Below are positions 1 to 64,000 of a stretch of 64,000 nucleotides of DNA, one piece after another. The stretch is from contig JANYKS010000097.1 of assembly GCA_025358125.1 (NCBI GenBank), forward strand, positions 124,001 to 188,000. The letters run 5' to 3'. Each line of letters starts with the position of its first letter. The first letter of the stretch is position 1. This DNA is from Actinomycetes bacterium. Lineage in GTDB: Bacteria; Actinomycetota; Acidimicrobiia; Acidimicrobiales; Ilumatobacteraceae. A model generated the notes under the pieces. That model ran no database searches, had not been told where the DNA came from, and saw only the letters and a list, made by a program, of their open reading frames with translations. Both the position numbers and the translations under genes were made by a program.

Positions 1-47
1 TTCGGCGAGATACATACGAAACGCGACGTTAGTGGATGCTACGTTAG

Positions 48-68
48 TTTCTGACGTTGTGTCAGAAA
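48..68. promoter_or_regulatory. Palindromic operator, copy 1
   Basis: Perfect inverted repeat TTTCTGAC-GTTGT-GTCAGAAA. It lies 66 bases before the GTG at 135 and is the left-most of nine copies of the same motif in the window. The architecture (8-base arms, 5-base spacer) suits a dimeric TetR-type repressor; that family assignment is inference, and no such regulator is encoded here. Confidence 0.75.
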
Positions 69-134
69 CTTTGTCCTGCACGGTCTTGACGGCGTTTGCC
101 ACAGCTTTTCAGAACGAACAGACGAGGGGTCATC

Positions 135-1394
135 GTGTCCGGGCATCTCCAGGACGAAGTCGTTGTCATCACGGGATCGGGGCGCGGCGGCGGCCGCCAA
201 CCAAGCCCGCAACGCCTGATGCCCGACCTGTCAGCGCTGTCCGACGTGGCGTTCCGCGAGCACGTCAGGGCCTGGCTCGCGGATCATGTCGTCGGCGACT
301 TTGCCGAGCTGAAGGGTCGCGGCGGACCAGGGGACGAAGAAGTCGGCTTCGAGGTCCGGGTCGCGTGGGAGAAAGAGCTCGGCGCCGCCGGCTGGATCGG
401 TCTCGGCTGGCCGGAATCGCACGGTGGCCGGGGCGCCAGCGTTGCCAAACAGATCATCTGGGCCGAGGAGTACACCAGGGCTCAGGCCCCGGCCCGGGTC
501 AATCACATGGGTGAGAACCTGCTTGCGCCGACCCTGATCGAGTACGGTACGACGAAGCAGTGCGAACGGTTCCTGGCGGGAATCCTCCAGGGCACCGAGC
601 GGTGGTGCCAGGGTTACAGCGAGCCCGACGCCGGCAGCGATCTCGCCAACGTACAGACCAAGGCCGCGCTCGTCGCGAACGACTCCGGCGGTGAGGACTG
701 GGTGCTCAACGGCCAGAAGGTGTGGACCTCGCTCGCCCACGTCAGTCACTGGTGCTTCGTCGTCGCGAGGACGGAGCCGGGCTCGGCGCGGCATCGGGGT
801 CTGTCGTTCCTGCTGGTACCGATGGCTCAGGCGGGCGTCGGAACCCGCATCATCCGCCAGATCACCGGCGGTGGAGAGTTCAACGAGACGTTCTTCACCG
901 ACGCGCGCACGGGCGGCGACATGGTCATCGGCGCGCCAGGCGACGGCTGGCGGGTGGCGATGGGCCTGCTCGCGTTCGAACGGGGGATCTCCACCCTGGC
1001 CCAGCAGGTCGGCTTCGAACGCGAGCTGCAGTCCACAATCGGGCTCGCCCGTCGGTTCGGCGTGATCGGCGACGCGGTCGTCCGCCAGCGTCTGGCGAAG
1101 GCCCACACCGGATTGCAACTGATGCGTTGGAACGCGTTGCGGTCGATGGGTTCCGGCGTGCCGGGTCCGGAGGCGAGCATCGCCAAGCTGTTCTGGGGCA
1201 ACTGGCACCGCGATCTCGGCGAACTGATGGTGAATCTGATGGGACCGAGCGGGCAGGCGGGCAGCGGCGAGATGACGCTCGAGCACAAGCTGTTCCTCTT
1301 CACGCGCAGCGACACCATCTACGGTGGCAGCAACGAAATCCAGCGCAACGTGATCGGCGAGCGCGTGCTCGGCCTGCCAAAGGAACCGCAATGA
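135..1394 (+). CDS. ipdE1: Acyl-CoA dehydrogenase, FadE30/IpdE1-like, with fused SDR stub
   Basis: Flavin acyl-CoA dehydrogenase, large-subunit type. The body starts naturally at ATG 219 (391 residues) and shows YSEPDAGSDLAN near residue 133 and a C-terminal YGGSNEIQRNVIGER. The next gene is an IpdF-like SDR, the same pair as mycobacterial Rv3560c-Rv3559c; FadE30 was renamed IpdE1 and, with IpdE2, desaturates 5-OH-HIP-CoA in steroid C/D-ring breakdown. The only good Shine-Dalgarno (GAGGGG, 123-128) precedes GTG 135. From there the first codons read like the start of an SDR (VVVITGSGRG) and run in frame into the ACAD, so the protein may carry a 28-residue vestigial leader. No IpdE2-type partner is adjacent. 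The family call is firm, the orthology probable. Confidence 0.8.
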   Translation: MSGHLQDEVVVITGSGRGGGRQPSPQRLMPDLSALSDVAFREHVRAWLADHVVGDFAELKGRGGPGDEEVGFEVRVAWEKELGAAGWIGLGWPESHGGRGASVAKQIIWAEEYTRAQAPARVNHMGENLLAPTLIEYGTTKQCERFLAGILQGTERWCQGYSEPDAGSDLANVQTKAALVANDSGGEDWVLNGQKVWTSLAHVSHWCFVVARTEPGSARHRGLSFLLVPMAQAGVGTRIIRQITGGGEFNETFFTDARTGGDMVIGAPGDGWRVAMGLLAFERGISTLAQQVGFERELQSTIGLARRFGVIGDAVVRQRLAKAHTGLQLMRWNALRSMGSGVPGPEASIAKLFWGNWHRDLGELMVNLMGPSGQAGSGEMTLEHKLFLFTRSDTIYGGSNEIQRNVIGERVLGLPKEPQ

Positions 1395-2155
1395 GTCCAG
1401 TCGCACCCATGTACGTTCCCGGCCACGGCCTGCTGGCGGGCAAGCGGGTGCTGATCACGGCGGCCGCTGGCACCGGCATCGGCTTCGCGACGGCGAAGCG
1501 CTGCGTCGAGGAGGGCGCAACGGTCGTCATCAGCGACAAGCACGAGCGCCGCTGCGGCGAGTCCGCAGCCGAACTCGGCGTCGTCGGTATTCGCTGCGAC
1601 GTCACCGACGAAGACTCGGTCCAGGCTCTGATCGCGGCGGCATCTGCTCACCTCGGCGGGATCGACGTGCTGATCAACAATGCCGGCCTCGGGGGCACGG
1701 CCGAACTGCACGAGATGACCGACGCTCAGTGGGGGGCCGTCCTCGACGTCACACTCAGCGGCACGTTCCGCTGCATGCGCGCCGGGCTGAACTACATGTA
1801 CGGACGCGGCAGTGGCGTCATCGTCAACAACGCATCCGTGCTCGGCTGGCGGGCCCAGGCCGGTCAGGCCCACTACGCGGCGGCCAAGGCCGGCGTGATG
1901 GCGCTCACCAGATGCGCCGCGATCGAGGCCGGTCGGCGCGGCGTCCGCGTCAACGCCGTCGCGCCGAGTATTGCGATGCACCCGTTCCTCGCCAAGGTCA
2001 CCAGCGATGATCTGCTCGAAGAACTGACCGAACGCGAGGCCTTCGGCCGCTACGCCGAGCCGTGGGAGGTCGCCAACGTGATCGTCTTCCTCGCCAGCGA
2101 CTACAGCAGTTACATGACCGGCGAGGTCGTTTCCGTCAGTTCTCAGCGGGCTTGA
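1391..2155 (+). CDS. ipdF: IpdF-like short-chain dehydrogenase
   Basis: SDR of 254 residues that probably oxidises the 5-hydroxyl of the steroid C/D-ring CoA intermediate (IpdF role). It has the cofactor motif TAAAGTGIG (23-31), NNAG near 96-99, and catalytic Ser149, Tyr162 and Lys166 (HYAAAKAG). The unusual TAAAGTGIG start and the strings NNASVLGWRAQ and AAKAGVMALTRC match what I remember of Rv3559c. Its ATG overlaps the stop of the ACAD (ATGA), so the two are translationally coupled. The C-terminal end SDYSSYMTGEVVSVSSQRA lacks the usual DGG, as in IpdF. A generic 3-oxoacyl reductase is the alternative. Confidence 0.8.
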   Translation: MSPVAPMYVPGHGLLAGKRVLITAAAGTGIGFATAKRCVEEGATVVISDKHERRCGESAAELGVVGIRCDVTDEDSVQALIAAASAHLGGIDVLINNAGLGGTAELHEMTDAQWGAVLDVTLSGTFRCMRAGLNYMYGRGSGVIVNNASVLGWRAQAGQAHYAAAKAGVMALTRCAAIEAGRRGVRVNAVAPSIAMHPFLAKVTSDDLLEELTEREAFGRYAEPWEVANVIVFLASDYSSYMTGEVVSVSSQRA

Positions 2156-2161
2156 GTCGGG

Positions 2162-3361
2162 ATGTCCGAGATGTTCCATGAGCCACTCACCGAGGCAGTG
2201 CTGACCGAAGGTTTCTTCGCCGGCCACCTGCCCGGCACCGTCGGGGGTGACCCGTGGGAGCACCTCGCCCGTCTGCGCGCAATCGGACCGCTCGCCTGGA
2301 ACGGAAGCGGCGGCTATTGGGTCGTGAGCCATCACCGCGAAGTGCAACAGGCGTCGACCGATCCGACAAGGTTCTGTAGCCGGCAGGGCATCCTCACGTT
2401 CGAGATCGGACACACCTACCCGTCGCCGCCGACGATGATGCACACCGATCCTCCCGATCACACCCGCTACCGCGGACTCGTCGCGCCGGCGTTCCGCCCA
2501 TCGGCGATGAGAGCGCTCCAGCCTCGCCTGGAGGCCCATGTCCGGCGCCTCCTCGACTCGATCCCGAACGACCAGGCCGTCGATATCGTCCACCATCTGA
2601 CGATGCCGTTCCCACTGCTCGTCATCTGCGAGTTGCTGGGCGTGCCAGCGCAAGAGTGGGAGAAGTTCTACCTGTGGAGCGAGATCTCGATCCCCGGCGC
2701 CACCGACCACACGGCCGAGGAACGTCTCGTCATCCAGGCCGAGATGGTCGGGTATCTCCTCGCTGCGGTGGCCGCGAAGAAGGCCGACGCCGGCGACGAC
2801 GTGTTCTCGTTGCTGGCCGCCGCCGGCCTGACCGACTTCGAGATCGCGATGTTCGCGGTCCAGTTGCTGACAGCCGGCAACGAGACGGTCCGCAACACGA
2901 TGTCCTCCGGCCTCGTCGCGCTCGCCAACGATCCCGAGCAGTGGCAACGCCTCAGGAATGACCGCTCGCTGGTCCCGCTGGCTGCCGAGGAGATGCTGCG
3001 CTGGTCGAGTTCGGTCATCTACTTCATGCGCACCGCGGTTCACGACACCGAACTCGGCGGCACACTGCTGAGCGCCGGCGATCATGTAGCACTCGTCTAC
3101 GCCAGCGCGAATCGCGATGAAGCCGTGTTCGGACCGACGGCAGGCCAGTTCGACATCGGTCGCTCGCCGAACCCACATCTCGCGTTCGGCTTCGGAACGC
3201 ACTACTGCATCGGAGCGGCGCTCGCCCGCGAGGAGATCTCGGTCGTGCTCAACGAGATGCTCGATCGCTATTCGGTGCTCCGACCGTCTGGTCCTGTCGA
3301 GCGGACCAAGAGCGCGATCATCGCCGGCATTCACCGCGCCGACCTCGCAGTAGCCCGCTGA
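2162..3361 (+). CDS. Cytochrome P450
   Basis: Soluble bacterial P450 of 399 residues, probably a heme monooxygenase fed by ferredoxin. Visible motifs are the I-helix AGNET (238-242), the K-helix ExxR (277-280) and the heme loop FGFGTHYCIG with the thiolate Cys at 349. The AGNET form (Asn in place of the usual acid-alcohol pair) is typical of the sterol and methyl-branched-lipid CYP group (CYP125/142/124-like). It starts six bases after the IpdF-like SDR, so it is almost certainly co-transcribed with ring-degradation genes. The substrate is unknown. No ferredoxin or reductase gene is nearby. Confidence 0.85.
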   Translation: MSEMFHEPLTEAVLTEGFFAGHLPGTVGGDPWEHLARLRAIGPLAWNGSGGYWVVSHHREVQQASTDPTRFCSRQGILTFEIGHTYPSPPTMMHTDPPDHTRYRGLVAPAFRPSAMRALQPRLEAHVRRLLDSIPNDQAVDIVHHLTMPFPLLVICELLGVPAQEWEKFYLWSEISIPGATDHTAEERLVIQAEMVGYLLAAVAAKKADAGDDVFSLLAAAGLTDFEIAMFAVQLLTAGNETVRNTMSSGLVALANDPEQWQRLRNDRSLVPLAAEEMLRWSSSVIYFMRTAVHDTELGGTLLSAGDHVALVYASANRDEAVFGPTAGQFDIGRSPNPHLAFGFGTHYCIGAALAREEISVVLNEMLDRYSVLRPSGPVERTKSAIIAGIHRADLAVAR

Positions 3362-3376
3362 AAGCAAGGTCACGGC

Positions 3377-3426
3377 CGTGAAGGCGACGTGAAGAACCTG
3401 GCGCAGGCCGTGAAGAAACCGTAAGA
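3377..3426 (+). promoter_or_regulatory. Phased direct repeats, candidate KdpE site
   Basis: CGTGAAG occurs at 3377, 3388 and 3409, with a near copy CGTAAGA at 3420. The steps are 11, 21 and 11 bases, one helical turn or two. Head-to-tail repeats spaced by one turn are the usual target of OmpR-class response regulators such as KdpE, encoded at 10836. The array ends about 40 bases before the first small ORF of the kdp operon. Assignment to KdpE is inference. Confidence 0.5.
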
Positions 3427-3466
3427 GACCGGCTCCGAACGACCCGCGAGCGTAGAGTCGTCGGCT

Positions 3467-3559
3467 ATGAGCCCCACACAACGTTTCTGCGACGCGATCG
3501 TCAGCGGGCCGCTTGCCACCCTCGCTGGAGGCGCGGCGAAATCGTCCGGGGGTGTGTGA
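3467..3559 (+). CDS. Small ORF, 30 residues, leader of kdp operon
   Basis: Possible short peptide MSPTQRFCDAIVSGPLATLA... ending GGAAKSSGGV. It is not a recognised family and has no membrane segment. The stop overlaps the ATG of the next small gene (TGATG), the same coupling used between kdpF and kdpA, which is the main reason to list it. It could be a leader peptide or simply untranslated. Confidence 0.3.
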   Translation: MSPTQRFCDAIVSGPLATLAGGAAKSSGGV

Positions 3560-3753
3560 TGTCCGACGTCATTTTCATCGCTGCGACGGTCGCTTTCTTC
3601 TGCATCTGCGTGCTGTACGTACAATGGTGCGACCGAATCATCGGCCCCGACGAATTCACCCAGGTCTCGGCGCCGCTGCCCGATCGCCCAGGCCTGGATC
3701 TCGCTGACAGTCCCCACGCCGAGTCATCGATCGACACGGCGGTGTCGGCGTGA
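3559..3753 (+). CDS. Small single-pass membrane protein of kdp operon
   Basis: Hypothetical protein of 64 residues. Residues 3-22 (VIFIAATVAFFCICVLYVQW) form one hydrophobic helix, followed by a charged tail with CDRIIGPDE. A GTG at 3556 would add one Met. Its end overlaps the GTG of kdpF by four bases. Small membrane proteins of this kind occur upstream of kdpF in other actinobacteria (from memory); a role as an accessory or stabilising subunit of the potassium pump is inference. Confidence 0.65.
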   Translation: MSDVIFIAATVAFFCICVLYVQWCDRIIGPDEFTQVSAPLPDRPGLDLADSPHAESSIDTAVSA

Positions 3754-3854
3754 TCGCGGCAACGAATGCGATCGACAACTGGGTCGGTCTCGGCCTCGCC
3801 GCGCTCGGTGTGATGTACCTGCTGTTCGTGCTCGTGTTCCCTGAGCGCTTCTGA
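3750..3854 (+). CDS. kdpF: KdpF small subunit
   Basis: 34-residue hydrophobic peptide from GTG 3750, with one membrane helix ([20 protein letters not shown]) and the short ERF tail expected of KdpF, which stabilises the KdpABC potassium pump. It overlaps the preceding small gene by four bases, and its TGA shares a base with the kdpA ATG (TGATG). It is too short for most gene callers; position and composition make the call. Confidence 0.8.
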
Positions 3855-5578
3855 TGAGTTGGCAGGCAACAATCCAGGCACTGATCCTGGTCGCCCTGTT
3901 GGTGATCACCGTTGGGCCACTCGGCCGGTACATGGCAGCCGTGTACGGGGTGCGACAAGACGCCAGCGCACCCGGCGACCGGGTGTTCGGGCCGATCGAG
4001 CGCCTGATCTATCGGGTTTGCCGGATCGATTCGAAGCGTGAGCAGCGCTGGAACGTGTATGCCTTGGCGCTGCTCGCGTTCAGCCTGGTGTCGATCCTGA
4101 TCCTGTACGCGCTGCAACGGTTACAGGGCAACCTGCCGTTCAACCCGACCGATCGCGCCGCCGTGACGCCATGGGGTGCTTGGAACGTCGCGGTCAGCTT
4201 CGTCACCAACACCAACTGGCAGTGGTACTCGGGCGAGGTCGCGATGAGCCACCTGACCCAGATGATCGGCCTCACCGTCCAGAACTTCGTGTCGGCTGCC
4301 GCCGGCATGGCCGTGATCGTCGCGATCATTCGCGGCATCGCCCGGTCGAACACCCGCAACCTTGGCAATTTTTGGGTCGATCTGACCCGCACGGTCGTGA
4401 GGATCCTACTGCCGTTGTCGCTCGTCTTCGCCGTCGTGCTCATCTCCCAGGGCGTCATTCAGAACGTGAAGGGCTACACGGTGGCCGTCTCGATCGACTC
4501 GACTACCGGAGTCGCCGATCAGGCCATCCCTGGCGGCCAGGTGGCGTCGCAGGAGGCCATCAAGCAGCTCGGCACGAACGGAGGCGGTTTCTTCAACACC
4601 AACTCCGCCCACCCGTTCGAGAACCCGAACGGCATCTCCGACATGCTCGAGCTGTATGCGATCCTGCTCATCCCATTCGCGTTCGTGGTCGCGTTCGGCA
4701 AGCTGGTGGGCGACAAGCGACAGGCCCGGGTCCTCATCGCCGTGATGGCCGCGTTACTCACTGTCTTTGCAGGGTTCGCGATGTTCGCCGAACAGGGCGG
4801 CAATTCGAAGCTGGCCGGGCTCGGGGTCGATCAGTCGATCTCGACGACTCAATCCGGCGGCAACATGGAGGGCAAGGAACTTCGCCTCGGTGCTGCCGCG
4901 TGCGGGCTCTGGGCCGGCGCGACGACCGGCACCTCGAATGGAGCGGTCAACTGCATGCACGATTCGTTCACGCCCCTCGGTGGCGCGTCACCGATGCTGC
5001 ACATGATGCTCGGCGAGATCTCACCGGGCGGCGCCGGCGTCGGGCTGATGGGTGTTCTTCAATACGCCCTCCTCGCCGTCTTCATCGCCGGACTGATGGT
5101 CGGGCGGACACCGGAGTACCTCGGCAAGAAGATTCAAGCGGCCGAGATGAAACTCGTGACGCTGTTCATCCTCGCGATGCCGATCGCAGTCCTCGCTTTC
5201 GCGGCAGCGTCGATCCTGCTCAAGAGTGCTGCCAACTATCAGCCTGGCCCGCACGGTCTTTCCGAGGTGCTCTACAACTACGCGTCCGTTGCGAACAACA
5301 ACGGCTCGGCCTTCGCACACCAGGACACGAGCACCCGCTGGTACACGGTGACCCAGGGCATCGCAATGCTGATCGGGCGATTCTTCCTGATCATCCCTGC
5401 GCTCGCCGTCGGCGGATCTCTCGCCGGCAAGCCGAAGGTGCCGGCAACGAGTGGAACCTTCCCGACCCACACTCCCCTGTTCGCAGTCCTCGTCGCAGGC
5501 GTCATCATGATCGTGGCCGGCCTCACGTTCTTCCCAGCCCTCGTGCTCGGGCCGATCCTCGAACACCTCTCCCTCTGA
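3854..5578 (+). CDS. kdpA: Potassium-transporting ATPase subunit A
   Basis: Channel-like subunit (574 residues) that binds and conducts potassium in the membrane. It has ten or so hydrophobic segments and the repeated selectivity-filter loops, with TNTNWQ around residues 118-123 and NGGGFFNTN around 242-250. The C-terminus is GPILEHLSL. Length is normal for the family. Ten bases separate it from kdpB. Confidence 0.97.
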
Positions 5579-5588
5579 ACGAGGAATC

Positions 5589-7700
5589 ATGACTGCAACC
5601 CTGCTGAACAGTCCGGCCAACGACGAACCGCGCCCGCCGAAGGTGCGCACCAAGAAATCGGTGTCGATCTTCGACCGGTCGATCATCAAGACCGCGTCGG
5701 TCGCCGCGGTAGGCAAGCTCAACCCGAAGATCATGATGCGCAACCCGGTGATGTTCATCGTCGAGGTCGGCTCGGTGGTGACGACGCTGCTGTTCATCCG
5801 CGACTACTCCAGCAGTAGCGGCCAGCAGAACGCCTTCACCGGTCTCGTCGCGGTTTGGCTGTGGTTCACGGTGCTCTTCGCCAACTTCGCGGAAGCCATG
5901 GCGGAGGGGCGCGGCAAGGCCCAAGCCGCCGCACTGCGCCAGACTCGGGCAGACACAACTGCCAGGGTGCGCCTGGCCGACGGCACGATCACCGAGAAGG
6001 CATCGTCTCTCCTGCAGATCGACGATCTGTGTGTGGTGGTGGCCGGCGACGTGATCCCGGGCGACGGCGACGTCGTCGAGGGCATTGCCACAGTCGATGA
6101 ATCTGCGATCACGGGCGAATCGTCACCGGTGATCCGCGAATCCGGCGGCGACCGTTCGGCCGTCACCGGCGGCACGCGGGTCCTCAGCGACGAGATCGTC
6201 GTGCGGATCACGTGCAAACCGGGCGAGACCTTTCTCGACCGGATGATCGCGCTCGTCGAGGGGGCCAACCGACAGAAGACGCCGAACGAGATCGCGCTCT
6301 CGATCCTGCTCGCCGGCCTCACCATCATCTTCCTGCTCGCCGTTGCGACCCTCCAACCGTTCGCGATCTACTCGGGCGCCGAGCAGAGCATCGTCGTGCT
6401 CGTCGCGCTGTTGGTGTGCCTCATCCCCACCACCATCGGTGGGCTGTTGTCATCGATCGGCATTGCAGGTATGGACCGCCTGGTCCAGCGCAACGTTCTT
6501 GCGATGTCCGGCCGAGCAGTGGAGGCAGCGGGCGACGTCACCACCCTGTTGCTCGACAAGACCGGAACCATCACGTTCGGATCGCGTCAGGCTGCCGAAT
6601 TCCTTCCAGTACACGGGGTGACCGAACACGAGGTCGCAGAAGGTGCGCTGATGTCGTCGCTCGCCGACGAAACGCCCGAGGGTCGCTCGATCGTGACGTT
6701 GGCGATCGAGAAGTTCGGTCTCGTCGCGCTCGATGATCCGACTGCTGAACTCGTGCCGTTCACGGCCCAGACCCGGATGTCGGGCATGAATCTGAGCGAC
6801 GGGCGCGTCGTCCGCAAGGGCGCGGCCGATTCGGTCCGCATCTTCGTCGAGGCGGAGGGCACACCGGCGCCGCTGGAACTCGGCCCGATCGTGGAGCGAG
6901 TCGCCAAGGACGGCGCGACACCGCTTGTCGTCATCGACAGGGCCGCCGGGTCACCCACCTGGCGGATTCTCGGGGTGATCAGGCTCAAGGACACCGTCAA
7001 GCCGGGCATGAGCGAGCGCTTCGACCAACTCCGCTCGATGGGCATCCGAACGATCATGATCACCGGCGACAATCCGCTGACCGCGGCAGCCATCGCGCAC
7101 GAGGCCGGCGTCGACGGCTTCCTGGCCGAGGCGACGCCGGAGGACAAGATGGCGCTCATCAAGACCGAGCAAGCCGGGGGGAACCTCGTCGCGATGACCG
7201 GCGACGGGACCAACGACGCACCGGCGTTGGCCCAGGCCGACGTCGGCGTTGCGATGAACACCGGAACCCAGGCCGCCAAGGAGGCCGGCAACATGGTCGA
7301 CCTCGACAGCAACCCGACCAAGCTGATCGAGATCGTCGAGGTCGGCAAGCAATTGCTGATGACACGCGGCGCACTGACCACGTTCTCGATCGCCAACGAC
7401 GTCGCCAAGTACTTCGCGATCATCCCGGCGATGTTCTCAGGCGTGCTTCCGGCACTCGACAAGCTCAACATCATGAATCTGTCGAGCCCCCGCTCGGCAA
7501 TCCTCGCAGCGGTCATCTTCAATGCCTTGGTGATCATCGCGCTGGTGCCGCTCGCATTGCGAGGCGTGAAGTTCCGCGCCGCAACAGCAGCAGCGGTGCT
7601 ACAGCGAAACCTGCTCGTCTACGGTCTCGGCGGCATCGTCGTGCCGTTCGTCGGGATCAAGCTCATCGACATCGTCGTCTCAGCACTGGGAGTGAAGTGA
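5589..7700 (+). CDS. kdpB: Potassium-transporting ATPase subunit B
   Basis: P-type ATPase that energises KdpA. Residues seen: TGES actuator loop (175-178), DKTGT phosphorylation site (323-327), TGDNPLTAA and [14 protein letters not shown] in the P domain, and a membrane CLIPTTIGG proline motif near 277-285. At 703 residues it is a little longer than the E. coli protein because of a polar N-terminal extension of about 30 residues. An SD-like GAGGAA lies just before the ATG. Confidence 0.97.
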
Positions 7701-7701
7701 C

Positions 7702-8286
7702 ATGCGTGCGTTCATCCGCCAACTCCGACCAGCGCTGATCCTCGCCGTCATCTTCACGTTGATCTGCGGCGTTGGGTATCCACTGCTGACGACCGCGATC
7801 GGCCAGGCTGGATTCAACGACAAGGCCAACGGATCACTCATCACCCGCGGGGGGGTCGTGGTCGCCAGCAAGCTGATCGGTCAGTCGTTCGTCGCCTCGC
7901 AGTACTTCCACCCCCGCCCGTCGGCAGCCGGCGCCGGATACGACGGTTCGAGCAGTTCGGGATCCAATCTCGGACCGACCAACCCCGATCTGCTCAAGGC
8001 CGTCGGCGAGCGGGCCAAGGCCTACCGCACCGAGAACGGCCTCGCTCCAGACGGTCTCGTGCCGGTCGACGCCGTCACAGCTTCGGGCTCCGGCCTCGAT
8101 CCGCACATCTCGATCGCCAACGCCAGGCTGCAGGCGTCACGGGTGGCCAAGGCGCGCGGTCTGACCGTCGACCACGTGCAGACCCTGATCCGCGCCCACA
8201 CCGACGGTCGGGGCTTGTCCGTACTCGGCGAGCCAGGGGTCAACGTCGTCGAACTCAATCTCGCCCTCGATCAGCTGAACCCGTGA
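7702..8286 (+). CDS. kdpC: Potassium-transporting ATPase subunit C
   Basis: Single-pass membrane subunit of 194 residues, with an N-terminal helix (residues about 11-30) and then a periplasm-facing domain carrying the family signatures [17 protein letters not shown] and [15 protein letters not shown]. It assembles KdpA with KdpB. It starts one base after the kdpB stop. Confidence 0.96.
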
Positions 8287-8319
8287 GCAGATTCGCACGG
8301 AACGCGAGAGACTGACCGA

Positions 8320-10839
8320 ATGGCTCGCGGTTCACTGCGCATCTACCTCGGGGCGTCTCCGGGTGTCGGCAAGACCTACAAAATGCTCGGCGAGGGCGTG
8401 CGCCGCATGGAGCGTGGCACCGACGTCGTCGTCGGCATCGTCGAGACCCACGACCGGAATCAGACGGCCGGCCAGATCCGCGATCTCGAGGTGGTGCCGC
8501 TACGCCCGATCGAGTACCGCGGCACCGTGTTGCGCGAACTCGACGTCGACGCGATCCTTGCCCGGCGACCGCAGGTCGTGCTCGTCGACGAATACGCCCA
8601 CACCAATGCTCCCGGTTCGCCTAACGAGAAGCGCTGGCAGGACGTGGAGCAACTGCTCGAAGCCGGAATCGACGTGGTCTCGACGCTGAACATCCAGCAC
8701 CTCGAATCGCTCAACGACGTGATCTCGCGCATCACCGGTACCGTTCAACGCGAGACGGTGCCCGATGACATCGTGCGTCGCGCCGATCAACTCGAACTGG
8801 TCGATATGTCACCGGAGGCGATCCGCCGCCGAATGGCGCACGGCAACATCTACCCAGCGGAACGAATCGACACGGCTCTGGCCAACTACTTCCGGCCCGG
8901 CAACCTCAGCGCGCTGCGCGAGCTCGCGTTGCTGTGGCTGGCCGATCGGGTCGAAGAATCGCTGCACGGCTATCTCGACGCTCATGGCATCTCCGAGGCC
9001 TGGGAAACACGCGAGCGGGTGGTAGTCGGGATCACTGGCTTTGCTGGTGGTGAGGCACTGATCCGGCGTGCCTCGAGGATGGCCGGCCGGGTCAGCGGAG
9101 AACTCGTCGGGGTCCACGTCGCAGTCGACGACGGATTGACCCACGAAGGCGCTGATGCGTTGTCAGCCCAGCGACGCCTGGTCAGCGAGCTCGGCGGAAC
9201 GGCCCACGAGGTCGTCGGCCACGACACAGCGGAGGCGCTCGCCGCGTTCGCCCGCCGGGAGAAGGCGACGCAACTCGTGGTCGGCGCGAGCCGGCGGAGT
9301 CGTTGGCACGAGCTGATCCACGGCTCGTTCGTTGCCCGCGTCACCCGTCTTGCCGGCGACATCGACGTCCACATCATTGCCCATGAAGGGCTCGGGGGTC
9401 TGGCGGAGATACAGCGGAGGCGACCGCCGCCGACGCTCGATGGGCGGCGAATGTTGGCGGCGTGGCTGTTGACCGCGCTCGGGTTGCCGATCTTCATCGC
9501 GATCACACTCCCGTTGCGTGGCAGGATCGACCTCTCGACCGAACTGTTACTGATGCTCGTGGTGGTGCTCGCGATCGCGGCCATCGGCGGGCGGCTCGTT
9601 GCGGCCGTCGCGGCCGTCGTCGCGTCGTTGCTCATCAACTGGTACTACGTCAAGCCGTACTACACCCTGACCATTGCCGAGGCACAGAACGCGATTGCCC
9701 TGATCGTGTTCGTCGTGGTCGCGGTCGCGGTCGGATCACTCGTGAACACGGTGTCGCGGCGTTCCGTCGAGGCGCGTCGGGCCCGTCTCGAAGCCGAGGC
9801 CCTCGCCCGGTCGGCGACGAGTCTGACCGCCGATCCGGAACCACTCCCCCGTCTGGTCGAATACCTTCGCTCAACGTTCGACTTCGACGGTGTGCTGATC
9901 AGCCGTCAGGACGCGTCGGGGCCGGTGACCTTGGCCGAAGCTGGAGACGTCAGCACTCAACCAACGGCAACCCTGACGCTGTCGTCGAGCCTTCACGGCG
10001 ATCAGGGCCCGCTTCCGGTGCTGCAGGTGTTCGGCCGTCAGCTGTCCAACGACGATCAACGGCTGCTGCGGGTGCTGGCCGACCAACTCGCGATCGCGAT
10101 CGACAATCAACGACTCGCAGCGGAGGCCGGCGAGGCAGCCGGGCTCGCCAACATCGACGCCGTCCGCACGGCCATGCTGCGCTCGGTCTCGCACGACCTG
10201 CGCACACCTCTGTCGTCGATCAAGGCCATGATCTCGGGCCTGCGCGACCCCGCGGTGACCTGGACGACAGCACAGATATCCGAAGCGCTGCTCACCGTCG
10301 AGGAGGAAACGGATCGACTCAACCGGCTGGTCGGCAACCTGCTCGATGCAAGCCGCTTGCAGATCGGGGCACTCGCGGTCGACATCCGCGCCTGCGGGCT
10401 GGCCGATACGGTAGCCGCGGCGCTGCAGAGCGTGAATGCCCAACCGGGCATGGTCGAGGTCGACATTCCGCCGGACACCCCTGGCGTGATGTGCGACCCG
10501 ACGCTGCTCGAACGGAGCCTCGCCAACATCGTCAGCAACGCGCTTCGCCACAGTCCTGCCGGTCAGCCCGTTCGGATCGAGGCGGGTATCGTCGTCGGCA
10601 CCGTTCATCTCCGCATCGTCGATCGCGGAATTGGCATCGCCGCGGCCGAACGGACCAAGGTCATCGCACCGTTCCAACGCCTCGGTGACCAGGGCATGAG
10701 TGACGGCGTCGGGCTCGGGTTCGCAATCGCGCAGGGTTTCGTCAATGCCATGGCCGGTACGCTCACCCTCGACGACACACCCGGCGGAGGTCTCACCGTC
10801 ACCATCGAGCTGCCACAAGCAGTCGAGGTGGCCGCGTGA
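8320..10839 (+). CDS. kdpD: Sensor histidine kinase KdpD
   Basis: Membrane sensor kinase of 839 residues that detects potassium limitation and phosphorylates KdpE. In order: the KdpD P-loop domain with GASPGVGKTYKM (11-22), a universal-stress-protein domain (about 225-355), four membrane helices (about 375-475), a GAF-like region, the HisKA motif SVSHDLRTPLSSIK with His near 625, and an HATPase domain ending GLGFAIAQGF. Full length, all catalytic motifs present. It lies 33 bases after kdpC and overlaps kdpE by four bases. Confidence 0.96.
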   Translation: MARGSLRIYLGASPGVGKTYKMLGEGVRRMERGTDVVVGIVETHDRNQTAGQIRDLEVVPLRPIEYRGTVLRELDVDAILARRPQVVLVDEYAHTNAPGSPNEKRWQDVEQLLEAGIDVVSTLNIQHLESLNDVISRITGTVQRETVPDDIVRRADQLELVDMSPEAIRRRMAHGNIYPAERIDTALANYFRPGNLSALRELALLWLADRVEESLHGYLDAHGISEAWETRERVVVGITGFAGGEALIRRASRMAGRVSGELVGVHVAVDDGLTHEGADALSAQRRLVSELGGTAHEVVGHDTAEALAAFARREKATQLVVGASRRSRWHELIHGSFVARVTRLAGDIDVHIIAHEGLGGLAEIQRRRPPPTLDGRRMLAAWLLTALGLPIFIAITLPLRGRIDLSTELLLMLVVVLAIAAIGGRLVAAVAAVVASLLINWYYVKPYYTLTIAEAQNAIALIVFVVVAVAVGSLVNTVSRRSVEARRARLEAEALARSATSLTADPEPLPRLVEYLRSTFDFDGVLISRQDASGPVTLAEAGDVSTQPTATLTLSSSLHGDQGPLPVLQVFGRQLSNDDQRLLRVLADQLAIAIDNQRLAAEAGEAAGLANIDAVRTAMLRSVSHDLRTPLSSIKAMISGLRDPAVTWTTAQISEALLTVEEETDRLNRLVGNLLDASRLQIGALAVDIRACGLADTVAAALQSVNAQPGMVEVDIPPDTPGVMCDPTLLERSLANIVSNALRHSPAGQPVRIEAGIVVGTVHLRIVDRGIGIAAAERTKVIAPFQRLGDQGMSDGVGLGFAIAQGFVNAMAGTLTLDDTPGGGLTVTIELPQAVEVAA

Positions 10840-11528
10840 TCCGTGTCCTCGTCGTCGACGACGAACCCCAGATCAGGCGGGCGCTCAGCCTCAACCTGGG
10901 CGCGCGCGGATACGAGGTATTCGAAGCCACGACGGGTGAAGCCGCGCTCACGGTGGTGGCCGGCGAACACCCCGACATTCTGCTGCTCGACCTCGGCCTT
11001 GCGGGAATGGACGGCATCATGGTCATCGAGGCGTTGCGGGGCTGGACGAGGGTGCCGGTGATCGTGCTCACCGTGCGCGACGACGAACGTTCGAAGGTAC
11101 AGGCGCTCGAGGCTGGCGCCGACGACTACGTGACGAAACCATTCGGAATGGCCGAACTCGTCGCCAGAATCCGAGCGGTGCTGCGCCGTCACCCTGAGAC
11201 GGTGTGCGAGGCGCCCGAGGTGACCACCACGGCGTTTCGCCTCGATCTTGCCGCTCACCGCGCGTTTACCGGCCCGGAGATGGAAGAGGTCCGGCTGACG
11301 CCCATCGAGTGGGGCATCGTCGGTCATCTCGTCCGCAATCCGGATCGGCTGATCACCTACCGTCAACTCGTCACCGTCGTGTGGGGGCCGAGCTACGACC
11401 CCGACCAGAACCTGTTGCGGGTCCATATGGGCCATATCCGCCGCAAACTCGAACCCGATCCCGGGCGGCCGGCCTTCTTCATCACCGACTCCGGCGTCGG
11501 CTTCCGCTTCCAGCCGACCCCAGCCTGA
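10836..11528 (+). CDS. kdpE: Response regulator KdpE
   Basis: OmpR-family regulator of 230 residues. The receiver domain has the acidic pocket DDE (8-10), phospho-acceptor Asp52 and Lys101 (VTKPF); the winged-helix output domain ends VGFRFQPTPA. It is expected to activate kdp under low potassium. The phased CGTGAAG repeats at 3377-3426 are the obvious target. The gene overlaps kdpD (GTGA). Confidence 0.96.
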   Translation: MIRVLVVDDEPQIRRALSLNLGARGYEVFEATTGEAALTVVAGEHPDILLLDLGLAGMDGIMVIEALRGWTRVPVIVLTVRDDERSKVQALEAGADDYVTKPFGMAELVARIRAVLRRHPETVCEAPEVTTTAFRLDLAAHRAFTGPEMEEVRLTPIEWGIVGHLVRNPDRLITYRQLVTVVWGPSYDPDQNLLRVHMGHIRRKLEPDPGRPAFFITDSGVGFRFQPTPA

Positions 11529-11567
11529 CCGACCCCAGCCTGATCGACCCCGCCTGACCGACCCCGC
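11517..11567. repeat. Short imperfect tandem repeat after kdpE
   Basis: Three to four copies of a 14-15 base unit close to CAGCCTGACCGACCC run from the last codons of kdpE into the spacer before the convergent iron permease gene. Each copy carries a TGA. It may be simple slippage; there is no hairpin of terminator quality here. Confidence 0.55.
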
Positions 11568-11620
11568 CCTCGCCCGGCACGACCTCGCCCGCCACGATGA
11601 ACGGTCGTCGCCCGACCACC

Positions 11621-12472
11621 TCATGGCATCAGGGTGGTGACCAGCTCCTTGGTCGGCGCAGCAGCCGGACGCGAACGCCCACCCGCGAAGAACGCCGTGG
11701 CAACTGGGATGAGATAGGCGAAATAGGCGACGACGCGAATTCTCTCCGGCGACTCGGACCAGCCGAACAACCCCTGCAAGAAGTCGTGCCCCCAGCCCGA
11801 CGCCAAAGGACCGGATGTGACCGTCCACAACGGTCGGGCGAGCGCACCCTCGATCTCGAGCAGCTCGCGGAATTCGTGGACTGCCTTGGCGAACAGGCCG
11901 GCGGCAAAGAGGACCAGCAGCAGGCCCGTGATCTGGAAGAACCGCCTGAGGTTGAAACGGCTCCCGCTGCGATAGATCGTCACGCCGAGCACGGCGGAGA
12001 TGCCCAGGCCGAACAGGCCCCCGACGATCACCGCCGAGCCAGACGAGCCAGGGGTCTGCGCGCCGAGCAGGAACAGCACCGTCTCGAAGCCCTCACGAAC
12101 GACGGCGACGAACGCGACGACCGCCACCGCGGTGGCCGATTGGCCGACCGCAGCGTCGAGCTTGCCGTGGAGAGAATTCGACAGACCGCGCGAATGCGTA
12201 CGCATCCAGAAGATCATCCACGTGAGCAGGGCGGCGGCAACCAAGGCCAACGTGCCCTCGATGGCCTGTTCGGTCTTGCCGACGAACTCGCCGACCACCA
12301 AATGAAAGACGACCCCGGCCACGATGCACACCACAGCCGCAATGGCGGCGCCAACCGCAACAGCCGGGAAGAGCGATCGCCGATCCGTCTTCGCGAGGTA
12401 CGCCAACAGGATCGCGAGCACCAACGAAATTTCTAGGCCCTCGCGAAGTGTGATGAGGAAGCTGGCTCCCAC
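11621..12472 (-). CDS. FTR1-family iron permease
   Basis: Integral membrane protein of 283 residues that takes up iron (EfeU/Ftr1p type). It has the two hallmark iron-binding motifs, REGLE (10-14) and REGFE (126-130), in separate hydrophobic helices, seven helices in all. Neither EfeO nor EfeB is adjacent, so it may act with distant partners. An inverted repeat lies about 45 bases upstream (12516-12533) and could be a metal-regulator site. Confidence 0.9.
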   Translation of the reverse strand: MGASFLITLREGLEISLVLAILLAYLAKTDRRSLFPAVAVGAAIAAVVCIVAGVVFHLVVGEFVGKTEQAIEGTLALVAAALLTWMIFWMRTHSRGLSNSLHGKLDAAVGQSATAVAVVAFVAVVREGFETVLFLLGAQTPGSSGSAVIVGGLFGLGISAVLGVTIYRSGSRFNLRRFFQITGLLLVLFAAGLFAKAVHEFRELLEIEGALARPLWTVTSGPLASGWGHDFLQGLFGWSESPERIRVVAYFAYLIPVATAFFAGGRSRPAAAPTKELVTTLMP

Positions 12473-12515
12473 GACGACCTACCTACGATCCGTTACACCA
12501 GGCGGCAGTGCCTGT

Positions 12516-12533
12516 TGTAAGGGTTACTTTACA
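12516..12533. promoter_or_regulatory. Inverted repeat upstream of iron permease
   Basis: TGTAA-N8-TTACA palindrome in the 85-base gap between the minus-strand permease and the minus-strand P450. The position suits an operator for the permease. It does not match the IdeR/DtxR consensus as I know it, so a metal-responsive role is only a guess. Confidence 0.35.
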
Positions 12534-12557
12534 CGCTCCGGGAGCCGGAGGCATCAC

Positions 12558-13778
12558 CTACGAGGCAGGAATCGCCTTGACCTTGAGGTGCTTGATCCCG
12601 TGGATGAAGTTGGACCGCAACCGAGCGGGCGGCGCCTGGAGTTCGAAGTGATCGACCTGGTTGAGCAGCTCTTCGAACATGATCCGCATTTCCAACCTCG
12701 CGAGGCTGACACCAAGGCAGTGATGCGGCCCGCCACCACCGAACGCGAGGTGCGGATTCGGCGAGCGGGTGATGTCGAACGAGTTCGGATCGGCGAACAC
12801 TTCTTCGTCGCGGTTGGCCGAAATGTAGTACATGACGACGGCGTCGCCCTCTTCGATGTGCTGACCGTGCAGTTCCAGATCGGTCGTGGCCGTACGGCGG
12901 AAATGCATCACGGGCGTTCCGAACCGCAGCACCTCTTCGATCGCGCCGTCGAGGTGCTTGGCGGGATCCGCCTTGAGTTTGTCCCACTGCTCTGGATGTT
13001 CCAAGAACGCGAGCAAGCCCTGCGAAATCGCGTTGCGAGTGGTCTCGTTGCCGGCTACCGCGAGCAGCAGGATGAACAGGTCGAATTCGTGCTCGCTCAA
13101 CTGTTGGTCGCCATCGGCTGCGAGAAGGGTCGTGATGATGTCCTGGCGGGGCTCGATCTTGCGGGCCGCGGCGAGTTCGTTGGCGTACATGTACAGCTCG
13201 GCCATCGCCGTCGCTGCCACGTCGGGTCCGCCCGCGTACTCGGGGTCGTTGCTGCCGATCATCGTGTTCGACCACTTGAACACCTTGTGCCGATCCTCCT
13301 TGGGCAGGCCGAGCAACTCCGCGATCGCGACGAGCGGTAGCTCGGCCGCAATCTCGGTGACGAAGTCGAACGACCCCTGCGACGTGACTTCCCGGATCAG
13401 CTTCTCGGTGACGTCGCGATAGTGGCCGTCCATCGCCTTGATCACCTTCGGCGTGAAGCCACGGTTCACGAGCGTTCGCAGACGGGTGTGCTCCGGCGGG
13501 TCCAGATCGAGCATCATCCGGGCGAGCTCGAGGTCGGGGCGGTCCTCTGTGAGAATCGTGCCCCGGCGTTGCGAGGAGAAGTTCTCCCACTGCCGATTGA
13601 CCTTGACGCAATCGGCGTGGCGGGTCAACACCCAAAACCCGTTGGCCGGCTGTTCCGGTTCGACCTGACGGTGACGGAACACGGGCGCCTCCGCCCGCAG
13701 GCGGGTGAACTGATCGAACGGCACCCCGTCGACGTAGGTGTCGTGGCTGGCGATGTCGATTTCGTCGGTGAGGCTCAT
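12558..13778 (-). CDS. Cytochrome P450, CYP125/CYP124-like
   Basis: P450 of 406 residues, with I-helix AGNETTRN (242-249), heme loop FGGGGPHHCLG with Cys at 354, and the N-terminal strings DPPEHTRLRTLVNRGFTP typical of sterol C26/C27 hydroxylases and relatives. It is the last gene of a minus-strand operon that begins with a luciferase-like enzyme and contains chsH1, chsH2, ltp2 and two ACADs; in mycobacteria cyp125 sits at the other end of the same set. Hydroxylation or oxidation of a sterol side-chain methyl is therefore likely. Which CYP family it belongs to cannot be fixed by eye. Confidence 0.85.
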   Translation of the reverse strand: MSLTDEIDIASHDTYVDGVPFDQFTRLRAEAPVFRHRQVEPEQPANGFWVLTRHADCVKVNRQWENFSSQRRGTILTEDRPDLELARMMLDLDPPEHTRLRTLVNRGFTPKVIKAMDGHYRDVTEKLIREVTSQGSFDFVTEIAAELPLVAIAELLGLPKEDRHKVFKWSNTMIGSNDPEYAGGPDVAATAMAELYMYANELAAARKIEPRQDIITTLLAADGDQQLSEHEFDLFILLLAVAGNETTRNAISQGLLAFLEHPEQWDKLKADPAKHLDGAIEEVLRFGTPVMHFRRTATTDLELHGQHIEEGDAVVMYYISANRDEEVFADPNSFDITRSPNPHLAFGGGGPHHCLGVSLARLEMRIMFEELLNQVDHFELQAPPARLRSNFIHGIKHLKVKAIPAS

Positions 13779-13845
13779 GATGTCTCCAAGAGGATTGGGT
13801 CGTTGACGACTTTAGTAATTCCGGCCATTGGATATCGCACGCCCG

Positions 13846-15027
13846 TTACTGCGTGCCGAGGATCAACCCACTGGTCGGCACACCGGTACCGGCCGTGACG
13901 AGCACGTGCTCGACATCGTCGACCGGGTTGACCGACGTGCCGCGAATTTGACGGACACCCTCTGCGATTCCGTTCATTCCATGGATGTAGGCCTCGCCGA
14001 GTTGGCCGCCGTGGGTATTGAGCGGCAGCGCGCCGCCGATTTCGATTCTTGCGTCGCAAACGAAGTCCTTACCCTCGCCACGGGCGCAGAACCCGAACTC
14101 TTCGAGCTGCATCAGCACGTACGGCGTGAAGTGGTCGTACAGGACCGCCGTCTGGATATCCGCCGGCTGGAGCCCTGAGCCCTCCCACAGCTGACGGGCG
14201 ACGACGCCCATCTCCGGCAGGTGGGCGATGTCGTCGCGGTAAAAGCTCGTCATCACGTGCTGATCGACGCCGGCGCCCTGCGCAACGGCGACGACGATCG
14301 CGGCCTTGTTCGCCAGATCGCGGGCACGCCCTGCACTCGTGACGACGAGCGCCTGGGCGCCGTCTGTCTCCTGGCAGCAGTCGAGCAGATGCAGCGGTTC
14401 GGCGATCCAGCGGCTCGCCTGATGCTGTTCGAGCGTGATCGGTTGGTTGTGGAACCAGGCCTTGGGATTGTTGGCGGCGTGCCTGCGGTCGGCGACCGCC
14501 ACCCGCCCGAAGTCCTCGCTCGTCGCGCCATAGACGTGCATGTAGCGCTTGGCGACCATGGCCACCCACGCCGCCGGCGTCAGCAGGCCCATCGGTGAGT
14601 ACCAACTGAACTGGCCGCGCTCGGCCGTCGCGGCCGTCGGGATGTCCTGCACGCCGGCACCGAACCGGCGACCGGAGCGCTCGTTGAACGCGCGATAACA
14701 CACCACGACGTCGGCGGCGCCCGTGGCCACCGCCATTGCGGCCTGATGCACGGTCGCGCAGGCCGCCCCCCCGCCGTAGTGGACCCTGGCGAAGAACGTC
14801 AGCTCGTTCATGCCGGTGTGCCGGGCGATCTCGATCTCGGGGTTGTTCTCGGGGCCGAAACAGGCGAACCCATCGACGTCGCTCGGCCTGAGTCCGGCAT
14901 CGGCGAGCGCGGCGACGACCGCCTCGCACGCGAGGCTCATCTCACTCCGGCCCGAGTCCTTCGAGAACTCGGTTGCCCCGATGCCGACGATCGCAGCTTT
15001 GCCGCCCAGCGTATTGCGGCGGCTCAT
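13846..15027 (-). CDS. ltp2: Ltp2-like steroid side-chain retro-aldolase
   Basis: Thiolase-fold protein of 393 residues. In mycobacteria Ltp2, together with the DUF35 part of ChsH2, splits the 17-hydroxy C22-CoA steroid into a 17-ketosteroid and propionyl-CoA. The match to Ltp2 is strong along the whole length: IVGIGATEFSKDSGRSE at the start, HYGGGAACATVHQAAMAVA, SRWIAEPLHLLDCCQETDGA, LYDHFTPYVLMQLEEFGF, and LVTAGTGVPTSGLILG at the end. Its ATG overlaps the chsH1 stop (ATGA). Sixty-seven bases separate it from the downstream P450. Confidence 0.9.
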   Translation of the reverse strand: MSRRNTLGGKAAIVGIGATEFSKDSGRSEMSLACEAVVAALADAGLRPSDVDGFACFGPENNPEIEIARHTGMNELTFFARVHYGGGAACATVHQAAMAVATGAADVVVCYRAFNERSGRRFGAGVQDIPTAATAERGQFSWYSPMGLLTPAAWVAMVAKRYMHVYGATSEDFGRVAVADRRHAANNPKAWFHNQPITLEQHQASRWIAEPLHLLDCCQETDGAQALVVTSAGRARDLANKAAIVVAVAQGAGVDQHVMTSFYRDDIAHLPEMGVVARQLWEGSGLQPADIQTAVLYDHFTPYVLMQLEEFGFCARGEGKDFVCDARIEIGGALPLNTHGGQLGEAYIHGMNGIAEGVRQIRGTSVNPVDDVEHVLVTAGTGVPTSGLILGTQ

Positions 15028-15452
15028 GCGGCACCGTCCGGCGGCGAGGCTGCGAGCGCCACGACGACCGTGCCGGTGACGTGATCGCCGAGCCCGTTGG
15101 CGCCGACGACGGCGACTTCGACCTCACCATTTTCCTTCGTGGTGACCGTGCCGGTAAGCGTCATCGTGTCGCCCGGATAGTTCGGCGCCCCGAGTCGGAT
15201 CGCAACCTTTTTGATGACTGCGTCGGGCCCTGCCCAGTCGGTGACGTAGCGCCCGATCAGCCCGTTCGTCGTGAGGATGTTCATGAAGATGTCCTTCGAG
15301 CCCTTCTCGCGGGCGAGCTCCGGATCGTGATGGACGTCTTGATAATCGCGAGACGCGATCGCCGCCGCGACGATGAAGCTGCGGGTCAATGGCAGTGCCA
15401 GCGGAGCAAGTTCGTCGCCGATGCTGACATCGCAGTAGCGCACGCCGCTCAT
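15024..15452 (-). CDS. chsH1: ChsH1-like hydratase subunit (MaoC fold)
   Basis: Hot-dog-fold protein of 142 residues. ChsH1 is the catalytic half of the ChsH1-ChsH2 hydratase that adds water to the C22 enoyl-CoA steroid. The hydratase Asp and His are present as D36-x4-H41 in RDYQDVHHD, followed by GSKDIFMNILTTNGL and RYVTDWAGP, all close to Rv3541c. It overlaps its neighbours on both sides by four bases, showing tight coupling with the small ACAD and Ltp2. Confidence 0.9.
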   Translation of the reverse strand: MSGVRYCDVSIGDELAPLALPLTRSFIVAAAIASRDYQDVHHDPELAREKGSKDIFMNILTTNGLIGRYVTDWAGPDAVIKKVAIRLGAPNYPGDTMTLTGTVTTKENGEVEVAVVGANGLGDHVTGTVVVALAASPPDGAA

Positions 15453-16573
15453 CGCGCCTCCTGCGCGATCAGTTCGCCGAGGCGGGCCAACTGCGCGCTA
15501 CCGGCGCCGAGCGTCGTCTCGATCTGCACGCCCCACAGGAAGTAACGGTGGATCGGGTAGTCGATGTCTGACCCCATCCCGCCGTGCAGGTGTTGACAGA
15601 GATGGACGACCTTCTGGCCGCCCTCGCTGGCCCAGTACTTGGCGATCAGCACCTCCTGACGCGACGACAACCCGTGCATCAATCGCCACGCTGCCTGCAG
15701 CAGCGTGACTCGCATCGGCTCGGTCAGGATGAACGCATCGGCCGCCTGGTGGGCAACGCCCTGGAACGTGCTGAGCGGCTTGGCGAACTGAATTCGCGAG
15801 TTCGTGTAGGCAGCCGTCTGCTCGATGGCGGCCGAACACACGCCGAGCTGCAGCGCGCACAGCCCGACAAGGGCCCGCTCGAGCATGAACTGCAACTGTT
15901 GATCGCCATCGGCCTCGCCGCCGCCGAGCCGATCATCGTGACCCACCTCCGTGTCGATCGCAAGATGGGCGTACGGCTGACGACTCGTTGCCTGCACCGG
16001 CTGGACCTCGATCTCGGGAACTTTCGGATCGACGAGGAACACGCCGATCCGGCCGTCGTCCTGACGCGCCGGAACGAGCACCCGTTGTGCGAACTGGGCG
16101 GCCGGCACGCTCGGCTTGAACCCCTTCAGAGTCCAGCCGGCGTTGGTTCGAGTCGCGGTGACCGACGGACGAAGGGCGTCATCGGCGCCGATCTCGCTCA
16201 GGGCGCCCGACAGCAGGACATCACCGGCGATGACGCCGGGCAGCCACGCCGAGCGCTGCTCGGCAGTGCCGAACTCGGCGATCGGCAGGGCGCCGAGGAC
16301 GACCGTCGCCAGCACCGGCACGGGGGCCACGCGACGGCCCTGCTGCTCCAGCAGAAGGCACAGCTCGACCAACCCGAATCCGCTGCCGCCAACATCTTCT
16401 GGCAGGCACAACCCGAGCAGATTGGCCTTCGCCAGCTCGGACCACAACGCGACATCGTGGCCATCGTGGTTGCGTTCGATGTCCTTGACCCGCTCGACCG
16501 ATGCGTGGCCCTCGAAGATCTGCTTGGCGAGGTCCCTGACCACGTTCTGCTCGTCACTGAGATCGAAGTTCAT
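15449..16573 (-). CDS. Acyl-CoA dehydrogenase, small (ChsE1/FadE28-type) subunit
   Basis: ACAD of 374 residues from the ATG that overlaps the chsH2 stop. It begins MNFDLSDEQNVVRDLAKQIF and ends with HLCQHLHGGMGSDIDYPIHRYF, the signature of the small subunit in steroid alpha2-beta2 ACADs, which form one FAD site across two unlike chains. Its partner is probably the large ACAD at 17574, with chsH2 between them; in mycobacteria fadE28 and fadE29 are adjacent. The expected reaction is dehydrogenation of the three-carbon side chain before ChsH1/H2 hydration. Confidence 0.8.
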   Translation of the reverse strand: MNFDLSDEQNVVRDLAKQIFEGHASVERVKDIERNHDGHDVALWSELAKANLLGLCLPEDVGGSGFGLVELCLLLEQQGRRVAPVPVLATVVLGALPIAEFGTAEQRSAWLPGVIAGDVLLSGALSEIGADDALRPSVTATRTNAGWTLKGFKPSVPAAQFAQRVLVPARQDDGRIGVFLVDPKVPEIEVQPVQATSRQPYAHLAIDTEVGHDDRLGGGEADGDQQLQFMLERALVGLCALQLGVCSAAIEQTAAYTNSRIQFAKPLSTFQGVAHQAADAFILTEPMRVTLLQAAWRLMHGLSSRQEVLIAKYWASEGGQKVVHLCQHLHGGMGSDIDYPIHRYFLWGVQIETTLGAGSAQLARLGELIAQEAR

Positions 16574-17577
16574 CCGGCCACCACCTTGAAGAACGGCAAC
16601 GACAACTCGTCGTCGCACCGCTGAACGCTGAGCTCGACCCTCGCCCCGATGACGAGTTGGTCGTACGTCGTGTCGATCGAATTGGCGACGACACGCACAC
16701 CCTCGTCGAGATCGACGAGCAGCACCTGATTCGGATACTCGAGACTCGGAATCTGCGGGTAGTGCACCACGACGAAGCTGTGGATGCTCCCGCCCCCGGC
16801 GGCCTCGACGGTGGTCCACTCGAGCGACTGGCACTCGCGACACATCGGACCAGGCGGATGGCGGAGCGTGCCGCACCGCGAGCACTTCTGGATCGCCAGC
16901 TTGCCCTGCTGCAACCCCTCGAACCAGAACAGCTGATCATGCGTCAGCGACGGACGCGGGCGCAGCGGCTGCGGTGTCGCCTCGACGGCGCCCTGTTCGT
17001 GGGCAGGACGGAATTTGAGGATCCGGAACAGCATGGTGCCGACGCGCTCGCCAACGGCATCGAAGTAGTCCTGGCGGGTCGTGATGAAGTGACCGGCACC
17101 GAGTGCGGTGGTCTTCTCGTTCGACACCGAATCGATGACGGTGCGCATCGTCAACCGGTCGCCGGGGCGCAGGTAGCGGTCGTAGGTCTGTTCGCAATTG
17201 CTGGCGACGACGGAGGTGAACCCTGCGGATTCGACGAACTCGGTCAGGTCTCTGTACGGGTTCGGACCGCCCGACATCCGGTCGACGCCGTAGGGCCGCA
17301 TGATCCACGCTTGCAGCATCGTCGGCGGCGCCACGAGGCCGCCGTGCGCCGACGCCGCGGCGGCATCCTCGTCGAGATACACGGGGTTGGCGTCGCCCAT
17401 CGCATCACACCAATGGCGGATCATCGCCACGTTCACGTCGTCGGGCGCCCGTTGAAGGGCGCCGATCTCTTGACCGACGAACGTTTGCAGCCGATCGTAG
17501 AACTCCGCCTGCGGTGCCGCCTGCTGTGCTGCAGATGGCTGTGCTTCAGATGGCTGTGCTGTCGATTGCTGGCTCAT
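16570..17577 (-). CDS. chsH2: ChsH2-like hydratase/aldolase-partner (MaoC + DUF35)
   Basis: Two-domain protein of 335 residues: an N-terminal hot-dog domain (about 25-195) that pairs with ChsH1, and a C-terminal DUF35 domain whose zinc ribbon has Cys232, Cys235, Cys246 and Cys249, followed by an OB fold. In steroid degraders the DUF35 part supports the Ltp2 retro-aldolase. The first 24 residues are a Gln/Ala/Ser-rich repeat made of 15-base units (about 17520-17575), absent from relatives. It overlaps both neighbours by four bases. Confidence 0.9.
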   Translation of the reverse strand: MSQQSTAQPSEAQPSAAQQAAPQAEFYDRLQTFVGQEIGALQRAPDDVNVAMIRHWCDAMGDANPVYLDEDAAAASAHGGLVAPPTMLQAWIMRPYGVDRMSGGPNPYRDLTEFVESAGFTSVVASNCEQTYDRYLRPGDRLTMRTVIDSVSNEKTTALGAGHFITTRQDYFDAVGERVGTMLFRILKFRPAHEQGAVEATPQPLRPRPSLTHDQLFWFEGLQQGKLAIQKCSRCGTLRHPPGPMCRECQSLEWTTVEAAGGGSIHSFVVVHYPQIPSLEYPNQVLLVDLDEGVRVVANSIDTTYDQLVIGARVELSVQRCDDELSLPFFKVVAG

Positions 17578-18794
17578 CGCCCACTCCCCCGTGTTTCACG
17601 CCATGGCAGGTCGCGGTCCGCCGCCGGCTCGCGCGGCAACCCGAGCGCGCGCTCACCGATCACGTTGCATTGAATCTCGTCGGTGCCGCCACCGAGGCGA
17701 ACCGCGTACTGGCCGCAGAACGTCTGCTGCCAGAGGCCGTCGTCGAGTGCGGATGCACCCCACAAACTTCCGTGCGCGCCCTGGATCTGGAGTGCGAGAG
17801 CCGTGCTCCGAGCCCAGTGCCGGGCGTAGAACAACTTCATCGTCGTCGCCACCGCCCCAGGCATCTCGCCGCGGGCGACTGCGGTTCGGATCCGGTAGCC
17901 CATGTACTTCAGGACCTCCGCCCGCGAGTGCGCCGCGGCGATGCCCTGGCGCACGACGAGATCATCGGTGCGTTCGAAGTGGCGGGCCATCGCGGTCAGT
18001 TCTGCGATGCTCCACGCAGAGTTTCCGCCACCGATGAACGCTCGTTCGTTGTTGAGCGTCGTGTGCGCCACCTTCCAACCGCGGTTGACGTCGCCGACCA
18101 CGTTCTCGGCGGGAATCCGGACATCGGTGAGGAAAACCTCGTTGAAATGGGCGACACCGGTGATCTGGCGCAGGGGGCGGACCTCGATCCCGGGGCTGCG
18201 CAGATCGAGGAGGAAGTACGTGATCCCGGCGTGTTTGGGCGCGTCGGGGTCGGTGCGGGCGAGCAGGATCGCGTACTCGCTGTATTGGGCACCCGACGTC
18301 CAGACCTTCTGCCCGTTGACGACCCACTCCTCGCCGTCGAGCACGGCACGGGTGCCGAGGTTTGCGAGATCACTGCCGGCTTCTGGCTCGCTGAACAACT
18401 GGGCCCAGACCTCGTCGCCACTCAGCATCGCGTCGAGGTGGCTGCGCTGGGCATCGGTGCCGTGCACCATCAATGTCGGAGCGACCATGCCGTGGGCAAC
18501 GGCGAACACGCCCGACGCCACGTCGAACTCGGCCTGCTCTTCCGCGAAGATGGACGCCTGCCACGGTGTGCCGCCGCGCCCGCCGAACCGCTGCGGCCAG
18601 GTGAGCCCGGCCCACCCACCGTCGTAGAGAACCCGCTGCCAACGCCGGGCAGCCTTGGCGTGAGCGTCCTGTTCGGCGTCAGTGATGGCGGGTTTGTGGC
18701 GCTTCGTCGGATCACGCCGGGGTGCGTGCTGTTCCAGCCAGGCACGGGCCTCGGCGCGGAATGCGCTCTCCTGCGGTGTGTCTGCGATGTCCAT
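17574..18794 (-). CDS. Acyl-CoA dehydrogenase, large subunit
   Basis: ACAD of 406 residues with FSEPEAGSDLANLGTRAV, WVVNGQKVWTSGAQ, and the C-terminal LGGGTDEIQCNVIGERALGLP. It starts 16 bases after a luciferase-like gene and overlaps chsH2, so it belongs to the side-chain operon and is the likely large partner of the small ACAD at 15449. It resembles general FadE large subunits more than FadE29 itself, so subunit pairing is inferred from position only. Confidence 0.85.
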   Translation of the reverse strand: MDIADTPQESAFRAEARAWLEQHAPRRDPTKRHKPAITDAEQDAHAKAARRWQRVLYDGGWAGLTWPQRFGGRGGTPWQASIFAEEQAEFDVASGVFAVAHGMVAPTLMVHGTDAQRSHLDAMLSGDEVWAQLFSEPEAGSDLANLGTRAVLDGEEWVVNGQKVWTSGAQYSEYAILLARTDPDAPKHAGITYFLLDLRSPGIEVRPLRQITGVAHFNEVFLTDVRIPAENVVGDVNRGWKVAHTTLNNERAFIGGGNSAWSIAELTAMARHFERTDDLVVRQGIAAAHSRAEVLKYMGYRIRTAVARGEMPGAVATTMKLFYARHWARSTALALQIQGAHGSLWGASALDDGLWQQTFCGQYAVRLGGGTDEIQCNVIGERALGLPREPAADRDLPWRETRGSGR

Positions 18795-18809
18795 CTGCTC
18801 GCGAGCCCG

Positions 18810-19940
18810 TCAGACTGTCGCGACGCGGAGTTGGTGCTCGCGCTGACGGGTCGTGCTGTGGACCGGATCCTTGTCGAACTCGGGCAACACATGTTTGCCG
18901 AACGTCTCGTAGGCCTCTGTCGCGTCTGCCAGTGACACGTCGGTCGCGAACGTTCCGAACGCGATCTGATCGGCGCCGATCGCTTCGTAGCGGCGCAACG
19001 ACGCGATCGCCTCGTCTGGCGTGCCGACCGCAACGATTCCCCTCCTGATCGCATCGTCGAGGCGCTCCGCAGTCGGCGGCGCCGGGATCTCCGGCCACTT
19101 GGGCTGACCCGTCGCGATCGGGAAGCTGTCGAGATAGCGCAACAGCAGGGCCGAGTGATAGTTGCCGCGGTTGTGGAGTGCCACGTGGCGGGCCCGTTGG
19201 CCGTCCTCGAGCACCATCATGTCGGTCGTGACCATGATGTTGTCGTTGACGTAACCGCCGATCGGCTCGGCCTTGTCGATGGTCTTCTTGTAGACCTCGA
19301 TCAGTGGGGCGAGCGTGTCGGGCGTGCCGAGCGTGAAGCACAACACGCCGAGCCCGAGGCGAGCGGCCTTCTCGAACGTGGCGGGCGAACCGGCGGCCAC
19401 CCAGATCGGCGGGTGCGGCTTGGTATAGGGCTTGGGCAGCACGTTGCGGCGCGGCATCGAGAAGAATTCGCCATCGAAGGGGCCGTACTCCTCGTCGCCC
19501 ATCATCTTGATGATCTCCGGCAGCGCCTCGTCGTACATGTTGCGGGTGATGTCCATGCTCTCGATGCCGAAGCCGAACACCTCCGTCGACGACGATCCCC
19601 GCCCGGTCCCCCACTCGAACCGACCTTGCCCGAGATGATCGAGCATCGCCACCTTCTCCGCCACGCGGGACGGTGGCGAGACGGCCGGAGTGATGTTGAT
19701 GATGCCCGATCCGATGTGGATGTTCTTCGTGCGTGCGAGCGCATACGCCATGAATGCCTCGCTCGCCGAGAGATGCGAATACTCGTCGAGAAAGTGATGC
19801 TCGCTGGCCCACGCGTACTTGAAGCCGACACGGTCCGCAACCTCGATGATGGCCAGTTCCTCCATCAGGCAGTCGTGCTCGGAACGCTCCTCGCGCCGAT
19901 GTCTGGGGTGATACATCTGATTGAACAACCCGAATTCCAT
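18810..19940 (-). CDS. LLM-class flavin-dependent oxidoreductase
   Basis: Luciferase-like monooxygenase fold, 376 residues. It begins MEFGLFNQMYHPRH and has WASEHHFLDEYSH, GSGIINITPAVSPP and RFEWGTGRGSS, features of the bacterial luciferase superfamily that binds FMN or F420. It is the first gene of the operon that carries the ChsH1/H2-Ltp2 side-chain enzymes, just below operator copy 2 and a TATGGT promoter-like hexamer. LLM enzymes are not part of the textbook sterol side-chain route, so its substrate is open; Baeyer-Villiger or desaturation chemistry on an intermediate is possible. Confidence 0.85.
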   Translation of the reverse strand: MEFGLFNQMYHPRHRREERSEHDCLMEELAIIEVADRVGFKYAWASEHHFLDEYSHLSASEAFMAYALARTKNIHIGSGIINITPAVSPPSRVAEKVAMLDHLGQGRFEWGTGRGSSSTEVFGFGIESMDITRNMYDEALPEIIKMMGDEEYGPFDGEFFSMPRRNVLPKPYTKPHPPIWVAAGSPATFEKAARLGLGVLCFTLGTPDTLAPLIEVYKKTIDKAEPIGGYVNDNIMVTTDMMVLEDGQRARHVALHNRGNYHSALLLRYLDSFPIATGQPKWPEIPAPPTAERLDDAIRRGIVAVGTPDEAIASLRRYEAIGADQIAFGTFATDVSLADATEAYETFGKHVLPEFDKDPVHSTTRQREHQLRVATV

Positions 19941-19989
19941 CGTCGACCCCCAGAGTCAGTCAGTCATCAGTTCGTTCGCCGCCCGACCA

Positions 19990-20010
19990 TATCTGACGCA
20001 CCGTCAGATT
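19990..20010. promoter_or_regulatory. Palindromic operator, copy 2
   Basis: TATCTGAC-GCACC-GTCAGATT, 50 bases before the LLM start on the minus strand. A TATGGT hexamer begins inside the left end of the palindrome when read on the minus strand, so a bound repressor would block this promoter and with it the seven-gene side-chain operon. Confidence 0.75.
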
Positions 20011-20066
20011 ATAACTTAATTCAATCCATTACCCGCTATCGAATAGACATTCGCGTCTGCAAGTTC

Positions 20067-21065
20067 TCACGCCGCGCCACCGAGGCGAGGTAATACTTCA
20101 TGTTCGAACAGGCGCAGGCTGCGCCACGCGGACTCCGGCGGAATTCCGCCCAACAGCGGGTGGAACAGGACGAATCCGAACGGTCCTGCTGCTTCGATCT
20201 CGGCGACGAGTTGATCCGGCGTCAGGACGCGGTACATCCCGCCGGCGCGCACGGCGTCTACATCCTCGGCCGGCTGATACATCCCGGCGAGGCCGGCGTC
20301 GGCTATCCACCGCGCGTACGCGTTCGTCTCGTGGAGCATGAACTCGCCGACCTCGTCCCATCCTTGCTCGACATCTTCTGCGATGTGGAAGTCGCCGACG
20401 CTGACGCCGAGATACGGGCCCGGGTCGGCCTTGCCCATCGCGAGGCAGGCGTCCCGGTAGAACTCCCAGACGGGGGGCAGCGAGGGCACGAACCCGTCCG
20501 CGATGCGCGCCGCGCGCTGTGCGGCAGCCGGCGTGCTTCCCCCGATCGACAGCGATGGTCCGCCGGCTCGTTCGGGCTGCGGCGTGACCCGAACCGTGCG
20601 CCCATCTCTGTCGAAGGACTCACCCGACCACGCCGCGCGGAGCGTCTCGACAGCCGTGCGGGTTCGGCGGGCGCGTTCTGACATCGGCACATCGAACATC
20701 GCGAACTCGTCGGCCACGTAGCCGTTCGCGAGCACCAGGTCGAGCCGACCGCCACTGATCAGATCGACGACGGCGGCGTCCTCTGCGAGGCGCAGCACGT
20801 TGTGCAGCGGTGCAACGACCGCCGACAGCGTGATCCTGACCACCTTCGTCCTCGCCGCGATCGCTGCTGCCATTGGAAGCGGGCTCGGCAGGTAGCCGTC
20901 GGGGCTGCCGTGGTGCTCGGACAGAATCACCGAGACGAAGCCGTGCTGGTCGGCCCATTCTGCCATTTCGAGGCCGGCGCAGTAGCGCTCGGTCATCGAA
21001 GTACGCGCCGCCGCAGGATTGCGGAAGTCGAACCGCATTCCGAAGAACGCCATCGTTGACCCCAT
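20067..21065 (-). CDS. LLM-class flavin-dependent oxidoreductase (second type)
   Basis: Luciferase-like protein of 332 residues from ATG 21065, or 328 from the internal ATG at 21053, which has the usual family start MAFFGMRF. Motifs are FVSVILSEHHGSPDGY, RITLSAVVAPLHN, GGRLDLVLANGYVADEF and LSIGGSTPAAAQRAA. It is not closely similar to the LLM gene at 18810. It ends 56 bases from operator copy 2 but has no copy upstream of its own start, so it may not share the regulon. Substrate unknown. Confidence 0.85.
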   Translation of the reverse strand: MGSTMAFFGMRFDFRNPAAARTSMTERYCAGLEMAEWADQHGFVSVILSEHHGSPDGYLPSPLPMAAAIAARTKVVRITLSAVVAPLHNVLRLAEDAAVVDLISGGRLDLVLANGYVADEFAMFDVPMSERARRTRTAVETLRAAWSGESFDRDGRTVRVTPQPERAGGPSLSIGGSTPAAAQRAARIADGFVPSLPPVWEFYRDACLAMGKADPGPYLGVSVGDFHIAEDVEQGWDEVGEFMLHETNAYARWIADAGLAGMYQPAEDVDAVRAGGMYRVLTPDQLVAEIEAAGPFGFVLFHPLLGGIPPESAWRSLRLFEHEVLPRLGGAA

Positions 21066-21117
21066 TTCGTAGAACTCCAGGCGACCAATCACCTCGGAGA
21101 TGGCAAGATAGACGACT

Positions 21118-22092
21118 GTGAGCGAGGATCTGCCACCGCCGAATCCGATTTCGCCGCGCGATCGCAACGCGGCCCAGCCGGCTGCCACCGAGCGGGCTGC
21201 CACCGACTCGGCCGCCACCGAGCCGGCCGCGCGCGACACCCGCTGGCACCAGCGCAGGGAGCGCCTCATCGCGATGCGCGGGATCAGCATCCCGACCTCG
21301 ATCGTTCGCCGTTTCTTCCAGATCGACGGCATCCGCAAGGCGATGCTGATGGCGTTCAACCTGTTCATCTCGATCATTCCGCTGGCGATCATCACGTTCG
21401 CGTTCGTCTCACGGTTGCGCAACCGGATCTCGCTGAGCCGGGTGTTCATCGAGCAGTTCCAGCTGCGGGGCGAGACGGCCCGCGTCGTGCTCAACGCGTT
21501 CCCACAAAATCGCGACATCATCAAGGTCGCCTCGGTGATTGCAATCGCTTCGTTCGCGCTCAGCGGCTTCGACGTTGCGTCAATCTTCCAGAAGACTTTC
21601 GCCGACGCCTGGAACACCGAGCGCCTCACTGGCTGGCGCGGACCCGTGCGCGGATTGATCTGGTTCGTGGCCGTGTTCGCCACCTTCGCGTTCGGCCAAA
21701 TGCTGCAACGCTTGCCGACGAAACACGGTGGATGGGCGTACGCAGTCAGCATTCCAGCGGTGCTCCTGATGAACTACTGGTTCTGGTTGATCACGCCCAG
21801 GCTGCTGCTCGACAAGAACCTCGCCACCCGCGACCTGCGCCCGGGAGCGATCCTCGGCATGATCGCCAGCACGGCGCTGTGGATCCTCTCGTTGGTGATC
21901 CTGCCCGGCTGGTTCAGCTGGTACGGGCGCGGCTTCGGCGGGATCGGCATCACACTCGCCTTGCTCAGCTGGACCTACGTGGTCAGCATCGTGTGGGTGG
22001 TCATCGTCGTCATCTCCGCCGTCATGTGGGAACGCTCGGCATCGATCGACGAAGTCGTCGATCTGTCGGACGCCGAAACCCTCCACGTCTGA
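21118..22092 (+). CDS. YihY/BrkB-type integral membrane protein
   Basis: Membrane protein of 324 residues with a polar N-terminus of about 75 residues, then six helices. Family-like strings are AFNLFISIIPLAI, TERLTGWRGPVRGL and LTLLSWTY-like SWTYVVSIVWVV near the end. The family (once called ribonuclease BN) has no settled function. GTG 21118 is used. Residues about 22-36 are three copies of AAT-x-x encoded by a 15-base repeat. It is divergent from the LLM gene with a 52-base gap. Confidence 0.75.
   Translation: MSEDLPPPNPISPRDRNAAQPAATERAATDSAATEPAARDTRWHQRRERLIAMRGISIPTSIVRRFFQIDGIRKAMLMAFNLFISIIPLAIITFAFVSRLRNRISLSRVFIEQFQLRGETARVVLNAFPQNRDIIKVASVIAIASFALSGFDVASIFQKTFADAWNTERLTGWRGPVRGLIWFVAVFATFAFGQMLQRLPTKHGGWAYAVSIPAVLLMNYWFWLITPRLLLDKNLATRDLRPGAILGMIASTALWILSLVILPGWFSWYGRGFGGIGITLALLSWTYVVSIVWVVIVVISAVMWERSASIDEVVDLSDAETLHV
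21181..21225. repeat. 15-base tandem repeat in YihY-type gene
   Basis: Three units of the form GCYGCCACCGASYSG encode AATER, AATDS and AATEP. It lies in the cytoplasmic N-terminal tail, ahead of the first helix, where length changes should be tolerated. Confidence 0.65.
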
Positions 22093-22104
22093 TCGCGCCC
22101 CGGC

Positions 22105-23172
22105 TCATCCAGGAGCCACCGGTGTATCGGCGATGAGCTTGCCGAGTCGAACCAGCGATGGCATCGCGCTGCCGAGAGTGAGATCGATCTGGCGGCCCCA
22201 CAGGAAGCAGCGGTGGAGCGGATAGTCGCGGTCGACGCCGACGCCGCCGTGCAGATGCTGGGCTGCGTAAAGCACCTGGAGACCCCCATCGCTGGCCCAG
22301 AACTTGGCGCTGGCCACCTGCTGGTCCGCCGGCTTGCCCTCGCTGATCCGCCACGCTGCCTGCCAGGCCGTCAGCTTGACGGCCTCGGTGTTGATGTAGC
22401 TGTCAGCGGCCCGCTGGCTCACCGCCTGGAAGCTGGCGATCTGACGGTCGAACTGAATCCGCTGCTTGGTGTACGCAGCGGTGAGTTCGAGGGCGCGTTG
22501 GCACACGCCCGACATGATCAGGCACTGGGCCGTCGTGGCGCCGTTGAGGAGCCTTGCGAGCCCGTCCGTGTCCGCCACCCTCGTAGCCGGGCTGTTCGCG
22601 AACGTGACGCGTGCGTCCGGGATGCCCGATGTGGTGTTCTGACGTTCGACCGTGACGCCAACGGCGGCGGCGTCCACCGCGTAGACGCCGTCCGCAGCGG
22701 ACACCACGAACAGCGCGGCCGCTGTGCCCGCCGGGACGCACACCTTCTCGCCGGTGATCCGCCCGTCGCGAACGGATGTGGTCGGCGTGTAAACGGAACC
22801 GACTGCTTCGTGCAACGCGACGGTCACGATCCGCTCGCCGCTGGCAACACCGCCAAGGAGATCGTCGGCGCCGAACGTGGCCAACGCCGCGCCGGCGATC
22901 AGCACCGCGTACGCAGGCACCGGTGCGGTTGCCCGGCCGACCTCTTCGAGCACGACGGAAAGCTCGATCGCACCAAGTCCCCCGCCGCCGACGCTCTCCG
23001 GCAGAGCGATCCCGACAATGCCGGCATCGGCGAGGATCCGCCACAGTCCCATGTCGAGGCCGTGCTCGCTCGCGGCGGCTGTCTTGTGCGACTCGCTCGT
23101 CACTCGCTCGGTGAGGATCCGGTTGGTGAGCTGGCGCAGTTCATCCTGCTCCGTCGAAAATGTGAAGTCCAT
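22105..23172 (-). CDS. Acyl-CoA dehydrogenase, FadE27/ChsE5-like small subunit
   Basis: Small ACAD of 355 residues, beginning MDFTFSTEQDELRQL. It carries LPESVGGGGLGAIELSVVLEEVG, SFQAVSQRAADSYI and the C-terminal HLHGGVGVDRDYPLHRCFLWG, which fit FadE27 (ChsE5). In mycobacteria ChsE4-ChsE5 dehydrogenates longer (C27/C24) steroid side-chain CoA esters. It starts 12 bases after its large partner at 23185, the expected adjacent pair. The order large then small and the shared operator support one heterotetramer. Confidence 0.82.
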   Translation of the reverse strand: MDFTFSTEQDELRQLTNRILTERVTSESHKTAAASEHGLDMGLWRILADAGIVGIALPESVGGGGLGAIELSVVLEEVGRATAPVPAYAVLIAGAALATFGADDLLGGVASGERIVTVALHEAVGSVYTPTTSVRDGRITGEKVCVPAGTAAALFVVSAADGVYAVDAAAVGVTVERQNTTSGIPDARVTFANSPATRVADTDGLARLLNGATTAQCLIMSGVCQRALELTAAYTKQRIQFDRQIASFQAVSQRAADSYINTEAVKLTAWQAAWRISEGKPADQQVASAKFWASDGGLQVLYAAQHLHGGVGVDRDYPLHRCFLWGRQIDLTLGSAMPSLVRLGKLIADTPVAPG

Positions 23173-23184
23173 GCTGACCCGGCC

Positions 23185-24360
23185 CTACTTGCCTGCTCGG
23201 GGGAAACCGAGTCCGAACATCGAGATGAGATCGCGTTGCGTCTCGTTGGTACCACCGCCGAAGGTGAGGATGATCATCCCTCGGTAGCTCGATTCGAGGC
23301 GCGATCGAAGGACCGCGCCTGGAGCGTCGCTCTTGAGGTAGCCGACGGGCCCGATGATCTCGAACAGCAACCGCAGAGCCTCCTGGTAGAACTCGGTGCC
23401 GAAGACCTTCACGGTGGAGGCATCGGCAACGGCGAGCGTGCCCTGCGTCGCGGTCCACGCGACCTTCCAGTTGATCAGTCGCAGGAACTCGAGCTTGGCG
23501 TGCACCTTGGCGAGGTTGATCTGGACCCACTCCTGATCGATGACGCGCCGGCCGTCGGGGAGCTTGGTTTCCTGCGCCCACTGCCGCACTTCGTTGTAGG
23601 CCCGGTCGACGACGCCGGTCGAGCAGAGCGTGACGCGTTCGTGGTTGAGTTGATTCGTGATCAGGCGCCATCCGCCGTTCTCCTCGCCGACGAGGTTCTT
23701 GGCCGACACGCGAACGTTGTCGAAGAACACTGCGTTGATGTCGTGCTCGCCGATCAGGCGCAGCGGCTGGATCGAGATGCCGGGGGTGTCGAGCGCGACG
23801 ATGATGATGCTGATGCCCTTGTGCTTGGCGACCTCTGGATTGGTGCGCACGGCGAGCCAGCAATAGTCGGCGCCGTTGGCCAGGCTGGTCCACATCTTCT
23901 GGCCGTTGATGATGTACTCCTCGCCATCGCGGACAGCGCGCGTCTGGAGGCTGGCGAGGTCGGTGCCGGCATTCGGTTCGCTGTAACCGATGCAGAAGTG
24001 CAGGTCGCCGGCGAGGATCTTGGGGAGGAAGAAAGTCCTCTGCTCCTCGGTGCCGAACTGCATGATCGTCGGGCCGACGGTGTTGATGCTGAGCATCGGC
24101 ACAGGTGCCCCGGAGCGCATGGATTCGTCGAAGAATATGAACTGCTCGATCGGGCTCTTACCCTGACCGCCGTACTCCTTCGGCCAGCCGATTCCGGCCC
24201 AGCCATCGACACACATCTGCTTCCAAACGCTGCGCGTCTTGGGTGAGATGCCGTGTCCCTGCGCGAGTTCGGCGACGGTCTGCGGATCGAGGAGATCGTC
24301 GTAGTAGGCCCGCAATTCGGCACGCAGCTGCTCCTGCTCGGTGGTGTACCCCAGTTCCAT
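23185..24360 (-). CDS. Acyl-CoA dehydrogenase, FadE26/ChsE4-like large subunit
   Basis: Large ACAD of 391 residues. MELGYTTEQEQLRAELRAYY, GWPKEYGGQGKSPIEQ, IGYSEPNAGTDLASLQTRAV, LITNQLNHERV and LTFGGGTNETQRDLISMFGL closely follow FadE26 (ChsE4). With the next gene it should form the alpha2-beta2 enzyme for the first side-chain beta-oxidation rounds of 3-oxo-steroid CoA. The ATG has no Shine-Dalgarno; TAGCTT at 24372-24367 ends seven bases before it, so the mRNA is probably leaderless. Confidence 0.85.
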   Translation of the reverse strand: MELGYTTEQEQLRAELRAYYDDLLDPQTVAELAQGHGISPKTRSVWKQMCVDGWAGIGWPKEYGGQGKSPIEQFIFFDESMRSGAPVPMLSINTVGPTIMQFGTEEQRTFFLPKILAGDLHFCIGYSEPNAGTDLASLQTRAVRDGEEYIINGQKMWTSLANGADYCWLAVRTNPEVAKHKGISIIIVALDTPGISIQPLRLIGEHDINAVFFDNVRVSAKNLVGEENGGWRLITNQLNHERVTLCSTGVVDRAYNEVRQWAQETKLPDGRRVIDQEWVQINLAKVHAKLEFLRLINWKVAWTATQGTLAVADASTVKVFGTEFYQEALRLLFEIIGPVGYLKSDAPGAVLRSRLESSYRGMIILTFGGGTNETQRDLISMFGLGFPRAGK

Positions 24361-24377
24361 TCCGGCAAGCTAGCCCG

Positions 24378-24398
24378 TTTCTGACGGTCTTTCAGAAG
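24378..24398. promoter_or_regulatory. Palindromic operator, copy 3
   Basis: TTTCTGAC-GGTCT-TTCAGAAG, two arm mismatches from the perfect form. It ends five bases upstream of the TAGCTT hexamer of the FadE26-like gene, the same distance as at echA20. Confidence 0.7.
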
Positions 24399-24442
24399 CG
24401 GCCAATCAGACGCGGCCAAGACGAATGCGATCGACAATTCCA

Positions 24443-24474
24443 GGTTTGCAGGTTTGCAGGTTTGCGGGTTTGCG
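24443..24474. repeat. 8-base tandem repeat
   Basis: Four copies of GGTTTGC(A/G) between operator copy 3 and the end of the SnoaL-like gene. It is non-coding on both strands in my reading. There is no hairpin; simple slippage is likely. Confidence 0.8.
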
Positions 24475-24492
24475 GTTGATCGAGGTGTCGGC

Positions 24493-24915
24493 TTACATCC
24501 GGACGTAGGCCATCCGCTCGGTTCGCTGATCGAGCAGCCACCCGCCGGCTGTGCGCACGGCGACGTCGTCGTACCATCCCGACGCCTCGACATACGTCGG
24601 GTCGCCCTCTGTCGCCGGGATTCGCATCAGCGTCGCGTATTGCGAACCGACCAGCGCCCGATCGCCGCTCGCGAAGGTGATCATCACGTTGGCCATTCGA
24701 TGGATCCGCATGTCGAACATCGTCATCATCGGCGCCAACCAAGCAACGGCCTCGGGAACCGAGCCGGCCACACCCCCGGCCGTCGTGTAGTCGAGATGGG
24801 CGGCACCGGTGAAACACGCCGACCACGCGTCCCAGTCGGCGAGGTTCAGCGCCTCGCTGTATCGGATCAGCAGATCGTTGATCTCGCTGCGGTCACTGAG
24901 CTCTTGCACGTCCAT
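24493..24915 (-). CDS. SnoaL-like / NTF2-fold protein
   Basis: Protein of 140 residues (158 bases of upstream spacing to operator copy 4 are not needed if it starts at the alternative ATG 24933). MDVQELSDRSEINDLLIRYSEALNLADWDAWSACF is cut here to its key parts: an acidic helix then RYSEALN and DWDAWSACF, the usual opening of SnoaL-like cone-fold proteins. Members include ketosteroid isomerase-like enzymes, hydrolases and dioxygenase small subunits. It is under operator copy 4, so a role in the catabolic programme is inferred; the reaction is unknown. Confidence 0.75.
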   Translation of the reverse strand: MDVQELSDRSEINDLLIRYSEALNLADWDAWSACFTGAAHLDYTTAGGVAGSVPEAVAWLAPMMTMFDMRIHRMANVMITFASGDRALVGSQYATLMRIPATEGDPTYVEASGWYDDVAVRTAGGWLLDQRTERMAYVRM

Positions 24916-24944
24916 CGCAGCAACGTACCCCATCGGTCGACGAA

Positions 24945-24965
24945 CATCTGACGTCTCGTCACATA
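24945..24965. promoter_or_regulatory. Palindromic operator, copy 4
   Basis: CATCTGAC-GTCTC-GTCACATA; the right arm has one change (GTCACA for GTCAGA). It sits between the divergent SnoaL-like (minus) and EthD-like (plus) genes. It is the weakest of the nine copies. Confidence 0.55.
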
Positions 24966-25132
24966 TGAACATCGGGTACGGTGACAGCTCGTGGGGACGA
25001 CTGCGGAGGTGATCGACGACTCGGGTGGTCTCGCCGACCAACTGCGCGAGGCCGGGCCCTACCGCACAGGTCAGACCATCGGTTCCGATGGCGGCTCGTT
25101 GCTCGGTTCGTAGACATTTCAAGGAGATCCAC

Positions 25133-25498
25133 ATGATTCAGCTCGTCACGATGCTCAAGCGCAAGCCGGGCACGACCCACGAAGAGTTCCTGCAGCATTG
25201 GCGCGATGTGCACGGGCCGCTTGTCAAGCGCCTCTCGTGCGCCCGATACGTGCGCCGCTACGAGCAACATGCGTCCGTTTGGCCGCCGCCGGGCAGCACG
25301 ATGAGCGAGCCGATATACGACGGCGTCACGATCCAGTGGTTCGACAGTGCGGACGATTTCCACGCCCACGTCATGGAGCCGGACCAGGCCGAGCTGATGG
25401 CCGATGTCGCCAACTTCCTCGACCTCGACGCGTTGCACTGGACGATCTGCGAGCCACCGGTCGTCGTGATCGGCGATCCGGCCGTCGATGGCGTCTAG
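25133..25498 (+). CDS. EthD-domain protein
   Basis: Small ferredoxin-like-fold protein of 121 residues: MIQLVTMLKRKPGTTHEEF, then HWRDVHGPLVKRL, the EthD signature, and FDSADDFHAHVMEPD. EthD proteins accompany P450 or other oxidative systems for xenobiotic breakdown; the molecular role is unsettled. The start is fixed by AAGGAGA at 25121-25127. It is about 170 bases downstream of operator copy 4. Confidence 0.85.
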   Translation: MIQLVTMLKRKPGTTHEEFLQHWRDVHGPLVKRLSCARYVRRYEQHASVWPPPGSTMSEPIYDGVTIQWFDSADDFHAHVMEPDQAELMADVANFLDLDALHWTICEPPVVVIGDPAVDGV

Positions 25499-25557
25499 GT
25501 GCGTCTAGCGGTGCCCGACGCCGATGTATGCCGACGACTCGTTGCCGCTGAGCCACT

Positions 25558-26208
25558 ATGGCATCCATGATCTCAGCGAGGACGCTCACCCTGACCGGCG
25601 CGCACGTACAACTCGAACCGTTGTCGCTCGACCATGTACATCAGTTGGTCGTGGCCGCCAACGAGGACCGCAGCACATACCGCTGGACGCCGGTGCCCGA
25701 CACCGCCGGGGCGATGACGAGTTACGTGTCGTCACTGCTCGCCGACGCCGAGGCGGGTCGTGTCGTCCCGTTCGCGCAGCGACGACTGAGCGACCTTCGC
25801 GTGGTCGGCTGCACCCGGTATCTCGAGATCAGGTACTGGACCGGCCGCGACCTGCCGGACGAAGTAGAGGTCGGAGGCACCTGGCTCGCCGCGTCTGCGC
25901 AGCGCACGCCGATCAACACCGAGGCCAAGCTGTTGTTGATGACCCATGCATTCGAGACCTGGGGCGTGCGGCGACTCGCTATCTACACCGATGCCCGCAA
26001 CACCCAGAGCCGTGACTCGATCGCGCGGATCGGAGCGACGCAGGAAGGCATTCTCCGCAACTACCGGGCGTCGGCCGTCGATGGCGAGATCGGGATGCAG
26101 CGCGACACCGCCGCGCACTCGGTGATCGATTCGGAGTGGCCGGCAGTGAAGGCCGGCCTGCTGCGGCGGCTCGAGCCAACCGAACCGACCGAGCCAGTGC
26201 CCGACTGA
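25558..26208 (+). CDS. GNAT N-acetyltransferase, RimJ/RimL-like
   Basis: Acetyl-CoA-dependent acetyltransferase fold, 216 residues: N-terminal LTLTGAHVQLEPLSLDHV, EVGGTWLAASAQRTPINTEAK (acetyl-CoA loop region) and RRLAIYTDARNTQSRDSIARIGA. The substrate could be a protein N-terminus or a small amine. The last residues EPTEPTEPVPD come from a repeat that continues beyond the stop codon. No operator is directly upstream. No strong SD is seen. Confidence 0.8.
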   Translation: MASMISARTLTLTGAHVQLEPLSLDHVHQLVVAANEDRSTYRWTPVPDTAGAMTSYVSSLLADAEAGRVVPFAQRRLSDLRVVGCTRYLEIRYWTGRDLPDEVEVGGTWLAASAQRTPINTEAKLLLMTHAFETWGVRRLAIYTDARNTQSRDSIARIGATQEGILRNYRASAVDGEIGMQRDTAAHSVIDSEWPAVKAGLLRRLEPTEPTEPVPD

Positions 26209-26256
26209 CCGAGCCAGCCGAGCCAACCAAGCCAGTGCCCGCCGAGCCGGCGCCCG
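26173..26256. repeat. Degenerate GAGCCAACC-type repeat across a gene end
   Basis: Nine-base units near GAGCCAACC or GAACCGACC, with a 13-base segment (GCCAGTGCCCG core) that appears at 26193 and 26231. The array crosses the stop of the acetyltransferase gene, so repeat growth may have moved the stop. Confidence 0.6.
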
Positions 26257-26274
26257 GCTGAGAATCCGCTTCCG

Positions 26275-26295
26275 TTTCTGACGGATCGTCAGAAA
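26275..26295. promoter_or_regulatory. Palindromic operator, copy 5
   Basis: Perfect TTTCTGAC-GGATC-GTCAGAAA. A promoter-like TACTGT follows at 26301-26306, and the gene it controls starts at 26351, giving a 40-base leader with a Shine-Dalgarno. Confidence 0.8.
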
Positions 26296-26350
26296 CTCGC
26301 TACTGTGTGCTTCTCGCCGCGTCCACGTCCATGGCGAAAAGGGGATTTCT

Positions 26351-27148
26351 GTGGCACTCGACAAGCCGATCACGCTCGGCACGATCCTGTTCACCATGGT
26401 CGAGCCGCACAAGGGCCATGAGGTCGAATACAACCGGTGGTACGAGACCGACCACTTCTACGGAGGCGTTCTCAACGGTGCGTGGAGCTTTGCCGGCGAC
26501 CGGTTCGTGGCAACACGCGAACTGAAGGACCTCCGCTACCCGGCAGACTCGCCGATGACCCCGGATCCGCTGACGGGTTCGTACCTCGCGCTCTACTGGG
26601 TCCTCGCCGGCAAGCACGACGAATGGAACCGGTGGAGCGTCGACACGGTGAAGATGCTCCACGCCACGGGGCGGATGTTCCCCCATCGGACCCACATCCA
26701 CACGCTCCTCTACGACTATGCGTGGTCGATCCAAAGCGACGAGCGAGGCACGCCGGCCGAGCAGGCGCTGGATCGTAACTACGCCGGTCTGGTCGTCAAC
26801 GTCGGCGAGCTCGCCGAGGGCAAGACCCCCGCCGATGTCGAGGACTGGACTCGCAACACCTGGGCACCGTCTGCGATCAGCACTGGCTGGGGGCCCGACC
26901 TGATCATCGACGCAACACCGCTCCCACTGCTCGACGATGCACCGCCCGATGTTCCTCGAACGGTCAACGCCGAGCGGCGCTTCCTGCAGTTGCATTTCCT
27001 CGATCACCTGCCCCAGCAGGGTTGGGCCGACGGCTACGCGAAGTTCGGCGAGCAACTCGACGCGAGCGGAGTCGGCACCCACCTGTGGACCGCGCCGTTC
27101 ATCCAGACGGTGTTCGGCACCGATGCACACACCGACGAACTCAGGTAG
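26351..27148 (+). CDS. Hypothetical protein, EthD-like dimeric barrel
   Basis: 265 residues from GTG 26351, placed by AAAAGGGGA eight bases upstream. No enzyme signature is recognised. The N-terminal YNRWYETDHFYGGVLNGAW and the C-terminal third (RFLQLHFLDHLPQQGWADGY) both look like alpha-beta-barrel (EthD/Dabb) halves, so it may be a fused dimer. It follows operator copy 5 and is five bases ahead of an epimerase-like gene. Its strict operator control suggests a specific place in the pathway, not a general one. Confidence 0.6.
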   Translation: MALDKPITLGTILFTMVEPHKGHEVEYNRWYETDHFYGGVLNGAWSFAGDRFVATRELKDLRYPADSPMTPDPLTGSYLALYWVLAGKHDEWNRWSVDTVKMLHATGRMFPHRTHIHTLLYDYAWSIQSDERGTPAEQALDRNYAGLVVNVGELAEGKTPADVEDWTRNTWAPSAISTGWGPDLIIDATPLPLLDDAPPDVPRTVNAERRFLQLHFLDHLPQQGWADGYAKFGEQLDASGVGTHLWTAPFIQTVFGTDAHTDELR

Positions 27149-27153
27149 GGATC

Positions 27154-28074
27154 ATGGATCAGATAACCGGCAAGAACATCCTCGTCACCGGGGTCAGTGG
27201 CTGGGTGGCCGGCCCGGTTGCGGCAGCGTTGGCAGCGAACGGCAACACGGTTTACGGAGCAGCCCGCTTCAATGACGCGTCGCAACGCGAACCGATCGAG
27301 GCGCAGGGCGTCAACACCATCAGCATCGACCTCGAATCCGGCCGTTTCGACGAGGTGCCAGAGGGGATCGACCTCGTGCTCCATTTCGCGGTCTCCAAGG
27401 ACACCGATTTCGAGCGAGCGTTCGCAGCCAATGCCGAGGGGCCGGCCGGGCTGATGGAGCGTTGCAGCGGGGCCGAGGCCTTCCTCCACTGCTCGTCCAC
27501 GGCCGTGTACGCGCCGGATGGCCATAGACCGCTGCTCGAGACGGACCCCCTCGGAGACAGTCATCGCACGATGGGGGGCATGCCCACATACAGCATCTCC
27601 AAGATCGCCGGAGAGGTGCTCGTCAAGCACACCGCCAAGCGGCTCGGCTTGCCGACGGTGATCGCTCGCCTCAACGTTCCCTACGGCGACAGCTACGGCT
27701 GGATGATGTTTCACCTGATGATGATGGAACGAAACATCGCCGTGCCGGTGCACGTCGATCAGCCGACGACATACACGCCGATCCACTCCGACGACCTCAA
27801 CCGGTCGTTGCCGTATCTCTTGTCGCTCGCGTCGACACCCGCCACCATCGTCAATTGGGGCGGCGACGAAGTGGCTGGGATCGAGGATTGGTGCGAGGAG
27901 ATGGGTCGCCTCACCGGGCTCACGCCGACGTTCGCGCCGACCGAGTCGACGATCGCGGCGATCGTCCCCGATCTCACCAAGCTGCACAGCACCGGATTCA
28001 TGAGCGAGATCGGTTGGCGCGACGGCCTCCGTCGTCAGATCGCGACGACCCGGCCAGATCTGCTGAAGTCGTAG
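27154..28074 (+). CDS. NAD-dependent epimerase/dehydratase-like SDR
   Basis: Extended SDR of 306 residues. Rossmann motif TGVSGWVAGP near 12-21 (Ala where the third Gly usually is), catalytic Tyr and Lys in YSISKIAGE with Ser in HCSSTAVYAP, then a lid domain. Extended SDRs include 3-beta-hydroxysteroid dehydrogenases, so a hydroxysteroid substrate is plausible here but unproved. It is co-transcribed with the EthD-like gene just upstream. Confidence 0.8.
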   Translation: MDQITGKNILVTGVSGWVAGPVAAALAANGNTVYGAARFNDASQREPIEAQGVNTISIDLESGRFDEVPEGIDLVLHFAVSKDTDFERAFAANAEGPAGLMERCSGAEAFLHCSSTAVYAPDGHRPLLETDPLGDSHRTMGGMPTYSISKIAGEVLVKHTAKRLGLPTVIARLNVPYGDSYGWMMFHLMMMERNIAVPVHVDQPTTYTPIHSDDLNRSLPYLLSLASTPATIVNWGGDEVAGIEDWCEEMGRLTGLTPTFAPTESTIAAIVPDLTKLHSTGFMSEIGWRDGLRRQIATTRPDLLKS

Positions 28075-28116
28075 ATTTCGCCCGCCTCGCCAGCCTCGCC
28101 AGCTCGTCAGCTCGTC

Positions 28117-28310
28117 AGCTTCTGCCCGCCGGGAGACTGCCCGTTCCGGGAGTCTGCCCGCCCTCGGTGTGTCCGGGAGTCTGCCCGCCCACAACCAGCG
28201 CCGGCACGACATCAGAAGGGCAGTGAGTCCGCCCGGCCGAACCAAGCGGAGTCTGCCCGCCCAAAACCAGCGCCGGCACGACATCAGAAGGGCAGTGAGT
28301 CCGCCCGGCC
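28117..28310. repeat. Intergenic direct repeats, 72-base period
   Basis: Two 62-base copies (28177-28238 and 28249-28310) differ at one base. Each opens with GAGTCTGCCCGCCC and ends GTGAGTCCGCCCGGCC, and each holds a CTGCCC...GGGCAG inverted pair. Shorter partial copies with CTGCCCG precede them from 28117. The array fills the 278-base gap between two convergent genes; I see no ORF in it. Confidence 0.85.
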
Positions 28311-28352
28311 AAGCCGAGCCGAGCCGGCCGAGGCGGGAGTGAAGCGGAGAGC

Positions 28353-29426
28353 TCAGCGCGGGCCGAGTACGGCGTCAGCGACTCGGCGTCGGTGGTACGA
28401 CGCACTGCCCCATGCCGGGATCAACGCCCAGGCCTTCTTCATGAACAACTGCAAGTCACATTCCCACGTGTATCCGATCGCGCCGTGCACCTGGAGCGCG
28501 CTGCGCGCCGCCTTTTGGGCGGCATCGGACGCCAACGCCTTGGCCATGCTGACGTCTCGACCAACGGTCTCGACGCCGTTCGCGTGCGACCATGCGGCGC
28601 GGTAGACGGCCGGGCGGGCGAACTCGACCTTCAACAGGGCGTCGGCCATCAGGTGCTTCACGGCCTGGAACGACCCGATCGGCTGACCGAACTGGCGCCG
28701 GTCACGGGCATAGTCACCGGCGATCGCGAGCATCCGCGACGAGAGGCCGAGCAGGTACGCCGATGCGGCGAGCGCGCCGGCATCGACGAGGTGATCGCGA
28801 TCCGCGGCGAGCACGACGCCGCGGGTCCCAGTGCCGGATCCGTCTCCGGCTTCGGATCCGTCTCCGGCTTCGGCTTCGGCTTCGGCTTCGGATCCGTCTC
28901 CGGCTTCGGTGCCGGTGCCGGCACCGGCGAGGGCGGACAACCGGCGGCCACCGTCGATTCCTTCGATCGTCGACTGCGACAATTCGGGATTCTCGATCGC
29001 GCGCACCACATCGCCGTCGGCGATCAGCAAGACCACACACGACGACGCGTGGGGCACGTAGCGCTCGCCCATCAACGCAGCGGTCACCGCGACTGAACCA
29101 TCGGCGATGCCGGCGGCCCACTGGGTGCCGCGCAATGCCAGCGCGCCGACCGTCATGGTCTCCAACACCGGGCCCGGTACTCCAGCCCGACCGAGTTCCT
29201 CGACCAGCAGTACCGAGTCGACGAAGTCGCCACCGAGGCCACCATCGGCGGTCGGCAGCATCATCGAGAGCACGCCCATCTCAGCCAGCCGCTTCCACAA
29301 CGCTGCGTCATTGCCCGTTCCGGACTCCCAGACGACGCGCAGATCGGACGCCGTGAACTCGCGTTCCAACAACGTGCGCAGGCCAGTTGCGAATTCGTGT
29401 TGATCGTTGGTGAAGCTGAACTTCAT
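28353..29426 (-). CDS. Acyl-CoA dehydrogenase, FadE32-like small subunit, with repeat insertion
   Basis: Small ACAD of 357 residues starting MKFSFTNDQHEFATGLRTLL, with FGQPIGSFQAVKHLMADAL and QVHGAIGYTWECDLQLFMKK at the C-terminus. It follows the FadE31-like large subunit by seven bases, matching the mycobacterial fadE31-fadE32 order. Residues about 168-202 are a run of Gly/Ala/Glu/Asp/Ser/Thr (unit EAGDGS) coded by an 18-base plus 6-base minisatellite; it falls between the beta domain and the C-terminal helical domain. The catalytic parts on both sides look intact, so I expect a working subunit. Confidence 0.8.
   Translation of the reverse strand: MKFSFTNDQHEFATGLRTLLEREFTASDLRVVWESGTGNDAALWKRLAEMGVLSMMLPTADGGLGGDFVDSVLLVEELGRAGVPGPVLETMTVGALALRGTQWAAGIADGSVAVTAALMGERYVPHASSCVVLLIADGDVVRAIENPELSQSTIEGIDGGRRLSALAGAGTGTEAGDGSEAEAEAEAGDGSEAGDGSGTGTRGVVLAADRDHLVDAGALAASAYLLGLSSRMLAIAGDYARDRRQFGQPIGSFQAVKHLMADALLKVEFARPAVYRAAWSHANGVETVGRDVSMAKALASDAAQKAARSALQVHGAIGYTWECDLQLFMKKAWALIPAWGSASYHRRRVADAVLGPR
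28836..28907. repeat. In-frame minisatellite inside ACAD gene
   Basis: Three copies of GGATCCGTCTCCGGCTTC (28836, 28854, 28890) with three extra GGCTTC hexamers between copies two and three. All steps are multiples of six, so copy-number change keeps the reading frame. Degenerate GGTGCC units extend it to about 28925. Confidence 0.9.
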
Positions 29427-29433
29427 GTCGGTA

Positions 29434-30585
29434 TCAGCCCCTCGGCAGGTTCAGCACCCGGTCGGCGATGATGTTGCGCTGAATTTCGTTCGTGCCTGCA
29501 TAGATCGGCCCGCTGAGGCTGAACAAGAACCCGTCGACCCATTGTTCGTACGGGCCGTCCATCCGCTCGCCGTCCGGGCCGAGCAACTGCATCGCCAGCT
29601 CGTGTGCACGCACGTCCATTTCGCTCCAGAAGATCTTGTTGAGGCTCGATTCGCTGCCGACACGGCCGCCATCGAGCAGCTTGGTCACCGTCAGATAGGT
29701 ATGCAGCCGATAGCCCTCCGCCTGCATCCACAGATCGGTGACGGCATCGCGCATCGCATCGTCGTTCGGATCGCCTATCTTGCGCCACAGATCGATCAAG
29801 CGCTCGACCGCAACGTGGAACCGGGCGGGGCTGCGCAGGCTGACGCCGCGTTCGAATCCGGCGGTCGCCATCGCGACGCTCCAACCCTGGCCGACACCGC
29901 CGAGGGTGTTCTCGATCGGCACGTGCACGTCGTCGAAGAAGATCTCGGCGAAGCCGGTGTCACCATCGAGTTGGACGATCGGGCGAACGATGACTCCCGG
30001 TGCGTCGAGCGGGACGAGGATGAACGTCAGCCCCTTGTGGCGGATCGATTCGGGATCGGTTCGGAAGATGCCGAAGCACCAGTCGGCCCAGACCGCGCGA
30101 CTCGCCCAGATCTTCTGGCCATCGAGGATCCACTCGGTGGCGTCGTCGCTCAGCCTGCCCGCGCTGCGGATGCTTGCCATGTCGCTCCCCGCTTCCGGCT
30201 CGCTCCACGCCTGTGCCCACACCTCGGCGCTGCTCGCCATCGCCGGAAGGAACCGTGTCTTCTGCTCCTGCGTGCCGACCTCCATGATCGTCGGCCCGAG
30301 CAGGAAAATTCCGTTCTGGTTCACGCGACCTGGCGCACCGACCCGCCAGTACTCCTCCTCGAAGATCAGCCACTCGAGGTAGTCGGCGCCGCGACCGCCG
30401 TACTCGACCGGCCAACTCACGGCCGACCAACCGGCCCCGTACAGCTTGGCCTCCCACTCGCGGTGCAGTTGGAAGCCCCTCTCCGTGTCGAAACTGGGCA
30501 ACGGCTGAGCGGGGACGTTTGCTTCGAGCCATGCCCGAGCCTCGGCCCGGAACGCCTCTTCCTCGGGAGTCTCGTTGAGATCCAT
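29434..30585 (-). CDS. Acyl-CoA dehydrogenase, FadE31-like large subunit
   Basis: ACAD of 383 residues. It matches FadE31 (Rv3562) in FEEEYWRVGAPGRVNQNG, AQAWSEPEAGSDMASI, SLRSPARFHVAVERLIDLW and SGPIYAGTNEIQRNIIADRVL. In mycobacteria fadE31-33 lie in the steroid C/D-ring cluster. It pairs with the small ACAD at 28353. TACTGT at 30599-30594 is eight bases from the ATG and overlaps operator copy 6, so transcription should start only a base or two before translation. Confidence 0.85.
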   Translation of the reverse strand: MDLNETPEEEAFRAEARAWLEANVPAQPLPSFDTERGFQLHREWEAKLYGAGWSAVSWPVEYGGRGADYLEWLIFEEEYWRVGAPGRVNQNGIFLLGPTIMEVGTQEQKTRFLPAMASSAEVWAQAWSEPEAGSDMASIRSAGRLSDDATEWILDGQKIWASRAVWADWCFGIFRTDPESIRHKGLTFILVPLDAPGVIVRPIVQLDGDTGFAEIFFDDVHVPIENTLGGVGQGWSVAMATAGFERGVSLRSPARFHVAVERLIDLWRKIGDPNDDAMRDAVTDLWMQAEGYRLHTYLTVTKLLDGGRVGSESSLNKIFWSEMDVRAHELAMQLLGPDGERMDGPYEQWVDGFLFSLSGPIYAGTNEIQRNIIADRVLNLPRG

Positions 30586-30597
30586 CGCTGCGAACAG

Positions 30598-30618
30598 TAT
30601 CTGACGAGTCGTCAGATA
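30598..30618. promoter_or_regulatory. Palindromic operator, copy 6
   Basis: Perfect TATCTGAC-GAGTC-GTCAGATA in the divergent gap between the FadE31-like gene (minus) and the SnoaL-like gene (plus). It overlaps the -10-like TACTGT of the minus-strand gene. Confidence 0.8.
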
Positions 30619-30622
30619 CTCA

Positions 30623-30655
30623 GACCATCGGCTCCACGACGACGAGCCGATGGTC
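30623..30655. promoter_or_regulatory. 12-base inverted repeat next to operator 6
   Basis: GACCATCGGCTC-N9-GAGCCGATGGTC, perfect in both arms. It lies five bases from operator copy 6 in the same divergent gap. It could be a second operator for another regulator or a hairpin in the 5' leader of the SnoaL-like mRNA. Confidence 0.55.
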
Positions 30656-30677
30656 GCCGATGTGAGATTCTGTGGGC

Positions 30678-31439
30678 ATGGCCGACACCGAATTCAGCAT
30701 CGAGGAGATGAGTTGCGCATGGGAGGAGTTCCTGCGTCTCGGTGCTCGGGGCCGCGACTGGCCCGAATGGGCAGCGCTGTTCACCGATGATGCCACATAC
30801 GTCGAACACTGCATCGGGCGCTTCCGTGGCGCAGCTGGTGTGCTCGCGTTCATCCTCGAGGCGATGAAGCCGGTGGCGCCGATGACGTTCTCGCTCGACT
30901 GGGCGATCCTGCAGCCGCCGTACGTCGCGTTCGACATCTGGAATCACATGCCAGACCCCGGCGACGGCCAGCGGTACTCGTTCAGCAACCTCACCCTGTT
31001 GGAATACGCCGGCGACGGCAGGTGGAAGTTGGAGGAGGACTTCTACGCGCCCCGGGATTCCGGGCGGGCGGTGACGAGGTGGTTCAAGGCCGGCGGCGCC
31101 GTGGACATGTCGCCAGACCCGGGCATCACCCACATCAGCCTGACCGAGGCACCCACGATCGAGGATCCCGATGGAGTTCGGGCGATGGTTGCCGCATGGC
31201 AGTCCGGAGCCCCGCACTACACCGGCGACGGCGAGATCTTCCAGCACGGCGTCGGCCGCATCCCGGCGGTGGATGCGACCACGATCATGACACCCGCCGA
31301 CGTGGTCGTGATGGACGCCAAGCGGGCGTTCCTGCGCTGCGGTAACACCGGCGTTGCGCTCACCCACGGCGGCGGCGGCAGGATCAGGTTCGAGGAACGG
31401 GCGAGCAATCCGACGGAGGCCACCGATGAGACGAGGTAG
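30678..31439 (+). CDS. SnoaL-like protein, long form
   Basis: 253 residues from ATG 30678 (a GTG at 30672 is possible). The N-terminal half has EEMSCAWEEFLRLGARGRDW and ALFTDDATYVEHCIGRFRG, an NTF2/SnoaL-type fold; the C-terminal half, with QHGVGRIPAVDATTI, is unrecognised. It overlaps by 14 bases with the oxygenase gene downstream, so both act together. It follows operator copy 6. Confidence 0.65.
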   Translation: MADTEFSIEEMSCAWEEFLRLGARGRDWPEWAALFTDDATYVEHCIGRFRGAAGVLAFILEAMKPVAPMTFSLDWAILQPPYVAFDIWNHMPDPGDGQRYSFSNLTLLEYAGDGRWKLEEDFYAPRDSGRAVTRWFKAGGAVDMSPDPGITHISLTEAPTIEDPDGVRAMVAAWQSGAPHYTGDGEIFQHGVGRIPAVDATTIMTPADVVVMDAKRAFLRCGNTGVALTHGGGGRIRFEERASNPTEATDETR

Positions 31440-32475
31440 TCCCGTCAGCACCGTCCCGGTCATCGACATCTCCCCGCTGCGCACCGGCGGCGACGTCGGA
31501 GCCGTCGCGTCCGCGCTCGACACGGCGTGTCGCGACACCGGCTTTTTCTGCATCGTCGGCCATGGCGTCGACATTGCGCTGATGGCTCGGCTCGATCGAA
31601 GTGCTCGCACGTTCTTCGCACTGCCCGAGGGGACCAAGGCCGGGATCGCGATGTCGGCGGGCGGAAGGGCCTGGCGCGGCTGGTTCCCGCTCGGCGGCGA
31701 GGTCACCAACGGCATTCCCGATGGCAAGGAGGGCCTGTACTTCGGCGCCGAGCTGGGTGAGGACGACCGGCGCGTGGCCAGCGGGACACCGCTGCACGGA
31801 CGCAACCTGTTCCCGCCCGATGTGCCCGAATTGAGAACCGCCGTCCTCGCGTGGATCGACGCGTTGACCACGCTCGGGCATGTGATGATGGGCGGGATCG
31901 CGGTCGGTCTCGGGTTGCCTCAGGACTGGTTCAGAAAGCACCTCACGAGTGACCCGACGGTGCTGTTGCGCGTCTTTCGCTACCCGCCGACAGCCGCAAC
32001 CGTCGGCGGTCCGGGCGGTCCGGGCGGTCCGGACGGTCCGGACGGTCCGGACGGTCCGAGTGGTTGGGGCGTTGCCGAACACACCGACTACGGGCTGCTC
32101 ACCCTGCTGATGCAGGACGACTGCGGCGGGTTGCAGGTCAAGGGCCGCAGTGGGTGGGTCGAGGCCGAACCGATCCTCGATTCGTTCGTGTGCAACATCG
32201 GCGACATGCTCGAGCGGATGACCGGCGGGCGCTACCGCTCCACGCCGCACAGGGTCCGCAACACCAGCGGTCGCGATCGGCTGTCCTTTCCGTTCTTCTT
32301 CGATCCGAGTTGGGACGCTCGGGTGACGCCGATTGGGCTTGCCCCCGAGGAGTCGTCGGTGGATGACGACACGCGGTGGGACGGGCACAGCGTCTTCGAC
32401 TTCGACGGCACATACGGCGAGTACCTCGTCGCCAAGGTCACCAAGGTGTTCCCCGATCTCTTCCACGCGATCTGA
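31426..32475 (+). CDS. 2-oxoglutarate/Fe(II)-type oxygenase (isopenicillin N synthase-like)
   Basis: Non-heme iron oxygenase of 349 residues with the facial triad His219, Asp221 (EHTDYG) and His275, and the 2OG-binding RxS at Arg285-Ser287. It opens with VPVIDISPL and GFFCIVGHGVD, the usual N-terminus of this family. Residues 194-213 are (Gly-Pro-Gly/Asp) repeats inserted just ahead of the HxD strand. It shares 14 bases with the SnoaL-like gene and lies in the operator 6 unit. Hydroxylation or oxidative cleavage of a pathway intermediate is the natural guess. Confidence 0.82.
   Translation: MRRGSPVSTVPVIDISPLRTGGDVGAVASALDTACRDTGFFCIVGHGVDIALMARLDRSARTFFALPEGTKAGIAMSAGGRAWRGWFPLGGEVTNGIPDGKEGLYFGAELGEDDRRVASGTPLHGRNLFPPDVPELRTAVLAWIDALTTLGHVMMGGIAVGLGLPQDWFRKHLTSDPTVLLRVFRYPPTAATVGGPGGPGGPDGPDGPDGPSGWGVAEHTDYGLLTLLMQDDCGGLQVKGRSGWVEAEPILDSFVCNIGDMLERMTGGRYRSTPHRVRNTSGRDRLSFPFFFDPSWDARVTPIGLAPEESSVDDDTRWDGHSVFDFDGTYGEYLVAKVTKVFPDLFHAI
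32008..32061. repeat. 9-base tandem repeat coding Gly-Pro-X
   Basis: Six units of GGTCCGGGC/GGTCCGGAC/GGTCCGAGT encode GPG, GPG, GPD, GPD, GPD, GPS. In frame, collagen-like, next to the metal-binding strand of the oxygenase. Confidence 0.9.
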
Positions 32476-32528
32476 ACCGAATCTCCAACCCTGCTGATCC
32501 GGATCGGGGCCGATGGCCCGGACACCGC

Positions 32529-32550
32529 TAATCTGACGCGGTGTCAGAAA
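32529..32550. promoter_or_regulatory. Palindromic operator, copy 7, overlapping promoter
   Basis: AATCTGAC-GCGGT-GTCAGAAA (32530-32550). TAATCT at 32529-32534 fits a -10 box, with the GTG start at 32541 exactly seven bases on, so the operator covers both promoter and start codon of a leaderless gene. Confidence 0.75.
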
Positions 32551-33023
32551 CTCTTTCCCGGGTACCGATCATCGAGGGTTGGTTCACCGACGACATCGAT
32601 GCACCAACACTCATCGGCTCGAAGTGCCCCGCCTGCGGGACGTACGTGTTCCCGCCCCGCACCGGTGATTGCCCGAGCCCGCTCTGCGAATCGACAACGC
32701 TCGAACCGACCCTGCTCTCACGCCGCGGCACGATCTGGAGCTACACCGAGAACCGGTATGCGCCTCCACCGCCCTACGTCGCCGCCGATCCATATCAGCC
32801 ATACGCGCTCGCAGCGGTCGAGTTGGCCGCCGAGGGCCTCGTCGTGCTCGGCCGCGTCGCGACCGGCATCCTCGCCGCCGATTTGAAGGTCGGGATGGAG
32901 ATGCAATTGGAGCTCGACGTGTCGCATCGCGACGACGAACACGAGTACATCGTCTATGTCTGGGCGCCAGCCGCGCCAGCGTCAACGGCACCGGTGGCGT
33001 CGGCCGGAGGCGGCAGGTCATGA
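32541..33023 (+). CDS. DUF35 OB-fold zinc-ribbon protein
   Basis: 160 residues from GTG 32541; no internal Met offers another start, and no Shine-Dalgarno exists, in line with a leaderless mRNA. Zinc ribbon Cys29, Cys32, Cys44 and Cys49, then an OB fold. The protein resembles the C-terminal half of ChsH2 as a free-standing chain. Such proteins bind acyl-CoA and work with thiolase-fold partners; the next gene, overlapping by four bases, is one. The C-terminal tail is Ala/Pro/Ser-rich. Confidence 0.85.
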   Translation: MSETLSRVPIIEGWFTDDIDAPTLIGSKCPACGTYVFPPRTGDCPSPLCESTTLEPTLLSRRGTIWSYTENRYAPPPPYVAADPYQPYALAAVELAAEGLVVLGRVATGILAADLKVGMEMQLELDVSHRDDEHEYIVYVWAPAAPASTAPVASAGGGRS

Positions 33024-34225
33024 ACAACGACAAGGACATCGCGATCCTCGGCGTCGGCATGCACCCGTGGGGTAAATGGGGCCGCGACTTCACCGAGTAC
33101 GGAATGGTCGCCGCGCGTGCTGCCCTCGCCGACGCGAACGTGCAGTGGAAGGACGTCCAGTTCGTCGCAGGCGCCAATACCATCCGCAACGGCTACCCCG
33201 GTTTCATTGCTGGAGCGACATTCGCCCAGAAGCTCGGCTGGAGCGGCGTGCGGGTCAGCAGCAGCTACGCCGCGTGCGCCTCCGGTGCGCAGGCGCTGGA
33301 TTCTGCTCGCGCTCAGATCCTCGCCGGATTCTGCGACGTGGCGCTCGTCATCGGAGCCGACACCACACCGAAGGGTTTCTTCGCGCCGGTCGGTGGCGGT
33401 GATCGCAAGAACGACCCGGATTGGCAGCGGTTCCACGTCCTCGGCGCGACCAACCCGGTGTACTTCGCACTCTTCGCCCGCCGCAGGATGGACCTGTATG
33501 GCGCGACGGCAGAGGACTTCGCGCAGGTCAAGGTCAAGAACAGCCGCCACGGTCTGAGCAACCCGAACGCAAGGTTCAAGAAGCACAACACGGTCGAGGA
33601 TGTGCTCAACAGCCCGATCGTCAGCGACCCGCTGCGCCTGCTCGACATCTGCGCGACGAGCGACGGTGCGGCCGCGATGGTCGTGTGCAGCATGGACTTC
33701 GCCCGCAAGCACCTCGGCAGCACCGATGGGCTGTGCCGGGTCAAGGCTGTCGGAACTGTGACCCCGAGATACCCGCAGAGCATCCTGGAACTGCCCGACA
33801 TCGCCAGCGACTCGACCGCCGTCGTGCCTGCTCCCGATCGCAAGTACAAGGATTCCATTGCATGGAGCGCCTACGAGCAGGCCGGCATCGGACCGCAAGA
33901 CGTGAATCTGGCCGAAGTCTACGATCTGTCGACGGCGCTGGAACTGGACTGGTACGAGCACATCGGGCTGTGTGCCGAGGGCGAGGCAGAGGGCCTGCTG
34001 CGTAGCGGCGCAACCACGATCGGCGGCCGTATTCCGGTCAACCCGAGCGGCGGTCTGGCCTGCTTCGGTGAAGCGATCCCTGCCCAAGCGATCTCGCAGG
34101 TCTGCGAGTTGGTGTGGCAGCTCCGCGGTCAGGCAGTCGGGCGCCAGGTGGAGGGCGCGAAGGTCGGTATTACCGCCAACCAGGGCCTGTTCGGCCACGG
34201 CAGCTCGGTCATCGTTGCCCGCTGA
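33020..34225 (+). CDS. Thiolase-fold lipid-transfer protein (SCP-x/Ltp-like)
   Basis: 401 residues: IAILGVGMHPWGKWGRDF at the start, YAACASGAQALDSA with the likely nucleophile Cys86, LLDICATSDGAAAMVV, GGRIPVNPSGGLACFGE and ITANQGLFGHGSSVIV. Together with the DUF35 protein it should form a thiolase or aldolase complex like Ltp2-DUF35. It is not Ltp2 (that gene is at 13846). Cys in the nucleophile loop favours true thiolysis; the substrate is unknown. Confidence 0.85.
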   Translation: MNNDKDIAILGVGMHPWGKWGRDFTEYGMVAARAALADANVQWKDVQFVAGANTIRNGYPGFIAGATFAQKLGWSGVRVSSSYAACASGAQALDSARAQILAGFCDVALVIGADTTPKGFFAPVGGGDRKNDPDWQRFHVLGATNPVYFALFARRRMDLYGATAEDFAQVKVKNSRHGLSNPNARFKKHNTVEDVLNSPIVSDPLRLLDICATSDGAAAMVVCSMDFARKHLGSTDGLCRVKAVGTVTPRYPQSILELPDIASDSTAVVPAPDRKYKDSIAWSAYEQAGIGPQDVNLAEVYDLSTALELDWYEHIGLCAEGEAEGLLRSGATTIGGRIPVNPSGGLACFGEAIPAQAISQVCELVWQLRGQAVGRQVEGAKVGITANQGLFGHGSSVIVAR

Positions 34226-34282
34226 CCACTGACGCTGTCGATTATGGCGCGCTCGAACAGATCGAGGTGAGATACTGATCCC

Positions 34283-34483
34283 ATGGCAGATTCGCCAAAC
34301 GGCGCACGCTCACTTCTTGCCACCATCGTGGGTTACGTCATTCTCGCGCTGGTCGTGATCTGGCTGTTCAACTTCGTCGCCGGCACGATCTATTGGATCC
34401 TGCGCACGATCATCGCGATCGTCGTCATCCTCGCCCTGATCACCTTGTACTTGAAACTCAAGACACCAAAGGGCGACCCGTAG
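34283..34483 (+). CDS. Small membrane protein, unknown
   Basis: 66 residues with two hydrophobic stretches (about 10-32 and 35-57) and a basic tail YLKLKTPKGDP. Unrecognised family. The gap on each side is short (57 and 88 bases), so it may be its own unit. Start ATG; no strong SD (GATACTGATCCC precedes). Confidence 0.6.
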   Translation: MADSPNGARSLLATIVGYVILALVVIWLFNFVAGTIYWILRTIIAIVVILALITLYLKLKTPKGDP

Positions 34484-34571
34484 ATCCGTCGTCGCCCAGC
34501 GCCATGTGAGCGGTACACGATCCCGCAGCTCGAATCTCGCCGGGAGCAGTGATTGCCGTAGCCTCGATTGT

Positions 34572-35720
34572 ATGCCTGAAGCGTTCATCGTCGATGCAGT
34601 TCGTACACCCGTTGGCCGCCGGGGCGGCACCCTGAGCGCGGTGCATCCGGCCGACCTCGGCGCGCACAGCATCAAGGCGCTGATGGACCGCACCGGAATC
34701 GACCCGGGCGCAGTCGACGATGTCGTCTTCGGCAACGTCGATTCCATCGGTCCCCAGGCCGGTTGCATCGCCCGTACAGCGTGGCTGACGGCCGGGCTTC
34801 CACAACACGTCCCCGGCACCACCATCGATCGTCAGTGCGGGTCGGCTCAGCAGGCCGTGCATTTCGCAGCGCAAGCAGTGATGAGCGGCACGATGGATCT
34901 CGTCGTCGCCGGCGGTGTGCAGAACATGAGCATGATCCCGATCTCGTCCGCGATGACAGCCGGCGAGGCGTTCGGTTTCAACGACCCGTTCACGGGCTCG
35001 ATCGGTTGGACGACCCGCTACGGCAACGGCGAGGTCAGCCAGTTCGTCGGCGCAGAGATGATGTGCACCAAGTGGGACATCACCCGCGAGCAGATGGAGG
35101 AGTTCGCTGTCGAATCACATCGGCGGGCGCTGAAGGCTCGCGCCGAGGGGCGTTTCGACGGCCAGATCGCGCCGCTCAACGGGCTCGACTTCGACGAGGG
35201 GCCACGCGAGCCGGACTGGGACAAGATCCGTTCGCTCAAGACGCTCATGCCAGACGGCCGGATCACGGCCGTCTGCGCGAGCCAGATCAGCGACGCCAGT
35301 GCCTCGCTGCTGATCGCCGGCGAACAGGCAATCAAGGACCACAACCTCACCCCCCGGGCCCGCATCCACCACATGAGCGTGCTGGCCGACGATCCGATCA
35401 TGATGCTGTCTGCGCCGATCCCGGCGACCAAGCGGGCGCTCGCCAAGACCGGCATGACCCCCGACGACATCGACTTGGTCGAGATCAACGAGGCGTTCGC
35501 TCCGGTGGTCCTCGCGTGGCTGAAAGAGACCGGCTTCGATCACGCCAAGGTCAACGTCAACGGCGGCGCGATCGCGCTCGGTCACCCGCTCGGCGCAACG
35601 GGAGCGCGGTTGATGACAACGCTGCTCGCCGAGCTCGAGCGCACCGGCGGCCGCTTCGGTCTGCAGACGATGTGCGAGGGCGGCGGCCAAGCCAACGTCA
35701 CGATCATCGAACGGCTGTGA
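34572..35720 (+). CDS. fadA6: Thiolase FadA6
   Basis: Thiolase of 382 residues with nucleophile Cys89 (DRQCGSAQQAV), general-base His in NGGAIALGHPLGATGA and the second Cys in TMCEGGGQANVTIIERL. The strings AVRTPVGRRGGTLSAVHPADLG, GGVQNMSMIPISSAMT and VEINEAFAPVVLAWLKE match Rv3556c FadA6, the thiolase of the steroid C/D-ring cluster. The ATG at 34572 gives the natural family start. No operator copy lies directly upstream. Confidence 0.88.
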   Translation: MPEAFIVDAVRTPVGRRGGTLSAVHPADLGAHSIKALMDRTGIDPGAVDDVVFGNVDSIGPQAGCIARTAWLTAGLPQHVPGTTIDRQCGSAQQAVHFAAQAVMSGTMDLVVAGGVQNMSMIPISSAMTAGEAFGFNDPFTGSIGWTTRYGNGEVSQFVGAEMMCTKWDITREQMEEFAVESHRRALKARAEGRFDGQIAPLNGLDFDEGPREPDWDKIRSLKTLMPDGRITAVCASQISDASASLLIAGEQAIKDHNLTPRARIHHMSVLADDPIMMLSAPIPATKRALAKTGMTPDDIDLVEINEAFAPVVLAWLKETGFDHAKVNVNGGAIALGHPLGATGARLMTTLLAELERTGGRFGLQTMCEGGGQANVTIIERL

Positions 35721-35724
35721 TCAG

Positions 35725-37464
35725 TTGCACATCCACGATCTGATCATCAGAGGCGGCACCGTCGTCGACGGGACGGGAGCGCCACGTTTCCTCGCCGACA
35801 TCGCGATCGGCAACGGTCGGATCACGGCTATCGGCAACGACCTCGGCGACGCCACGGAAGTTCTCGAAGCGACCGGTCTCATCGTCACGCCCGGCTTCGT
35901 CGACATCCACACTCACTACGACGGTCAGGCCACATGGGACAGCCTGCTCGAGCCGTCGAGCGGGCACGGTGTCACCACCGTGGTTGCCGGCAACTGCGGC
36001 GTCGGTTTCGCCCCGGTCCGCCCCGGCAAGGAGGAATGGCTGGTGCAATTGATGGAGGGCGTCGAGGACATTCCCGGCACAGCACTCCACGAGGGCATCT
36101 CGTGGGGTTGGGAGAGCTTCCCGGAGTATCTCGATCTGCTCGACTCCCGCCGGTACGCGATCGATATCGCGGCCTACATCGGCCATGGCCCACTACGCGC
36201 GTACGTGATGGGCGACCGCGGCGCGCGCAACGAGCCGGCAACGAATGACGACATCGCTGGGATGAAGAAGCTCGTCACCGAGGCAATCATGGCCGGCGCG
36301 GTCGGTTTCTCGTCGAGCCGCACACTCAATCACAAGGCCCGCGACGGCGAGCCGGTGCCGGGCACGTTCGCAGCCGAGGACGAGTTGAACGGCCTCGCCG
36401 ACGGAGTGGTCGATGCCGGTGGCGGCCTGTTCGAGGTGGCGCCACAAGGGCTCGAGTTCGAGGCGGAGGTGTTCTTGGGCGAGGTCGATCTGCTCAGCCG
36501 GATCGCGCTGCGGACCAAGCTCGCGGTCACGTTCGCGATGCTGCAGAACGAGCGCAATCCCGACTCGTGGAGGATTGCGCTCGCGAAGGTGGACGAGACG
36601 AACGCGGCCGGCGCCAACATGCGGCCGCAAATTGCGGCGCGCCCGTTCGGCATGATGATCGGGTGGGCCAACAACAACCCGTTCACGAAGCGGCCGACAC
36701 TGATCAGTCTGGTGTCGCGCTTCAGCGGTGAGCAACTGTTCGCCGAACTGCGCAAGCCGGCCGTGCGCGCGACGATTCTTTCCGAGGCCGACCTGGCGGC
36801 TGATCCGAGCATCCAGTTCGACGGGCTCGCTTCGTTCCTGCAAACGATGCTCGACAAGGTCTACGCGATGGGTGACCCGCCGAATTACGAGCCGTCGCCG
36901 GAGAACACCGTCGCCGAGTTGGCTGCTGCACGCGGCGTGTCGCCGATGGAGATGGCGTACGACCTGCTCAACGAGAGCAACGGCACCGCGTTCTTGATGC
37001 TGCCGTTCTTCAACTATGTCGGTGGCACGCAGGACGCAATTTACGAGATGCTGCAGCACCCGGCCACGGTTTCAGGTTTGTCCGACGGCGGCGCACACTG
37101 CCGGATGATCTGCGACGCATCGATTCCCACCTACGTGATCACCCACTGGGCGCGTGATCGCAAGAGCCTCAAGCTGACGCTCGAACAAGCCGTGAAGATG
37201 CAGACATACGACACGGCCGAGGTCGTCGGCTTCCACGATCGGGGCACGATTGAGGTCGGCAAGCGGGCCGACATCAACGTGATCGACATCGAGGAACTCG
37301 AGCTCGAATACCCGCGCGCCGTCGACGACCTCCCAGCCGGCGGGCGCCGGCTGATGCAGGCAGCCCGCGGCTACGTCGCCACGATCGTCAACGGCGAGGT
37401 GACCCGCCGCAACGGCATCGACACCGGCGCCCGCCCCGGCCGCTTGGTCCGCAGCACCCATTGA
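35725..37464 (+). CDS. Amidohydrolase, D-aminoacylase-like
   Basis: Metal-dependent hydrolase of 579 residues from TTG 35725 ([18 protein letters not shown]). His62 and His64 in DIHTHYDGQ bind metal; the distal Asp is probably in [15 protein letters not shown]. Related proteins are annotated N-acyl-D-amino-acid deacylase. They are often found beside fatty-acid and steroid catabolic genes, and a role in opening an amide or lactone is possible. It follows fadA6 by four bases, a likely operon. Confidence 0.82.
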
Positions 37465-37490
37465 GCCAACGACTGCACGGTCGGACACGT

Positions 37491-37541
37491 CTCGTTGGTT
37501 GCAACGCCTCGTTGGTTGGAACGCGTCGTTGGTTGGATTGA
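37491..37541. repeat. 17-base tandem repeat
   Basis: Three copies of CTCGTTGGTTGSAACGC in the gap before the nitroreductase gene. An opposite-strand partner (GAGCCAACGA) occurs at 37463-37472, so a stem is possible. Confidence 0.8.
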
Positions 37542-37567
37542 CGGGGTCCTCACGGCATAGTGCAGAG

Positions 37568-38134
37568 ATGACCGTGTCGTTCGATGAACTCGCCGAACTG
37601 ATCCGCTCCCGGCGCTCCAGCATGTTCGTCGACAACACCCGCGAGGTCCCGACCGGCATTGTCGAGCAGCTGTGCGAACTCGCCCAGTGGGCCCCGAATC
37701 ACAAGCGCACCTGGCCCTGGCGGTTTGCGTTGTTCACCGGCGCCGGCCGGGACCGCCTCGGCGCGGCATTCGTTGCCGACATGGTCGATCGCGACTTCGG
37801 CGATCAGGGCAAGCGGGCCAAGACTGTTACCAAGTATTCGCGCACACCCGCGGTGTTGGTGATCGGGGCGGCGGCCGACGACAACCCGAGCCGCCACGAC
37901 GAGAACCGCGACGCGGTGGCGGCCGGCATCCAGAATTTGCTCCTCGGCGCGACCACGCTCGGTCTTGCCACGTATTGGGGAACGGCGCCCCTGATCGATT
38001 CGCCCCGCGTCCTCGCGTTGTGCGGCTTCGCCACCGACGTCCGGATCATCAACGTGATGTACCTCGGCTGGTCGCGCGACGAGCCGGAGACGCCCGTTCG
38101 CCCACCCCTCGACCTCCACCTCATCGACGCATGA
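37568..38134 (+). CDS. Nitroreductase-family flavoprotein
   Basis: FMN-dependent reductase fold, 188 residues: IRSRRSSMFVDNTREVP, APNHKRTWPWRF and AGIQNLLLGATTLGLATYWG. The family reduces nitro groups, quinones or enones; a substrate cannot be named. The gene overlaps the SDR that follows (ATGA). Confidence 0.85.
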   Translation: MTVSFDELAELIRSRRSSMFVDNTREVPTGIVEQLCELAQWAPNHKRTWPWRFALFTGAGRDRLGAAFVADMVDRDFGDQGKRAKTVTKYSRTPAVLVIGAAADDNPSRHDENRDAVAAGIQNLLLGATTLGLATYWGTAPLIDSPRVLALCGFATDVRIINVMYLGWSRDEPETPVRPPLDLHLIDA

Positions 38135-38874
38135 GCCAGAGCGTGAAGCCGGTCATGCTCATCACGGGTGGGTCGCGTGGAATCGGCGCCGCGATTGCCC
38201 GCGCGGCGAGCGCCGCCGGTTACACCACTGCGATCACGTTCGCCCACAGCACGGCAGCGGCCGACGAGCTCGTCGCATCCGGCGCCGTCGATCTGGCCGT
38301 ACGCGGTGATGCCGGCGACGAGGCATCGGCCGTCGCCACGTTCGCAGAAGTCGTCCAAACGTTCGGTCGGGTCGACGCGCTCGTGAACAACGCCGGCATC
38401 GCCGGGGGTTACGGCGGGATCGGCTGCGTCACCGGCGAGATGCTCGCCAGGCTGTGGGCCGTCAACGTGAGCGGACCGTTCCTGTACGCCCGCGAGGCAG
38501 TGGGCCACATGTCGACGGCCAACGGCGGAGTTGGCGGGTCGATCGTCAACATCTCGTCCAAGGCTGCGGTGCTCGGCGGCGGGGGCGAGTGGATCCACTA
38601 CGCGGCGTCGAAGGGCGCGCTCGAGACGATGACAACCGGTCTCGCGAAGGAGACAGCGGCCGTCGGCATCCGTGTCAATGCCGTTCGCCCAGGGCTGATC
38701 GAGACCGATTTCGACACGGCTCTGGCGCCGGGGCGAGCCGATCGGCTCCGCTCGTCGATTCCGATGCAACGCAGTGGCACGGCGGCAGAAGTCGCGGCGG
38801 CCGTCCTGTGGCTCTGCAGCGACGCGGCGAGTTACACGACCGGCGCGTTCGTCGATGTGTCCGGCGGTCGCTGA
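38131..38874 (+). CDS. Short-chain dehydrogenase (FabG-like)
   Basis: Classical SDR of 247 residues with TGGSRGIG (13-20), NNAG, Ser in NISSKAAVLGGGG and YAASK, ending FVDVSGGR. Complete catalytic set. It is translated from an ATG that overlaps the nitroreductase stop, so the two may act on one substrate in sequence. No pathway clue beyond the neighbourhood. Confidence 0.88.
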   Translation: MSQSVKPVMLITGGSRGIGAAIARAASAAGYTTAITFAHSTAAADELVASGAVDLAVRGDAGDEASAVATFAEVVQTFGRVDALVNNAGIAGGYGGIGCVTGEMLARLWAVNVSGPFLYAREAVGHMSTANGGVGGSIVNISSKAAVLGGGGEWIHYAASKGALETMTTGLAKETAAVGIRVNAVRPGLIETDFDTALAPGRADRLRSSIPMQRSGTAAEVAAAVLWLCSDAASYTTGAFVDVSGGR

Positions 38875-38888
38875 ACGAACCGGTTCGT
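38875..38888. other. 14-base perfect palindrome between convergent genes
   Basis: ACGAACCGGTTCGT directly after the SDR stop. It contains AACnnGTT, the core of the KstR box, but the flanks are wrong and it is not in a promoter. It could be a weak stem; no T-run follows. Confidence 0.45.
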
Positions 38889-38950
38889 GCCGCTCCGCCA
38901 GAACGGTCAAGAGGATCAGCTACGGCGTGCGGGAGAGATCCGCCACATCC

Positions 38951-40393
38951 TCAGGAGCGTTCGTCGCGCAGCGCGCTGCGACGGACCTTGCCATCGTCGC
39001 CGCGTACCACATGATCCACGAACTCGAACGTGCGCGGGATCTTGTAGCGCACCAACCGCTCGGCGAGGAACATGCGCAGCGCGTCTTCGTCGATCGGCTC
39101 GCTGACCTGAACGACCGCATGAATGCGGTTGCCGAGATCCTCGTCCGGGAGCCCGATCGCGGCGCACGACACCACCCCCGGATGTTCATCGATCGCGGCT
39201 TCGATCTCCGCCGGATAGATGTTCGCACCGCCGGCCAGGATCATGTCGCTGCGCCGATCGGCCAGGTACAGGTAGCCGTCGTCGTCCATGTGGCCCATGT
39301 CGCCGAGGCTCTCCCAGCCGTCGGGGCTCACCCGCGCCTGCGCCCCGATGTACTCGTACGTCTTGCGGTTCCCCGCCGAGCGCATGAACACCTCGCCCAC
39401 TTCACCGGCCGCCAGCACCTCGTAGGTCTCCGGATCCTGGATCCGCATCTCGCCCGACACCGGACGGCCGACGGTCCCGCGGCGGGCCATCCACTCGTCG
39501 CCGCGCACGATGGTGACAGACTGGGCTTCGGTGCCCGCATACAGCTCGAAGATCTTCTCGCCGCCGAGCCAGTTGATCCACGTCTCTTTCAACCATGGCG
39601 GACACGGTGACGCCATGTGCCACACGGTCTGCAGCGAATCGACGTTGTACCGGTCGCGGACCTCATCAGCAAGGCGGGTGATGCGCTGCATCATCGTCGG
39701 TACGAGCAGAATCCAATCTGCCCGATGTTGGTCGATCGCGGCGAGGGTCGCCTCCGCATCGAACTTGGGCAGGATCACGACATGGTTTCCCTGCATCAGC
39801 GCGCTCGCCGAAAAGCTGAACGGCGCGTTGTGGTACAGCGGGCCCGGCACGCAGGCGACGCCGTCTCGCCGTTGACCCATACCCGGAGCTTCGGTGTTCG
39901 TCACGCCCGGATCGGAGGCGACGATCAACTTCGGCCTGCCCGTCGACCCACCTGACGTCGGCGCTTTCCAACGCACGGCAATCGCATCGGGAAGCTGGGA
40001 ATCATCGAGCGATGGATCAGCCTCGAAGCCGGTCGGGATGACCGTGCGGTTTGGGTGCGCGGCGGGTTCGGCACCGACGACCAGTGACGAGTCGGCCAGT
40101 TCGACGATCGCCTGCCGCTCGCGATCGGGGAGGCGATAGCTGATCGGCTGCGGGGTGGCGCCCAGCTTCCAAATGGCGACACAGGCCTCGAAGAACCCGA
40201 TCGAGTTTGGCAGGCCAACGGTGACGAATGAATCCTTCTTCACGCCGAGTTTGGCATATGCGCGGGCGAGCCGGTTCGTGCGCGACTCGAACTCCGCCCA
40301 TGTGACCGACTGGCCGCCGCACGTGATTGCGACCCGACCCGGCTGGCGCTGCGCGTTGTCGGCGATCGCGCGGCTGTACGACAACGTGGCCAT
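38951..40393 (-). CDS. Acyl-CoA ligase (AMP-binding)
   Basis: ANL-family ligase of 480 residues that activates a carboxylate as AMP ester then CoA ester. Motifs: SGGSTGRPKLIVAS (P-loop), LYAGTEAQ, GDMGHMDDDGYLYLADRR, DMILAGGANIYPAEIE and the C-terminal GKVRRSAL lysine. The class resembles bile-acid/steroid CoA ligases more than long-chain FadDs. A strong SD (AGGAGGAG) stands eight bases before the ATG, and operator copy 8 lies just upstream. A steroid acid (side-chain or HIP) is a reasonable substrate. Confidence 0.85.
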   Translation of the reverse strand: MATLSYSRAIADNAQRQPGRVAITCGGQSVTWAEFESRTNRLARAYAKLGVKKDSFVTVGLPNSIGFFEACVAIWKLGATPQPISYRLPDRERQAIVELADSSLVVGAEPAAHPNRTVIPTGFEADPSLDDSQLPDAIAVRWKAPTSGGSTGRPKLIVASDPGVTNTEAPGMGQRRDGVACVPGPLYHNAPFSFSASALMQGNHVVILPKFDAEATLAAIDQHRADWILLVPTMMQRITRLADEVRDRYNVDSLQTVWHMASPCPPWLKETWINWLGGEKIFELYAGTEAQSVTIVRGDEWMARRGTVGRPVSGEMRIQDPETYEVLAAGEVGEVFMRSAGNRKTYEYIGAQARVSPDGWESLGDMGHMDDDGYLYLADRRSDMILAGGANIYPAEIEAAIDEHPGVVSCAAIGLPDEDLGNRIHAVVQVSEPIDEDALRMFLAERLVRYKIPRTFEFVDHVVRGDDGKVRRSALRDERS

Positions 40394-40409
40394 GACTGTC
40401 TCCTCCTGA

Positions 40410-40430
40410 GATCTGACAGTGTGTCAGAAA
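40410..40430. promoter_or_regulatory. Palindromic operator, copy 8
   Basis: GATCTGAC-AGTGT-GTCAGAAA between the acyl-CoA ligase (minus) and an SDR (plus), placed to control both. Confidence 0.75.
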
Positions 40431-40525
40431 CCCCTTTGCGGGACGAACCCGTGCGCCCGACAGAGCCCGGCAACCCCTCGTTCGCGTTGGTGGCCACCGA
40501 CCTCGGGCGCGTGCGAAGATGCACC

Positions 40526-41440
40526 ATGACCGCTGCGAGATGGACCGAGGCCGACATTGCCGACCAGTCCGGGCGTACCGCGCTGGTCACCGGCGCCAAC
40601 AGCGGCATCGGTTTCGAGGCAGCACGCGCGTTGGCGCAGCACGGTGCCCGGGTTCTGCTCGGTTGCCGAGACGCGCACAAGGCCGACGGCGCGCTCGCCC
40701 GAATTCGCGAGGTTGCTCCTGACGCAGACGTGAGCATCCTGCCACTCGATCTGGCCGACCTGTCGTCGATCCGCAACGCTGCCGGGCGGGTCGCTGCCGA
40801 TGAGGGCCGGCTCGACCTGTTGATCAACAACGCCGGCGTAATGGCGCTGCCGAAGTACGAGACCGCTGACGGGTTCGAGATGCAGTTCGGCACGAATCAC
40901 CTCGGCCACTTCGCACTGACCGGACTGCTGCTGGACATACTCAATGCGACACCCGGCGCCCGCGTTGTGAGCGTCAGTAGCCAGGGTCACCGGATGGGCC
41001 GGATCAACTTCGACGACCTCGCTGGTGATCGTGGCTATCACCGCTGGCTCCGTTACGGGCAGAGCAAGGTCGCGAACCTTCTGTTCACGTTCGAGCTGCA
41101 ACGACGCCTGGAACGCATCGGCGTCTCGACCATGGCCGTTGCCTGCCATCCGGGCGGATCGAACACCGATCTCGCGAGAGACGCCGGCGCGCTGATGAAG
41201 TTGTTCCAGCCGATGGCCAACCTCGTGATGCAGCCAGCGGCGATGGGCGCGCTCGCGACCCTTCGTGCAGCAGCGGACCCAGCCGTCAAGGGCGCCGAGT
41301 ACTACGGCCCCGACGGCTTCGGCCAGACAACCGGCTATCCCGTCAAGGTTCATTCCAACGCGTACAGCCACCGCCTCGACATCGCGACCCAGCTATGGCT
41401 CGTCTCGCAGCAGTTGACCGGAGTCGAGTACCTCGACTGA
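40526..41440 (+). CDS. SDR, retinol-dehydrogenase-like
   Basis: 304 residues from ATG 40526, the start that gives a normal N-terminus (MTAARWTEADIADQSGRTAL). TGANSGIG, NNAG, VSSQGHR and YGQSK are present. These are the WWOX/retinol dehydrogenase-like SDRs, often steroid- or polyketide-active. An in-frame GTG at 40421 lies inside the operator and is less likely to be used. About 95 bases separate the operator from the start. Confidence 0.85.
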   Translation: MTAARWTEADIADQSGRTALVTGANSGIGFEAARALAQHGARVLLGCRDAHKADGALARIREVAPDADVSILPLDLADLSSIRNAAGRVAADEGRLDLLINNAGVMALPKYETADGFEMQFGTNHLGHFALTGLLLDILNATPGARVVSVSSQGHRMGRINFDDLAGDRGYHRWLRYGQSKVANLLFTFELQRRLERIGVSTMAVACHPGGSNTDLARDAGALMKLFQPMANLVMQPAAMGALATLRAAADPAVKGAEYYGPDGFGQTTGYPVKVHSNAYSHRLDIATQLWLVSQQLTGVEYLD

Positions 41441-41449
41441 AGCAATCGG

Positions 41450-42748
41450 TCAGACGGTTGCGACCCTCGGCCGGGTCGGTTGGTCGATCTGCGCTGGGGT
41501 CGCGTCGAGATCGCGCCACCATCCCGACAGCACGAGCACAGCCAACACCACGACGAATGCCAGCCCATCGAGGACCAGTGTCGGGCGGAACCCGATCGCG
41601 TCACCGAGCGAGCCGAGGACCAGGGTGCCGATCGGGATGCCGGCGAGGATCCCGAGCAGATAGAAGCTCGTTGCTCTGCCGCGATACTCGTCGGGCACGC
41701 ATCCCTGGATCAGCGTGTTGAGCGCAATCGCCATCTGCAGATGGGCGATACCGGCGAGGAAATACGCGGCCTGGCCGACGAGGTACGAGTCGGTGGCCGC
41801 CAGCAGGAAGATCGACGCGATGTACAGCACGAGCGCGCCGAGCGCCTGGGTGGACCGCGGCAACCGTTCGCGCAGGACGACGGTGATCCCCGAACTCAAG
41901 AGCGCGCCGACGCCGAGTGCGGTCAACAGACCGGCGTTGCCGTTGCTCGAATGGTTGAACAGCCGTTCCGACAGCGCAGAGCCGATGTACTGCAGGGCCT
42001 GGCCGAATGTTGAAGCAGCGAGCGCGAGTAGCACACCGAGCCGCAGCGGCCGGCGCTGCCAGATGTAGCGGGCTCCCTGGGTGAGGCCGTCGACGACTCG
42101 TTGCAGGCGGGCATGGGTGTCGTTGGTCCGCGGTCGCACGATCAGTAACGTGGCGATGACCAACAGATAGCTGAACGCGTTGCACAGGATCGCCGCGCCG
42201 ACGCCTCCGAACCTCACGACGAGGCCGCCGACGGCCGGCCCAATGGCTCGCGCCAATGTGAACTGCACGCTGTTCAACCGCACCGCTTGCAGGATCAGAT
42301 CGTTCGGCACGAGGAGCGGCACGAACGATTGCCATGCTGCCGTCTGGAAACCGGTGGCGATGCCATTGACGAACCCGACCGCAATGATCCACCACGGTGT
42401 GACGAAATGACCGATGTACAGGCCCCACAGCGCGAACGCCATCACCATCTGCACCGTCTGGGTGATCCGCAGGATCGCCTGGCGCGACACCCGATCGGCG
42501 AGCACCCCCGCGTACGGCGTCAGGATGACGGCCGGCACCAGCGAGACGACGGTCGAGAACCCGAGCCAGGCACCGCTGTCGGTGAGGTCGAACAGCAACG
42601 CCTGGACCGCGATGAGTTGCATCCAACTGCCACCGTTGGAGATCGAAGCGGCAGCGAAGAACAATCTGAAGTCGCGGTGGCGGAAGATGTGCAGCGAGCC
42701 CTTGCCCGGCGGCACCTCGTCTGCTTCTGGTGCGGCCAGATCACTCAT
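41450..42748 (-). CDS. MFS transporter, EntS/MFS_3-type exporter
   Basis: 432 residues, about 12 membrane helices, beginning with a polar stretch then FRHRDFRLFFAAASISNGGSWMQ, typical of the MFS_3 (transmembrane secretion effector) group, with LADRVSRQAILR as the loop 2-3 motif. It is last in the minus-strand run from echA20, seven bases after the SDR. Export of a pathway product or toxic intermediate is inferred from position. Confidence 0.85.
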   Translation of the reverse strand: MSDLAAPEADEVPPGKGSLHIFRHRDFRLFFAAASISNGGSWMQLIAVQALLFDLTDSGAWLGFSTVVSLVPAVILTPYAGVLADRVSRQAILRITQTVQMVMAFALWGLYIGHFVTPWWIIAVGFVNGIATGFQTAAWQSFVPLLVPNDLILQAVRLNSVQFTLARAIGPAVGGLVVRFGGVGAAILCNAFSYLLVIATLLIVRPRTNDTHARLQRVVDGLTQGARYIWQRRPLRLGVLLALAASTFGQALQYIGSALSERLFNHSSNGNAGLLTALGVGALLSSGITVVLRERLPRSTQALGALVLYIASIFLLAATDSYLVGQAAYFLAGIAHLQMAIALNTLIQGCVPDEYRGRATSFYLLGILAGIPIGTLVLGSLGDAIGFRPTLVLDGLAFVVVLAVLVLSGWWRDLDATPAQIDQPTRPRVATV

Positions 42749-42755
42749 CGCGGGC

Positions 42756-43544
42756 TCACAGGTCGGGGAACGGCATCTCGAAGTTCGGTGTCCGGATCCC
42801 GCCGTCGACCTCGATGATCTTGCCGGTGACGTAGCCTGCGGCCGGACTGCACAGGTACAGCACCGCCGCCGCGATGTCGTCCGGCACGCCGATCCGCCGC
42901 ATCGGTGTGGCAGCCTCCATCGCCGCCCGGATGTCGGGGTTACTCATGACGACCTCCAGCGAGTCGGTGTGGATCGCGCCGGGCGCGACACCGTTCACCC
43001 GGATCCGTGGTGAGAGGTCGGCCGCCATCAGTCGGGTTGCGTGTTCCAGCGCGGCCTTCACCGTGCCGTAGGTCGCGTAGCCCCTGCCGACAAGATGGCC
43101 CATCACGGTCGTGATGTTGACGACGGCGCCACCACCGGCAGCGAGCAGGTATGGCACGGCGGCGCGGGTGAGCCGCACCGGCCCGGTCACGTTGAACTCG
43201 AACGAGTCGTTGAGCTGATCGTCGGTTCCGCTCATGAACGGTCCCGGCATCGCCCCGCCGACGACGTTGACGAGGATGTTCAACGACCCGAACTCGGTGA
43301 CGATCCGATCGAGGGCACGCACGTCATCGCCCGGAGCGTCGGTTGCCTGCAGGATCAACGCCCGCCGACCGAATCCTGCGATGCCGTCAGCGACCTGCTC
43401 CAATTGTGAGAGGGTGCGGGCTCGGATCGCGACGTCGGCCCCTGCCTCGGCAAGCGCAAGCGCGCTCGCCGCTCCGATGCCGCGGCCGGCGCCGTTGACG
43501 AATGCGGTCTGGCCGTCGACGCGGAACATCTGGATGACACTCAT
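42756..43544 (-). CDS. Short-chain dehydrogenase in ipd operon
   Basis: SDR of 262 residues from the ATG overlapping the MaoC-like gene stop. Cofactor loop NGAGRGIG, catalytic Tyr and Lys in YGTVKAALE, C-terminal VTGKIIEVDGG. The usual NNAG is replaced by NVVGG, and the catalytic Ser position reads NITTVMG (Thr), so activity may differ from a plain dehydrogenase. The operon suggests action on a ring C/D intermediate. Confidence 0.82.
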   Translation of the reverse strand: MSVIQMFRVDGQTAFVNGAGRGIGAASALALAEAGADVAIRARTLSQLEQVADGIAGFGRRALILQATDAPGDDVRALDRIVTEFGSLNILVNVVGGAMPGPFMSGTDDQLNDSFEFNVTGPVRLTRAAVPYLLAAGGGAVVNITTVMGHLVGRGYATYGTVKAALEHATRLMAADLSPRIRVNGVAPGAIHTDSLEVVMSNPDIRAAMEAATPMRRIGVPDDIAAAVLYLCSPAAGYVTGKIIEVDGGIRTPNFEMPFPDL

Positions 43545-43942
43545 ACCAACCACCTCGACAACGACTCGATCACACATCCAGGTTTGCCCCCGTCGACCTC
43601 CACCGCGATCAGCATCCTGGTCTGGATGCCGCCCTTGACGTCGGCGACATCGATCAGCTTCGCAGCGCCGCGCACCCGGTCACCCGGTTCTAAGGGGGAT
43701 CCGAGTTGCACGGCATCGGTGCCGTAGTTAATGCCCATCGCAAAACCGCGCACCTCCACGATCCGGGGCAGGAACATGTTCGACAGGCTGATCGCGAAGT
43801 ACGTGGCGTCCGGGTCGCCGGTGGCCTCGGCGAACCGTTGGAGGAGCTCGCCGGTCACCTCGATCCACTCGGTCGTGCCGAGGTCCGAGCCGACGGCCGC
43901 GCGCACCTCGGCCTCACCGGCAAGAACCGTGCTCGCAGTCAC
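43541..43942 (-). CDS. MaoC-like hot-dog protein lacking the usual Asp-x4-His
   Basis: 133 residues of NodN/MaoC type: EWIEVTGELLQRFAEATGDPD, then VEVRGFAMGINYGTDAV and LEPGDRVRG. In active relatives ATGD is followed by HQWIHVD and some 20 residues; here only ATYFAISLSN joins the two halves, so the hydratase Asp/His cannot be found. It may be a subunit partner for an active MaoC, or catalysis may differ. It overlaps ipdC and the SDR by four bases each, so it is a tight part of the operon. Confidence 0.75.
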   Translation of the reverse strand: MTASTVLAGEAEVRAAVGSDLGTTEWIEVTGELLQRFAEATGDPDATYFAISLSNMFLPRIVEVRGFAMGINYGTDAVQLGSPLEPGDRVRGAAKLIDVADVKGGIQTRMLIAVEVDGGKPGCVIESLSRWLV

Positions 43943-45003
43943 GACACCAAGCCAGTCAGGACTTCGTCCGCCTCACGCATGATCCGCAGGATCAGCTCCG
44001 CGCACGACGGGAGGTCGGCGATCACGCCAACGACTTGGCCACTGGCCATCACACCGCTCTCGACCTTGCCATCGACGAGCGCGGCTTTGAGCAACATCGG
44101 GGTGTTCGCCGCCATCAGCATCTGAGCCCGGCTGAGTCCCATGCTCTTGCGCATCGCGAGGCCTTCGGTCAGCATCGACCGCAGCGGCGTGTGGGTCAAC
44201 TTGGCGAACCGCAAGGCGTTCACGGCGGCGCGGGGCAGGGCCAGCAACTTGCCCCGGCTGCTCTCCAATTGATTGACGAGATCGGTGTTGAGCACGCGGT
44301 GCGGCACGCCGTCGACCAGCTTGGTGACCGTCGTGTCGGTGACGGAGCGAGCGAGGTAGAAGTCCTTGACCGACTGTGGCACGGCGGAGTCGCTGGTGAG
44401 CAGGAAGCGGGTGCCCATCGCGATGCCGGCGGCGCCGTAAGCGAGTGCCGCGACAAGCCCGCGACCATCGAAGAACCCGCCGGCTGCAATGACCGGAACC
44501 CTGCCAGCGACTGCGTCGACGACCTGTGGCAGCAGGATCGTCGTAGGGACGGAACCGGTGTGGCCGCCGCCCTCGCCGCCCTGCACCAACACCGCGTCCA
44601 CGCCCCATTCGAGCACCTTGTCGGCATGGCGCTTTGCGCCGATCGACGGGATGACCAGCACCCCGCCGTCGTGCAACTGCGAGATCAACGCCTCCTTCGG
44701 CGCCTGGGCGAAGCTTGCGACACGAACCTGTTGGTCGATCAGCAACCGGACCCGGTCGCTGACGTCGGCCGAGTCCGCCCGCAGGTTGACGCCGAACGGG
44801 TTGGGGGTGCGGCTCTTCACGTCTGCGACGGCGGCCTTCAGCTGGGCGAAGTCCATCGTCGCGCTCGCGAGGATGCCCAACCCGCCAGCGTTGGCCGTGG
44901 CGCTCGTGAGGCGTGCACCAGCGACCCAACCCATGCCGGTCTGCACGATCGGGTATCGGATGCCGACCATCTCGCACAGGCGCGTGTTCAATCGTGTGTG
45001 CAT
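43939..45003 (-). CDS. ipdC: IpdC-like flavin oxidoreductase (nitronate monooxygenase family)
   Basis: 354 residues, close to the length of Rv3553. TRLCEMVGIRYPIVQTGMG, SATANAGGLGILASATM, LVQGGEGGGHTGS (FMN phosphate region) and AAGGFFDGRGLVAALAYGAAG are the family marks. In steroid degraders IpdC is thought to install a ring C double bond so that EchA20 and IpdAB can open the rings. Fourth gene of echA20-ipdA-ipdB-ipdC; four-base overlap with ipdB. Confidence 0.9.
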   Translation of the reverse strand: MHTRLNTRLCEMVGIRYPIVQTGMGWVAGARLTSATANAGGLGILASATMDFAQLKAAVADVKSRTPNPFGVNLRADSADVSDRVRLLIDQQVRVASFAQAPKEALISQLHDGGVLVIPSIGAKRHADKVLEWGVDAVLVQGGEGGGHTGSVPTTILLPQVVDAVAGRVPVIAAGGFFDGRGLVAALAYGAAGIAMGTRFLLTSDSAVPQSVKDFYLARSVTDTTVTKLVDGVPHRVLNTDLVNQLESSRGKLLALPRAAVNALRFAKLTHTPLRSMLTEGLAMRKSMGLSRAQMLMAANTPMLLKAALVDGKVESGVMASGQVVGVIADLPSCAELILRIMREADEVLTGLVS

Positions 45004-45746
45004 CAGGAGACCTCGCGATGGCGCAGGCCACGCGGGTCGAGCCGCTCGATTGCAGCCAACTCGCTGTCGGTCGGACCGCGGCTCACGGGAACGTCGCCGG
45101 GGATGACGAGTTCGAAACTCGTCGCCGCCTGGACGTCGGCAGCGGTCACACCGGGATGCACGCTTGCCAGGCGCATCGAGTGGTCCGGGGTTTGGAAATC
45201 GAGCACGGCGAGGTTCGTGATCACCCGCGGCAAGCGGTGGTTGCGCCGGACCCATTCGCCGAGCGTGCCAGCGCGGTCGTAGCCGAGGCCACTGACCATG
45301 TCGACCGTTTCGACGAAGACCTTGTCGGTGTGCTTGGGGATAAAGAAGCTGGTCGCATGGTTGATCGTGTTGCCGGGACCGCCGCGTACGCCGAGCAGTT
45401 GCGCCTTGGGCCGCGCGAAGGGGCCGATGTTGGCGATGTTGGTATTGCCGAAGCGATCGATCTGGCTGGCCCCCATCATCACGTGGCGGCGCCCGCCCCA
45501 GACGGTGTCGAACACGCTGCGGAACGGGATCCAACCCTCGACCAACTTGTCGGATCCGCCGATCGGCAACTCGTTGCCGACGAAGAACGCCTCGCCGTCG
45601 CTGACGAGCAGATCCGGTTCGAATGTACTTCGTGCGGTGCGGGCGCCGAGCATCGGGATGGTGCCCATACCGCTCGCGAAGATCTCGCCGTCGCCGCGGA
45701 ACGCCTCGGCGGCGGCAATGACAACGATGTCGGCCAGTGCGGTCAT
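45003..45746 (-). CDS. ipdB: IpdB, CoA-transferase-fold ring hydrolase subunit
   Basis: Beta-type subunit, 247 residues, of the CoA-transferase-fold enzyme that opens the last steroid ring (COCHEA-CoA hydrolase). It has GEIFASGMGTIPMLGA, WGGRRHVMMGASQIDRFGN, RGGPGNTINHATSFFIPKH and LGYDRAGTLGEWVRRN. Order and length match Rv3552. ATG overlaps the ipdA stop. Confidence 0.9.
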   Translation of the reverse strand: MTALADIVVIAAAEAFRGDGEIFASGMGTIPMLGARTARSTFEPDLLVSDGEAFFVGNELPIGGSDKLVEGWIPFRSVFDTVWGGRRHVMMGASQIDRFGNTNIANIGPFARPKAQLLGVRGGPGNTINHATSFFIPKHTDKVFVETVDMVSGLGYDRAGTLGEWVRRNHRLPRVITNLAVLDFQTPDHSMRLASVHPGVTAADVQAATSFELVIPGDVPVSRGPTDSELAAIERLDPRGLRHREVS

Positions 45747-46678
45747 GACTCCTTCTTCGATGTTGCGACGGCGGCCTTCGATGTTTCGACGGCGGCGGAC
45801 GATGTTGCGACAGCGGCCTGCCAAGTTGCGACAGCGGCCTGATAGTCGGCCTCGCTTCCCGCCAGGAAGCGTTCGCTGAACACCCGCCAGTCGTCGGGGT
45901 TGGCGGCCGCAGTCGCGTATGCCTTCTGGAATGCTTCGTCGCGGCCGTAGTCGGGCTCGCAGGTCGTGAAGTGGGCGCCATTCGGCGCTTCGATCACGCC
46001 GTCGACCATGCTCCGGTTGACCTTCAGGGTGTGGAACGAACCCTCCTTCAGCAGATCTTGTGTCGCAACGACTCGCTCGCAGCTCACGTAGCGGTGCCCG
46101 GGTTCGCAGGCGGCGAGGAACAGGTCGTCGAAGTACAGGTCCGGTCCGAGGAACTGCGCGTTGCCGCTCGCATCGCTGCGGTTGAGGTGTACGAACGCGG
46201 CATCGAGACGAATCGCGGGGACCGCGAGCAACTCTTCGCCGTCGGCGTACGGCGAACGCACCGTCTTGAGTGTCGGGTTGACGTCGACGACCGCAGATCC
46301 GAGCCCGGCCCTGGTCGGCAGGAACGGCAGCCGCAGCGAGCCTGCATACAGAGCCCATTGCAGCATCCCCTCGTCGTACTCGACCGGCTCGGCGATCGCG
46401 CCGGCCTGGCGAGCGGCGCGCCAGTGCGGCTCGAGCGGGATCGAGTCGAGCGACACGAAACCGTAGACGATCTTGCGGATCTTGCCGGCGGCCGCCAGCA
46501 GGCCGACGTCGGGCCCGCCGTATGACACGATGGTGAGGTTGCGCAGCGGCGAGCGCAACAACGCGCGCACGAGGCTCATCGGCTTGCGACGGCTGCCCCA
46601 ACCACCGATGCCGATGGTCATCCCGTCAGAGAGCGATGCGACGGCATCGTCCTCGGTGATGCGCTTATCGCGGCTCAT
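45743..46678 (-). CDS. ipdA: IpdA, CoA-transferase-fold ring hydrolase subunit, with heptad tail
   Basis: Alpha subunit, 311 residues; relatives have about 290. SLSDGMTIGIGGWGSRRKPM, FVSLDSIPLEPHWRAARQAG, AAFVHLNRSDASGNAQFLGP and VIEAPNGAHFTTCEPDYGRD are as in Rv3551. The extra C-terminal part is four 7-residue units of the form xAAVxTx, then KKES, coded by a 21-base tandem repeat. A short coiled coil is predicted by eye. It overlaps echA20 and ipdB by four bases each. Confidence 0.9.
   Translation of the reverse strand: MSRDKRITEDDAVASLSDGMTIGIGGWGSRRKPMSLVRALLRSPLRNLTIVSYGGPDVGLLAAAGKIRKIVYGFVSLDSIPLEPHWRAARQAGAIAEPVEYDEGMLQWALYAGSLRLPFLPTRAGLGSAVVDVNPTLKTVRSPYADGEELLAVPAIRLDAAFVHLNRSDASGNAQFLGPDLYFDDLFLAACEPGHRYVSCERVVATQDLLKEGSFHTLKVNRSMVDGVIEAPNGAHFTTCEPDYGRDEAFQKAYATAAANPDDWRVFSERFLAGSEADYQAAVATWQAAVATSSAAVETSKAAVATSKKES
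45756..45839. repeat. 21-base tandem repeat at ipdA 3' end
   Basis: Four exact-length copies (45756, 45777, 45798, 45819), with the shared core GTTGCGACRGCGGCC on the plus strand. Period 21 equals one heptad. Confidence 0.9.
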
Positions 46679-47490
46679 CGGCCGCCACCACCTTTCGTCA
46701 TGCCGGCCGCCGTTCCGGCCGCCTGGCCAGCTGGCTTGCCGGCCGACTTCTCGGTTCCGGCGAAGCCATCGCGCAGCTCGTCGGCAACACCGGACAAATT
46801 CAGCTCGAACGTGAATCCCTGCTCGAACCGGTAGCTTCGCTTGACGTCCCACGGGTCGATCCCGTTGAGACACTCCTTTGCTGCCCGCATCACGGTCGGC
46901 GACTTGGCAGCGATCGAGTGTGCCACTACCATCGCGGCATTGCGCAGCTCGCCACGCGGCACGACCTGGAGCACACTGCCGTAGTGATGTAGTTCGGCCG
47001 CCGTCGCAGTAGCGGCGGTGTAGACCATCGCCCGCATCTTGTGCTGCGGAACGAGCCGCGACAGGTGCGTTGCCGCACCGAGAGCGCCCCGGTCCACCTC
47101 TGGCAGGCCGAAGTAGGCGTCGTCGCTGGCGACGATGATGTCGGCGTTGCCGACGAGGCCGATGCCCCCGCCGACGCAGAATCCGTTGACGGCGGCGATG
47201 ACCGGTACGGCACAGTCGTAGACGGCTGCGAACGCGGCGAAGCAGCCCTTGTTCGCGCCGATGAGCGCATCGAACCCGGCCGTGTTCTGCATCTCTTTGA
47301 TGTCGACGCCGGCGTTGAAACCCTTGCCCTCCGAGCGGAGCACGACGACACGGGTGTTCGCATCCTGCCCCGCCGCGGTGACCGCTCGTGCCAGGTCGAA
47401 CCAGCCGGCAACGGTCAGCGCGTTGACAGGCGGGCAATCGACGACGATCTCGGCAACGCCATCCTCATCGACAATCGTGGAAATCCCCAT
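46675..47490 (-). CDS. echA20: EchA20 crotonase, ring D hydrolase
   Basis: Crotonase of 271 residues. PPVNALTVAGWFDLA, EGKGFNAGVDIKEMQ, NGFCVGGGIGLVGNADI, LPEVDRGALGAATHLSRLVP and FEQGFTFELNLSGVADE match Rv3550. EchA20 hydrolyses ring D of a bicyclic CoA intermediate. The C-terminal tail (AGKP, AGQA, AGTA, AGM) is an extra 12-base-unit repeat. TAAGGT at 47502-47497 sits seven bases before the ATG with no SD, so the mRNA is probably leaderless. Confidence 0.92.
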   Translation of the reverse strand: MGISTIVDEDGVAEIVVDCPPVNALTVAGWFDLARAVTAAGQDANTRVVVLRSEGKGFNAGVDIKEMQNTAGFDALIGANKGCFAAFAAVYDCAVPVIAAVNGFCVGGGIGLVGNADIIVASDDAYFGLPEVDRGALGAATHLSRLVPQHKMRAMVYTAATATAAELHHYGSVLQVVPRGELRNAAMVVAHSIAAKSPTVMRAAKECLNGIDPWDVKRSYRFEQGFTFELNLSGVADELRDGFAGTEKSAGKPAGQAAGTAAGMTKGGGGR

Positions 47491-47507
47491 ACGACGACCT
47501 TAGTTGT

Positions 47508-47528
47508 TATCTGACGGACCGTCAGATT
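47508..47528. promoter_or_regulatory. Palindromic operator, copy 9
   Basis: TATCTGAC-GGACC-GTCAGATT, between divergent echA20 (minus) and an SDR (plus). -10-like hexamers flank it: TAAGGT on the minus strand five bases away, and TACAGT (47538-47543) on the plus strand nine bases away. Each lies seven bases before its start codon. Confidence 0.8.
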
Positions 47529-47549
47529 CCCGGTGACTACAGTGGCCGG

Positions 47550-48305
47550 ATGGCCATTACCATCGATTACGCCGGCAAGGTGGTCCTGATCACCGGCGCG
47601 ACCAAGGGCGTCGGCCGGGGTATCGCCGGGCGTTTTGCCGACGCCGGCGCAAACATCGTCGTGTGTGCCCGCAACCCGGTCGACGACCTACCCGCCGACT
47701 GGCAGTTCTTCTCGGCGGACCTGCGCGACGGCGACGCCGCTTTCGCGCTCATCGACGCGGTCGTCGCGGCCAACCACACGATCGACGTGCTCGTCAACAA
47801 TGCCGGCGGCGCTCCGCCCGTCGACACGGCGACAGCCTCGCCGCGGATCACCGATCGAGTGTTCCAGCTCAATCTGATCGCCGCGATCTCGTGCAGCCAG
47901 CAGGCCAACCGGCACATGCAGCAGCAGCCGAACGGCGGTGTGATCATCAACATCTCGAGCGTGTGCGCGGCTCGCCCATCACCGGCCGCTGCTGCCTACG
48001 GCGCCGCCAAGGCCGGTCTCAACAATTACACCAAGACCTCCGGATTGGAGTGGGCGCCAAAGGTGCGGGTCAACAGCGTCAGCGCCGGCATGATCCGTAC
48101 CGAACTCGCGCATCTCTACTATGGCGACGAAGCGGGCATCGCCCGGGTCGGCGCGACCATTCCGCTCGGCCGCCTGGCGAGCCCGAGCGAGATCGGCGAC
48201 GTGTGCGTCTACCTCGCCTCGCCATTGGCCAGCTATGTCACCGGCGCCGATCTCGTCGTCGACGGCGGCGGCCAAGCCCCGGCATTCCTCGCTGCCAACA
48301 CCTGA
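47550..48305 (+). CDS. Short-chain dehydrogenase divergent from echA20
   Basis: SDR of 251 residues: TGATKGVG (15-22), NNAGG, Ser in NISSVCAARP, YGAAKAG, ending VTGADLVVDGGG. It probably starts leaderless at ATG 47550 (TACAGT box seven bases before). Mycobacteria also carry SDR genes next to echA20 (Rv3548c-Rv3549c), though I cannot assign orthology. Likely oxidises or reduces a C/D-ring hydroxyl or ketone. Confidence 0.85.
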   Translation: MAITIDYAGKVVLITGATKGVGRGIAGRFADAGANIVVCARNPVDDLPADWQFFSADLRDGDAAFALIDAVVAANHTIDVLVNNAGGAPPVDTATASPRITDRVFQLNLIAAISCSQQANRHMQQQPNGGVIINISSVCAARPSPAAAAYGAAKAGLNNYTKTSGLEWAPKVRVNSVSAGMIRTELAHLYYGDEAGIARVGATIPLGRLASPSEIGDVCVYLASPLASYVTGADLVVDGGGQAPAFLAANT

Positions 48306-48384
48306 ACAACCAGCAGATGCCCACACGGCCGTTGGTGGTCATGGGCGAGAGATGGTGCACGGCGATTCGTGGCAGTATCGGGTC

Positions 48385-49677
48385 ATGACCCAACTCGACA
48401 TCGATCAGGTCGCCAAAGCCCGGGGCGCCTTCGCCGACCGCAACCCGCAGAGCCGACTGCGCTACCAGCAAGCCCGCAAGGTACTGCCGGGCGGCCACAC
48501 CCGCACGGTGCTCAGCCATACGCCGTTTCCGCTGACCTTCGTCCGCGGTGACGGCGCGGTCCTCACCGACGCCGACGGACACGATTACATCGACTTGCTC
48601 GGCGACTACACCGCCGGCCTCCTCGGGCACAGCGAGCACAGAGTGCTCGCTGCCGTGCACGCAGCACTCTCCGAAATCGCGAGCGTCGGCGGGATCCATC
48701 CCCACGAGACCCGTTTGGCACAATTGATGTGCGACCGCTTCGGACTGGAGCGGGTTCGGTTCACGAACTCCGGCACCGAGGCCAATTTGATGGCGATCAC
48801 GACCGCGATCCAGGCAACCGGTCGTCGCAAGCTGATGGTCTTTCACGGCGGTTATCACGGCGGCCTGCTCTCCTTCGCGAGCGGTCCCGCTTCGTCGAAC
48901 GCTCCGTACGACTTCGTGATTGCGCCATACAACGACCTACCCGGCACGGTCGCGCTGATCGAGCAGAACCGTGACGAACTCGCTGCGGTCGTCGTCGAGC
49001 CGATGCAGGGTTCAGGTGGGTGCATCGCCGGAGAGCCCCAATTCCTGACCGGCGTGTTCGCATCGGCGCGTGCTGCCGGTGCGGTGTGCATCGCCGACGA
49101 GGTCATGACATCGCGCCACGGACGATCGGGCCTCGCCCCGATGCTCGGTGCACACGCAGACATCACCACCTACGGCAAGTACATCGGTGGCGGGTTCTCG
49201 TTCGGCGCATTCGGGGGCAACGCCGATCTTCTCGATCAGTTCGACACCGAGCGATCGAATTTCATCAGTCACGCCGGCACGTTCAACAACAACGTGGCCA
49301 CCATGGCAGCCGGAGAGGTCGTCCTCGCAGATATCTTCACTGCTGATGTCGCCGAGGCGCACACGGCTCGCGGTAACGATTTCCGGGCAAACCTGGCAGC
49401 CGTCCTGGCGAGATATCCGCTTCCCGTCAGCGTTTGCGGTTTCGGCTCGATCATGTCGCTGCACGCTCTCGCCAGTCAACCGACGAACGCCGATGATGTC
49501 GCCCGGCGAGACCCAGCACTGCAGGAACTGTTGTTCCTCGGCCTGTACCAGCGCGGCGTCTACACGGCTGCAAGGGGAATGATCAACCTCAGCCTCCCAC
49601 TCACCGACGATCAACTCTCGACCGCGCTGGAGTCTCTCGACGACACCCTCGCCGAGTTGTCGCGGCTCACCGGGTAA
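48385..49677 (+). CDS. Class III aminotransferase, glutamate-semialdehyde aminomutase-like
   Basis: PLP enzyme of 430 residues: RFTNSGTEANLMAITTA, VFHGGYHGG, VVVEPMQGSGGC, IADEVMTSRHGRSG and the PLP-lysine region TTYGKYIGGGFSFGAFGG. It resembles HemL but lies far from heme genes and more likely acts on another amino/keto pair. ATG 48385 gives the family-like start. A strong stem-loop lies right after the stop. Confidence 0.85.
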   Translation: MTQLDIDQVAKARGAFADRNPQSRLRYQQARKVLPGGHTRTVLSHTPFPLTFVRGDGAVLTDADGHDYIDLLGDYTAGLLGHSEHRVLAAVHAALSEIASVGGIHPHETRLAQLMCDRFGLERVRFTNSGTEANLMAITTAIQATGRRKLMVFHGGYHGGLLSFASGPASSNAPYDFVIAPYNDLPGTVALIEQNRDELAAVVVEPMQGSGGCIAGEPQFLTGVFASARAAGAVCIADEVMTSRHGRSGLAPMLGAHADITTYGKYIGGGFSFGAFGGNADLLDQFDTERSNFISHAGTFNNNVATMAAGEVVLADIFTADVAEAHTARGNDFRANLAAVLARYPLPVSVCGFGSIMSLHALASQPTNADDVARRDPALQELLFLGLYQRGVYTAARGMINLSLPLTDDQLSTALESLDDTLAELSRLTG

Positions 49678-49684
49678 CGAAGAC

Positions 49685-49723
49685 GGCCCTCCCGGTGACG
49701 CCGCATGCATCACCGAGAGGGCC
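49685..49723. terminator. Bidirectional stem-loop between convergent genes
   Basis: GGCCCTCCCGGTGA pairs with TCACCGAGAGGGCC, 14 base pairs with one mismatch and an 11-base loop. It lies eight bases after the aminotransferase stop, facing the fasciclin gene. It lacks a long T-run, as is common in actinobacteria. Confidence 0.75.
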
Positions 49724-49794
49724 GATTTGGTGGGAAGTGATTCGAGTCAGCGAAGGGGGAACGCGGAACCCGGATCACGCAGCGTTGTTCGTGA

Positions 49795-51030
49795 TCAGCC
49801 CGCTGACGGGATCATCACCGTGTCGATCAGAAAGACCGTGGCGTTCGCCGTCTGGATGTCGCCGACGATGACCATCGCCTGGCCGCCGACCGTGATGACG
49901 TCGCCTTTGACACTCACCGGCAGCGTCGCTCCGGTGAAGGTCTTGAGCGAGGAGACCTTGCCCAGCTCGGCGGCGGAGAGGCGCTGTCCGGCGATCACGT
50001 GGAAGCCGAGAACCGTGGTCAGCAGACCCTTCGGGTCGGCGAGCGCAGCCTTCAACGTGGCCGGATCGAGCTTCGCGAACGCGCAGTCGGTCGGGGCGAA
50101 GACGGTGAGCTTGTCGGCGCCGTTCAGAGTGTCGCCGAGACCGGCGGCCTTCACGGCGGCCGTGAGGGTCGTGAGGACCGGGTTGTTCGAAGCAGCGGTG
50201 CCGACGGGATCGGTCGCCATGCCTTCGAGAGTGCCCTTCTGGCCTCCGCCCTGCACCGCCTTGACGATCGAAGCCTTGTCGCAGATCTTCGTCGAATCGG
50301 CTGCACCAGCGCTCGCCGTGCCAGTGGTCATCGCCGTGTCGGTCGTGGCTGGGCCGCTCACCGACGGTGGGATCATGACGGTATCGATCAGGTACACCGT
50401 TGCGTTCTTGGTCTGGATGTCGGGCACCAACACCTTCGCCTGGCCGCCAACCGTGATCTCACCACTGCCGGACGTCGCAACCGACAGCTTCTCACCGGTG
50501 AACGTGGTGATTTCTTTGACCTTGCCGAGATCGGCGGCGGAGAGGCGCTGGCCGGCGATCACGTGGAAGCCGAGGACCGTAGTGAGCAGACCCTTCGGGT
50601 CGGCGAGCGCAGCCTTCAACGTGGCCGGATCGAGCTTCGCGAACGCGCAGTCGGTCGGGGCGAAGACGGTGAGCTTGTCGGCGCCGTTCAGAGTGTCGCC
50701 GAGACCGGCAGCGGTCACCGCGGCCACCAGCGTGGTCAGCACCGGATTGTTCGAGGCGGCGGTGGCCACCGGATCGACGGCCATTCCTTCGAGCGTGCCC
50801 TTTGCCTTGCCGCCCTGCACGGCCTTGACGAGGCCCTTGGCGTCGCAAATTTCCGACGAGGCCATTGCGGCGCCCGTCGCTCCGGCGGCGGTTCCAGCTG
50901 TCGCGGCCGAAGTGGTTGCCGCTGTGGCGGGCTTGGTGTCCTTGGTGTCACTGCCGCACGCGGCGGCAACGAGGGAGAGCGATACGAGAACGAATGCTCC
51001 TCGCACGAGTCGTGATGATTTCATTTTCAT
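49795..51030 (-). CDS. Lipoprotein with two fasciclin (FAS1) domains
   Basis: 411 residues. A lipobox SLVAAACGS puts lipid on Cys25; a Thr/Ala linker follows, then two FAS1 domains (about 60-225 and 248-411), each with the H1 motif LTVFAPTDCAFAKL and VLGFHVIAGQRLSAA. The two share nearly identical DNA (offset 564 bases). Mycobacterial MPT70/MPT83 are secreted FAS1 proteins under SigK control; a SigK/RskA pair lies 4 kb away. SD AAAGGA precedes ATG 51030. Adhesion or surface sensing is the usual role of the fold. Confidence 0.9.
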   Translation of the reverse strand: MKMKSSRLVRGAFVLVSLSLVAAACGSDTKDTKPATAATTSAATAGTAAGATGAAMASSEICDAKGLVKAVQGGKAKGTLEGMAVDPVATAASNNPVLTTLVAAVTAAGLGDTLNGADKLTVFAPTDCAFAKLDPATLKAALADPKGLLTTVLGFHVIAGQRLSAADLGKVKEITTFTGEKLSVATSGSGEITVGGQAKVLVPDIQTKNATVYLIDTVMIPPSVSGPATTDTAMTTGTASAGAADSTKICDKASIVKAVQGGGQKGTLEGMATDPVGTAASNNPVLTTLTAAVKAAGLGDTLNGADKLTVFAPTDCAFAKLDPATLKAALADPKGLLTTVLGFHVIAGQRLSAAELGKVSSLKTFTGATLPVSVKGDVITVGGQAMVIVGDIQTANATVFLIDTVMIPSAG

Positions 51031-51111
51031 TTCCTTTCGGGGTGGGGGTTTGGTGATTGTCTTCGGCCCTGGTAGGGGCCTCGCCTGGGTTCACGCTGAG
51101 CCGAGACGTCT

Positions 51112-51128
51112 GTCCGTCGAGGACGGAC
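51112..51128. other. Small hairpin between oxidoreductase and fasciclin genes
   Basis: GTCCGTC-GAG-GACGGAC, seven pairs. With no T-run, it may cut transcription partly between the two minus-strand genes or stabilise the 3' end. Confidence 0.4.
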
Positions 51129-51151
51129 GAGATTGGGGTGAGAATCGAGCG

Positions 51152-52801
51152 TCAGCCGGCCTTCACTTCGACGAGGATGGACATCCATCCGCTGGCGCCG
51201 TTGGGGAATGGGTCGGCGCGTTCTTCGCTCTGGACGATGCCGTTGGCGTCGGTGGCCCTGACGGTGATCCGGTGGCGGCCGGGCGTTGCGCCCTCCCATG
51301 CCATCGACCACAGCCGCCAGGTGTCGGCGTTGAGCTCGTCGGCGAGCGTCGCTGCGCCAAATGGTCCGTCGTCGATCTGGACCTCGACCTTGGAGATGCC
51401 GACCGTCTGGGCCCAGGCGACGCCGCCGATGTTGACGGTGCCAGGGGCAACCTTGGCCAGCGTGCGGGGTGTGTCGATCCGGGACTGGGTTTTGATCGGA
51501 GCGAGTTTGTCCCAGCCGCGCTTGACCCAGTAGGCGTCGAAGGCATCGAACGTGGTGACCTCGAGCTCAGTGATCCACTTCGTTGCCGAGACGTAGCCGT
51601 AGATGCCGGACACGATGACGCGAGCTGGAAAGCCGTGCTCGAGCGGCAGCGGCTCGCCGTTCATCCCGATCGCCAGCAGTGCCGGGCGGCCATCGAGTGT
51701 CGCGATCGGAAACCCGGAGGTCCAGCCGTCCACCGAGCGACCGACGAGCTGGTCGGCCCTGGGGTCGACGCCCGCTTCGTCGAGCAGATCCTTCAGCGGG
51801 ACGCCGAGCCAGCGTGCGGTACCGGTCAGCGAACCGCCGACGGTATTGGAGACGCACGTCAATGTGATGTCTTGTTCGACCATCTTGCGTTTGAGCAGCT
51901 CGTCGAACGTGATCCGAATCTCCTTGTCGACCATGCCGTGGATCCGCAGTTCCCAGTTGTCCACGAGGATCTGGGGAACTTCGACTGCAGTGTCGATCCG
52001 ATAGAAGTCGGCGTTCGATGTATAGAAGTTGCTGACACCGACGACGTTGCTCGTCACGCCAGCGGGAGCCGCCGCAAGCGGCGCGGCCGGGCGTGGCAGT
52101 GACACGTTCCTTCGTGAGGATGCGGCGCTGAAACGTGTGCGCAGTGCACGGCCACCTGTTGCAGCTGCGGCTGCAATCACTGCAACACCGGCACTGGAGA
52201 ACAGGAACTTCCGGCGGCTGCCGGCGCTGTCGAACAGGGAGCCGGCGGCCACCGGTTCGGGGATGCCTTGCGGCTCGTCGCCAACGACTGGCACCTGCAC
52301 GGTCTCGGCGTCGGTCTCTGTCGTTGTCTTCGTTCCGGTGACGACCATCGACCTCGGTGGCGCAGCCCTGAGCATCAACCACAGCGTTGCGATCCCGCCG
52401 GCGCCGGCCGCCAGACTCGGGATGATGGCGCCGGGCGTCGCGCCGACCGGTTGCTGCGAGCCCCAGATACCGACGACCGCGAAAGCTGCGAAGCCGCCCA
52501 TCGAGACGAGCGGGCGGCGGCGGGCGATGACCCCGAGCACGGCGGCGAAGATGACACTGGCGACGAGGATGCCGACGACCAGGGCGAGCTTGTCGTTGGT
52601 ACCGAACTTCTCGACTCCGAAGTCCTTGACCGAGCGGGGCACCCGGTCGATGATTCCGGTCGCAACGCCGACGACCGGTGACTGCCATGTACTGGAGAAG
52701 CTGCCGACCAGTTCGCCGATGGCGATCGCAACGGCCCCGGCGAGGATGCCACTGAACATCGCGGCTGACCGTGAAATGTCGTGGCTGTTGGTCGGCTTCA
52801 T
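51152..52801 (-). CDS. Membrane-bound molybdopterin oxidoreductase, sulfite-oxidase fold
   Basis: 549 residues from ATG 52801. About four N-terminal helices (within residues 12-146), then a twin-arginine-like SRRKFLFSSAG (195-205), then the Mo-cofactor domain with the Mo-ligand Cys316 in TCVSNTVGG and a C-terminal Ig-like dimerisation domain. This layout matches actinobacterial proteins that accompany SigK-controlled fasciclins. The electron donor is unknown; sulfite or methionine sulfoxide chemistry is possible. The fasciclin gene follows by 121 bases on the same strand. Confidence 0.85.
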   Translation of the reverse strand: MKPTNSHDISRSAAMFSGILAGAVAIAIGELVGSFSSTWQSPVVGVATGIIDRVPRSVKDFGVEKFGTNDKLALVVGILVASVIFAAVLGVIARRRPLVSMGGFAAFAVVGIWGSQQPVGATPGAIIPSLAAGAGGIATLWLMLRAAPPRSMVVTGTKTTTETDAETVQVPVVGDEPQGIPEPVAAGSLFDSAGSRRKFLFSSAGVAVIAAAAATGGRALRTRFSAASSRRNVSLPRPAAPLAAAPAGVTSNVVGVSNFYTSNADFYRIDTAVEVPQILVDNWELRIHGMVDKEIRITFDELLKRKMVEQDITLTCVSNTVGGSLTGTARWLGVPLKDLLDEAGVDPRADQLVGRSVDGWTSGFPIATLDGRPALLAIGMNGEPLPLEHGFPARVIVSGIYGYVSATKWITELEVTTFDAFDAYWVKRGWDKLAPIKTQSRIDTPRTLAKVAPGTVNIGGVAWAQTVGISKVEVQIDDGPFGAATLADELNADTWRLWSMAWEGATPGRHRITVRATDANGIVQSEERADPFPNGASGWMSILVEVKAG

Positions 52802-52928
52802 GCACAGTGTTCGGAGCCCTCGGGCGAGGTGTATTGATAAACGAAGAATGATGAAAGTCACTCATCCCGGCGCGTTGGCGCTCCGTATACCTGGGTTGCG
52901 TCGGTGTCGCGGCAGTATCGTCACGGCC

Positions 52929-53516
52929 ATGCGAGCCGTGGTCGTGCTGACCCACCCCAGCGAGACCAGCTTCACGAGCGCGACATGCGCGGCCGCGATA
53001 CGCGGACTCGAGCGAGGCGGACACGACGTGACTCTCCTCGATCTCTACTCGATCGGTTTCCAGCCGGCGATGACGAACGAGGAACACCACGCGTATCACG
53101 GCGATGAGCCCGTGGTCGATCCACTCGTCGCCGAATCGGTGGCCGCAGTCCGGCGGGCCGAGCTGTTGGTGTTCGTCTACCCCACGTGGTGGAGCGGGCT
53201 GCCGGCGATGCTCAAGGGCTGGCTCGAAAAGACGATGGTTCCCGGTGTCGCGTTCGTGTTCGACGACGACGACAAGGTCCGTCCGGGTCTGCAGAACGTG
53301 CGCCACATCGTCGGCATCACGAGTTACGGCTCGCCCCGACCGTACGTGAAACTGATCAACGACAACGGACGCCGGATCCTGCTTCGTGCTCTCCGGCTGA
53401 ACACCGGCTGGCGGACGCGGCGCACCTGGCTCCCCTTCTACGCGATCGATGGATCGACTGCGCACGAGCGCGAGCGATTCATCCGGGATGTCGAGAGGCG
53501 GATGGCGACGCTGTGA
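52929..53516 (+). CDS. NAD(P)H quinone oxidoreductase, flavodoxin-like fold (copy A)
   Basis: 195 residues, beginning MRAVVVLTHPSETSF, with LLVFVYPTWWSGLPAMLKGWLEK, the KefF/MdaB/NQO-type FMN or FAD fold. It is 45 percent or so like the next gene by eye, so the pair is a tandem duplication. It reduces quinones or similar acceptors. ATG 52929. Confidence 0.85.
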   Translation: MRAVVVLTHPSETSFTSATCAAAIRGLERGGHDVTLLDLYSIGFQPAMTNEEHHAYHGDEPVVDPLVAESVAAVRRAELLVFVYPTWWSGLPAMLKGWLEKTMVPGVAFVFDDDDKVRPGLQNVRHIVGITSYGSPRPYVKLINDNGRRILLRALRLNTGWRTRRTWLPFYAIDGSTAHERERFIRDVERRMATL

Positions 53517-54097
53517 GGACCTTGGTCGTGTTCTGTCACCCTGAGCAGAACTCGTTTGCGGCAGCGGTGCGCGATGCGGCCTTGACCGGCCTGCGCAACG
53601 GCGGTCATGACATCCGCCTGACCGACCTCTACGCCGAAGGTTTCGACCCGGTGTTCTCGGCGGTCGAGCATGCCGGCCATCTCGCTGACCCATCGACCAA
53701 ACCGGCGATCGCCGAGCACGTCGAGAACCTGCGCTGGTGCGAATCGCTCGTGCTCGTCTACCCCACATGGTGGGCGGGGCAACCGGCGATGCTCAAGGGC
53801 TGGATCGACCGAGTGTGGATCAACGGCGTCGCGTGGGAGTTGCCCGGTGGAGCCGATCGGATCAAGCCGCTGCTGCGCAACGTCGGCCGGATCACCGTTG
53901 CCACGACCCACGGTTCGTCGAAGTTCGTCAATGCCCTCGAGGGCGAAGCCGGCAAGCGAACGGTGACCCGCGCCCTGCGAGCGTTGTGCAGACGCACATG
54001 CCGCACCCGGTGGATCGCGTTCTACGGCATCGACACAGCCACCGCGGTTCAGCGGCAGCGGTTCCTCCGCCGGGTTACGCGTCGGCTCGAGAAATAG
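53513..54097 (+). CDS. NAD(P)H quinone oxidoreductase, flavodoxin-like fold (copy B)
   Basis: 194 residues from GTG 53513 (GTGA overlap with copy A). MRTLVVFCHPEQNSF at the start, VLVYPTWWAGQPAMLKGWID in the middle. Two coupled paralogues may form a heterodimer. Its 3' end overlaps the convergent psuG gene by 23 bases. Confidence 0.85.
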   Translation: MRTLVVFCHPEQNSFAAAVRDAALTGLRNGGHDIRLTDLYAEGFDPVFSAVEHAGHLADPSTKPAIAEHVENLRWCESLVLVYPTWWAGQPAMLKGWIDRVWINGVAWELPGGADRIKPLLRNVGRITVATTHGSSKFVNALEGEAGKRTVTRALRALCRRTCRTRWIAFYGIDTATAVQRQRFLRRVTRRLEK

Positions 54098-54983
54098 CGA
54101 CGGCAACCTCGGCCGCGACGCGGGCATTGTTCTCGGCCAGAGCAAGGTTGGCGGGAATGCTCCGCCCGCCCGTCGCCTCGGCAATCCGGCCGAGTACGAA
54201 CGGCGTGACCGCCGCGCCCGAGATTCCCGCGCCGTCGCAGTCGGACAGCGCGCGACGCAGGATCTCGTCGAGCATCGTCGGGTCGAGTTCGTCCTGGGCG
54301 GGGATCGGCGCCGTCAGCAGGACGCCGCTGTCGGGTCGACTACGGGCGTTGAAGATCGCTGCAACCTCGGCGCCGGCTTCGACGCGATGGGCGACGCGAA
54401 GGCCAGAGCTGCGGGTGTAGAACGCCGGGAACCAATCGTGTTGCCAACCGAGCACAGGCACACCGACCGTCTCGAGGTATTCGAGCGTCCTGGCGAGATC
54501 GAGGAACGCCTTGGCCCCCGCGCAGACGGTGATCACCGGATGATGGGCGAGCGCATCGAGATCCGCTGAGATGTCACCGGTGATCTCGGCGCCGCGGTGC
54601 ACGCCGCCGATGCCTCCCGTTGCGAAGACACGGACTCCGGCCGCGGCCGCCAATGCCACCGAGGCCGATACGGTCGTCGCCCCGAACGGCCACGCCTGGC
54701 CGATCGCTACGGCGAGATCCCGCTCGGCAGCCTTGCGTCCTCGACCAAGAATCCGACCGTGCTCGGCATCGTCGAGACCGACGCGTGGCACGCCATCGAG
54801 TACAGCCGTCACGGCCGGCACGGCGCCACCCGCGCGGACGGCGGCGACGCACCGATCCAGCGCTTCCGCGTTGAACGGCGACGCCAAGCCGAGGTTGGAA
54901 AAGATGGTCGACTCCATCGCGACGACCGGTCGGCCAGAGCCGACCGCTGCAAGGACCTCGGGCGACAGGGCTGGTTCGAGCAT
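54075..54983 (-). CDS. psuG: Pseudouridine-5'-phosphate glycosidase
   Basis: 302 residues. PVVAMESTIFSNLGL, PAVTAVLDGVPRVGL, FATGGIGGVHRGAEITGD, VCAGAKAFLD and LALAENNARVAAEVA fit PsuG, which splits pseudouridine 5'-phosphate to uracil and ribose 5-phosphate. No PsuK kinase is next to it. The stop lies within the neighbouring convergent gene. Confidence 0.92.
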   Translation of the reverse strand: MLEPALSPEVLAAVGSGRPVVAMESTIFSNLGLASPFNAEALDRCVAAVRAGGAVPAVTAVLDGVPRVGLDDAEHGRILGRGRKAAERDLAVAIGQAWPFGATTVSASVALAAAAGVRVFATGGIGGVHRGAEITGDISADLDALAHHPVITVCAGAKAFLDLARTLEYLETVGVPVLGWQHDWFPAFYTRSSGLRVAHRVEAGAEVAAIFNARSRPDSGVLLTAPIPAQDELDPTMLDEILRRALSDCDGAGISGAAVTPFVLGRIAEATGGRSIPANLALAENNARVAAEVAVAISRADA

Positions 54984-55043
54984 CCGTCAAGTGTGCCAGC
55001 GCGTCTCACCGACGCGGGCCGACTCTGACGCAATCCACAGCTG

Positions 55044-55781
55044 TTACGAAGGCACGCCCTTGACGACGACGGGCTGGGTAGAACTGATCACGCCACCTCC
55101 GGCTTCGTCGGTGATGGCGAGCAGGGTGACCTTGCCGTGCACGCTGAAGCCCGCCGTTTTCGGGTCGGATCCGAGGATACCGAGCGAGATCAGCTCGCCG
55201 TCAATCTGTCCCCACAGCTGATACGTCCGCGACGGATCGAGCCTGGGGAGACTGTCGGCGAGCAGGTAGCCGTTGCCCTCCGGATCGACGACTGCCCTCA
55301 CCTTCAGACTCGACTCGTTGACGGAGGTCATCTGCGCCTGGACCGACTTCGGGTTGGCGAAGGCTGCTGCAACCGCGCGTTCGATGGGCGCGCTCATCGA
55401 GGCGTCGCTGTTATTGCTGGCGACCCGAACCGCCACGAACGCGATCAATGCTGCTGCTGCCGTGGCAAGGGCCCACGAACCGGCCGTTCGCCCCCACGAG
55501 CGACGACGCGACGAGCGCATCGGCAGCACCCGACCGAGAACCGATTCGGGTGCGCTCTCACTGCCCTCGAGTGAACCCGCAATCTTGTCCCAGAGGCCAT
55601 CGGGTGCGTCCATCCCGGACCAGGCAAGCATCGTCGCTACTTCACGGTGTTGTTGGACCTCGGCCCTGGCGCGGGGGCTCGTTGCGAGGTACTCCTCGAC
55701 GGCACGCCGTTCGTCGTCGTCGACGGCGTCGAGCGCGTAGACACCGAGCAGGTCGTCCATCTCGAACGGGTTGGTTGCCAT
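55044..55781 (-). CDS. rskA: Anti-sigma-K factor RskA
   Basis: 245 residues from ATG 55781 (a GTG at 55784 is possible). N-terminal anti-sigma region (LLGVYALDAVDDDERRAVEEYL), one membrane helix (about 113-135, TAGSWALATAAAALIAFVAV), then an extracytoplasmic RskA domain ending AGGGVISSTQPVVVKG. It holds SigK at the membrane until a signal, in mycobacteria a redox one, leads to its proteolysis. It shares one base with the sigK stop. Confidence 0.9.
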   Translation of the reverse strand: MATNPFEMDDLLGVYALDAVDDDERRAVEEYLATSPRARAEVQQHREVATMLAWSGMDAPDGLWDKIAGSLEGSESAPESVLGRVLPMRSSRRRSWGRTAGSWALATAAAALIAFVAVRVASNNSDASMSAPIERAVAAAFANPKSVQAQMTSVNESSLKVRAVVDPEGNGYLLADSLPRLDPSRTYQLWGQIDGELISLGILGSDPKTAGFSVHGKVTLLAITDEAGGGVISSTQPVVVKGVPS

Positions 55782-56407
55782 CACTGATCTCCCAACGTGA
55801 CGCCTGATGCTTGCAAGTTGGTTCGCAACCGCTTGAGACCGACCCGGATACGGCTCTTGACCGTACCCTCGGCCTCGCCGAGTTGTTGTGCCACCTCACG
55901 ATAGGTCAGACCACCAAAATACGCCAGCTCTATCGCCACCCGTTCACCTTCTTGAAGATCCGCCAATGCGTCGCGGACCTGCGATGCGAGGGTGAGATCC
56001 CAGACCTCACGATCAACGTCGTAGCCGGCGTCGGCCGTGAGATGGGCCTCGCGGTCCTCACGGCGGCGGCGTGCCGTGTTCGAGCGCAGCGAGTCCACCG
56101 CGCGGCCATGGGAATGCGACAGCAGGAAGCTGCGCAACGAGCCCCGATCAGGATCGAAGCGATCCGGCTCGTTCCACAACCGCAAGAAGACCTCCTGCAC
56201 GATCTCCTCGGCCTGGGCATGATCACCGAGTAGGCGTTTGGCGAGGCCGAAAACTGCGCCAGCATGGCGCCGATACGCCTCACCCAGGGCACTCTGGTTG
56301 TATCTGCCGATCGCGACCACCATCGAGGCGTCGGAGGCATCGCTCCAGTCATCTCTCACATCTGATGTTCGAAGCGGGCGATGCCGTGGATGAAATTCGT
56401 CTGTCAT
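55781..56407 (-). CDS. sigK: ECF sigma factor SigK
   Basis: 208 residues. Region 2 with GDHAQAEEIVQEVFLRLW and region 4 with IELAYFGGLTYREVAQQLGEAEGTVKSRI. Together with rskA it forms the standard sigma/anti-sigma pair; the target set in mycobacteria includes fasciclin lipoproteins, matching 49795-51030. The ATG overlaps the stop of the upstream methyltransferase gene, so it lacks an own promoter close by. Confidence 0.9.
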   Translation of the reverse strand: MTDEFHPRHRPLRTSDVRDDWSDASDASMVVAIGRYNQSALGEAYRRHAGAVFGLAKRLLGDHAQAEEIVQEVFLRLWNEPDRFDPDRGSLRSFLLSHSHGRAVDSLRSNTARRRREDREAHLTADAGYDVDREVWDLTLASQVRDALADLQEGERVAIELAYFGGLTYREVAQQLGEAEGTVKSRIRVGLKRLRTNLQASGVTLGDQ

Positions 56408-57549
56408 CGTTCGTGACCATCGATCTGAGTTGGGTCGCGGTCGAACCGGGTGACTGCCTCGACGTGGGACGTGTTCGGGAAGACGTCGATCACCTCAGTA
56501 CCGCGATGCACATAGCCGAGCGCGACGAGCAGTCGAGCATCGCGTGCCAACGAACCTGCGTCGCAGCTCACGAGCACGATCCGCGCGGCGTGAGTGGCGG
56601 CGAGCACCGCCGCCGCCTTGTCGAGCCCGTTTCGGGCGGGATCGGCAATGACGAGTTGTGCCCGGATCGGCGCCCAGTCCTCAACTTTGGCCTCGACGAC
56701 GTCGGCTGGAAGGCCGGCGAGGTTGACGCGGGCGTCGGCGCAGGCCGAAGGTGACGCCTCGACGAGCACGATCCGTTGCGCCCCGGCGGCGACGGTGGCG
56801 GCGAACAGCCCGACGCCACCGTACGCGTCGATGACCGTGCTCGTGGTCATATCGATCCCATCGGCAGCCCTCGCGACCGCTTGGACGAGCAGTTCCGCGG
56901 CCCCCGGGGACGACTGGAAGAACGATTCGGCCGATACCCGAAAGATATGCCCGGCGACCATCTCGGTGATCGCTGATCCGACGGCAGCGGACCGCGCGTC
57001 GCCGCTGACCGCGACCCTGATCGTCAGCTCGTCGAGGCCATCGGATCGGACCGTCGCCAGCATGCTGTTGACCAGCGGGTGGGCGACCAGACAGTTGTCG
57101 ATGATGACCAGATCGTGCGAACGGCGCGACCGGAACCCGACCCGACCGTCGGGCACAGCCCCGACACGGACCGTCGTGCGGTAACCCCAAGGCTGCACCG
57201 AGCCACCGCCGACAACCACCGGGCTGTCGAGCCGACCCGTGCGCTCCAACGCTTCGCGGACGATGCCCACCTTGAGCGCCAACTGGGCAGACGGCTCGAT
57301 GTGCTGCCAGTCGCAGCCGCCACAGCCCCGATGCCAGGCCTCGCACGGGGGGACCACCCGATCTTTCGAGGCGACAACGACATCGACCACATCGGCCGTC
57401 GCGAAGTCCTTCTTCGAGCTTCGCATTTGCACGACCACGGTCTCGCCGGCGAGCGCACCGGTGACGAACACGACACGCCCGCCGACTTCGCGCGCGAGCG
57501 CCGCGCCACCGACGACCATGTGCGAAGTGTGCAGCTCGACGGTTTCCAC
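56404..57549 (-). CDS. TrmA/RumA-family RNA methyltransferase
   Basis: 381 residues from GTG 57549 (the longer frame to 57618 would overlap rpe). An iron-sulfur Cys set in PPCEAWHRGCGGCDW, SAM site DAYGGVGLFAATVA, and the catalytic Cys in LVSCDAGSLARDARLL. Such enzymes make 5-methyluridine in tRNA or rRNA. The TRAM domain is only weakly seen at the N-terminus. It is divergent from rpe and leads into sigK. Confidence 0.87.
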   Translation of the reverse strand: METVELHTSHMVVGGAALAREVGGRVVFVTGALAGETVVVQMRSSKKDFATADVVDVVVASKDRVVPPCEAWHRGCGGCDWQHIEPSAQLALKVGIVREALERTGRLDSPVVVGGGSVQPWGYRTTVRVGAVPDGRVGFRSRRSHDLVIIDNCLVAHPLVNSMLATVRSDGLDELTIRVAVSGDARSAAVGSAITEMVAGHIFRVSAESFFQSSPGAAELLVQAVARAADGIDMTTSTVIDAYGGVGLFAATVAAGAQRIVLVEASPSACADARVNLAGLPADVVEAKVEDWAPIRAQLVIADPARNGLDKAAAVLAATHAARIVLVSCDAGSLARDARLLVALGYVHRGTEVIDVFPNTSHVEAVTRFDRDPTQIDGHER

Positions 57550-57605
57550 CGCATCGATGGTACGCGGTTCACGAGCGCGCCGGCTGTTCTGTAGCGTGAT
57601 AGCCG

Positions 57606-58292
57606 ATGCCCCGGCCAATCGAAATCGCCCCTTCAGTCCTGCCTGTCGACTTCTCCAAACTCGGAGAGGAAATCGCCGCGCTCGAGGCCGCTGGAGTTGA
57701 CCGGATCCAGTTCGATGTCATGGACGGCCAATTCGTCCCGAACCTGACGTTCGGTCCGGATGTCATTGCGAGTGTGCGCCGCCATACCTCGCTGCCGTTC
57801 GAAGCCCACCTCATGGTGCTCACCCCAGATCTCCTCGCAGCCGAATACATCAAGGCCGGCTGCCAGCGGCTGATCGTGCATGCAGAGGCGTGCACCCATC
57901 TGCACCGCACGCTCGCCAACATCCGATCGCTCGGCGCCACGGCCGCCGTCGCGCTCAATCCCGCCACGCCGGCGGATGCCGTTGCGCACGTGCTCGACCT
58001 CGTCGACCTCGTCCTGATCATGACGGTGAATCCTGGTTTCGGTGGTCAGTCCTACATCGCGACGATGGAACCCAAGATCCGCGAGGTGCGGGCGATGATC
58101 GACGCGGCCGGCCTCGCCGAATCGGTCGACGTCGAAGTCGACGGAGGAATCGGGCCGAACACGGTCGCCGGCGCCGCAGCCGCCGGAGCGAATGTACTCG
58201 TCGCCGGCAGCGCGCTGTTCCGCGATCCGCAAGGGCTCGCTCATGCCGTCGCCGATCTTCGTGCCCGCGCGATGGCGGCCTTCGCCAACTGA
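57606..58292 (+). CDS. rpe: Ribulose-phosphate 3-epimerase
   Basis: 228 residues of TIM-barrel Rpe: IAPSVLPVDFSKLGEEI, QFDVMDGQFVPNLTFGP, EAHLMV, TVNPGFGGQSYI and EVDGGIGPNTV, all metal- and phosphate-binding parts present. Interconverts ribulose 5-phosphate and xylulose 5-phosphate. Confidence 0.97.
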   Translation: MPRPIEIAPSVLPVDFSKLGEEIAALEAAGVDRIQFDVMDGQFVPNLTFGPDVIASVRRHTSLPFEAHLMVLTPDLLAAEYIKAGCQRLIVHAEACTHLHRTLANIRSLGATAAVALNPATPADAVAHVLDLVDLVLIMTVNPGFGGQSYIATMEPKIREVRAMIDAAGLAESVDVEVDGGIGPNTVAGAAAAGANVLVAGSALFRDPQGLAHAVADLRARAMAAFAN

Positions 58293-58383
58293 CCGACGAC
58301 GCCCTGAGACCCGGCGGCGAACCAACGGATGGTCGACAACCGCGTGCGGCCAATAACACCTTGCAGCAGGTAACACCTGGGGC

Positions 58384-58881
58384 TCAGTGACGCTTGACTC
58401 CGCCGTACTTCATCCTGGTGTCGGCCATCGAGGCCGGCCGCGCGTCGTCACGATTGATCGATGCGTCGATGACCTCGCCGACGAAGAGCGTGTGAGTGCC
58501 GAGGTCGAGGCTGTGACGCACAGCGCAATCCATCCAGGCCAATGCCTCCTCGAACACCGGCGCACCGCTGGACGCGCTGCGCACGGCACGGCCGTTGAGG
58601 GTGACCCCGTCGTCGGCTGCCGGCTTGGAGAACTTCACGAAGACCCGAGTGTCGTCGGCGTCCCAGAGGTTCACGGTGAACGAGCCTCCTTGGGAGATCA
58701 GGCGATGAGTCACCGAGGTGTTGTCGACGCCGATGCCGATCAACACCGGCTCCATCGAAAGTTGGGTGATCCAACTCGTCGTCATCGCGTTGCGCTCGGC
58801 GCCCGCCCGCGAACCGACAAGAGCGAGTGCATTCGGAATCTTCCAGGTGATCTTGTTCACCAGTTCGTCGTCGAGTGCCAT
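58384..58881 (-). CDS. Flavin reductase-like, FMN-binding split-barrel protein
   Basis: 165 residues: NALALVGSRAGAERNAMTTS, GGSFTVNLWDADDTRVFVKF and a C-terminal DTRMKYGGVKRH. The family supplies reduced flavin to two-component monooxygenases (HsaB, HpaC) or acts on its own. It is convergent with rpe. It could serve the LLM enzymes in this window, but it is 37 kb away. Confidence 0.82.
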   Translation of the reverse strand: MALDDELVNKITWKIPNALALVGSRAGAERNAMTTSWITQLSMEPVLIGIGVDNTSVTHRLISQGGSFTVNLWDADDTRVFVKFSKPAADDGVTLNGRAVRSASSGAPVFEEALAWMDCAVRHSLDLGTHTLFVGEVIDASINRDDARPASMADTRMKYGGVKRH

Positions 58882-58943
58882 GGGATGGAGGCTAGCTCCA
58901 CTTGCATTGGGGTTCGGGGGACGCCGTCGGGCATGATGATGAG

Positions 58944-59390
58944 ATGCCGGCGCAGATCGTGCAGCGCAACTTCGACACGTACCTGATCTCGACCGATCCC
59001 GCCCGGCTCGACATCAGGGAAGTGCATCGCTTCTTGTCAACTGAGGCGTACTGGGCGATTGGTCGTCCGCTCGCGGTGCAGGAGCGTGCGATCGAGCACA
59101 GCCATCTCGTCGCCGGCGCCTACAGCGCAGAGGGCGAGCAAGTCGGATTTGCCCGGATGGTCACCGATCTCGCGACCTATGCGTGGTTGTGCGACGTCTA
59201 TGTTCTTGCGGACCACCGCGGCGGTCTGGGGACGGCTCTGGTGCAGACCGTCGTCGAGCATCCCGATGTTGTCGGGATCAGGTGGCAGTTCCTCGCTACC
59301 CGCGATGCGCATCGTCTGTATGCCAAGTTCGGCTTCGCCGGTCTGGACGAGCCAGCCCGATGGATGGCGCGTCAAAGTCCTGCAGGCTGA
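58944..59390 (+). CDS. GNAT acetyltransferase
   Basis: 148 residues, with VGFARMVTDLATYAWLCDVYV and the acetyl-CoA loop DHRGGLGTALVQTVV, then LATRDAHRLYAKFGF. A stand-alone small-molecule or protein acetyltransferase; substrate unknown. Confidence 0.85.
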   Translation: MPAQIVQRNFDTYLISTDPARLDIREVHRFLSTEAYWAIGRPLAVQERAIEHSHLVAGAYSAEGEQVGFARMVTDLATYAWLCDVYVLADHRGGLGTALVQTVVEHPDVVGIRWQFLATRDAHRLYAKFGFAGLDEPARWMARQSPAG

Positions 59391-59427
59391 CCACCTGCAG
59401 GCTGACGACCTGTCGCGGTCACGTTGC

Positions 59428-60222
59428 TCAGAACAGATCGTGGCGGCGGTCTCGCCTCGCCGACGCGACCGGTGCTCCCTCCGCTGCGCGGCGCACGGAG
59501 ACCAAGATCGCCGCGAACAGCCAGCGGATCAACACGATCGCGAGCACGATCCCGATCGCGATCGCGAGCGGTCCGAGAAAGGCGAGCACGATCTTGCTCT
59601 TGGCGGTCCGCAGACCGGTGAAGATGCTCGCGTCGAGCGGGGTGCCGTCGACGTTCAATGTCCGTACCGGGTCCTCGATCGCGGGGCACTCGCGGTGCTT
59701 CTCGGTCAACCCGATCACGGCATTGCCGCCGAACAACAGTTTGCTCTCACGAACTTTCGACGACAACGCCACGTTCGTAGCGAGCGGCACGGCACCGACG
59801 AGATAACGCCCGTTCGTCGTGAGGAACTGAGTCTCGTCGTCGTAGCGGATGTCGACCAGCCCCGAGACGATGAAGCCGTCAGCGCTCCCCGCTCGGATCC
59901 GCTCGACGTTGTAGCGCGCCGTCTGGAAATCCTTGGCTACGAGGGTGCCGACGAACACCACCGAAGCGATCGGCGGCGTTTCGCAACCGATCGGGATCTG
60001 CAGCAGCGGCGCCGACGGGGCAGCGTTTGGCAGTGCTACTGCGGCCCCGCTGTCGGTCTGGACCACGTCTGCCAAGGTGGTGGAGGTGTCGGGGGTCGTC
60101 GTCGCCGAGGGGTCACTCGCGGGCGGCTGTTCCGGCGGGATCGTTGCCCTCGCCGCGAGCGGAGCCACGAACAGCGTGGCCAGCAACAGAGCGGTCGCGA
60201 CGAGCCGTTTCATCCAGCCCAA
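59428..60222 (-). CDS. Secreted/membrane hypothetical protein
   Basis: 264 residues (start at 60222, or at the second Met at 60213). Signal peptide (KRLVATALLLATLFVAPLAARA), Pro/Thr/Ser linker, an extracytoplasmic domain with two Cys (GCETPP and HRECPA), and one C-terminal membrane helix (about 214-238) with a basic tail. The extracytoplasmic TIMP-like look is a guess. No family recognised. Confidence 0.6.
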   Translation of the reverse strand: MGWMKRLVATALLLATLFVAPLAARATIPPEQPPASDPSATTTPDTSTTLADVVQTDSGAAVALPNAAPSAPLLQIPIGCETPPIASVVFVGTLVAKDFQTARYNVERIRAGSADGFIVSGLVDIRYDDETQFLTTNGRYLVGAVPLATNVALSSKVRESKLLFGGNAVIGLTEKHRECPAIEDPVRTLNVDGTPLDASIFTGLRTAKSKIVLAFLGPLAIAIGIVLAIVLIRWLFAAILVSVRRAAEGAPVASARRDRRHDLF

Positions 60223-60261
60223 ACTACTTGCGCCAGAGCGGGGCGGGCGGTCACGGTGGCG

Positions 60262-61038
60262 TCAGCGACCCTCGAACGTCGGTTCGCGCTTTTCGACGAA
60301 CGCTGCGATGGCTTCTGCGGTGTCGCGGGTTGCGAAGTTCACCGTCTGCGCCGCGCTCTCGTCGTCGAGTGCCTGCTCCATCGTCACGTTCATCGAATTG
60401 TTGAGCAGCCGCTTCGTCTGGGCGAGCGCGATCGGAGGCGACGCAACGAGGCGCGCGGCCCACGCGTCGACGAACGCATCGAGGTCGGCGTCGTCGAGCA
60501 CGCGGTTGACGAGGCCGAATTGCTGGGCCTGACTAGCGCTCAGCATGTCTCCGAAGAATGCGATCTCCTTCGCGACGTGCAGACCGACCCGGCGCGCCAG
60601 CACCCACGAGCCACCGAAGTCGAGCGTGAGACCACGCCGGGAGAAGATCTCCGAGAACCGGGCCGTAGAGCCGGCAACGACGAGGTCGCAACCGAACGCG
60701 AGGTTGCATCCGGCGCCGACCGCCACGCCCCGGACCTTGGCGATGGACGGCTGCGGCAGCCGATAGAGCGCAAGTGCTACGTCACCGAGAGTGCGCATCG
60801 ACGCGAGTCGGTGCTGGGGCGGGCCACCCGTCGGCGGCTCCCACAGGTCGGCTCCGGCACAGAACTCTCCGCCTGCGCCGGTGATGATCACGACCCGATC
60901 ATCGGCGCGTCCTGCGATCTCGCGCAGGGCATCACCGAGCTCGGTCCACAGCTGAATCGTCGCCGCGTTCTTCTTGGTCGGGCGGTTCAGCATGAGCGTG
61001 ACGACGCCGTCGTGACGGGTGACCTCAATGGTTTCCAT
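60262..61038 (-). CDS. Enoyl-CoA hydratase/isomerase
   Basis: Crotonase of 258 residues: LMLNRPTKKNAATIQLWTEL, TGAGGEFCAGADLWEPP, RGVAVGAGCNLAFGCDLV (oxyanion hole) and FSRRGLTLDFGGSWVLARRVGL. The catalytic Glu pair of classical hydratases is only partly seen (RRGLTLDFG), so it may be an isomerase or other crotonase. No operator nearby. Confidence 0.85.
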   Translation of the reverse strand: METIEVTRHDGVVTLMLNRPTKKNAATIQLWTELGDALREIAGRADDRVVIITGAGGEFCAGADLWEPPTGGPPQHRLASMRTLGDVALALYRLPQPSIAKVRGVAVGAGCNLAFGCDLVVAGSTARFSEIFSRRGLTLDFGGSWVLARRVGLHVAKEIAFFGDMLSASQAQQFGLVNRVLDDADLDAFVDAWAARLVASPPIALAQTKRLLNNSMNVTMEQALDDESAAQTVNFATRDTAEAIAAFVEKREPTFEGR

Positions 61039-61060
61039 GTCCGGCGACGATACTGAGGAG

Positions 61061-61171
61061 ATGGGTTACAACCCGCACCGAAAGTTTGTGCCCAAGCGTG
61101 GCGATATGGCACTCGTCGTTGTCGCCGTCGCGATCGCCGTCGCCCTCGTTCTGTGGGCGTTCGTGGGCTGA
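61061..61171 (+). CDS. Small membrane protein, 36 residues
   Basis: MGYNPHRKFVPKRGD followed by one hydrophobic helix (ALVVVAVAIAVALVLWAFVG). GAGGAG lies right before the ATG, nearer than usual. Basic N-terminus inside, helix out. Function unknown. Divergent from the enoyl-CoA hydratase. Confidence 0.5.
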   Translation: MGYNPHRKFVPKRGDMALVVVAVAIAVALVLWAFVG

Positions 61172-61188
61172 GGTGAGGGCGCGCAACA

Positions 61189-61647
61189 TCAGAATGCGGC
61201 CTCGATCACGCGAACGACCACGCCGAGGATCGACACGACGTCGAAACGAACCTCGACTCCGTGAACGTTGTTGGCGGCCAACCACGACGCAGCGAGTCGC
61301 CGCAGCCGGAGCTGCTTGCGGGCCGTGACCGCGAGCGACGGATCGCCGAACGCGTCGGTTGCCCGTGCCTTGACCTCGACGAAGGCCACCGTCGCGCCGC
61401 GCCGGACGATCAGGTCGATCTCGCCGCCGCGCACGCGCCAGTTGCGATCGATGATCTCGTAGCCGCCGTTGCGATACCAGCGGGCTGCTTGGTCCTCACC
61501 CCAGCGCCCTCGCGCCTGGCGGGCGAGATTCGGTACCGGTTTGGTTAGATCTCGGTCGAGGGGAGCTCCTCGACGTTCACGTCCTTGAACGTGAGTACCC
61601 GCACCTTCGGTACGAAGCGGGTCTTGCGGTACATGTCCCAAACCCAT
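61189..61647 (-). CDS. yraN: YraN/UPF0102 endonuclease-like protein
   Basis: The core reads GRWGEDQAARWYRNGGYEI, GGEIDLIVRRGATVAFVEVK, KQLRLRRLAASWL, the UPF0102 restriction-endonuclease-like fold with Asp and Glu-x-Lys. The family normally starts some ten residues before GRWGED, but there is no ATG, GTG or TTG between the DUF2469 stop and that point. The only in-frame start is ATG 61647, giving 152 residues and a 103-base overlap. The true start is therefore uncertain. Confidence 0.75.
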   Translation of the reverse strand: MGLGHVPQDPLRTEGAGTHVQGRERRGAPLDRDLTKPVPNLARQARGRWGEDQAARWYRNGGYEIIDRNWRVRGGEIDLIVRRGATVAFVEVKARATDAFGDPSLAVTARKQLRLRRLAASWLAANNVHGVEVRFDVVSILGVVVRVIEAAF

Positions 61648-61838
61648 GCGTCTGTCAGCACCACCTCGATCAGTGGCCGGGCGGCGTCGGCCACCTGAGT
61701 GACTTGCACGCCGTTGGCCAGATAGAACCGGCGCTCGGTCTCGACCGCGTAGCGGAACATCGCCGCGACGTCTTGATACTCCTGCGCGAGTTGAAGCTCT
61801 CGTTCGGCCTCGTAGTTCTCGAGATCGTCAGAACTCAA
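61545..61838 (-). CDS. DUF2469 protein
   Basis: 97 residues, actinobacterial DUF2469 (Rv2901c-like): EDLENYE-like start SSDDLENYEAERELQLAQEY, ETERRFYLANGVQV, WVWDMYRKTRFVPKVRVLTF. Function unknown. In mycobacteria lepB and rnhB lie between rplS and this gene; here they are absent. Confidence 0.9.
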   Translation of the reverse strand: MSSDDLENYEAERELQLAQEYQDVAAMFRYAVETERRFYLANGVQVTQVADAARPLIEVVLTDAWVWDMYRKTRFVPKVRVLTFKDVNVEELPSTEI

Positions 61839-61881
61839 TGGAGGGTGCTTTCACCGATCGCGTGGCAACCGACCCGCTGGG

Positions 61882-62229
61882 TCAGCGGTCGCGCTTTTCC
61901 TTGATCTTGGCCGACCTACCCGTGCGCTCGCGCAGGTAGTACAGCTTGGCCCGACGCACGTCGCCGCGGCGGACGACCTCGAGCTTGGCAACCGTTGGTG
62001 TGTGCAGGGGGAAGGTGCGCTCGACCCCGACGCCGTAGCTGACCTTGCGGACGGTGTACGTCTCGGCCACACCGCTGCCGGAGATCGCGATCACGTTGCC
62101 CTGAAAGATCTGGACCCGCTCCTTGTTGCCCTCGATCACCTTGACGTGGACCTTGACCTCGTCACCGGGGCCGAACTCGGGCATGTCGGTGCGGAGATAT
62201 TGATTGTCTACGAGATCGGTGGACTTCAT
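61882..62229 (-). CDS. rplS: 50S ribosomal protein L19
   Basis: 115 residues. [46 protein letters not shown] and [20 protein letters not shown] are all L19 marks. Part of the rpsP-khpA-rimM-trmD-rplS block. Confidence 0.98.
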
Positions 62230-62253
62230 GACACGGTCTTTCGTACGGCGGGA

Positions 62254-62268
62254 GCGCCCGATGGGCGC
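62254..62268. other. Hairpin ahead of rplS
   Basis: GCGCCC-GAT-GGGCGC in the 54-base gap between trmD and rplS. A processing or regulatory stem is possible; it has no T-run. Confidence 0.4.
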
Positions 62269-62283
62269 CAGAATGGCGAACGA

Positions 62284-63018
62284 TCAAGGATAGGCCTCCG
62301 AGGGGAACTCTTCCAACAGCCGCAGGTCATCATCTGAAAGTCCTCCACGGGCTGTGATCAGGTCGGGACGGTAGCGCGCCGTGCGGTGGAGGGCCTGTGC
62401 TCGCCGCCACCGATCGATCTTGGCGTGATCTCCGCTGCGCAGCACCGCCGGGACCTCCCAACCCCGGAATTGGGCGGGGCGGGTGAACTGTGGCTCTTCG
62501 AGGAGGCCGAGTGCGCCGAAGCTCTCGGCGATCGGGCTGTCGCTGTTTCCCATCGCGCCGGGCAGCAGCCGGGTCACGGCCTCGATCACGAGGCAAGCCG
62601 CCACCTCTCCGCCCGACAGCACGACATCGCCGATCGACAACTCGTCGTCGACGAGGTGCTCGCGAACACGGTGGTCGACGCCCTCATAGCGGCCACACAG
62701 CAGGCTGAACCCCGCACTATCAGCGAGTTGTGCGGCAAACGCCTGATCGAACCGCCGCCCGCCGGGGCCGAGCAGGAACAGCGGGCGCGGCGGGTCAGCC
62801 GCCTCGACGGACGCGAAGATCGGCTCCGGGCGGATGACCATCCCCGCTCCCCCGCCGAACGGCGAATCGTCGACGGTGCGATGCACGTCGGTGGTGTGCT
62901 CGCGCAAATCGTGGCACCGCAGATCCAGCAATCCGCCGATACGGCACTTTCCGAGCAGGCTCTCACTCGTGAAGGTGTCGACGAGGCCGGGAAAAATGGT
63001 GAAGACGTCGACTCGCAT
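62284..63018 (-). CDS. trmD: tRNA (guanine-N1)-methyltransferase
   Basis: 244 residues. [61 protein letters not shown] and [20 protein letters not shown] are the TrmD knot and substrate motifs. It methylates G37 of tRNAs. Complete. Confidence 0.98.
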
Positions 63019-63041
63019 CGGCCACGACTCTACGGCTGTCG

Positions 63042-63533
63042 TCAGGCGTCGAGGTCGAACAGACCGTCCGGCGGATCGATCGTCGTGATGCCGTCGCTGC
63101 AGCTGACCACGAAGATGACTGGCACGAGCGCACCGGATTGCAGTTCGAGCAGATCGTGTGCCGGGTTGGCGAGCACACCGACGACTTCACCGCGTTCGGT
63201 ACCGTCGACCTCGACGACCTTGGAGCGGAGCAGGTCGTGGACCCACAGCGCGTCGGGGTCATCGACGGGCTCGGCGAACAGCGGCGCATTCGTGAGCGCC
63301 TCGACTGCGGTCCGCTCGTCGAACCCCTCGAAGTGGACGAGCCACCGCTGCGGCAGGCGCTTGGAGGACGTGATCGTGCGCCACTCGCCGGCGGCCCACA
63401 GCTGCGAACCGACTGCAAGGCGTTCATCGCGGTCGGTCATCAGATCAACGTAGGTGTCGCCCTTCACCCCGTGAGGGCGGCGAACAACCCCGATTTCGAG
63501 CAGGCCCGACGGCGCAGGGAATCGATCAGTCAT
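63042..63533 (-). CDS. rimM: Ribosome maturation factor RimM
   Basis: 163 residues from ATG 63533. [38 protein letters not shown] and [16 protein letters not shown], with the PRC-barrel second half. Helps 30S maturation. The start overlaps khpA by eight bases. Confidence 0.95.
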
Positions 63534-63819
63534 CGACGAAGTCGACGTCGACTTCGACGCCATCGCGTGTTGCGGCAGCACGCACGACGGTGCGGATGCT
63601 CTGCGCGGTGCGGCCACGACGACCGATCACGCGGCCGAGGTCGCCAGGACCGACCTTGACCTGCAGCTTGACCCGACCCCTCGAGGGCACACCTTCGACG
63701 CTGACCGCGCCGGCGTCGTCGACGATCGAGCTCACCACATGCGTCAGCACGGCCGTTGCGGTCGGCGCGAACACCTCATTGGCGTGATCGTCGACCTCGA
63801 CCTCGTGCGACTCGCTCAC
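63526..63819 (-). CDS. khpA: KH-domain RNA-binding protein KhpA
   Basis: 97 residues from GTG 63819, which overlaps the rpsP stop. The KH motif is GDLGRVIGRRGRTAQSIRTV. An acidic N-terminus (SESHEVEVDDHANEV) is longer than in firmicute KhpA. Binds RNA, perhaps with KhpB. Confidence 0.93.
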   Translation of the reverse strand: MSESHEVEVDDHANEVFAPTATAVLTHVVSSIVDDAGAVSVEGVPSRGRVKLQVKVGPGDLGRVIGRRGRTAQSIRTVVRAAATRDGVEVDVDFVDD

Positions 63820-64000
63820 TTGGCAGCTGCCCGTGCAGCACCGAAGTCGCCCCACGCGCCGGAGATCTCCAACAACTTACGGACGCGATCGCTCGGCTGT
63901 GCGCCTTCCATCAGCCACTTCACGGCCTTGGCGTTGTCGACCGTGATCGTGCTCGGCTCGGTACGGGGGTTGTACTGACCGACAATTTCGATGAACCGAC
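63816..64000 (-). CDS. rpsP: 30S ribosomal protein S16, partial (C-terminal part)
   Basis: The window holds the last 61 codons: RFIEIVGQYNPRTEPS, WLMEGAQPSDRVRKLLE and the Ala-rich end. The N-terminal part lies beyond 64000. Confidence 0.95.
   Translation of the reverse strand, partial: RFIEIVGQYNPRTEPSTITVDNAKAVKWLMEGAQPSDRVRKLLEISGAWGDFGAARAAAK

Follow-up and report, generated by a model that had tools for sequence, protein, structure and literature searches.

The window (the whole 64 kb stretch of DNA that was analysed) begins on the minus strand with the first codons of an acyl-CoA dehydrogenase (ACAD) gene (positions 1-15, start codon at 15-13), which continues outside the window and whose product is close to Tcur3483 and to 4x28 chain A. 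Between this divergent gene and a fused gene on the plus strand lies a perfect palindromic operator with 10-bp arms, AGTTTCTGAC-N5-GTCAGAAACT (46-70; operator sequence TTCTGAC-N5-GTCAGAA). The fused gene is preceded by a plus-strand Shine-Dalgarno sequence, GAGGGG (124-129), located 5 nt ahead of a GTG codon at position 135, from which a frame encoding 419 amino acids runs to position 1394 without any internal stop, reading VSGHLQDEVVVITGSGRGGGRQPSPQRL and then MPDLSALSDVAF before entering an intact ACAD. This FadE30/IpdE1-like ACAD (219-1394, plus strand, counted from its ancestral ATG219) harbors all three domains PF02771, PF02770 and PF00441 above cut-off. Its stop codon overlaps the start of a downstream SDR gene (1391-2155, plus strand) whose product is IpdF-like, scoring 426.6 bits (cut-off, 336) against NF005880/PRK07831, a model which we take to cover IpdF. 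The next gene of the operon encodes a cytochrome P450 (2162-3361, plus strand) that was syntenic in 3 of 80 loci.

In the segment 135-219, both ends of another SDR gene are recognisable and its middle part is absent. The N-terminal remnant consists of the first 18 codons following the GAGGGG motif of the former SDR gene (135-188, plus strand; VSGHLQDEVVVITGSGRG), 15 of which encode residues identical to those at the same positions in the first 18 residues of the SDRs of two congener loci, L004 and L005; the remnant is extendable to position 197 if a change of ATC to GGC is allowed for. The C-terminal remnant (184-219, plus strand) reads AAAAANQARNA-stop in frame 1, the SDR tails of relatives reading KRAAAAKESPN-stop and RKAAAAGEKPNG-stop; it now lies out of the SDR frame, forming part of GGGRQPSPQRL in the frame of the ACAD. 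Its TGA (217-219) overlaps the ATG of the ACAD (219-221) as TGATG, an overlap also found in 5 of 7 congeners (L004, L005, L007, L008 and L028). The two remnants share the 5 nt at 184-188, GCGGC, as junction microhomology. Judged from the match of 15 residues out of 18 together with the same site, flanking ACADs and operator, the resemblance of the stub to an SDR start is beyond chance. As the sequence-only reading of this DNA had proposed, operator, Shine-Dalgarno sequence and GTG135 thus lead into the start of an SDR that is in frame with the dehydrogenase.

The congener set comprised nine genomes of one genus, one of them that of the window, and 7 of the 8 others carry a close ACAD (loci L004-L009 and L028). 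In each of the seven, a complete SDR gene is located directly upstream of the ACAD on the same strand, as a separate gene of full length (302-303 amino acids), the SDRs of the other six being 84-97% identical to that of genome G007. The divergent ACAD was found in the same arrangement, with 87-90% identity, in all seven congeners searched. Across the operator and on into the codons of the SDR, the leader DNA of the window is alignable with the leaders of L004 and L005, and ATG219 is aligned with the ACAD starts of the same two loci. The suspicion that an upstream SDR had been lost was thus borne out by an intact orthologue at the syntenic place in every ACAD-bearing congener, and its loss by deletion by the persistence of both gene ends with the middle missing. 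No orthologue of this SDR was found elsewhere in the window's genome (93% complete), in which the best SDR is 45-47% identical, nor was one found in G045 and G047 (best, 44-47%). Several SDRs of 39-47% identity to the lost one are encoded in the window's genome, some of them beside operator copies (contigs C106 and C96), and these could stand in for it.

In a species-level collection of 80 loci, some of which are cut by contig ends, an SDR was present upstream of the ACAD in 25 and the divergent ACAD in 24, and an IpdF-like SDR was found 3' of the ACAD in 74, Gordonia and Nocardioides included. Among 221 genomes of the family, 34 had a close ACAD, and 32 of these 34 loci (16 of SDR type and 16 'direct', the window being counted as direct) were examined over 250 nt upstream; no remnant comparable to the window's own was found in this interval at the other 31 loci, a negative result which bears on the 15 other direct-type loci because 250 nt fall short of the start of an intact SDR gene. 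In a tree of 77 ACADs, from which L038, L077, L079, L081 and L083 were excluded as cut or incomplete, the ACAD of the window groups with those of 7 SDR-type congeners (100/98). The tree requires at least 4 changes of SDR label on the starred branches, and the SDR was therefore gained or lost more than once. L017 and L098 have their ACAD directly behind the operator without an SDR (at L017, upstream of the ACAD) and are tree neighbours of the SDR-carrying L033 and L036, a pattern that may reflect multiple losses or gains of the SDR. Second copies of the divergent ACAD, with 88-90% identity, were seen in two congeners (G004:C392 and G002:C71). Finally, L029, L039, L053, L058, L054 and L008 come from records titled Bifidobacterium breve, Acidobacteria or Ferrithrix thermotolerans, and their ACADs place among Acidimicrobiia/Microthrixaceae rows; the titles of these records look mislabelled.

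Measured against 10 relatives, the SDR of the window is missing 824 or 827 bp, the remainder being in all ten cases 2 modulo 3. Within the SDR, the deletion was thus not the in-frame one that had been supposed from the sequence alone; a loss of 824-827 bp shifts the SDR frame. The two genes had overlapped in different phases, and a loss of 2 modulo 3 therefore brought GTG135 into the frame of the ACAD. The junction was placed in two ways. In the first, which supposes a parent resembling L006, the common sequence is GCGGC (5 nt); in the second, it is the 7 nt CGGCCGC, which occurs at both places in L004, ATC having later become GGC. With the parental sequence gone, microhomology at the junction can be inferred only from these relatives.

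The operator precedes the SDR-ACAD pair at all 25 SDR-type loci (among L004-L083). When 78 loci were classed by operator context, L081 and L083 being left out, it was located directly before the ACAD at 20 and the context was a different one at 33. The proposal that the deletion gave the dehydrogenase its regulated promoter accordingly had to be abandoned, the ACAD being already the second gene behind the operator at the 25 SDR-type loci. Scanning the 4.06 Mb genome with up to 2 mismatches returned 24 operator sites versus 4 for the reversed control pattern. Eight of the 24 copies, conforming to [AT]TCTGAC-N5-GTCAGA[AT], fall in the window (positions 49, 19991, 24379, 26276, 30599, 32531, 40411 and 47509), which therefore accounts for a large share of one regulon. 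A promoter scan found a single sigma-70-like site, lying across the operator on the minus strand, and none on the plus strand.

Over the 20 nt preceding the start codon, the energy of the anti-Shine-Dalgarno duplex is -7.8 kcal/mol at GTG135 and +0.3 kcal/mol at ATG219, and ranges from -2.2 to -6.2 kcal/mol at the ACAD starts of 7 congeners. The ancestral ACAD was probably fed by ribosomes terminating on the SDR, a source that is now gone. Because ATG219 has neither a Shine-Dalgarno sequence nor a terminating gene upstream, GTG135 is the predicted start, and a disordered N-terminal extension of 28 residues is likely. In the AlphaFold model, residues 1-25 are below pLDDT 50 and most of the core is confident (mean 77.6), such that the extension looks tolerated by the enzyme. 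Judging from these features of the leader, what changed was probably translation rather than operon control. Alternatively, the dehydrogenase may mainly be made from ATG219 or another internal start, leaving the stub as an untranslated leader or as part of a minor isoform. ATG219 is indeed the ancestral start, as its alignment with those of L004 and L005 indicates, and the ACAD core is intact without need of the extension; yet the loss of the terminating gene upstream and the +0.3 kcal/mol at this codon, set against the strong site and open frame retained by GTG135, make this alternative rather improbable. With initiation at GTG135, one may go further and suppose that the joining of the frames was itself selected. 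The loss of the SDR would have removed translational coupling, only a 2-modulo-3 deletion could have rescued expression through the ribosome-binding site and start codon of the SDR, and the extension would be a by-product fixed along with it, maybe with a role of its own. This further step is speculative, and we think it doubtful.

The stub differs from the congeners by 3-4 amino-acid changes, the congeners differing from one another by 0-2. It departs at 2 of 9 columns that are invariant in 26 relatives (K8E and A11V), and none of the 26, in a leave-one-out comparison, departs likewise at such columns. In the window lineage, the three genes next to it show such departures at 2 of 366 invariant columns (Fisher p = 0.003, a test that rests on two substitutions, of which A to V is mild). 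Few as they are, these substitutions speak for a drifting remnant, under relaxed constraint after a real deletion. The deletion is known from one genome and a single assembly which, being in 118 contigs, might have been wrongly joined at this place, the organism itself retaining a complete SDR gene. An error of this kind is disfavoured because a misjoined intact gene should carry no substitutions at columns where 26 of 26 relatives agree; the middle part of the SDR is, moreover, not found elsewhere in the genome, and an overlap of 5-7 nt is shorter than assemblers require for a join, so that we hold an artefact to be very unlikely. The notion that the stub belongs to the dehydrogenase family as a conserved leader or N-terminal segment may be dismissed. 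An open frame does extend from 96 or 135 to the end of the ACAD, but the 250 nt upstream contained no such remnant at any of the other 31 family loci (with the scope given above), and relatives display a whole separate SDR gene, an ACAD that follows the operator immediately, or another arrangement devoid of the stub, so that the syntenic comparison nowhere met it as a conserved part of the enzyme.

Altogether, it appears quite probable that deletion of the SDR handed the GTG135 start over to the dehydrogenase, adding an extension of 28 residues and leaving operon control unchanged in kind. The ancestral order would have been operator, SDR, ACAD and IpdF-like SDR, divergent from the other ACAD, with the SDR stop and the ACAD start overlapping as TGATG. 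A deletion of ~824-827 bp, for which the relatives suggest short GC-rich repeats (GCGGC or CGGCCGC) as the probable end points, would have spared ~18-21 N-terminal and 10-11 C-terminal SDR codons, as the comparison indicates, and, being 2 modulo 3, would have moved the SDR start codon into the ACAD frame by way of the frame offset, as can be seen in the present frames. Ribosomes would most likely start at GTG135 by means of the strong Shine-Dalgarno sequence of the SDR, and would thereby make a dehydrogenase that bears an unstructured extension of 28 residues. Transcriptional control would be of the same kind as before, the ACAD having become the first gene instead of the second. The scar is that of an ordinary gene loss, real and unusually clear: a readable intermediate of gene loss from an operon, in which the two ends of the lost gene are locatable to within a few bases. 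It shows that an SDR kept by congeners at 84-97% identity is dispensable, and that, where genes overlap out of phase, a deletion that shifts the frame can end as a fusion in frame. The segment 135-219 also cautions against annotating the first codons of such a gene as part of the dehydrogenase.

The IpdF-like neighbour, conserved at 74 of 80 loci, makes the assignment of the ACAD as FadE30-like plausible, and by analogy the operon may serve a steroid-type breakdown. Two further stretches of the window, 28353-29426 and 22105-23172, match the IpdE2 model below cut-off (138 and 94.5 bits, respectively, versus 450); each adjoins a pimC_large-like ACAD, and they are candidates for heteromeric ACAD pairs. 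The best PDB match of the lost SDR is 2et6, a (3R)-hydroxyacyl-CoA dehydrogenase.

The SDR-ACAD operon of the congeners shares with the window the operator, leader, SDR start, ACAD and divergent ACAD, as well as the downstream SDR on contigs that extend far enough, and differs in that its SDR is full length and separate, whereas that of the window is a remnant. P22414 is a yeast peroxisomal enzyme of the (3R)-hydroxyacyl-CoA dehydrogenase/17-beta-HSD4 family. For the KstR2 regulon of Mycobacterium tuberculosis, Table 1 of PMC5380842 lists ipdF (Rv3559c) and fadE30 (Rv3560c), matching the window, where the IpdF-like SDR gene comes right after that of the ACAD, and IpdE1 (FadE30) is described as forming, together with IpdE2, the dehydrogenase for 5-OH-HIP-CoA (PMC8708139). 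The operator of the window, TTCTGAC-N5-GTCAGAA, in contrast, differs from the KstR2 motif as given in PMC3068626, AnCAAGnnCTTGnT. Rv3548c, another SDR of the KstR2 regulon, has P22414 as its best characterised hit and is assigned no step where PMC5380842 deals with it; through the descriptions of 2et6 and P22414, both it and the lost SDR resemble the (3R)-hydroxyacyl-CoA dehydrogenase/17-beta-HSD4 family, and Rv3548c may be a counterpart of the lost SDR, the gene of the window being by contrast reduced to a remnant. Among the papers searched, none joined Acidimicrobiia, steroid and KstR2, none joined Ilumatobacter with steroid degradation, and nothing to the point on operon gene fusion was found. 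In operon fusions and deletion scars in general, the beginning of one gene in an operon becomes attached by deletion to the gene after it; the scar of the window differs in that its frames meet only through an out-of-phase overlap combined with a deletion that is not a multiple of 3.

Follow-up and report, generated by a model that had tools for sequence, protein, structure and literature searches.

The breakdown of bile salts by Proteobacteria already includes hydroxysteroid dehydratases of the SnoaL and EthD types (PMC13101464, PMC12175502), and thus neither protein type is foreign to steroid catabolism. The EthD-type enzyme Hsh3 of Sphingobium sp. Chol11 folds into a two-fold symmetric α/β barrel and dehydrates 7β-hydroxysteroids, its loss stalling a 7-hydroxy HIP compound; the same study names WP_234810817.1 as the Hsh3 homologue of S. 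herbicidovorans (PMC12175502). DatB and EchB, the Streptomyces counterparts of the extended SDR considered below, are encoded together with DatC and EchC, which carry NAD-dependent dehydratase and limonene-epoxide-hydrolase-type annotations (PMC9379647). Among the mycobacterial steroid regulons, the KstR2 motif is AnCAAGnnCTTGnT (PMC3068626).

The genes discussed here lie in a 64,000-nucleotide stretch of an Acidimicrobiales genome (the window). All those named in the original prediction are present as it described them (Table 1), and a GNAT gene absent from it also occurs, without an operator. As had been claimed, none of the orphan genes has a named equivalent in the mycobacterial pathway. 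A conserved core of SnoaL_4, the 265-residue protein EthD2 and a TerB-like extended SDR (SDRe) is tied to steroid catabolism throughout the order; these core genes are absent from textbook cholesterol breakdown, have a conserved control site in common with the known breakdown genes and accompany the latter throughout the order. The best overall explanation, to which we give a probability of about 0.48, is that the region is part of a steroid-catabolic regulon of an Acidimicrobiales-type actinobacterium and that the core strips ring oxygen so that hydroxylated steroids enter the ipd route.

Table 1. Genes and operator sites of the region (window coordinates).
Feature	Position	Strand	Basis or setting
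Operator, one mismatch (TCTGACGGTCTTTCAGA)	24380-24396		upstream of FadE 23185-24360 (-)
SnoaL_4 / NTF2-fold protein, BaiE-like	24493-24933	-	Pfam 1.2e-22
Operator-like site, one mismatch	24947-24963		weak; not conserved among relatives
Single-domain EthD protein	25133-25498	+	PF07110, TIGR02118
GNAT	25558-26208	+	absent from original prediction
Operator, exact	26277-26293		57 bases upstream of 26351
EthD2, 265-aa tandem dimeric-α/β-barrel protein	26351-27148	+	family without a name
Extended SDR (SDRe), TerB-like	27154-28074	+	PDB 6d2v, 9e-45, full length
Acyl-CoA dehydrogenase	28353-29426	-	
Acyl-CoA dehydrogenase	29434-30585	-	
Operator, exact	30600-30616		between divergent FadE 29434-30585 (-) and SnoaL_2 30678 (+)
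SnoaL_2 protein	30678-31439	+	Pfam
2OG/Fe(II) oxygenase	31426-32475	+	Pfam; PDB 9ovh, 1.8e-130
Operator, exact	32532-32548		before DUF35-type gene (32541/32646) and Ltp3/4-like thiolase 33020

The operator reads TCTGAC-N5-GTCAGA. In the window nine sites have at most one mismatch, where shuffled sequence leads one to expect 0.15, and the 4.06-Mb genome holds 17 exact copies, the reversed-pattern control giving none. Other ipd-bearing genomes of the order also carry it, at least two exact copies being present in 50 of 96 ipdA-positive and 3 of 146 ipdA-negative genomes. The matrix of 50 sites, TCTGACGnnnCGTCAGA, does not match a KstR2-type operator, and neither the window nor the operator-adjacent genes examined, part of which are annotated, yielded a recognisable regulator gene. 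Common control of the ipd and orphan genes is supported by this operator. The original prediction placed it over all the orphan genes; the sites at 26277 and 30600 are exact, as is the one at 32532 just behind the region. The 26277-type site is kept upstream of many EthD2 orthologues, and the 24380 site is supported because an exact copy occupies the equivalent place in most of the sister loci compared, L166-L170 (L166, L167, L168 and L170). The site at 24947, the sole one able to serve SnoaL_4 and the small EthD gene, is missing from the equivalent place in five sister loci, and direct operator control of these two genes is therefore not established.

The association with steroid catabolism reaches far past the source genome. 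Absence from related steroid degraders, which would have told against the original prediction, was looked for with the 265-residue family and did not refute it: EthD2 is encoded in 82 of the 101 ipdA-bearing genomes of the order and in 1 of the 146 others. Within families holding both kinds of genome the counts are 45/52 and 1/53 (stratified exact p 2e-14). SnoaL_4 behaves similarly, with 66 of its 69 carrier genomes having ipdA (three lack it) and 38/52 against 2/53 within the mixed families (p 1e-9). In several families EthD2, SDRe and SnoaL_4 lie inside ipd clusters. EthD2 sits between EchA20 and ipdF in two loci (L043, L045), where the counterparts of the 28353/29434 dehydrogenase pair adjoin ipdC, and an EthD2-SDRe-SDRe group adjoins FadE.b/c in L031-L034 and many of L193-L208. 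SDRe and SnoaL_4 directly follow ipdA in L152 and lie no more than about 15 kb from ipd genes in L149, L150, L151 and L154. Near relatives add the small EthD gene to the core; it is syntenic near EthD2 in most of L166-L192, and its product matches PF07110 (2.9e-19; 70.4 bits against a gathering score of 22). For the dehydrogenases themselves, the FadE26/27- and FadE31/32-like labels given earlier are plausible but fall short of proof, the protein at 28353 scoring 138 bits with the IpdE2 model, under its cut-off of 450.

The idea of a single module is not upheld by these comparisons. The core is order-wide, but synteny of SnoaL_2 and the 2OG oxygenase is confined to near relatives (L170; the oxygenase also in L171 and L214). 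Elsewhere no 2OG orthologue stands beside steroid genes, neither gene is near ipdA in other genomes, and within mixed families the oxygenase shows no tie to ipd (p 0.095); one eight-gene module was rejected on these grounds. The oxygenase retains its HxD..H and 2OG-binding RxS motifs and also matches PDB 6jyv, while the SnoaL_2 relatives (~307 aa) have two SnoaL domains, the second being shortened in the window copy (Pfam, alignment). The same operator stands over this pair, a lineage-specific extra that probably introduces another hydroxyl or processes one. The suggested extra oxidation step suits the 2OG gene only, whereas the core resembles a reduction followed by dehydration.

For the core genes the most probable role is to take additional oxygen substituents off the steroid rings. 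In the reactions, substrate and order of steps that we infer, the group removed would be an oxygen substituent on the steroid nucleus or on a seco or C/D-ring intermediate. SDRe, in which the nucleotide-binding VTGVSGWVA and catalytic YSISK (YxxxK) motifs can be read and whose homology with TerB spans its full length, would reduce a ring ketone to the alcohol, which SnoaL_4, EthD2 or both would eliminate as water. In this way sterols or bile acids with differing hydroxylation would be channelled into the shared ipd (HIP) pathway.

By profile and predicted fold, SnoaL_4 is BaiE-like and a candidate hydroxysteroid dehydratase. Its profile matches BaiE (4l8p, E 6.7e-12; 4leh, 2.1e-11), and the Foldseek neighbours of its AlphaFold model (pLDDT 94.6) are LinA, scytalone-dehydratase-like proteins and BaiE. 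The window copy keeps Tyr25 and His78 and lacks the complete Tyr-Asp-His set, the putative catalytic Asp being replaced by Asn30, at what is presumably the position of Asp35 in BaiE numbering. The Sphingobium homologues keep that Asp, as do L103 and L152; its position is V, A, T or S in nearby Ilumatobacter-type homologues, and the His is replaced by Ser in 15 of the 42 homologues met.

EthD2 has no Pfam family up to E 0.1, no NCBIfam match and no PDB sequence relative, and the family is unnamed in the public domain libraries searched (Pfam, NCBIfam). It falls below the Pfam gathering test for PF07110, its EthD likeness being one of fold only. The original reading as a double EthD-like protein was right in this sense: the AlphaFold model (pLDDT 93.1) is a tandem ferredoxin-like α/β barrel, of the tandem/symmetric type seen in Hsh3. 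Orthology with Hsh3 is ruled out by sequence comparison (blastp E 0.13; hhalign probability 0.3% with five Hsh3 relatives), the general fold type alone being in common, and structural matches to sulfur oxygenase reductase, DyP and coproheme decarboxylases likewise reflect the common barrel only. Up to six paralogues occur per genome, so that their substrates may differ, and 461 relatives were met in one scan. Tyr27, Arg29, Trp30, Tyr31, Glu32, Asp34 and His35 of EthD2 are invariant. We tentatively regard EthD2 as an undescribed enzyme family, standard in the steroid catabolism of Acidimicrobiales and some other bacteria, that would deoxygenate rings by dehydration or isomerisation, a step absent from the mycobacterial route, under a regulon operator unlike those of KstR and KstR2. 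If so, a single enzyme assay would suffice to assign a function to several hundred unnamed proteins of this type and would show how uncultured actinobacteria handle oxidised sterols and bile acids.

An unlikely alternative, though the strongest of those considered, is that the core genes act on other cyclic terpenoids, whose degradation would end in the same acyl-CoA machinery, with the operator marking a general polycyclic-lipid regulon. The number of EthD2 paralogues per genome would fit such a role, as would the operator sites elsewhere in the genome that precede FadD, CYP, F420-type and amidohydrolase genes. In sphingomonads, moreover, EthD2 belongs to a separate cluster alongside a Baeyer-Villiger enzyme; on the Sphingobium megaplasmid its clusters include a cyclohexanone-monooxygenase-type gene, α/β hydrolases and amidohydrolases, and carry no KshA or KstD annotation. 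Against this stand the single ipdA-negative genome of the order with EthD2, the placement of EthD2 inside ipd clusters, and the SnoaL_4 and SDRe homologues at the Hsh3 locus.

Slightly less probable still is that the orphan genes stand in for a core step that these bacteria lack in degrading rings A/B or C/D, rather than forming a side branch. A search of the source genome for the canonical 9,10-seco ring A/B set found no KshA_C and no KshA of the PF19298 type past background (26.8 bits). A KstD-like gene on contig C1 falls far below its cut-off, and an extradiol dioxygenase on C89, adjoining ABC-transporter genes, matches biphenyl-diol dioxygenase with a better score than it does HsaC. KshA is also absent from 49 of the 96 ipdA-positive genomes, and EthD2 is present almost as regularly as ipd. 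However, neither core protein is anticorrelated with KshA: EthD2 is found in 43/47 genomes with KshA and 39/49 without, and SnoaL_4 in 28/47 and 38/49. EthD2 was therefore rejected as a KshA substitute. A divergent Rieske oxygenase adjoins the KstD-like gene on C1, and the source genome contains the ipd genes of the mycobacterial route, which also speaks against replacement of a core step. Because half of the ipd-bearing genomes lack a recognisable KshA, ring opening in the order deserves a fresh look.

It appears improbable that EthD2 acts as a cofactor-free monooxygenase, or else as an isomerase/cyclase, instead of as a dehydratase. Its nearest folds do include the anthrone-oxidase-like 5f9p, ‘monooxygenase PenE’ (9kdp) and bacterial chalcone isomerase, but at ~7-12% identity these matches describe the general barrel only, and the genomic setting favours partners in reduction and dehydration. 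The view that the orphan genes are unrelated passengers among steroid genes would suit the operator-free GNAT gene, a passenger candidate, and the 2OG/SnoaL_2 pair, not found alongside ipd genes elsewhere, but is very hard to credit for EthD2, SDRe and SnoaL_4 given their co-occurrence, the synteny kept across tens of genomes and the conservation of their operators.

Under the preferred reading, ring deoxygenation by the core, the locus resembles several described systems in part. As in the KstR and KstR2 regulons of mycobacteria, palindromic operators stand over ipd-type genes, although the motif differs from that of KstR2; this lineage of steroid degraders, which is common in fresh water and soil, seems to rely on a control site of its own. 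SDRe is a full-length homologue of TerB and EchB/DatB of p-terphenyl biosynthesis, and in Streptomyces a second partner, of NTF2-like fold, is encoded alongside; however, TerB is biosynthetic and acts on an aromatic substrate, and this partner belongs to the limonene-epoxide-hydrolase type rather than to SnoaL_4. With the NTF2-type dehydratases Hsh2, BaiE and SteC (Hsh1), SnoaL_4 has in common the fold, the Tyr and His residues and a profile match to BaiE over its length, whereas identity is low and Asp has become Asn in the window copy, its dehydratase role being putative. Hsh3, like EthD2, is of the EthD/dimeric α/β-barrel type and acts in steroid degradation, but it has no detectable sequence homology to EthD2 or to the window EthD, occurs in another organism, and is encoded apart from the Sphingobium EthD2 homologues, which are clustered elsewhere. 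On sphingomonad plasmids, SnoaL_4 and SDRe homologues lie some 6-13 kb from the Hsh3 gene, with SnoaL_4 at most 13 kb away in 11 of 14 plasmids, most of them from closely related strains. On pMSHV of S. herbicidovorans, both are within 10 kb of WP_234810817.1, and Hsh3 there shares its cluster with homologues of the window SnoaL_4 and SDR.

All genes that the original prediction had joined into a single operator-controlled catabolic module at 24378-32475 were recovered by gene calling and HMM searches of the window, two acyl-CoA dehydrogenases among them. The setting of the region is steroid catabolism, the Ipd names resting on family matches and on the established mycobacterial gene order.

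Features of the region and its surroundings (window positions)
Feature	Position	Strand	Remark
igr-like side-chain operon (Ltp2, MaoC-DUF35 fusion, two FadE, F420-type LLM enzyme, CYP)	12.5-20 kb		
operator	24380		one mismatch; exact in sister loci
SnoaL_4	24493-24933	-	gene calling, HMM
operator-like site	24947		sole site between SnoaL_4 and EthD
EthD	25133-25498	+	gene calling, HMM
GNAT	25558-26208	+	without operator; missing from the original prediction
operator	26277		exact, well placed
EthD2, 265 aa	26351-27148	+	gene calling
extended SDR (SDRe)	27154-28074	+	gene calling, HMM
operator	30600		exact, well placed
SnoaL_2	30678-31439	+	gene calling, HMM
2OG/Fe(II) oxygenase	31426-32475	+	HxD..H..RxS residues present
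FadA6, IpdC, IpdB, IpdA, EchA20, IpdF-like genes	34-48 kb		

The EthD2 family occurs in 82/101 ipdA-bearing and 1/146 ipdA-free genomes of the order. Inside families holding both kinds of genome, the counts, stratified by taxonomic family rather than corrected for full phylogeny, are 45/52 versus 1/53 for EthD2 (stratified exact p 2e-14), 38/52 versus 2/53 for SnoaL_4 and 4/52 versus 2/53 for the 2OG gene (p 0.095). Elsewhere in the phylum EthD2 was found in 14/193 genomes, counting the source genome and order members, and Sphingobium megaplasmids carry it at 43-44% identity. Loci L043 and L045 show the order EchA20-EthD2-ipdF, EthD2-SDRe-SDRe adjoins the same FadE pair in L031-L034, ipdC-ipdB-ipdA runs directly into SDRe and then SnoaL_4 in L152, and in L149, L150, L151 and L154 no more than about 15 kb separates both of these genes from ipd genes. 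Among named MAGs (freshwater and soil Acidimicrobiia, Ilumatobacteraceae, Microthrixaceae), the window's gene order, SnoaL_2-2OG included, is kept in L170, and in L171 and L214 the 2OG gene has the same genes on either side; the region is thus a conserved core joined by a lineage-specific SnoaL_2-2OG pair, a local addition, and the single-module claim is not supported.

Several smaller features were also observed. The position of the GNAT gene is kept in many relatives, and in the sister L170 an F420-type LLM gene (TIGR03619; 11733-12578) directly follows EthD2-SDRe. Immediately before EthD lies the C-terminal remnant of an SDR gene (25045-25110(+), ending TGQTIGSDGGSLLGS and stop), and the SnoaL_4-EthD gap, 0.2 kb here, spans about 1.4 kb with two SDR-like reading frames in L166 and L170, so both frames were probably deleted in the window. 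An imperfect direct repeat (ACCAGCGCCGGCACGACATCAGAAGGGCAGTGAGTCCGCCCGGCC) separates SDR and FadE at 28190-28315, and at 32005-32065 the 2OG oxygenase gene contains repeated GGTCCGGGC/GGTCCGGAC units, which read as an insertion rich in Gly, Pro and Asp. A full kdpABCDE set for potassium uptake (3854-11528) is flanked by operator-controlled steroid genes. Behind FadA6 lies a 579-aa amidohydrolase gene (35725-37464(+)), with a 46%-identical gene in the Sphingobium EthD2 region (L248:679-2433).

The operator TCTGAC-N5-GTCAGA occurs nine times in the window with at most one mismatch (0.15 expected; 0/100 shuffles reached nine), and 17 times exactly in the source genome, against none for the reversed control. 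A matrix built on 50 distinct sites reads TCTGACGnnnCGTCAGA, both flanks being mostly A/T, and is presumably unlike the KstR motif. It also differs from the KstR2 motif, AnCAAGnnCTTGnT (PMC3068626). At least two exact sites are present in 50/96 ipdA-bearing versus 3/146 other genomes (set of 247 other genomes of the order). Elsewhere in the source genome, operators precede FadD/CasI-like ligase, CYP, LLM, OYE-type, amidohydrolase and aldehyde-dehydrogenase genes. The sites at 26277, 30600 and 24380 support shared control; the one at 24947 is missing from that place in five sister loci, which weakens the case for direct control of SnoaL_4 and EthD.

EthD2 gave no Pfam, NCBIfam or PDB sequence match. 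Its predicted fold, a high-confidence model, places two ferredoxin-like repeats in one barrel (pLDDT 93.1, pTM 0.91), closest to 2pgc, an unnamed marine protein (Z 16.1, rmsd 3.5, 195 aligned), then to PenE (Z 14.1) and, at Z 13.9, to an anthrone-oxidase-like protein, with bacterial chalcone isomerase as a Foldseek neighbour; these modelled likenesses are at fold level only. The family keeps an invariant stretch, Y27-x-R29-W30-Y31-E32-x-D34-H35. SDRe is a relative of TerB over its full length (9e-45). The SnoaL_4 profile matches BaiE (6.7e-12), and the alignment pairs the Tyr, Asp and His positions; the window protein keeps Tyr and His and has Asn at the Asp position.

A KshA of the PF19298 type was not found in the source genome (93% complete), nor in 49/96 ipdA-bearing genomes. 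EthD2 is not anticorrelated with KshA and is therefore not its obvious substitute. On contig C1 of the source genome (L147:8552-12137), a KstD-like flavoprotein gene adjoins a non-KshA Rieske oxygenase, a candidate pair of divergent ring A/B enzymes. In a KshA-less relative (L155:8259-18999), a KstD-type gene is grouped with a tandem-SnoaL gene, two amidohydrolases of the kind encoded at 35725 in the window, and a pair of Baeyer-Villiger-type monooxygenases, possibly an alternative ring A route.

The data show the genes, the operator, their co-inheritance and neighbours, the folds and the distant homologies; from these we infer the reactions, substrate and stereochemistry of the core. By reduction and dehydration it would remove oxygen substituents from a steroid ring or from a later C/D-ring intermediate, and sterols or bile acids that are oxidised or hydroxylated could thereby enter the ipd route. 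The most natural guess for the substrate is 7-oxygenated sterols, which arise as autoxidation products.

The comparison system is Hsh3 of Sphingobium sp. Chol11, a 7beta-hydroxysteroid dehydratase that has an EthD domain and a two-fold symmetric alpha/beta barrel, and whose deletion yields a HIP compound retaining the former 7-hydroxyl (PMC12175502). By sequence EthD2 is no homologue of Hsh3, so any transfer of function to it would be by fold type and partners only. The Hsh3 homologues of that study lie on pNL2 (WP_011906908.1) and on the S. herbicidovorans plasmid pMSHV (WP_234810817.1). On a Rhodococcus plasmid an Hsh3 relative is accompanied by SDR, NTF2 and an F420-type gene; in R. gordoniae pDND3A a TIGR03619 gene precedes the Hsh3-like gene. 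In 11/14 sphingomonad plasmids, many from closely related strains, the distance from the Hsh3 gene to the SnoaL_4 homologue is 6-13 kb, and on pMSHV the Hsh3 gene, the SnoaL_4 homologue WP_037468047.1 and the SDRe homologue WP_197053233.1 (36%) stand within 10 kb amid other SDR genes.
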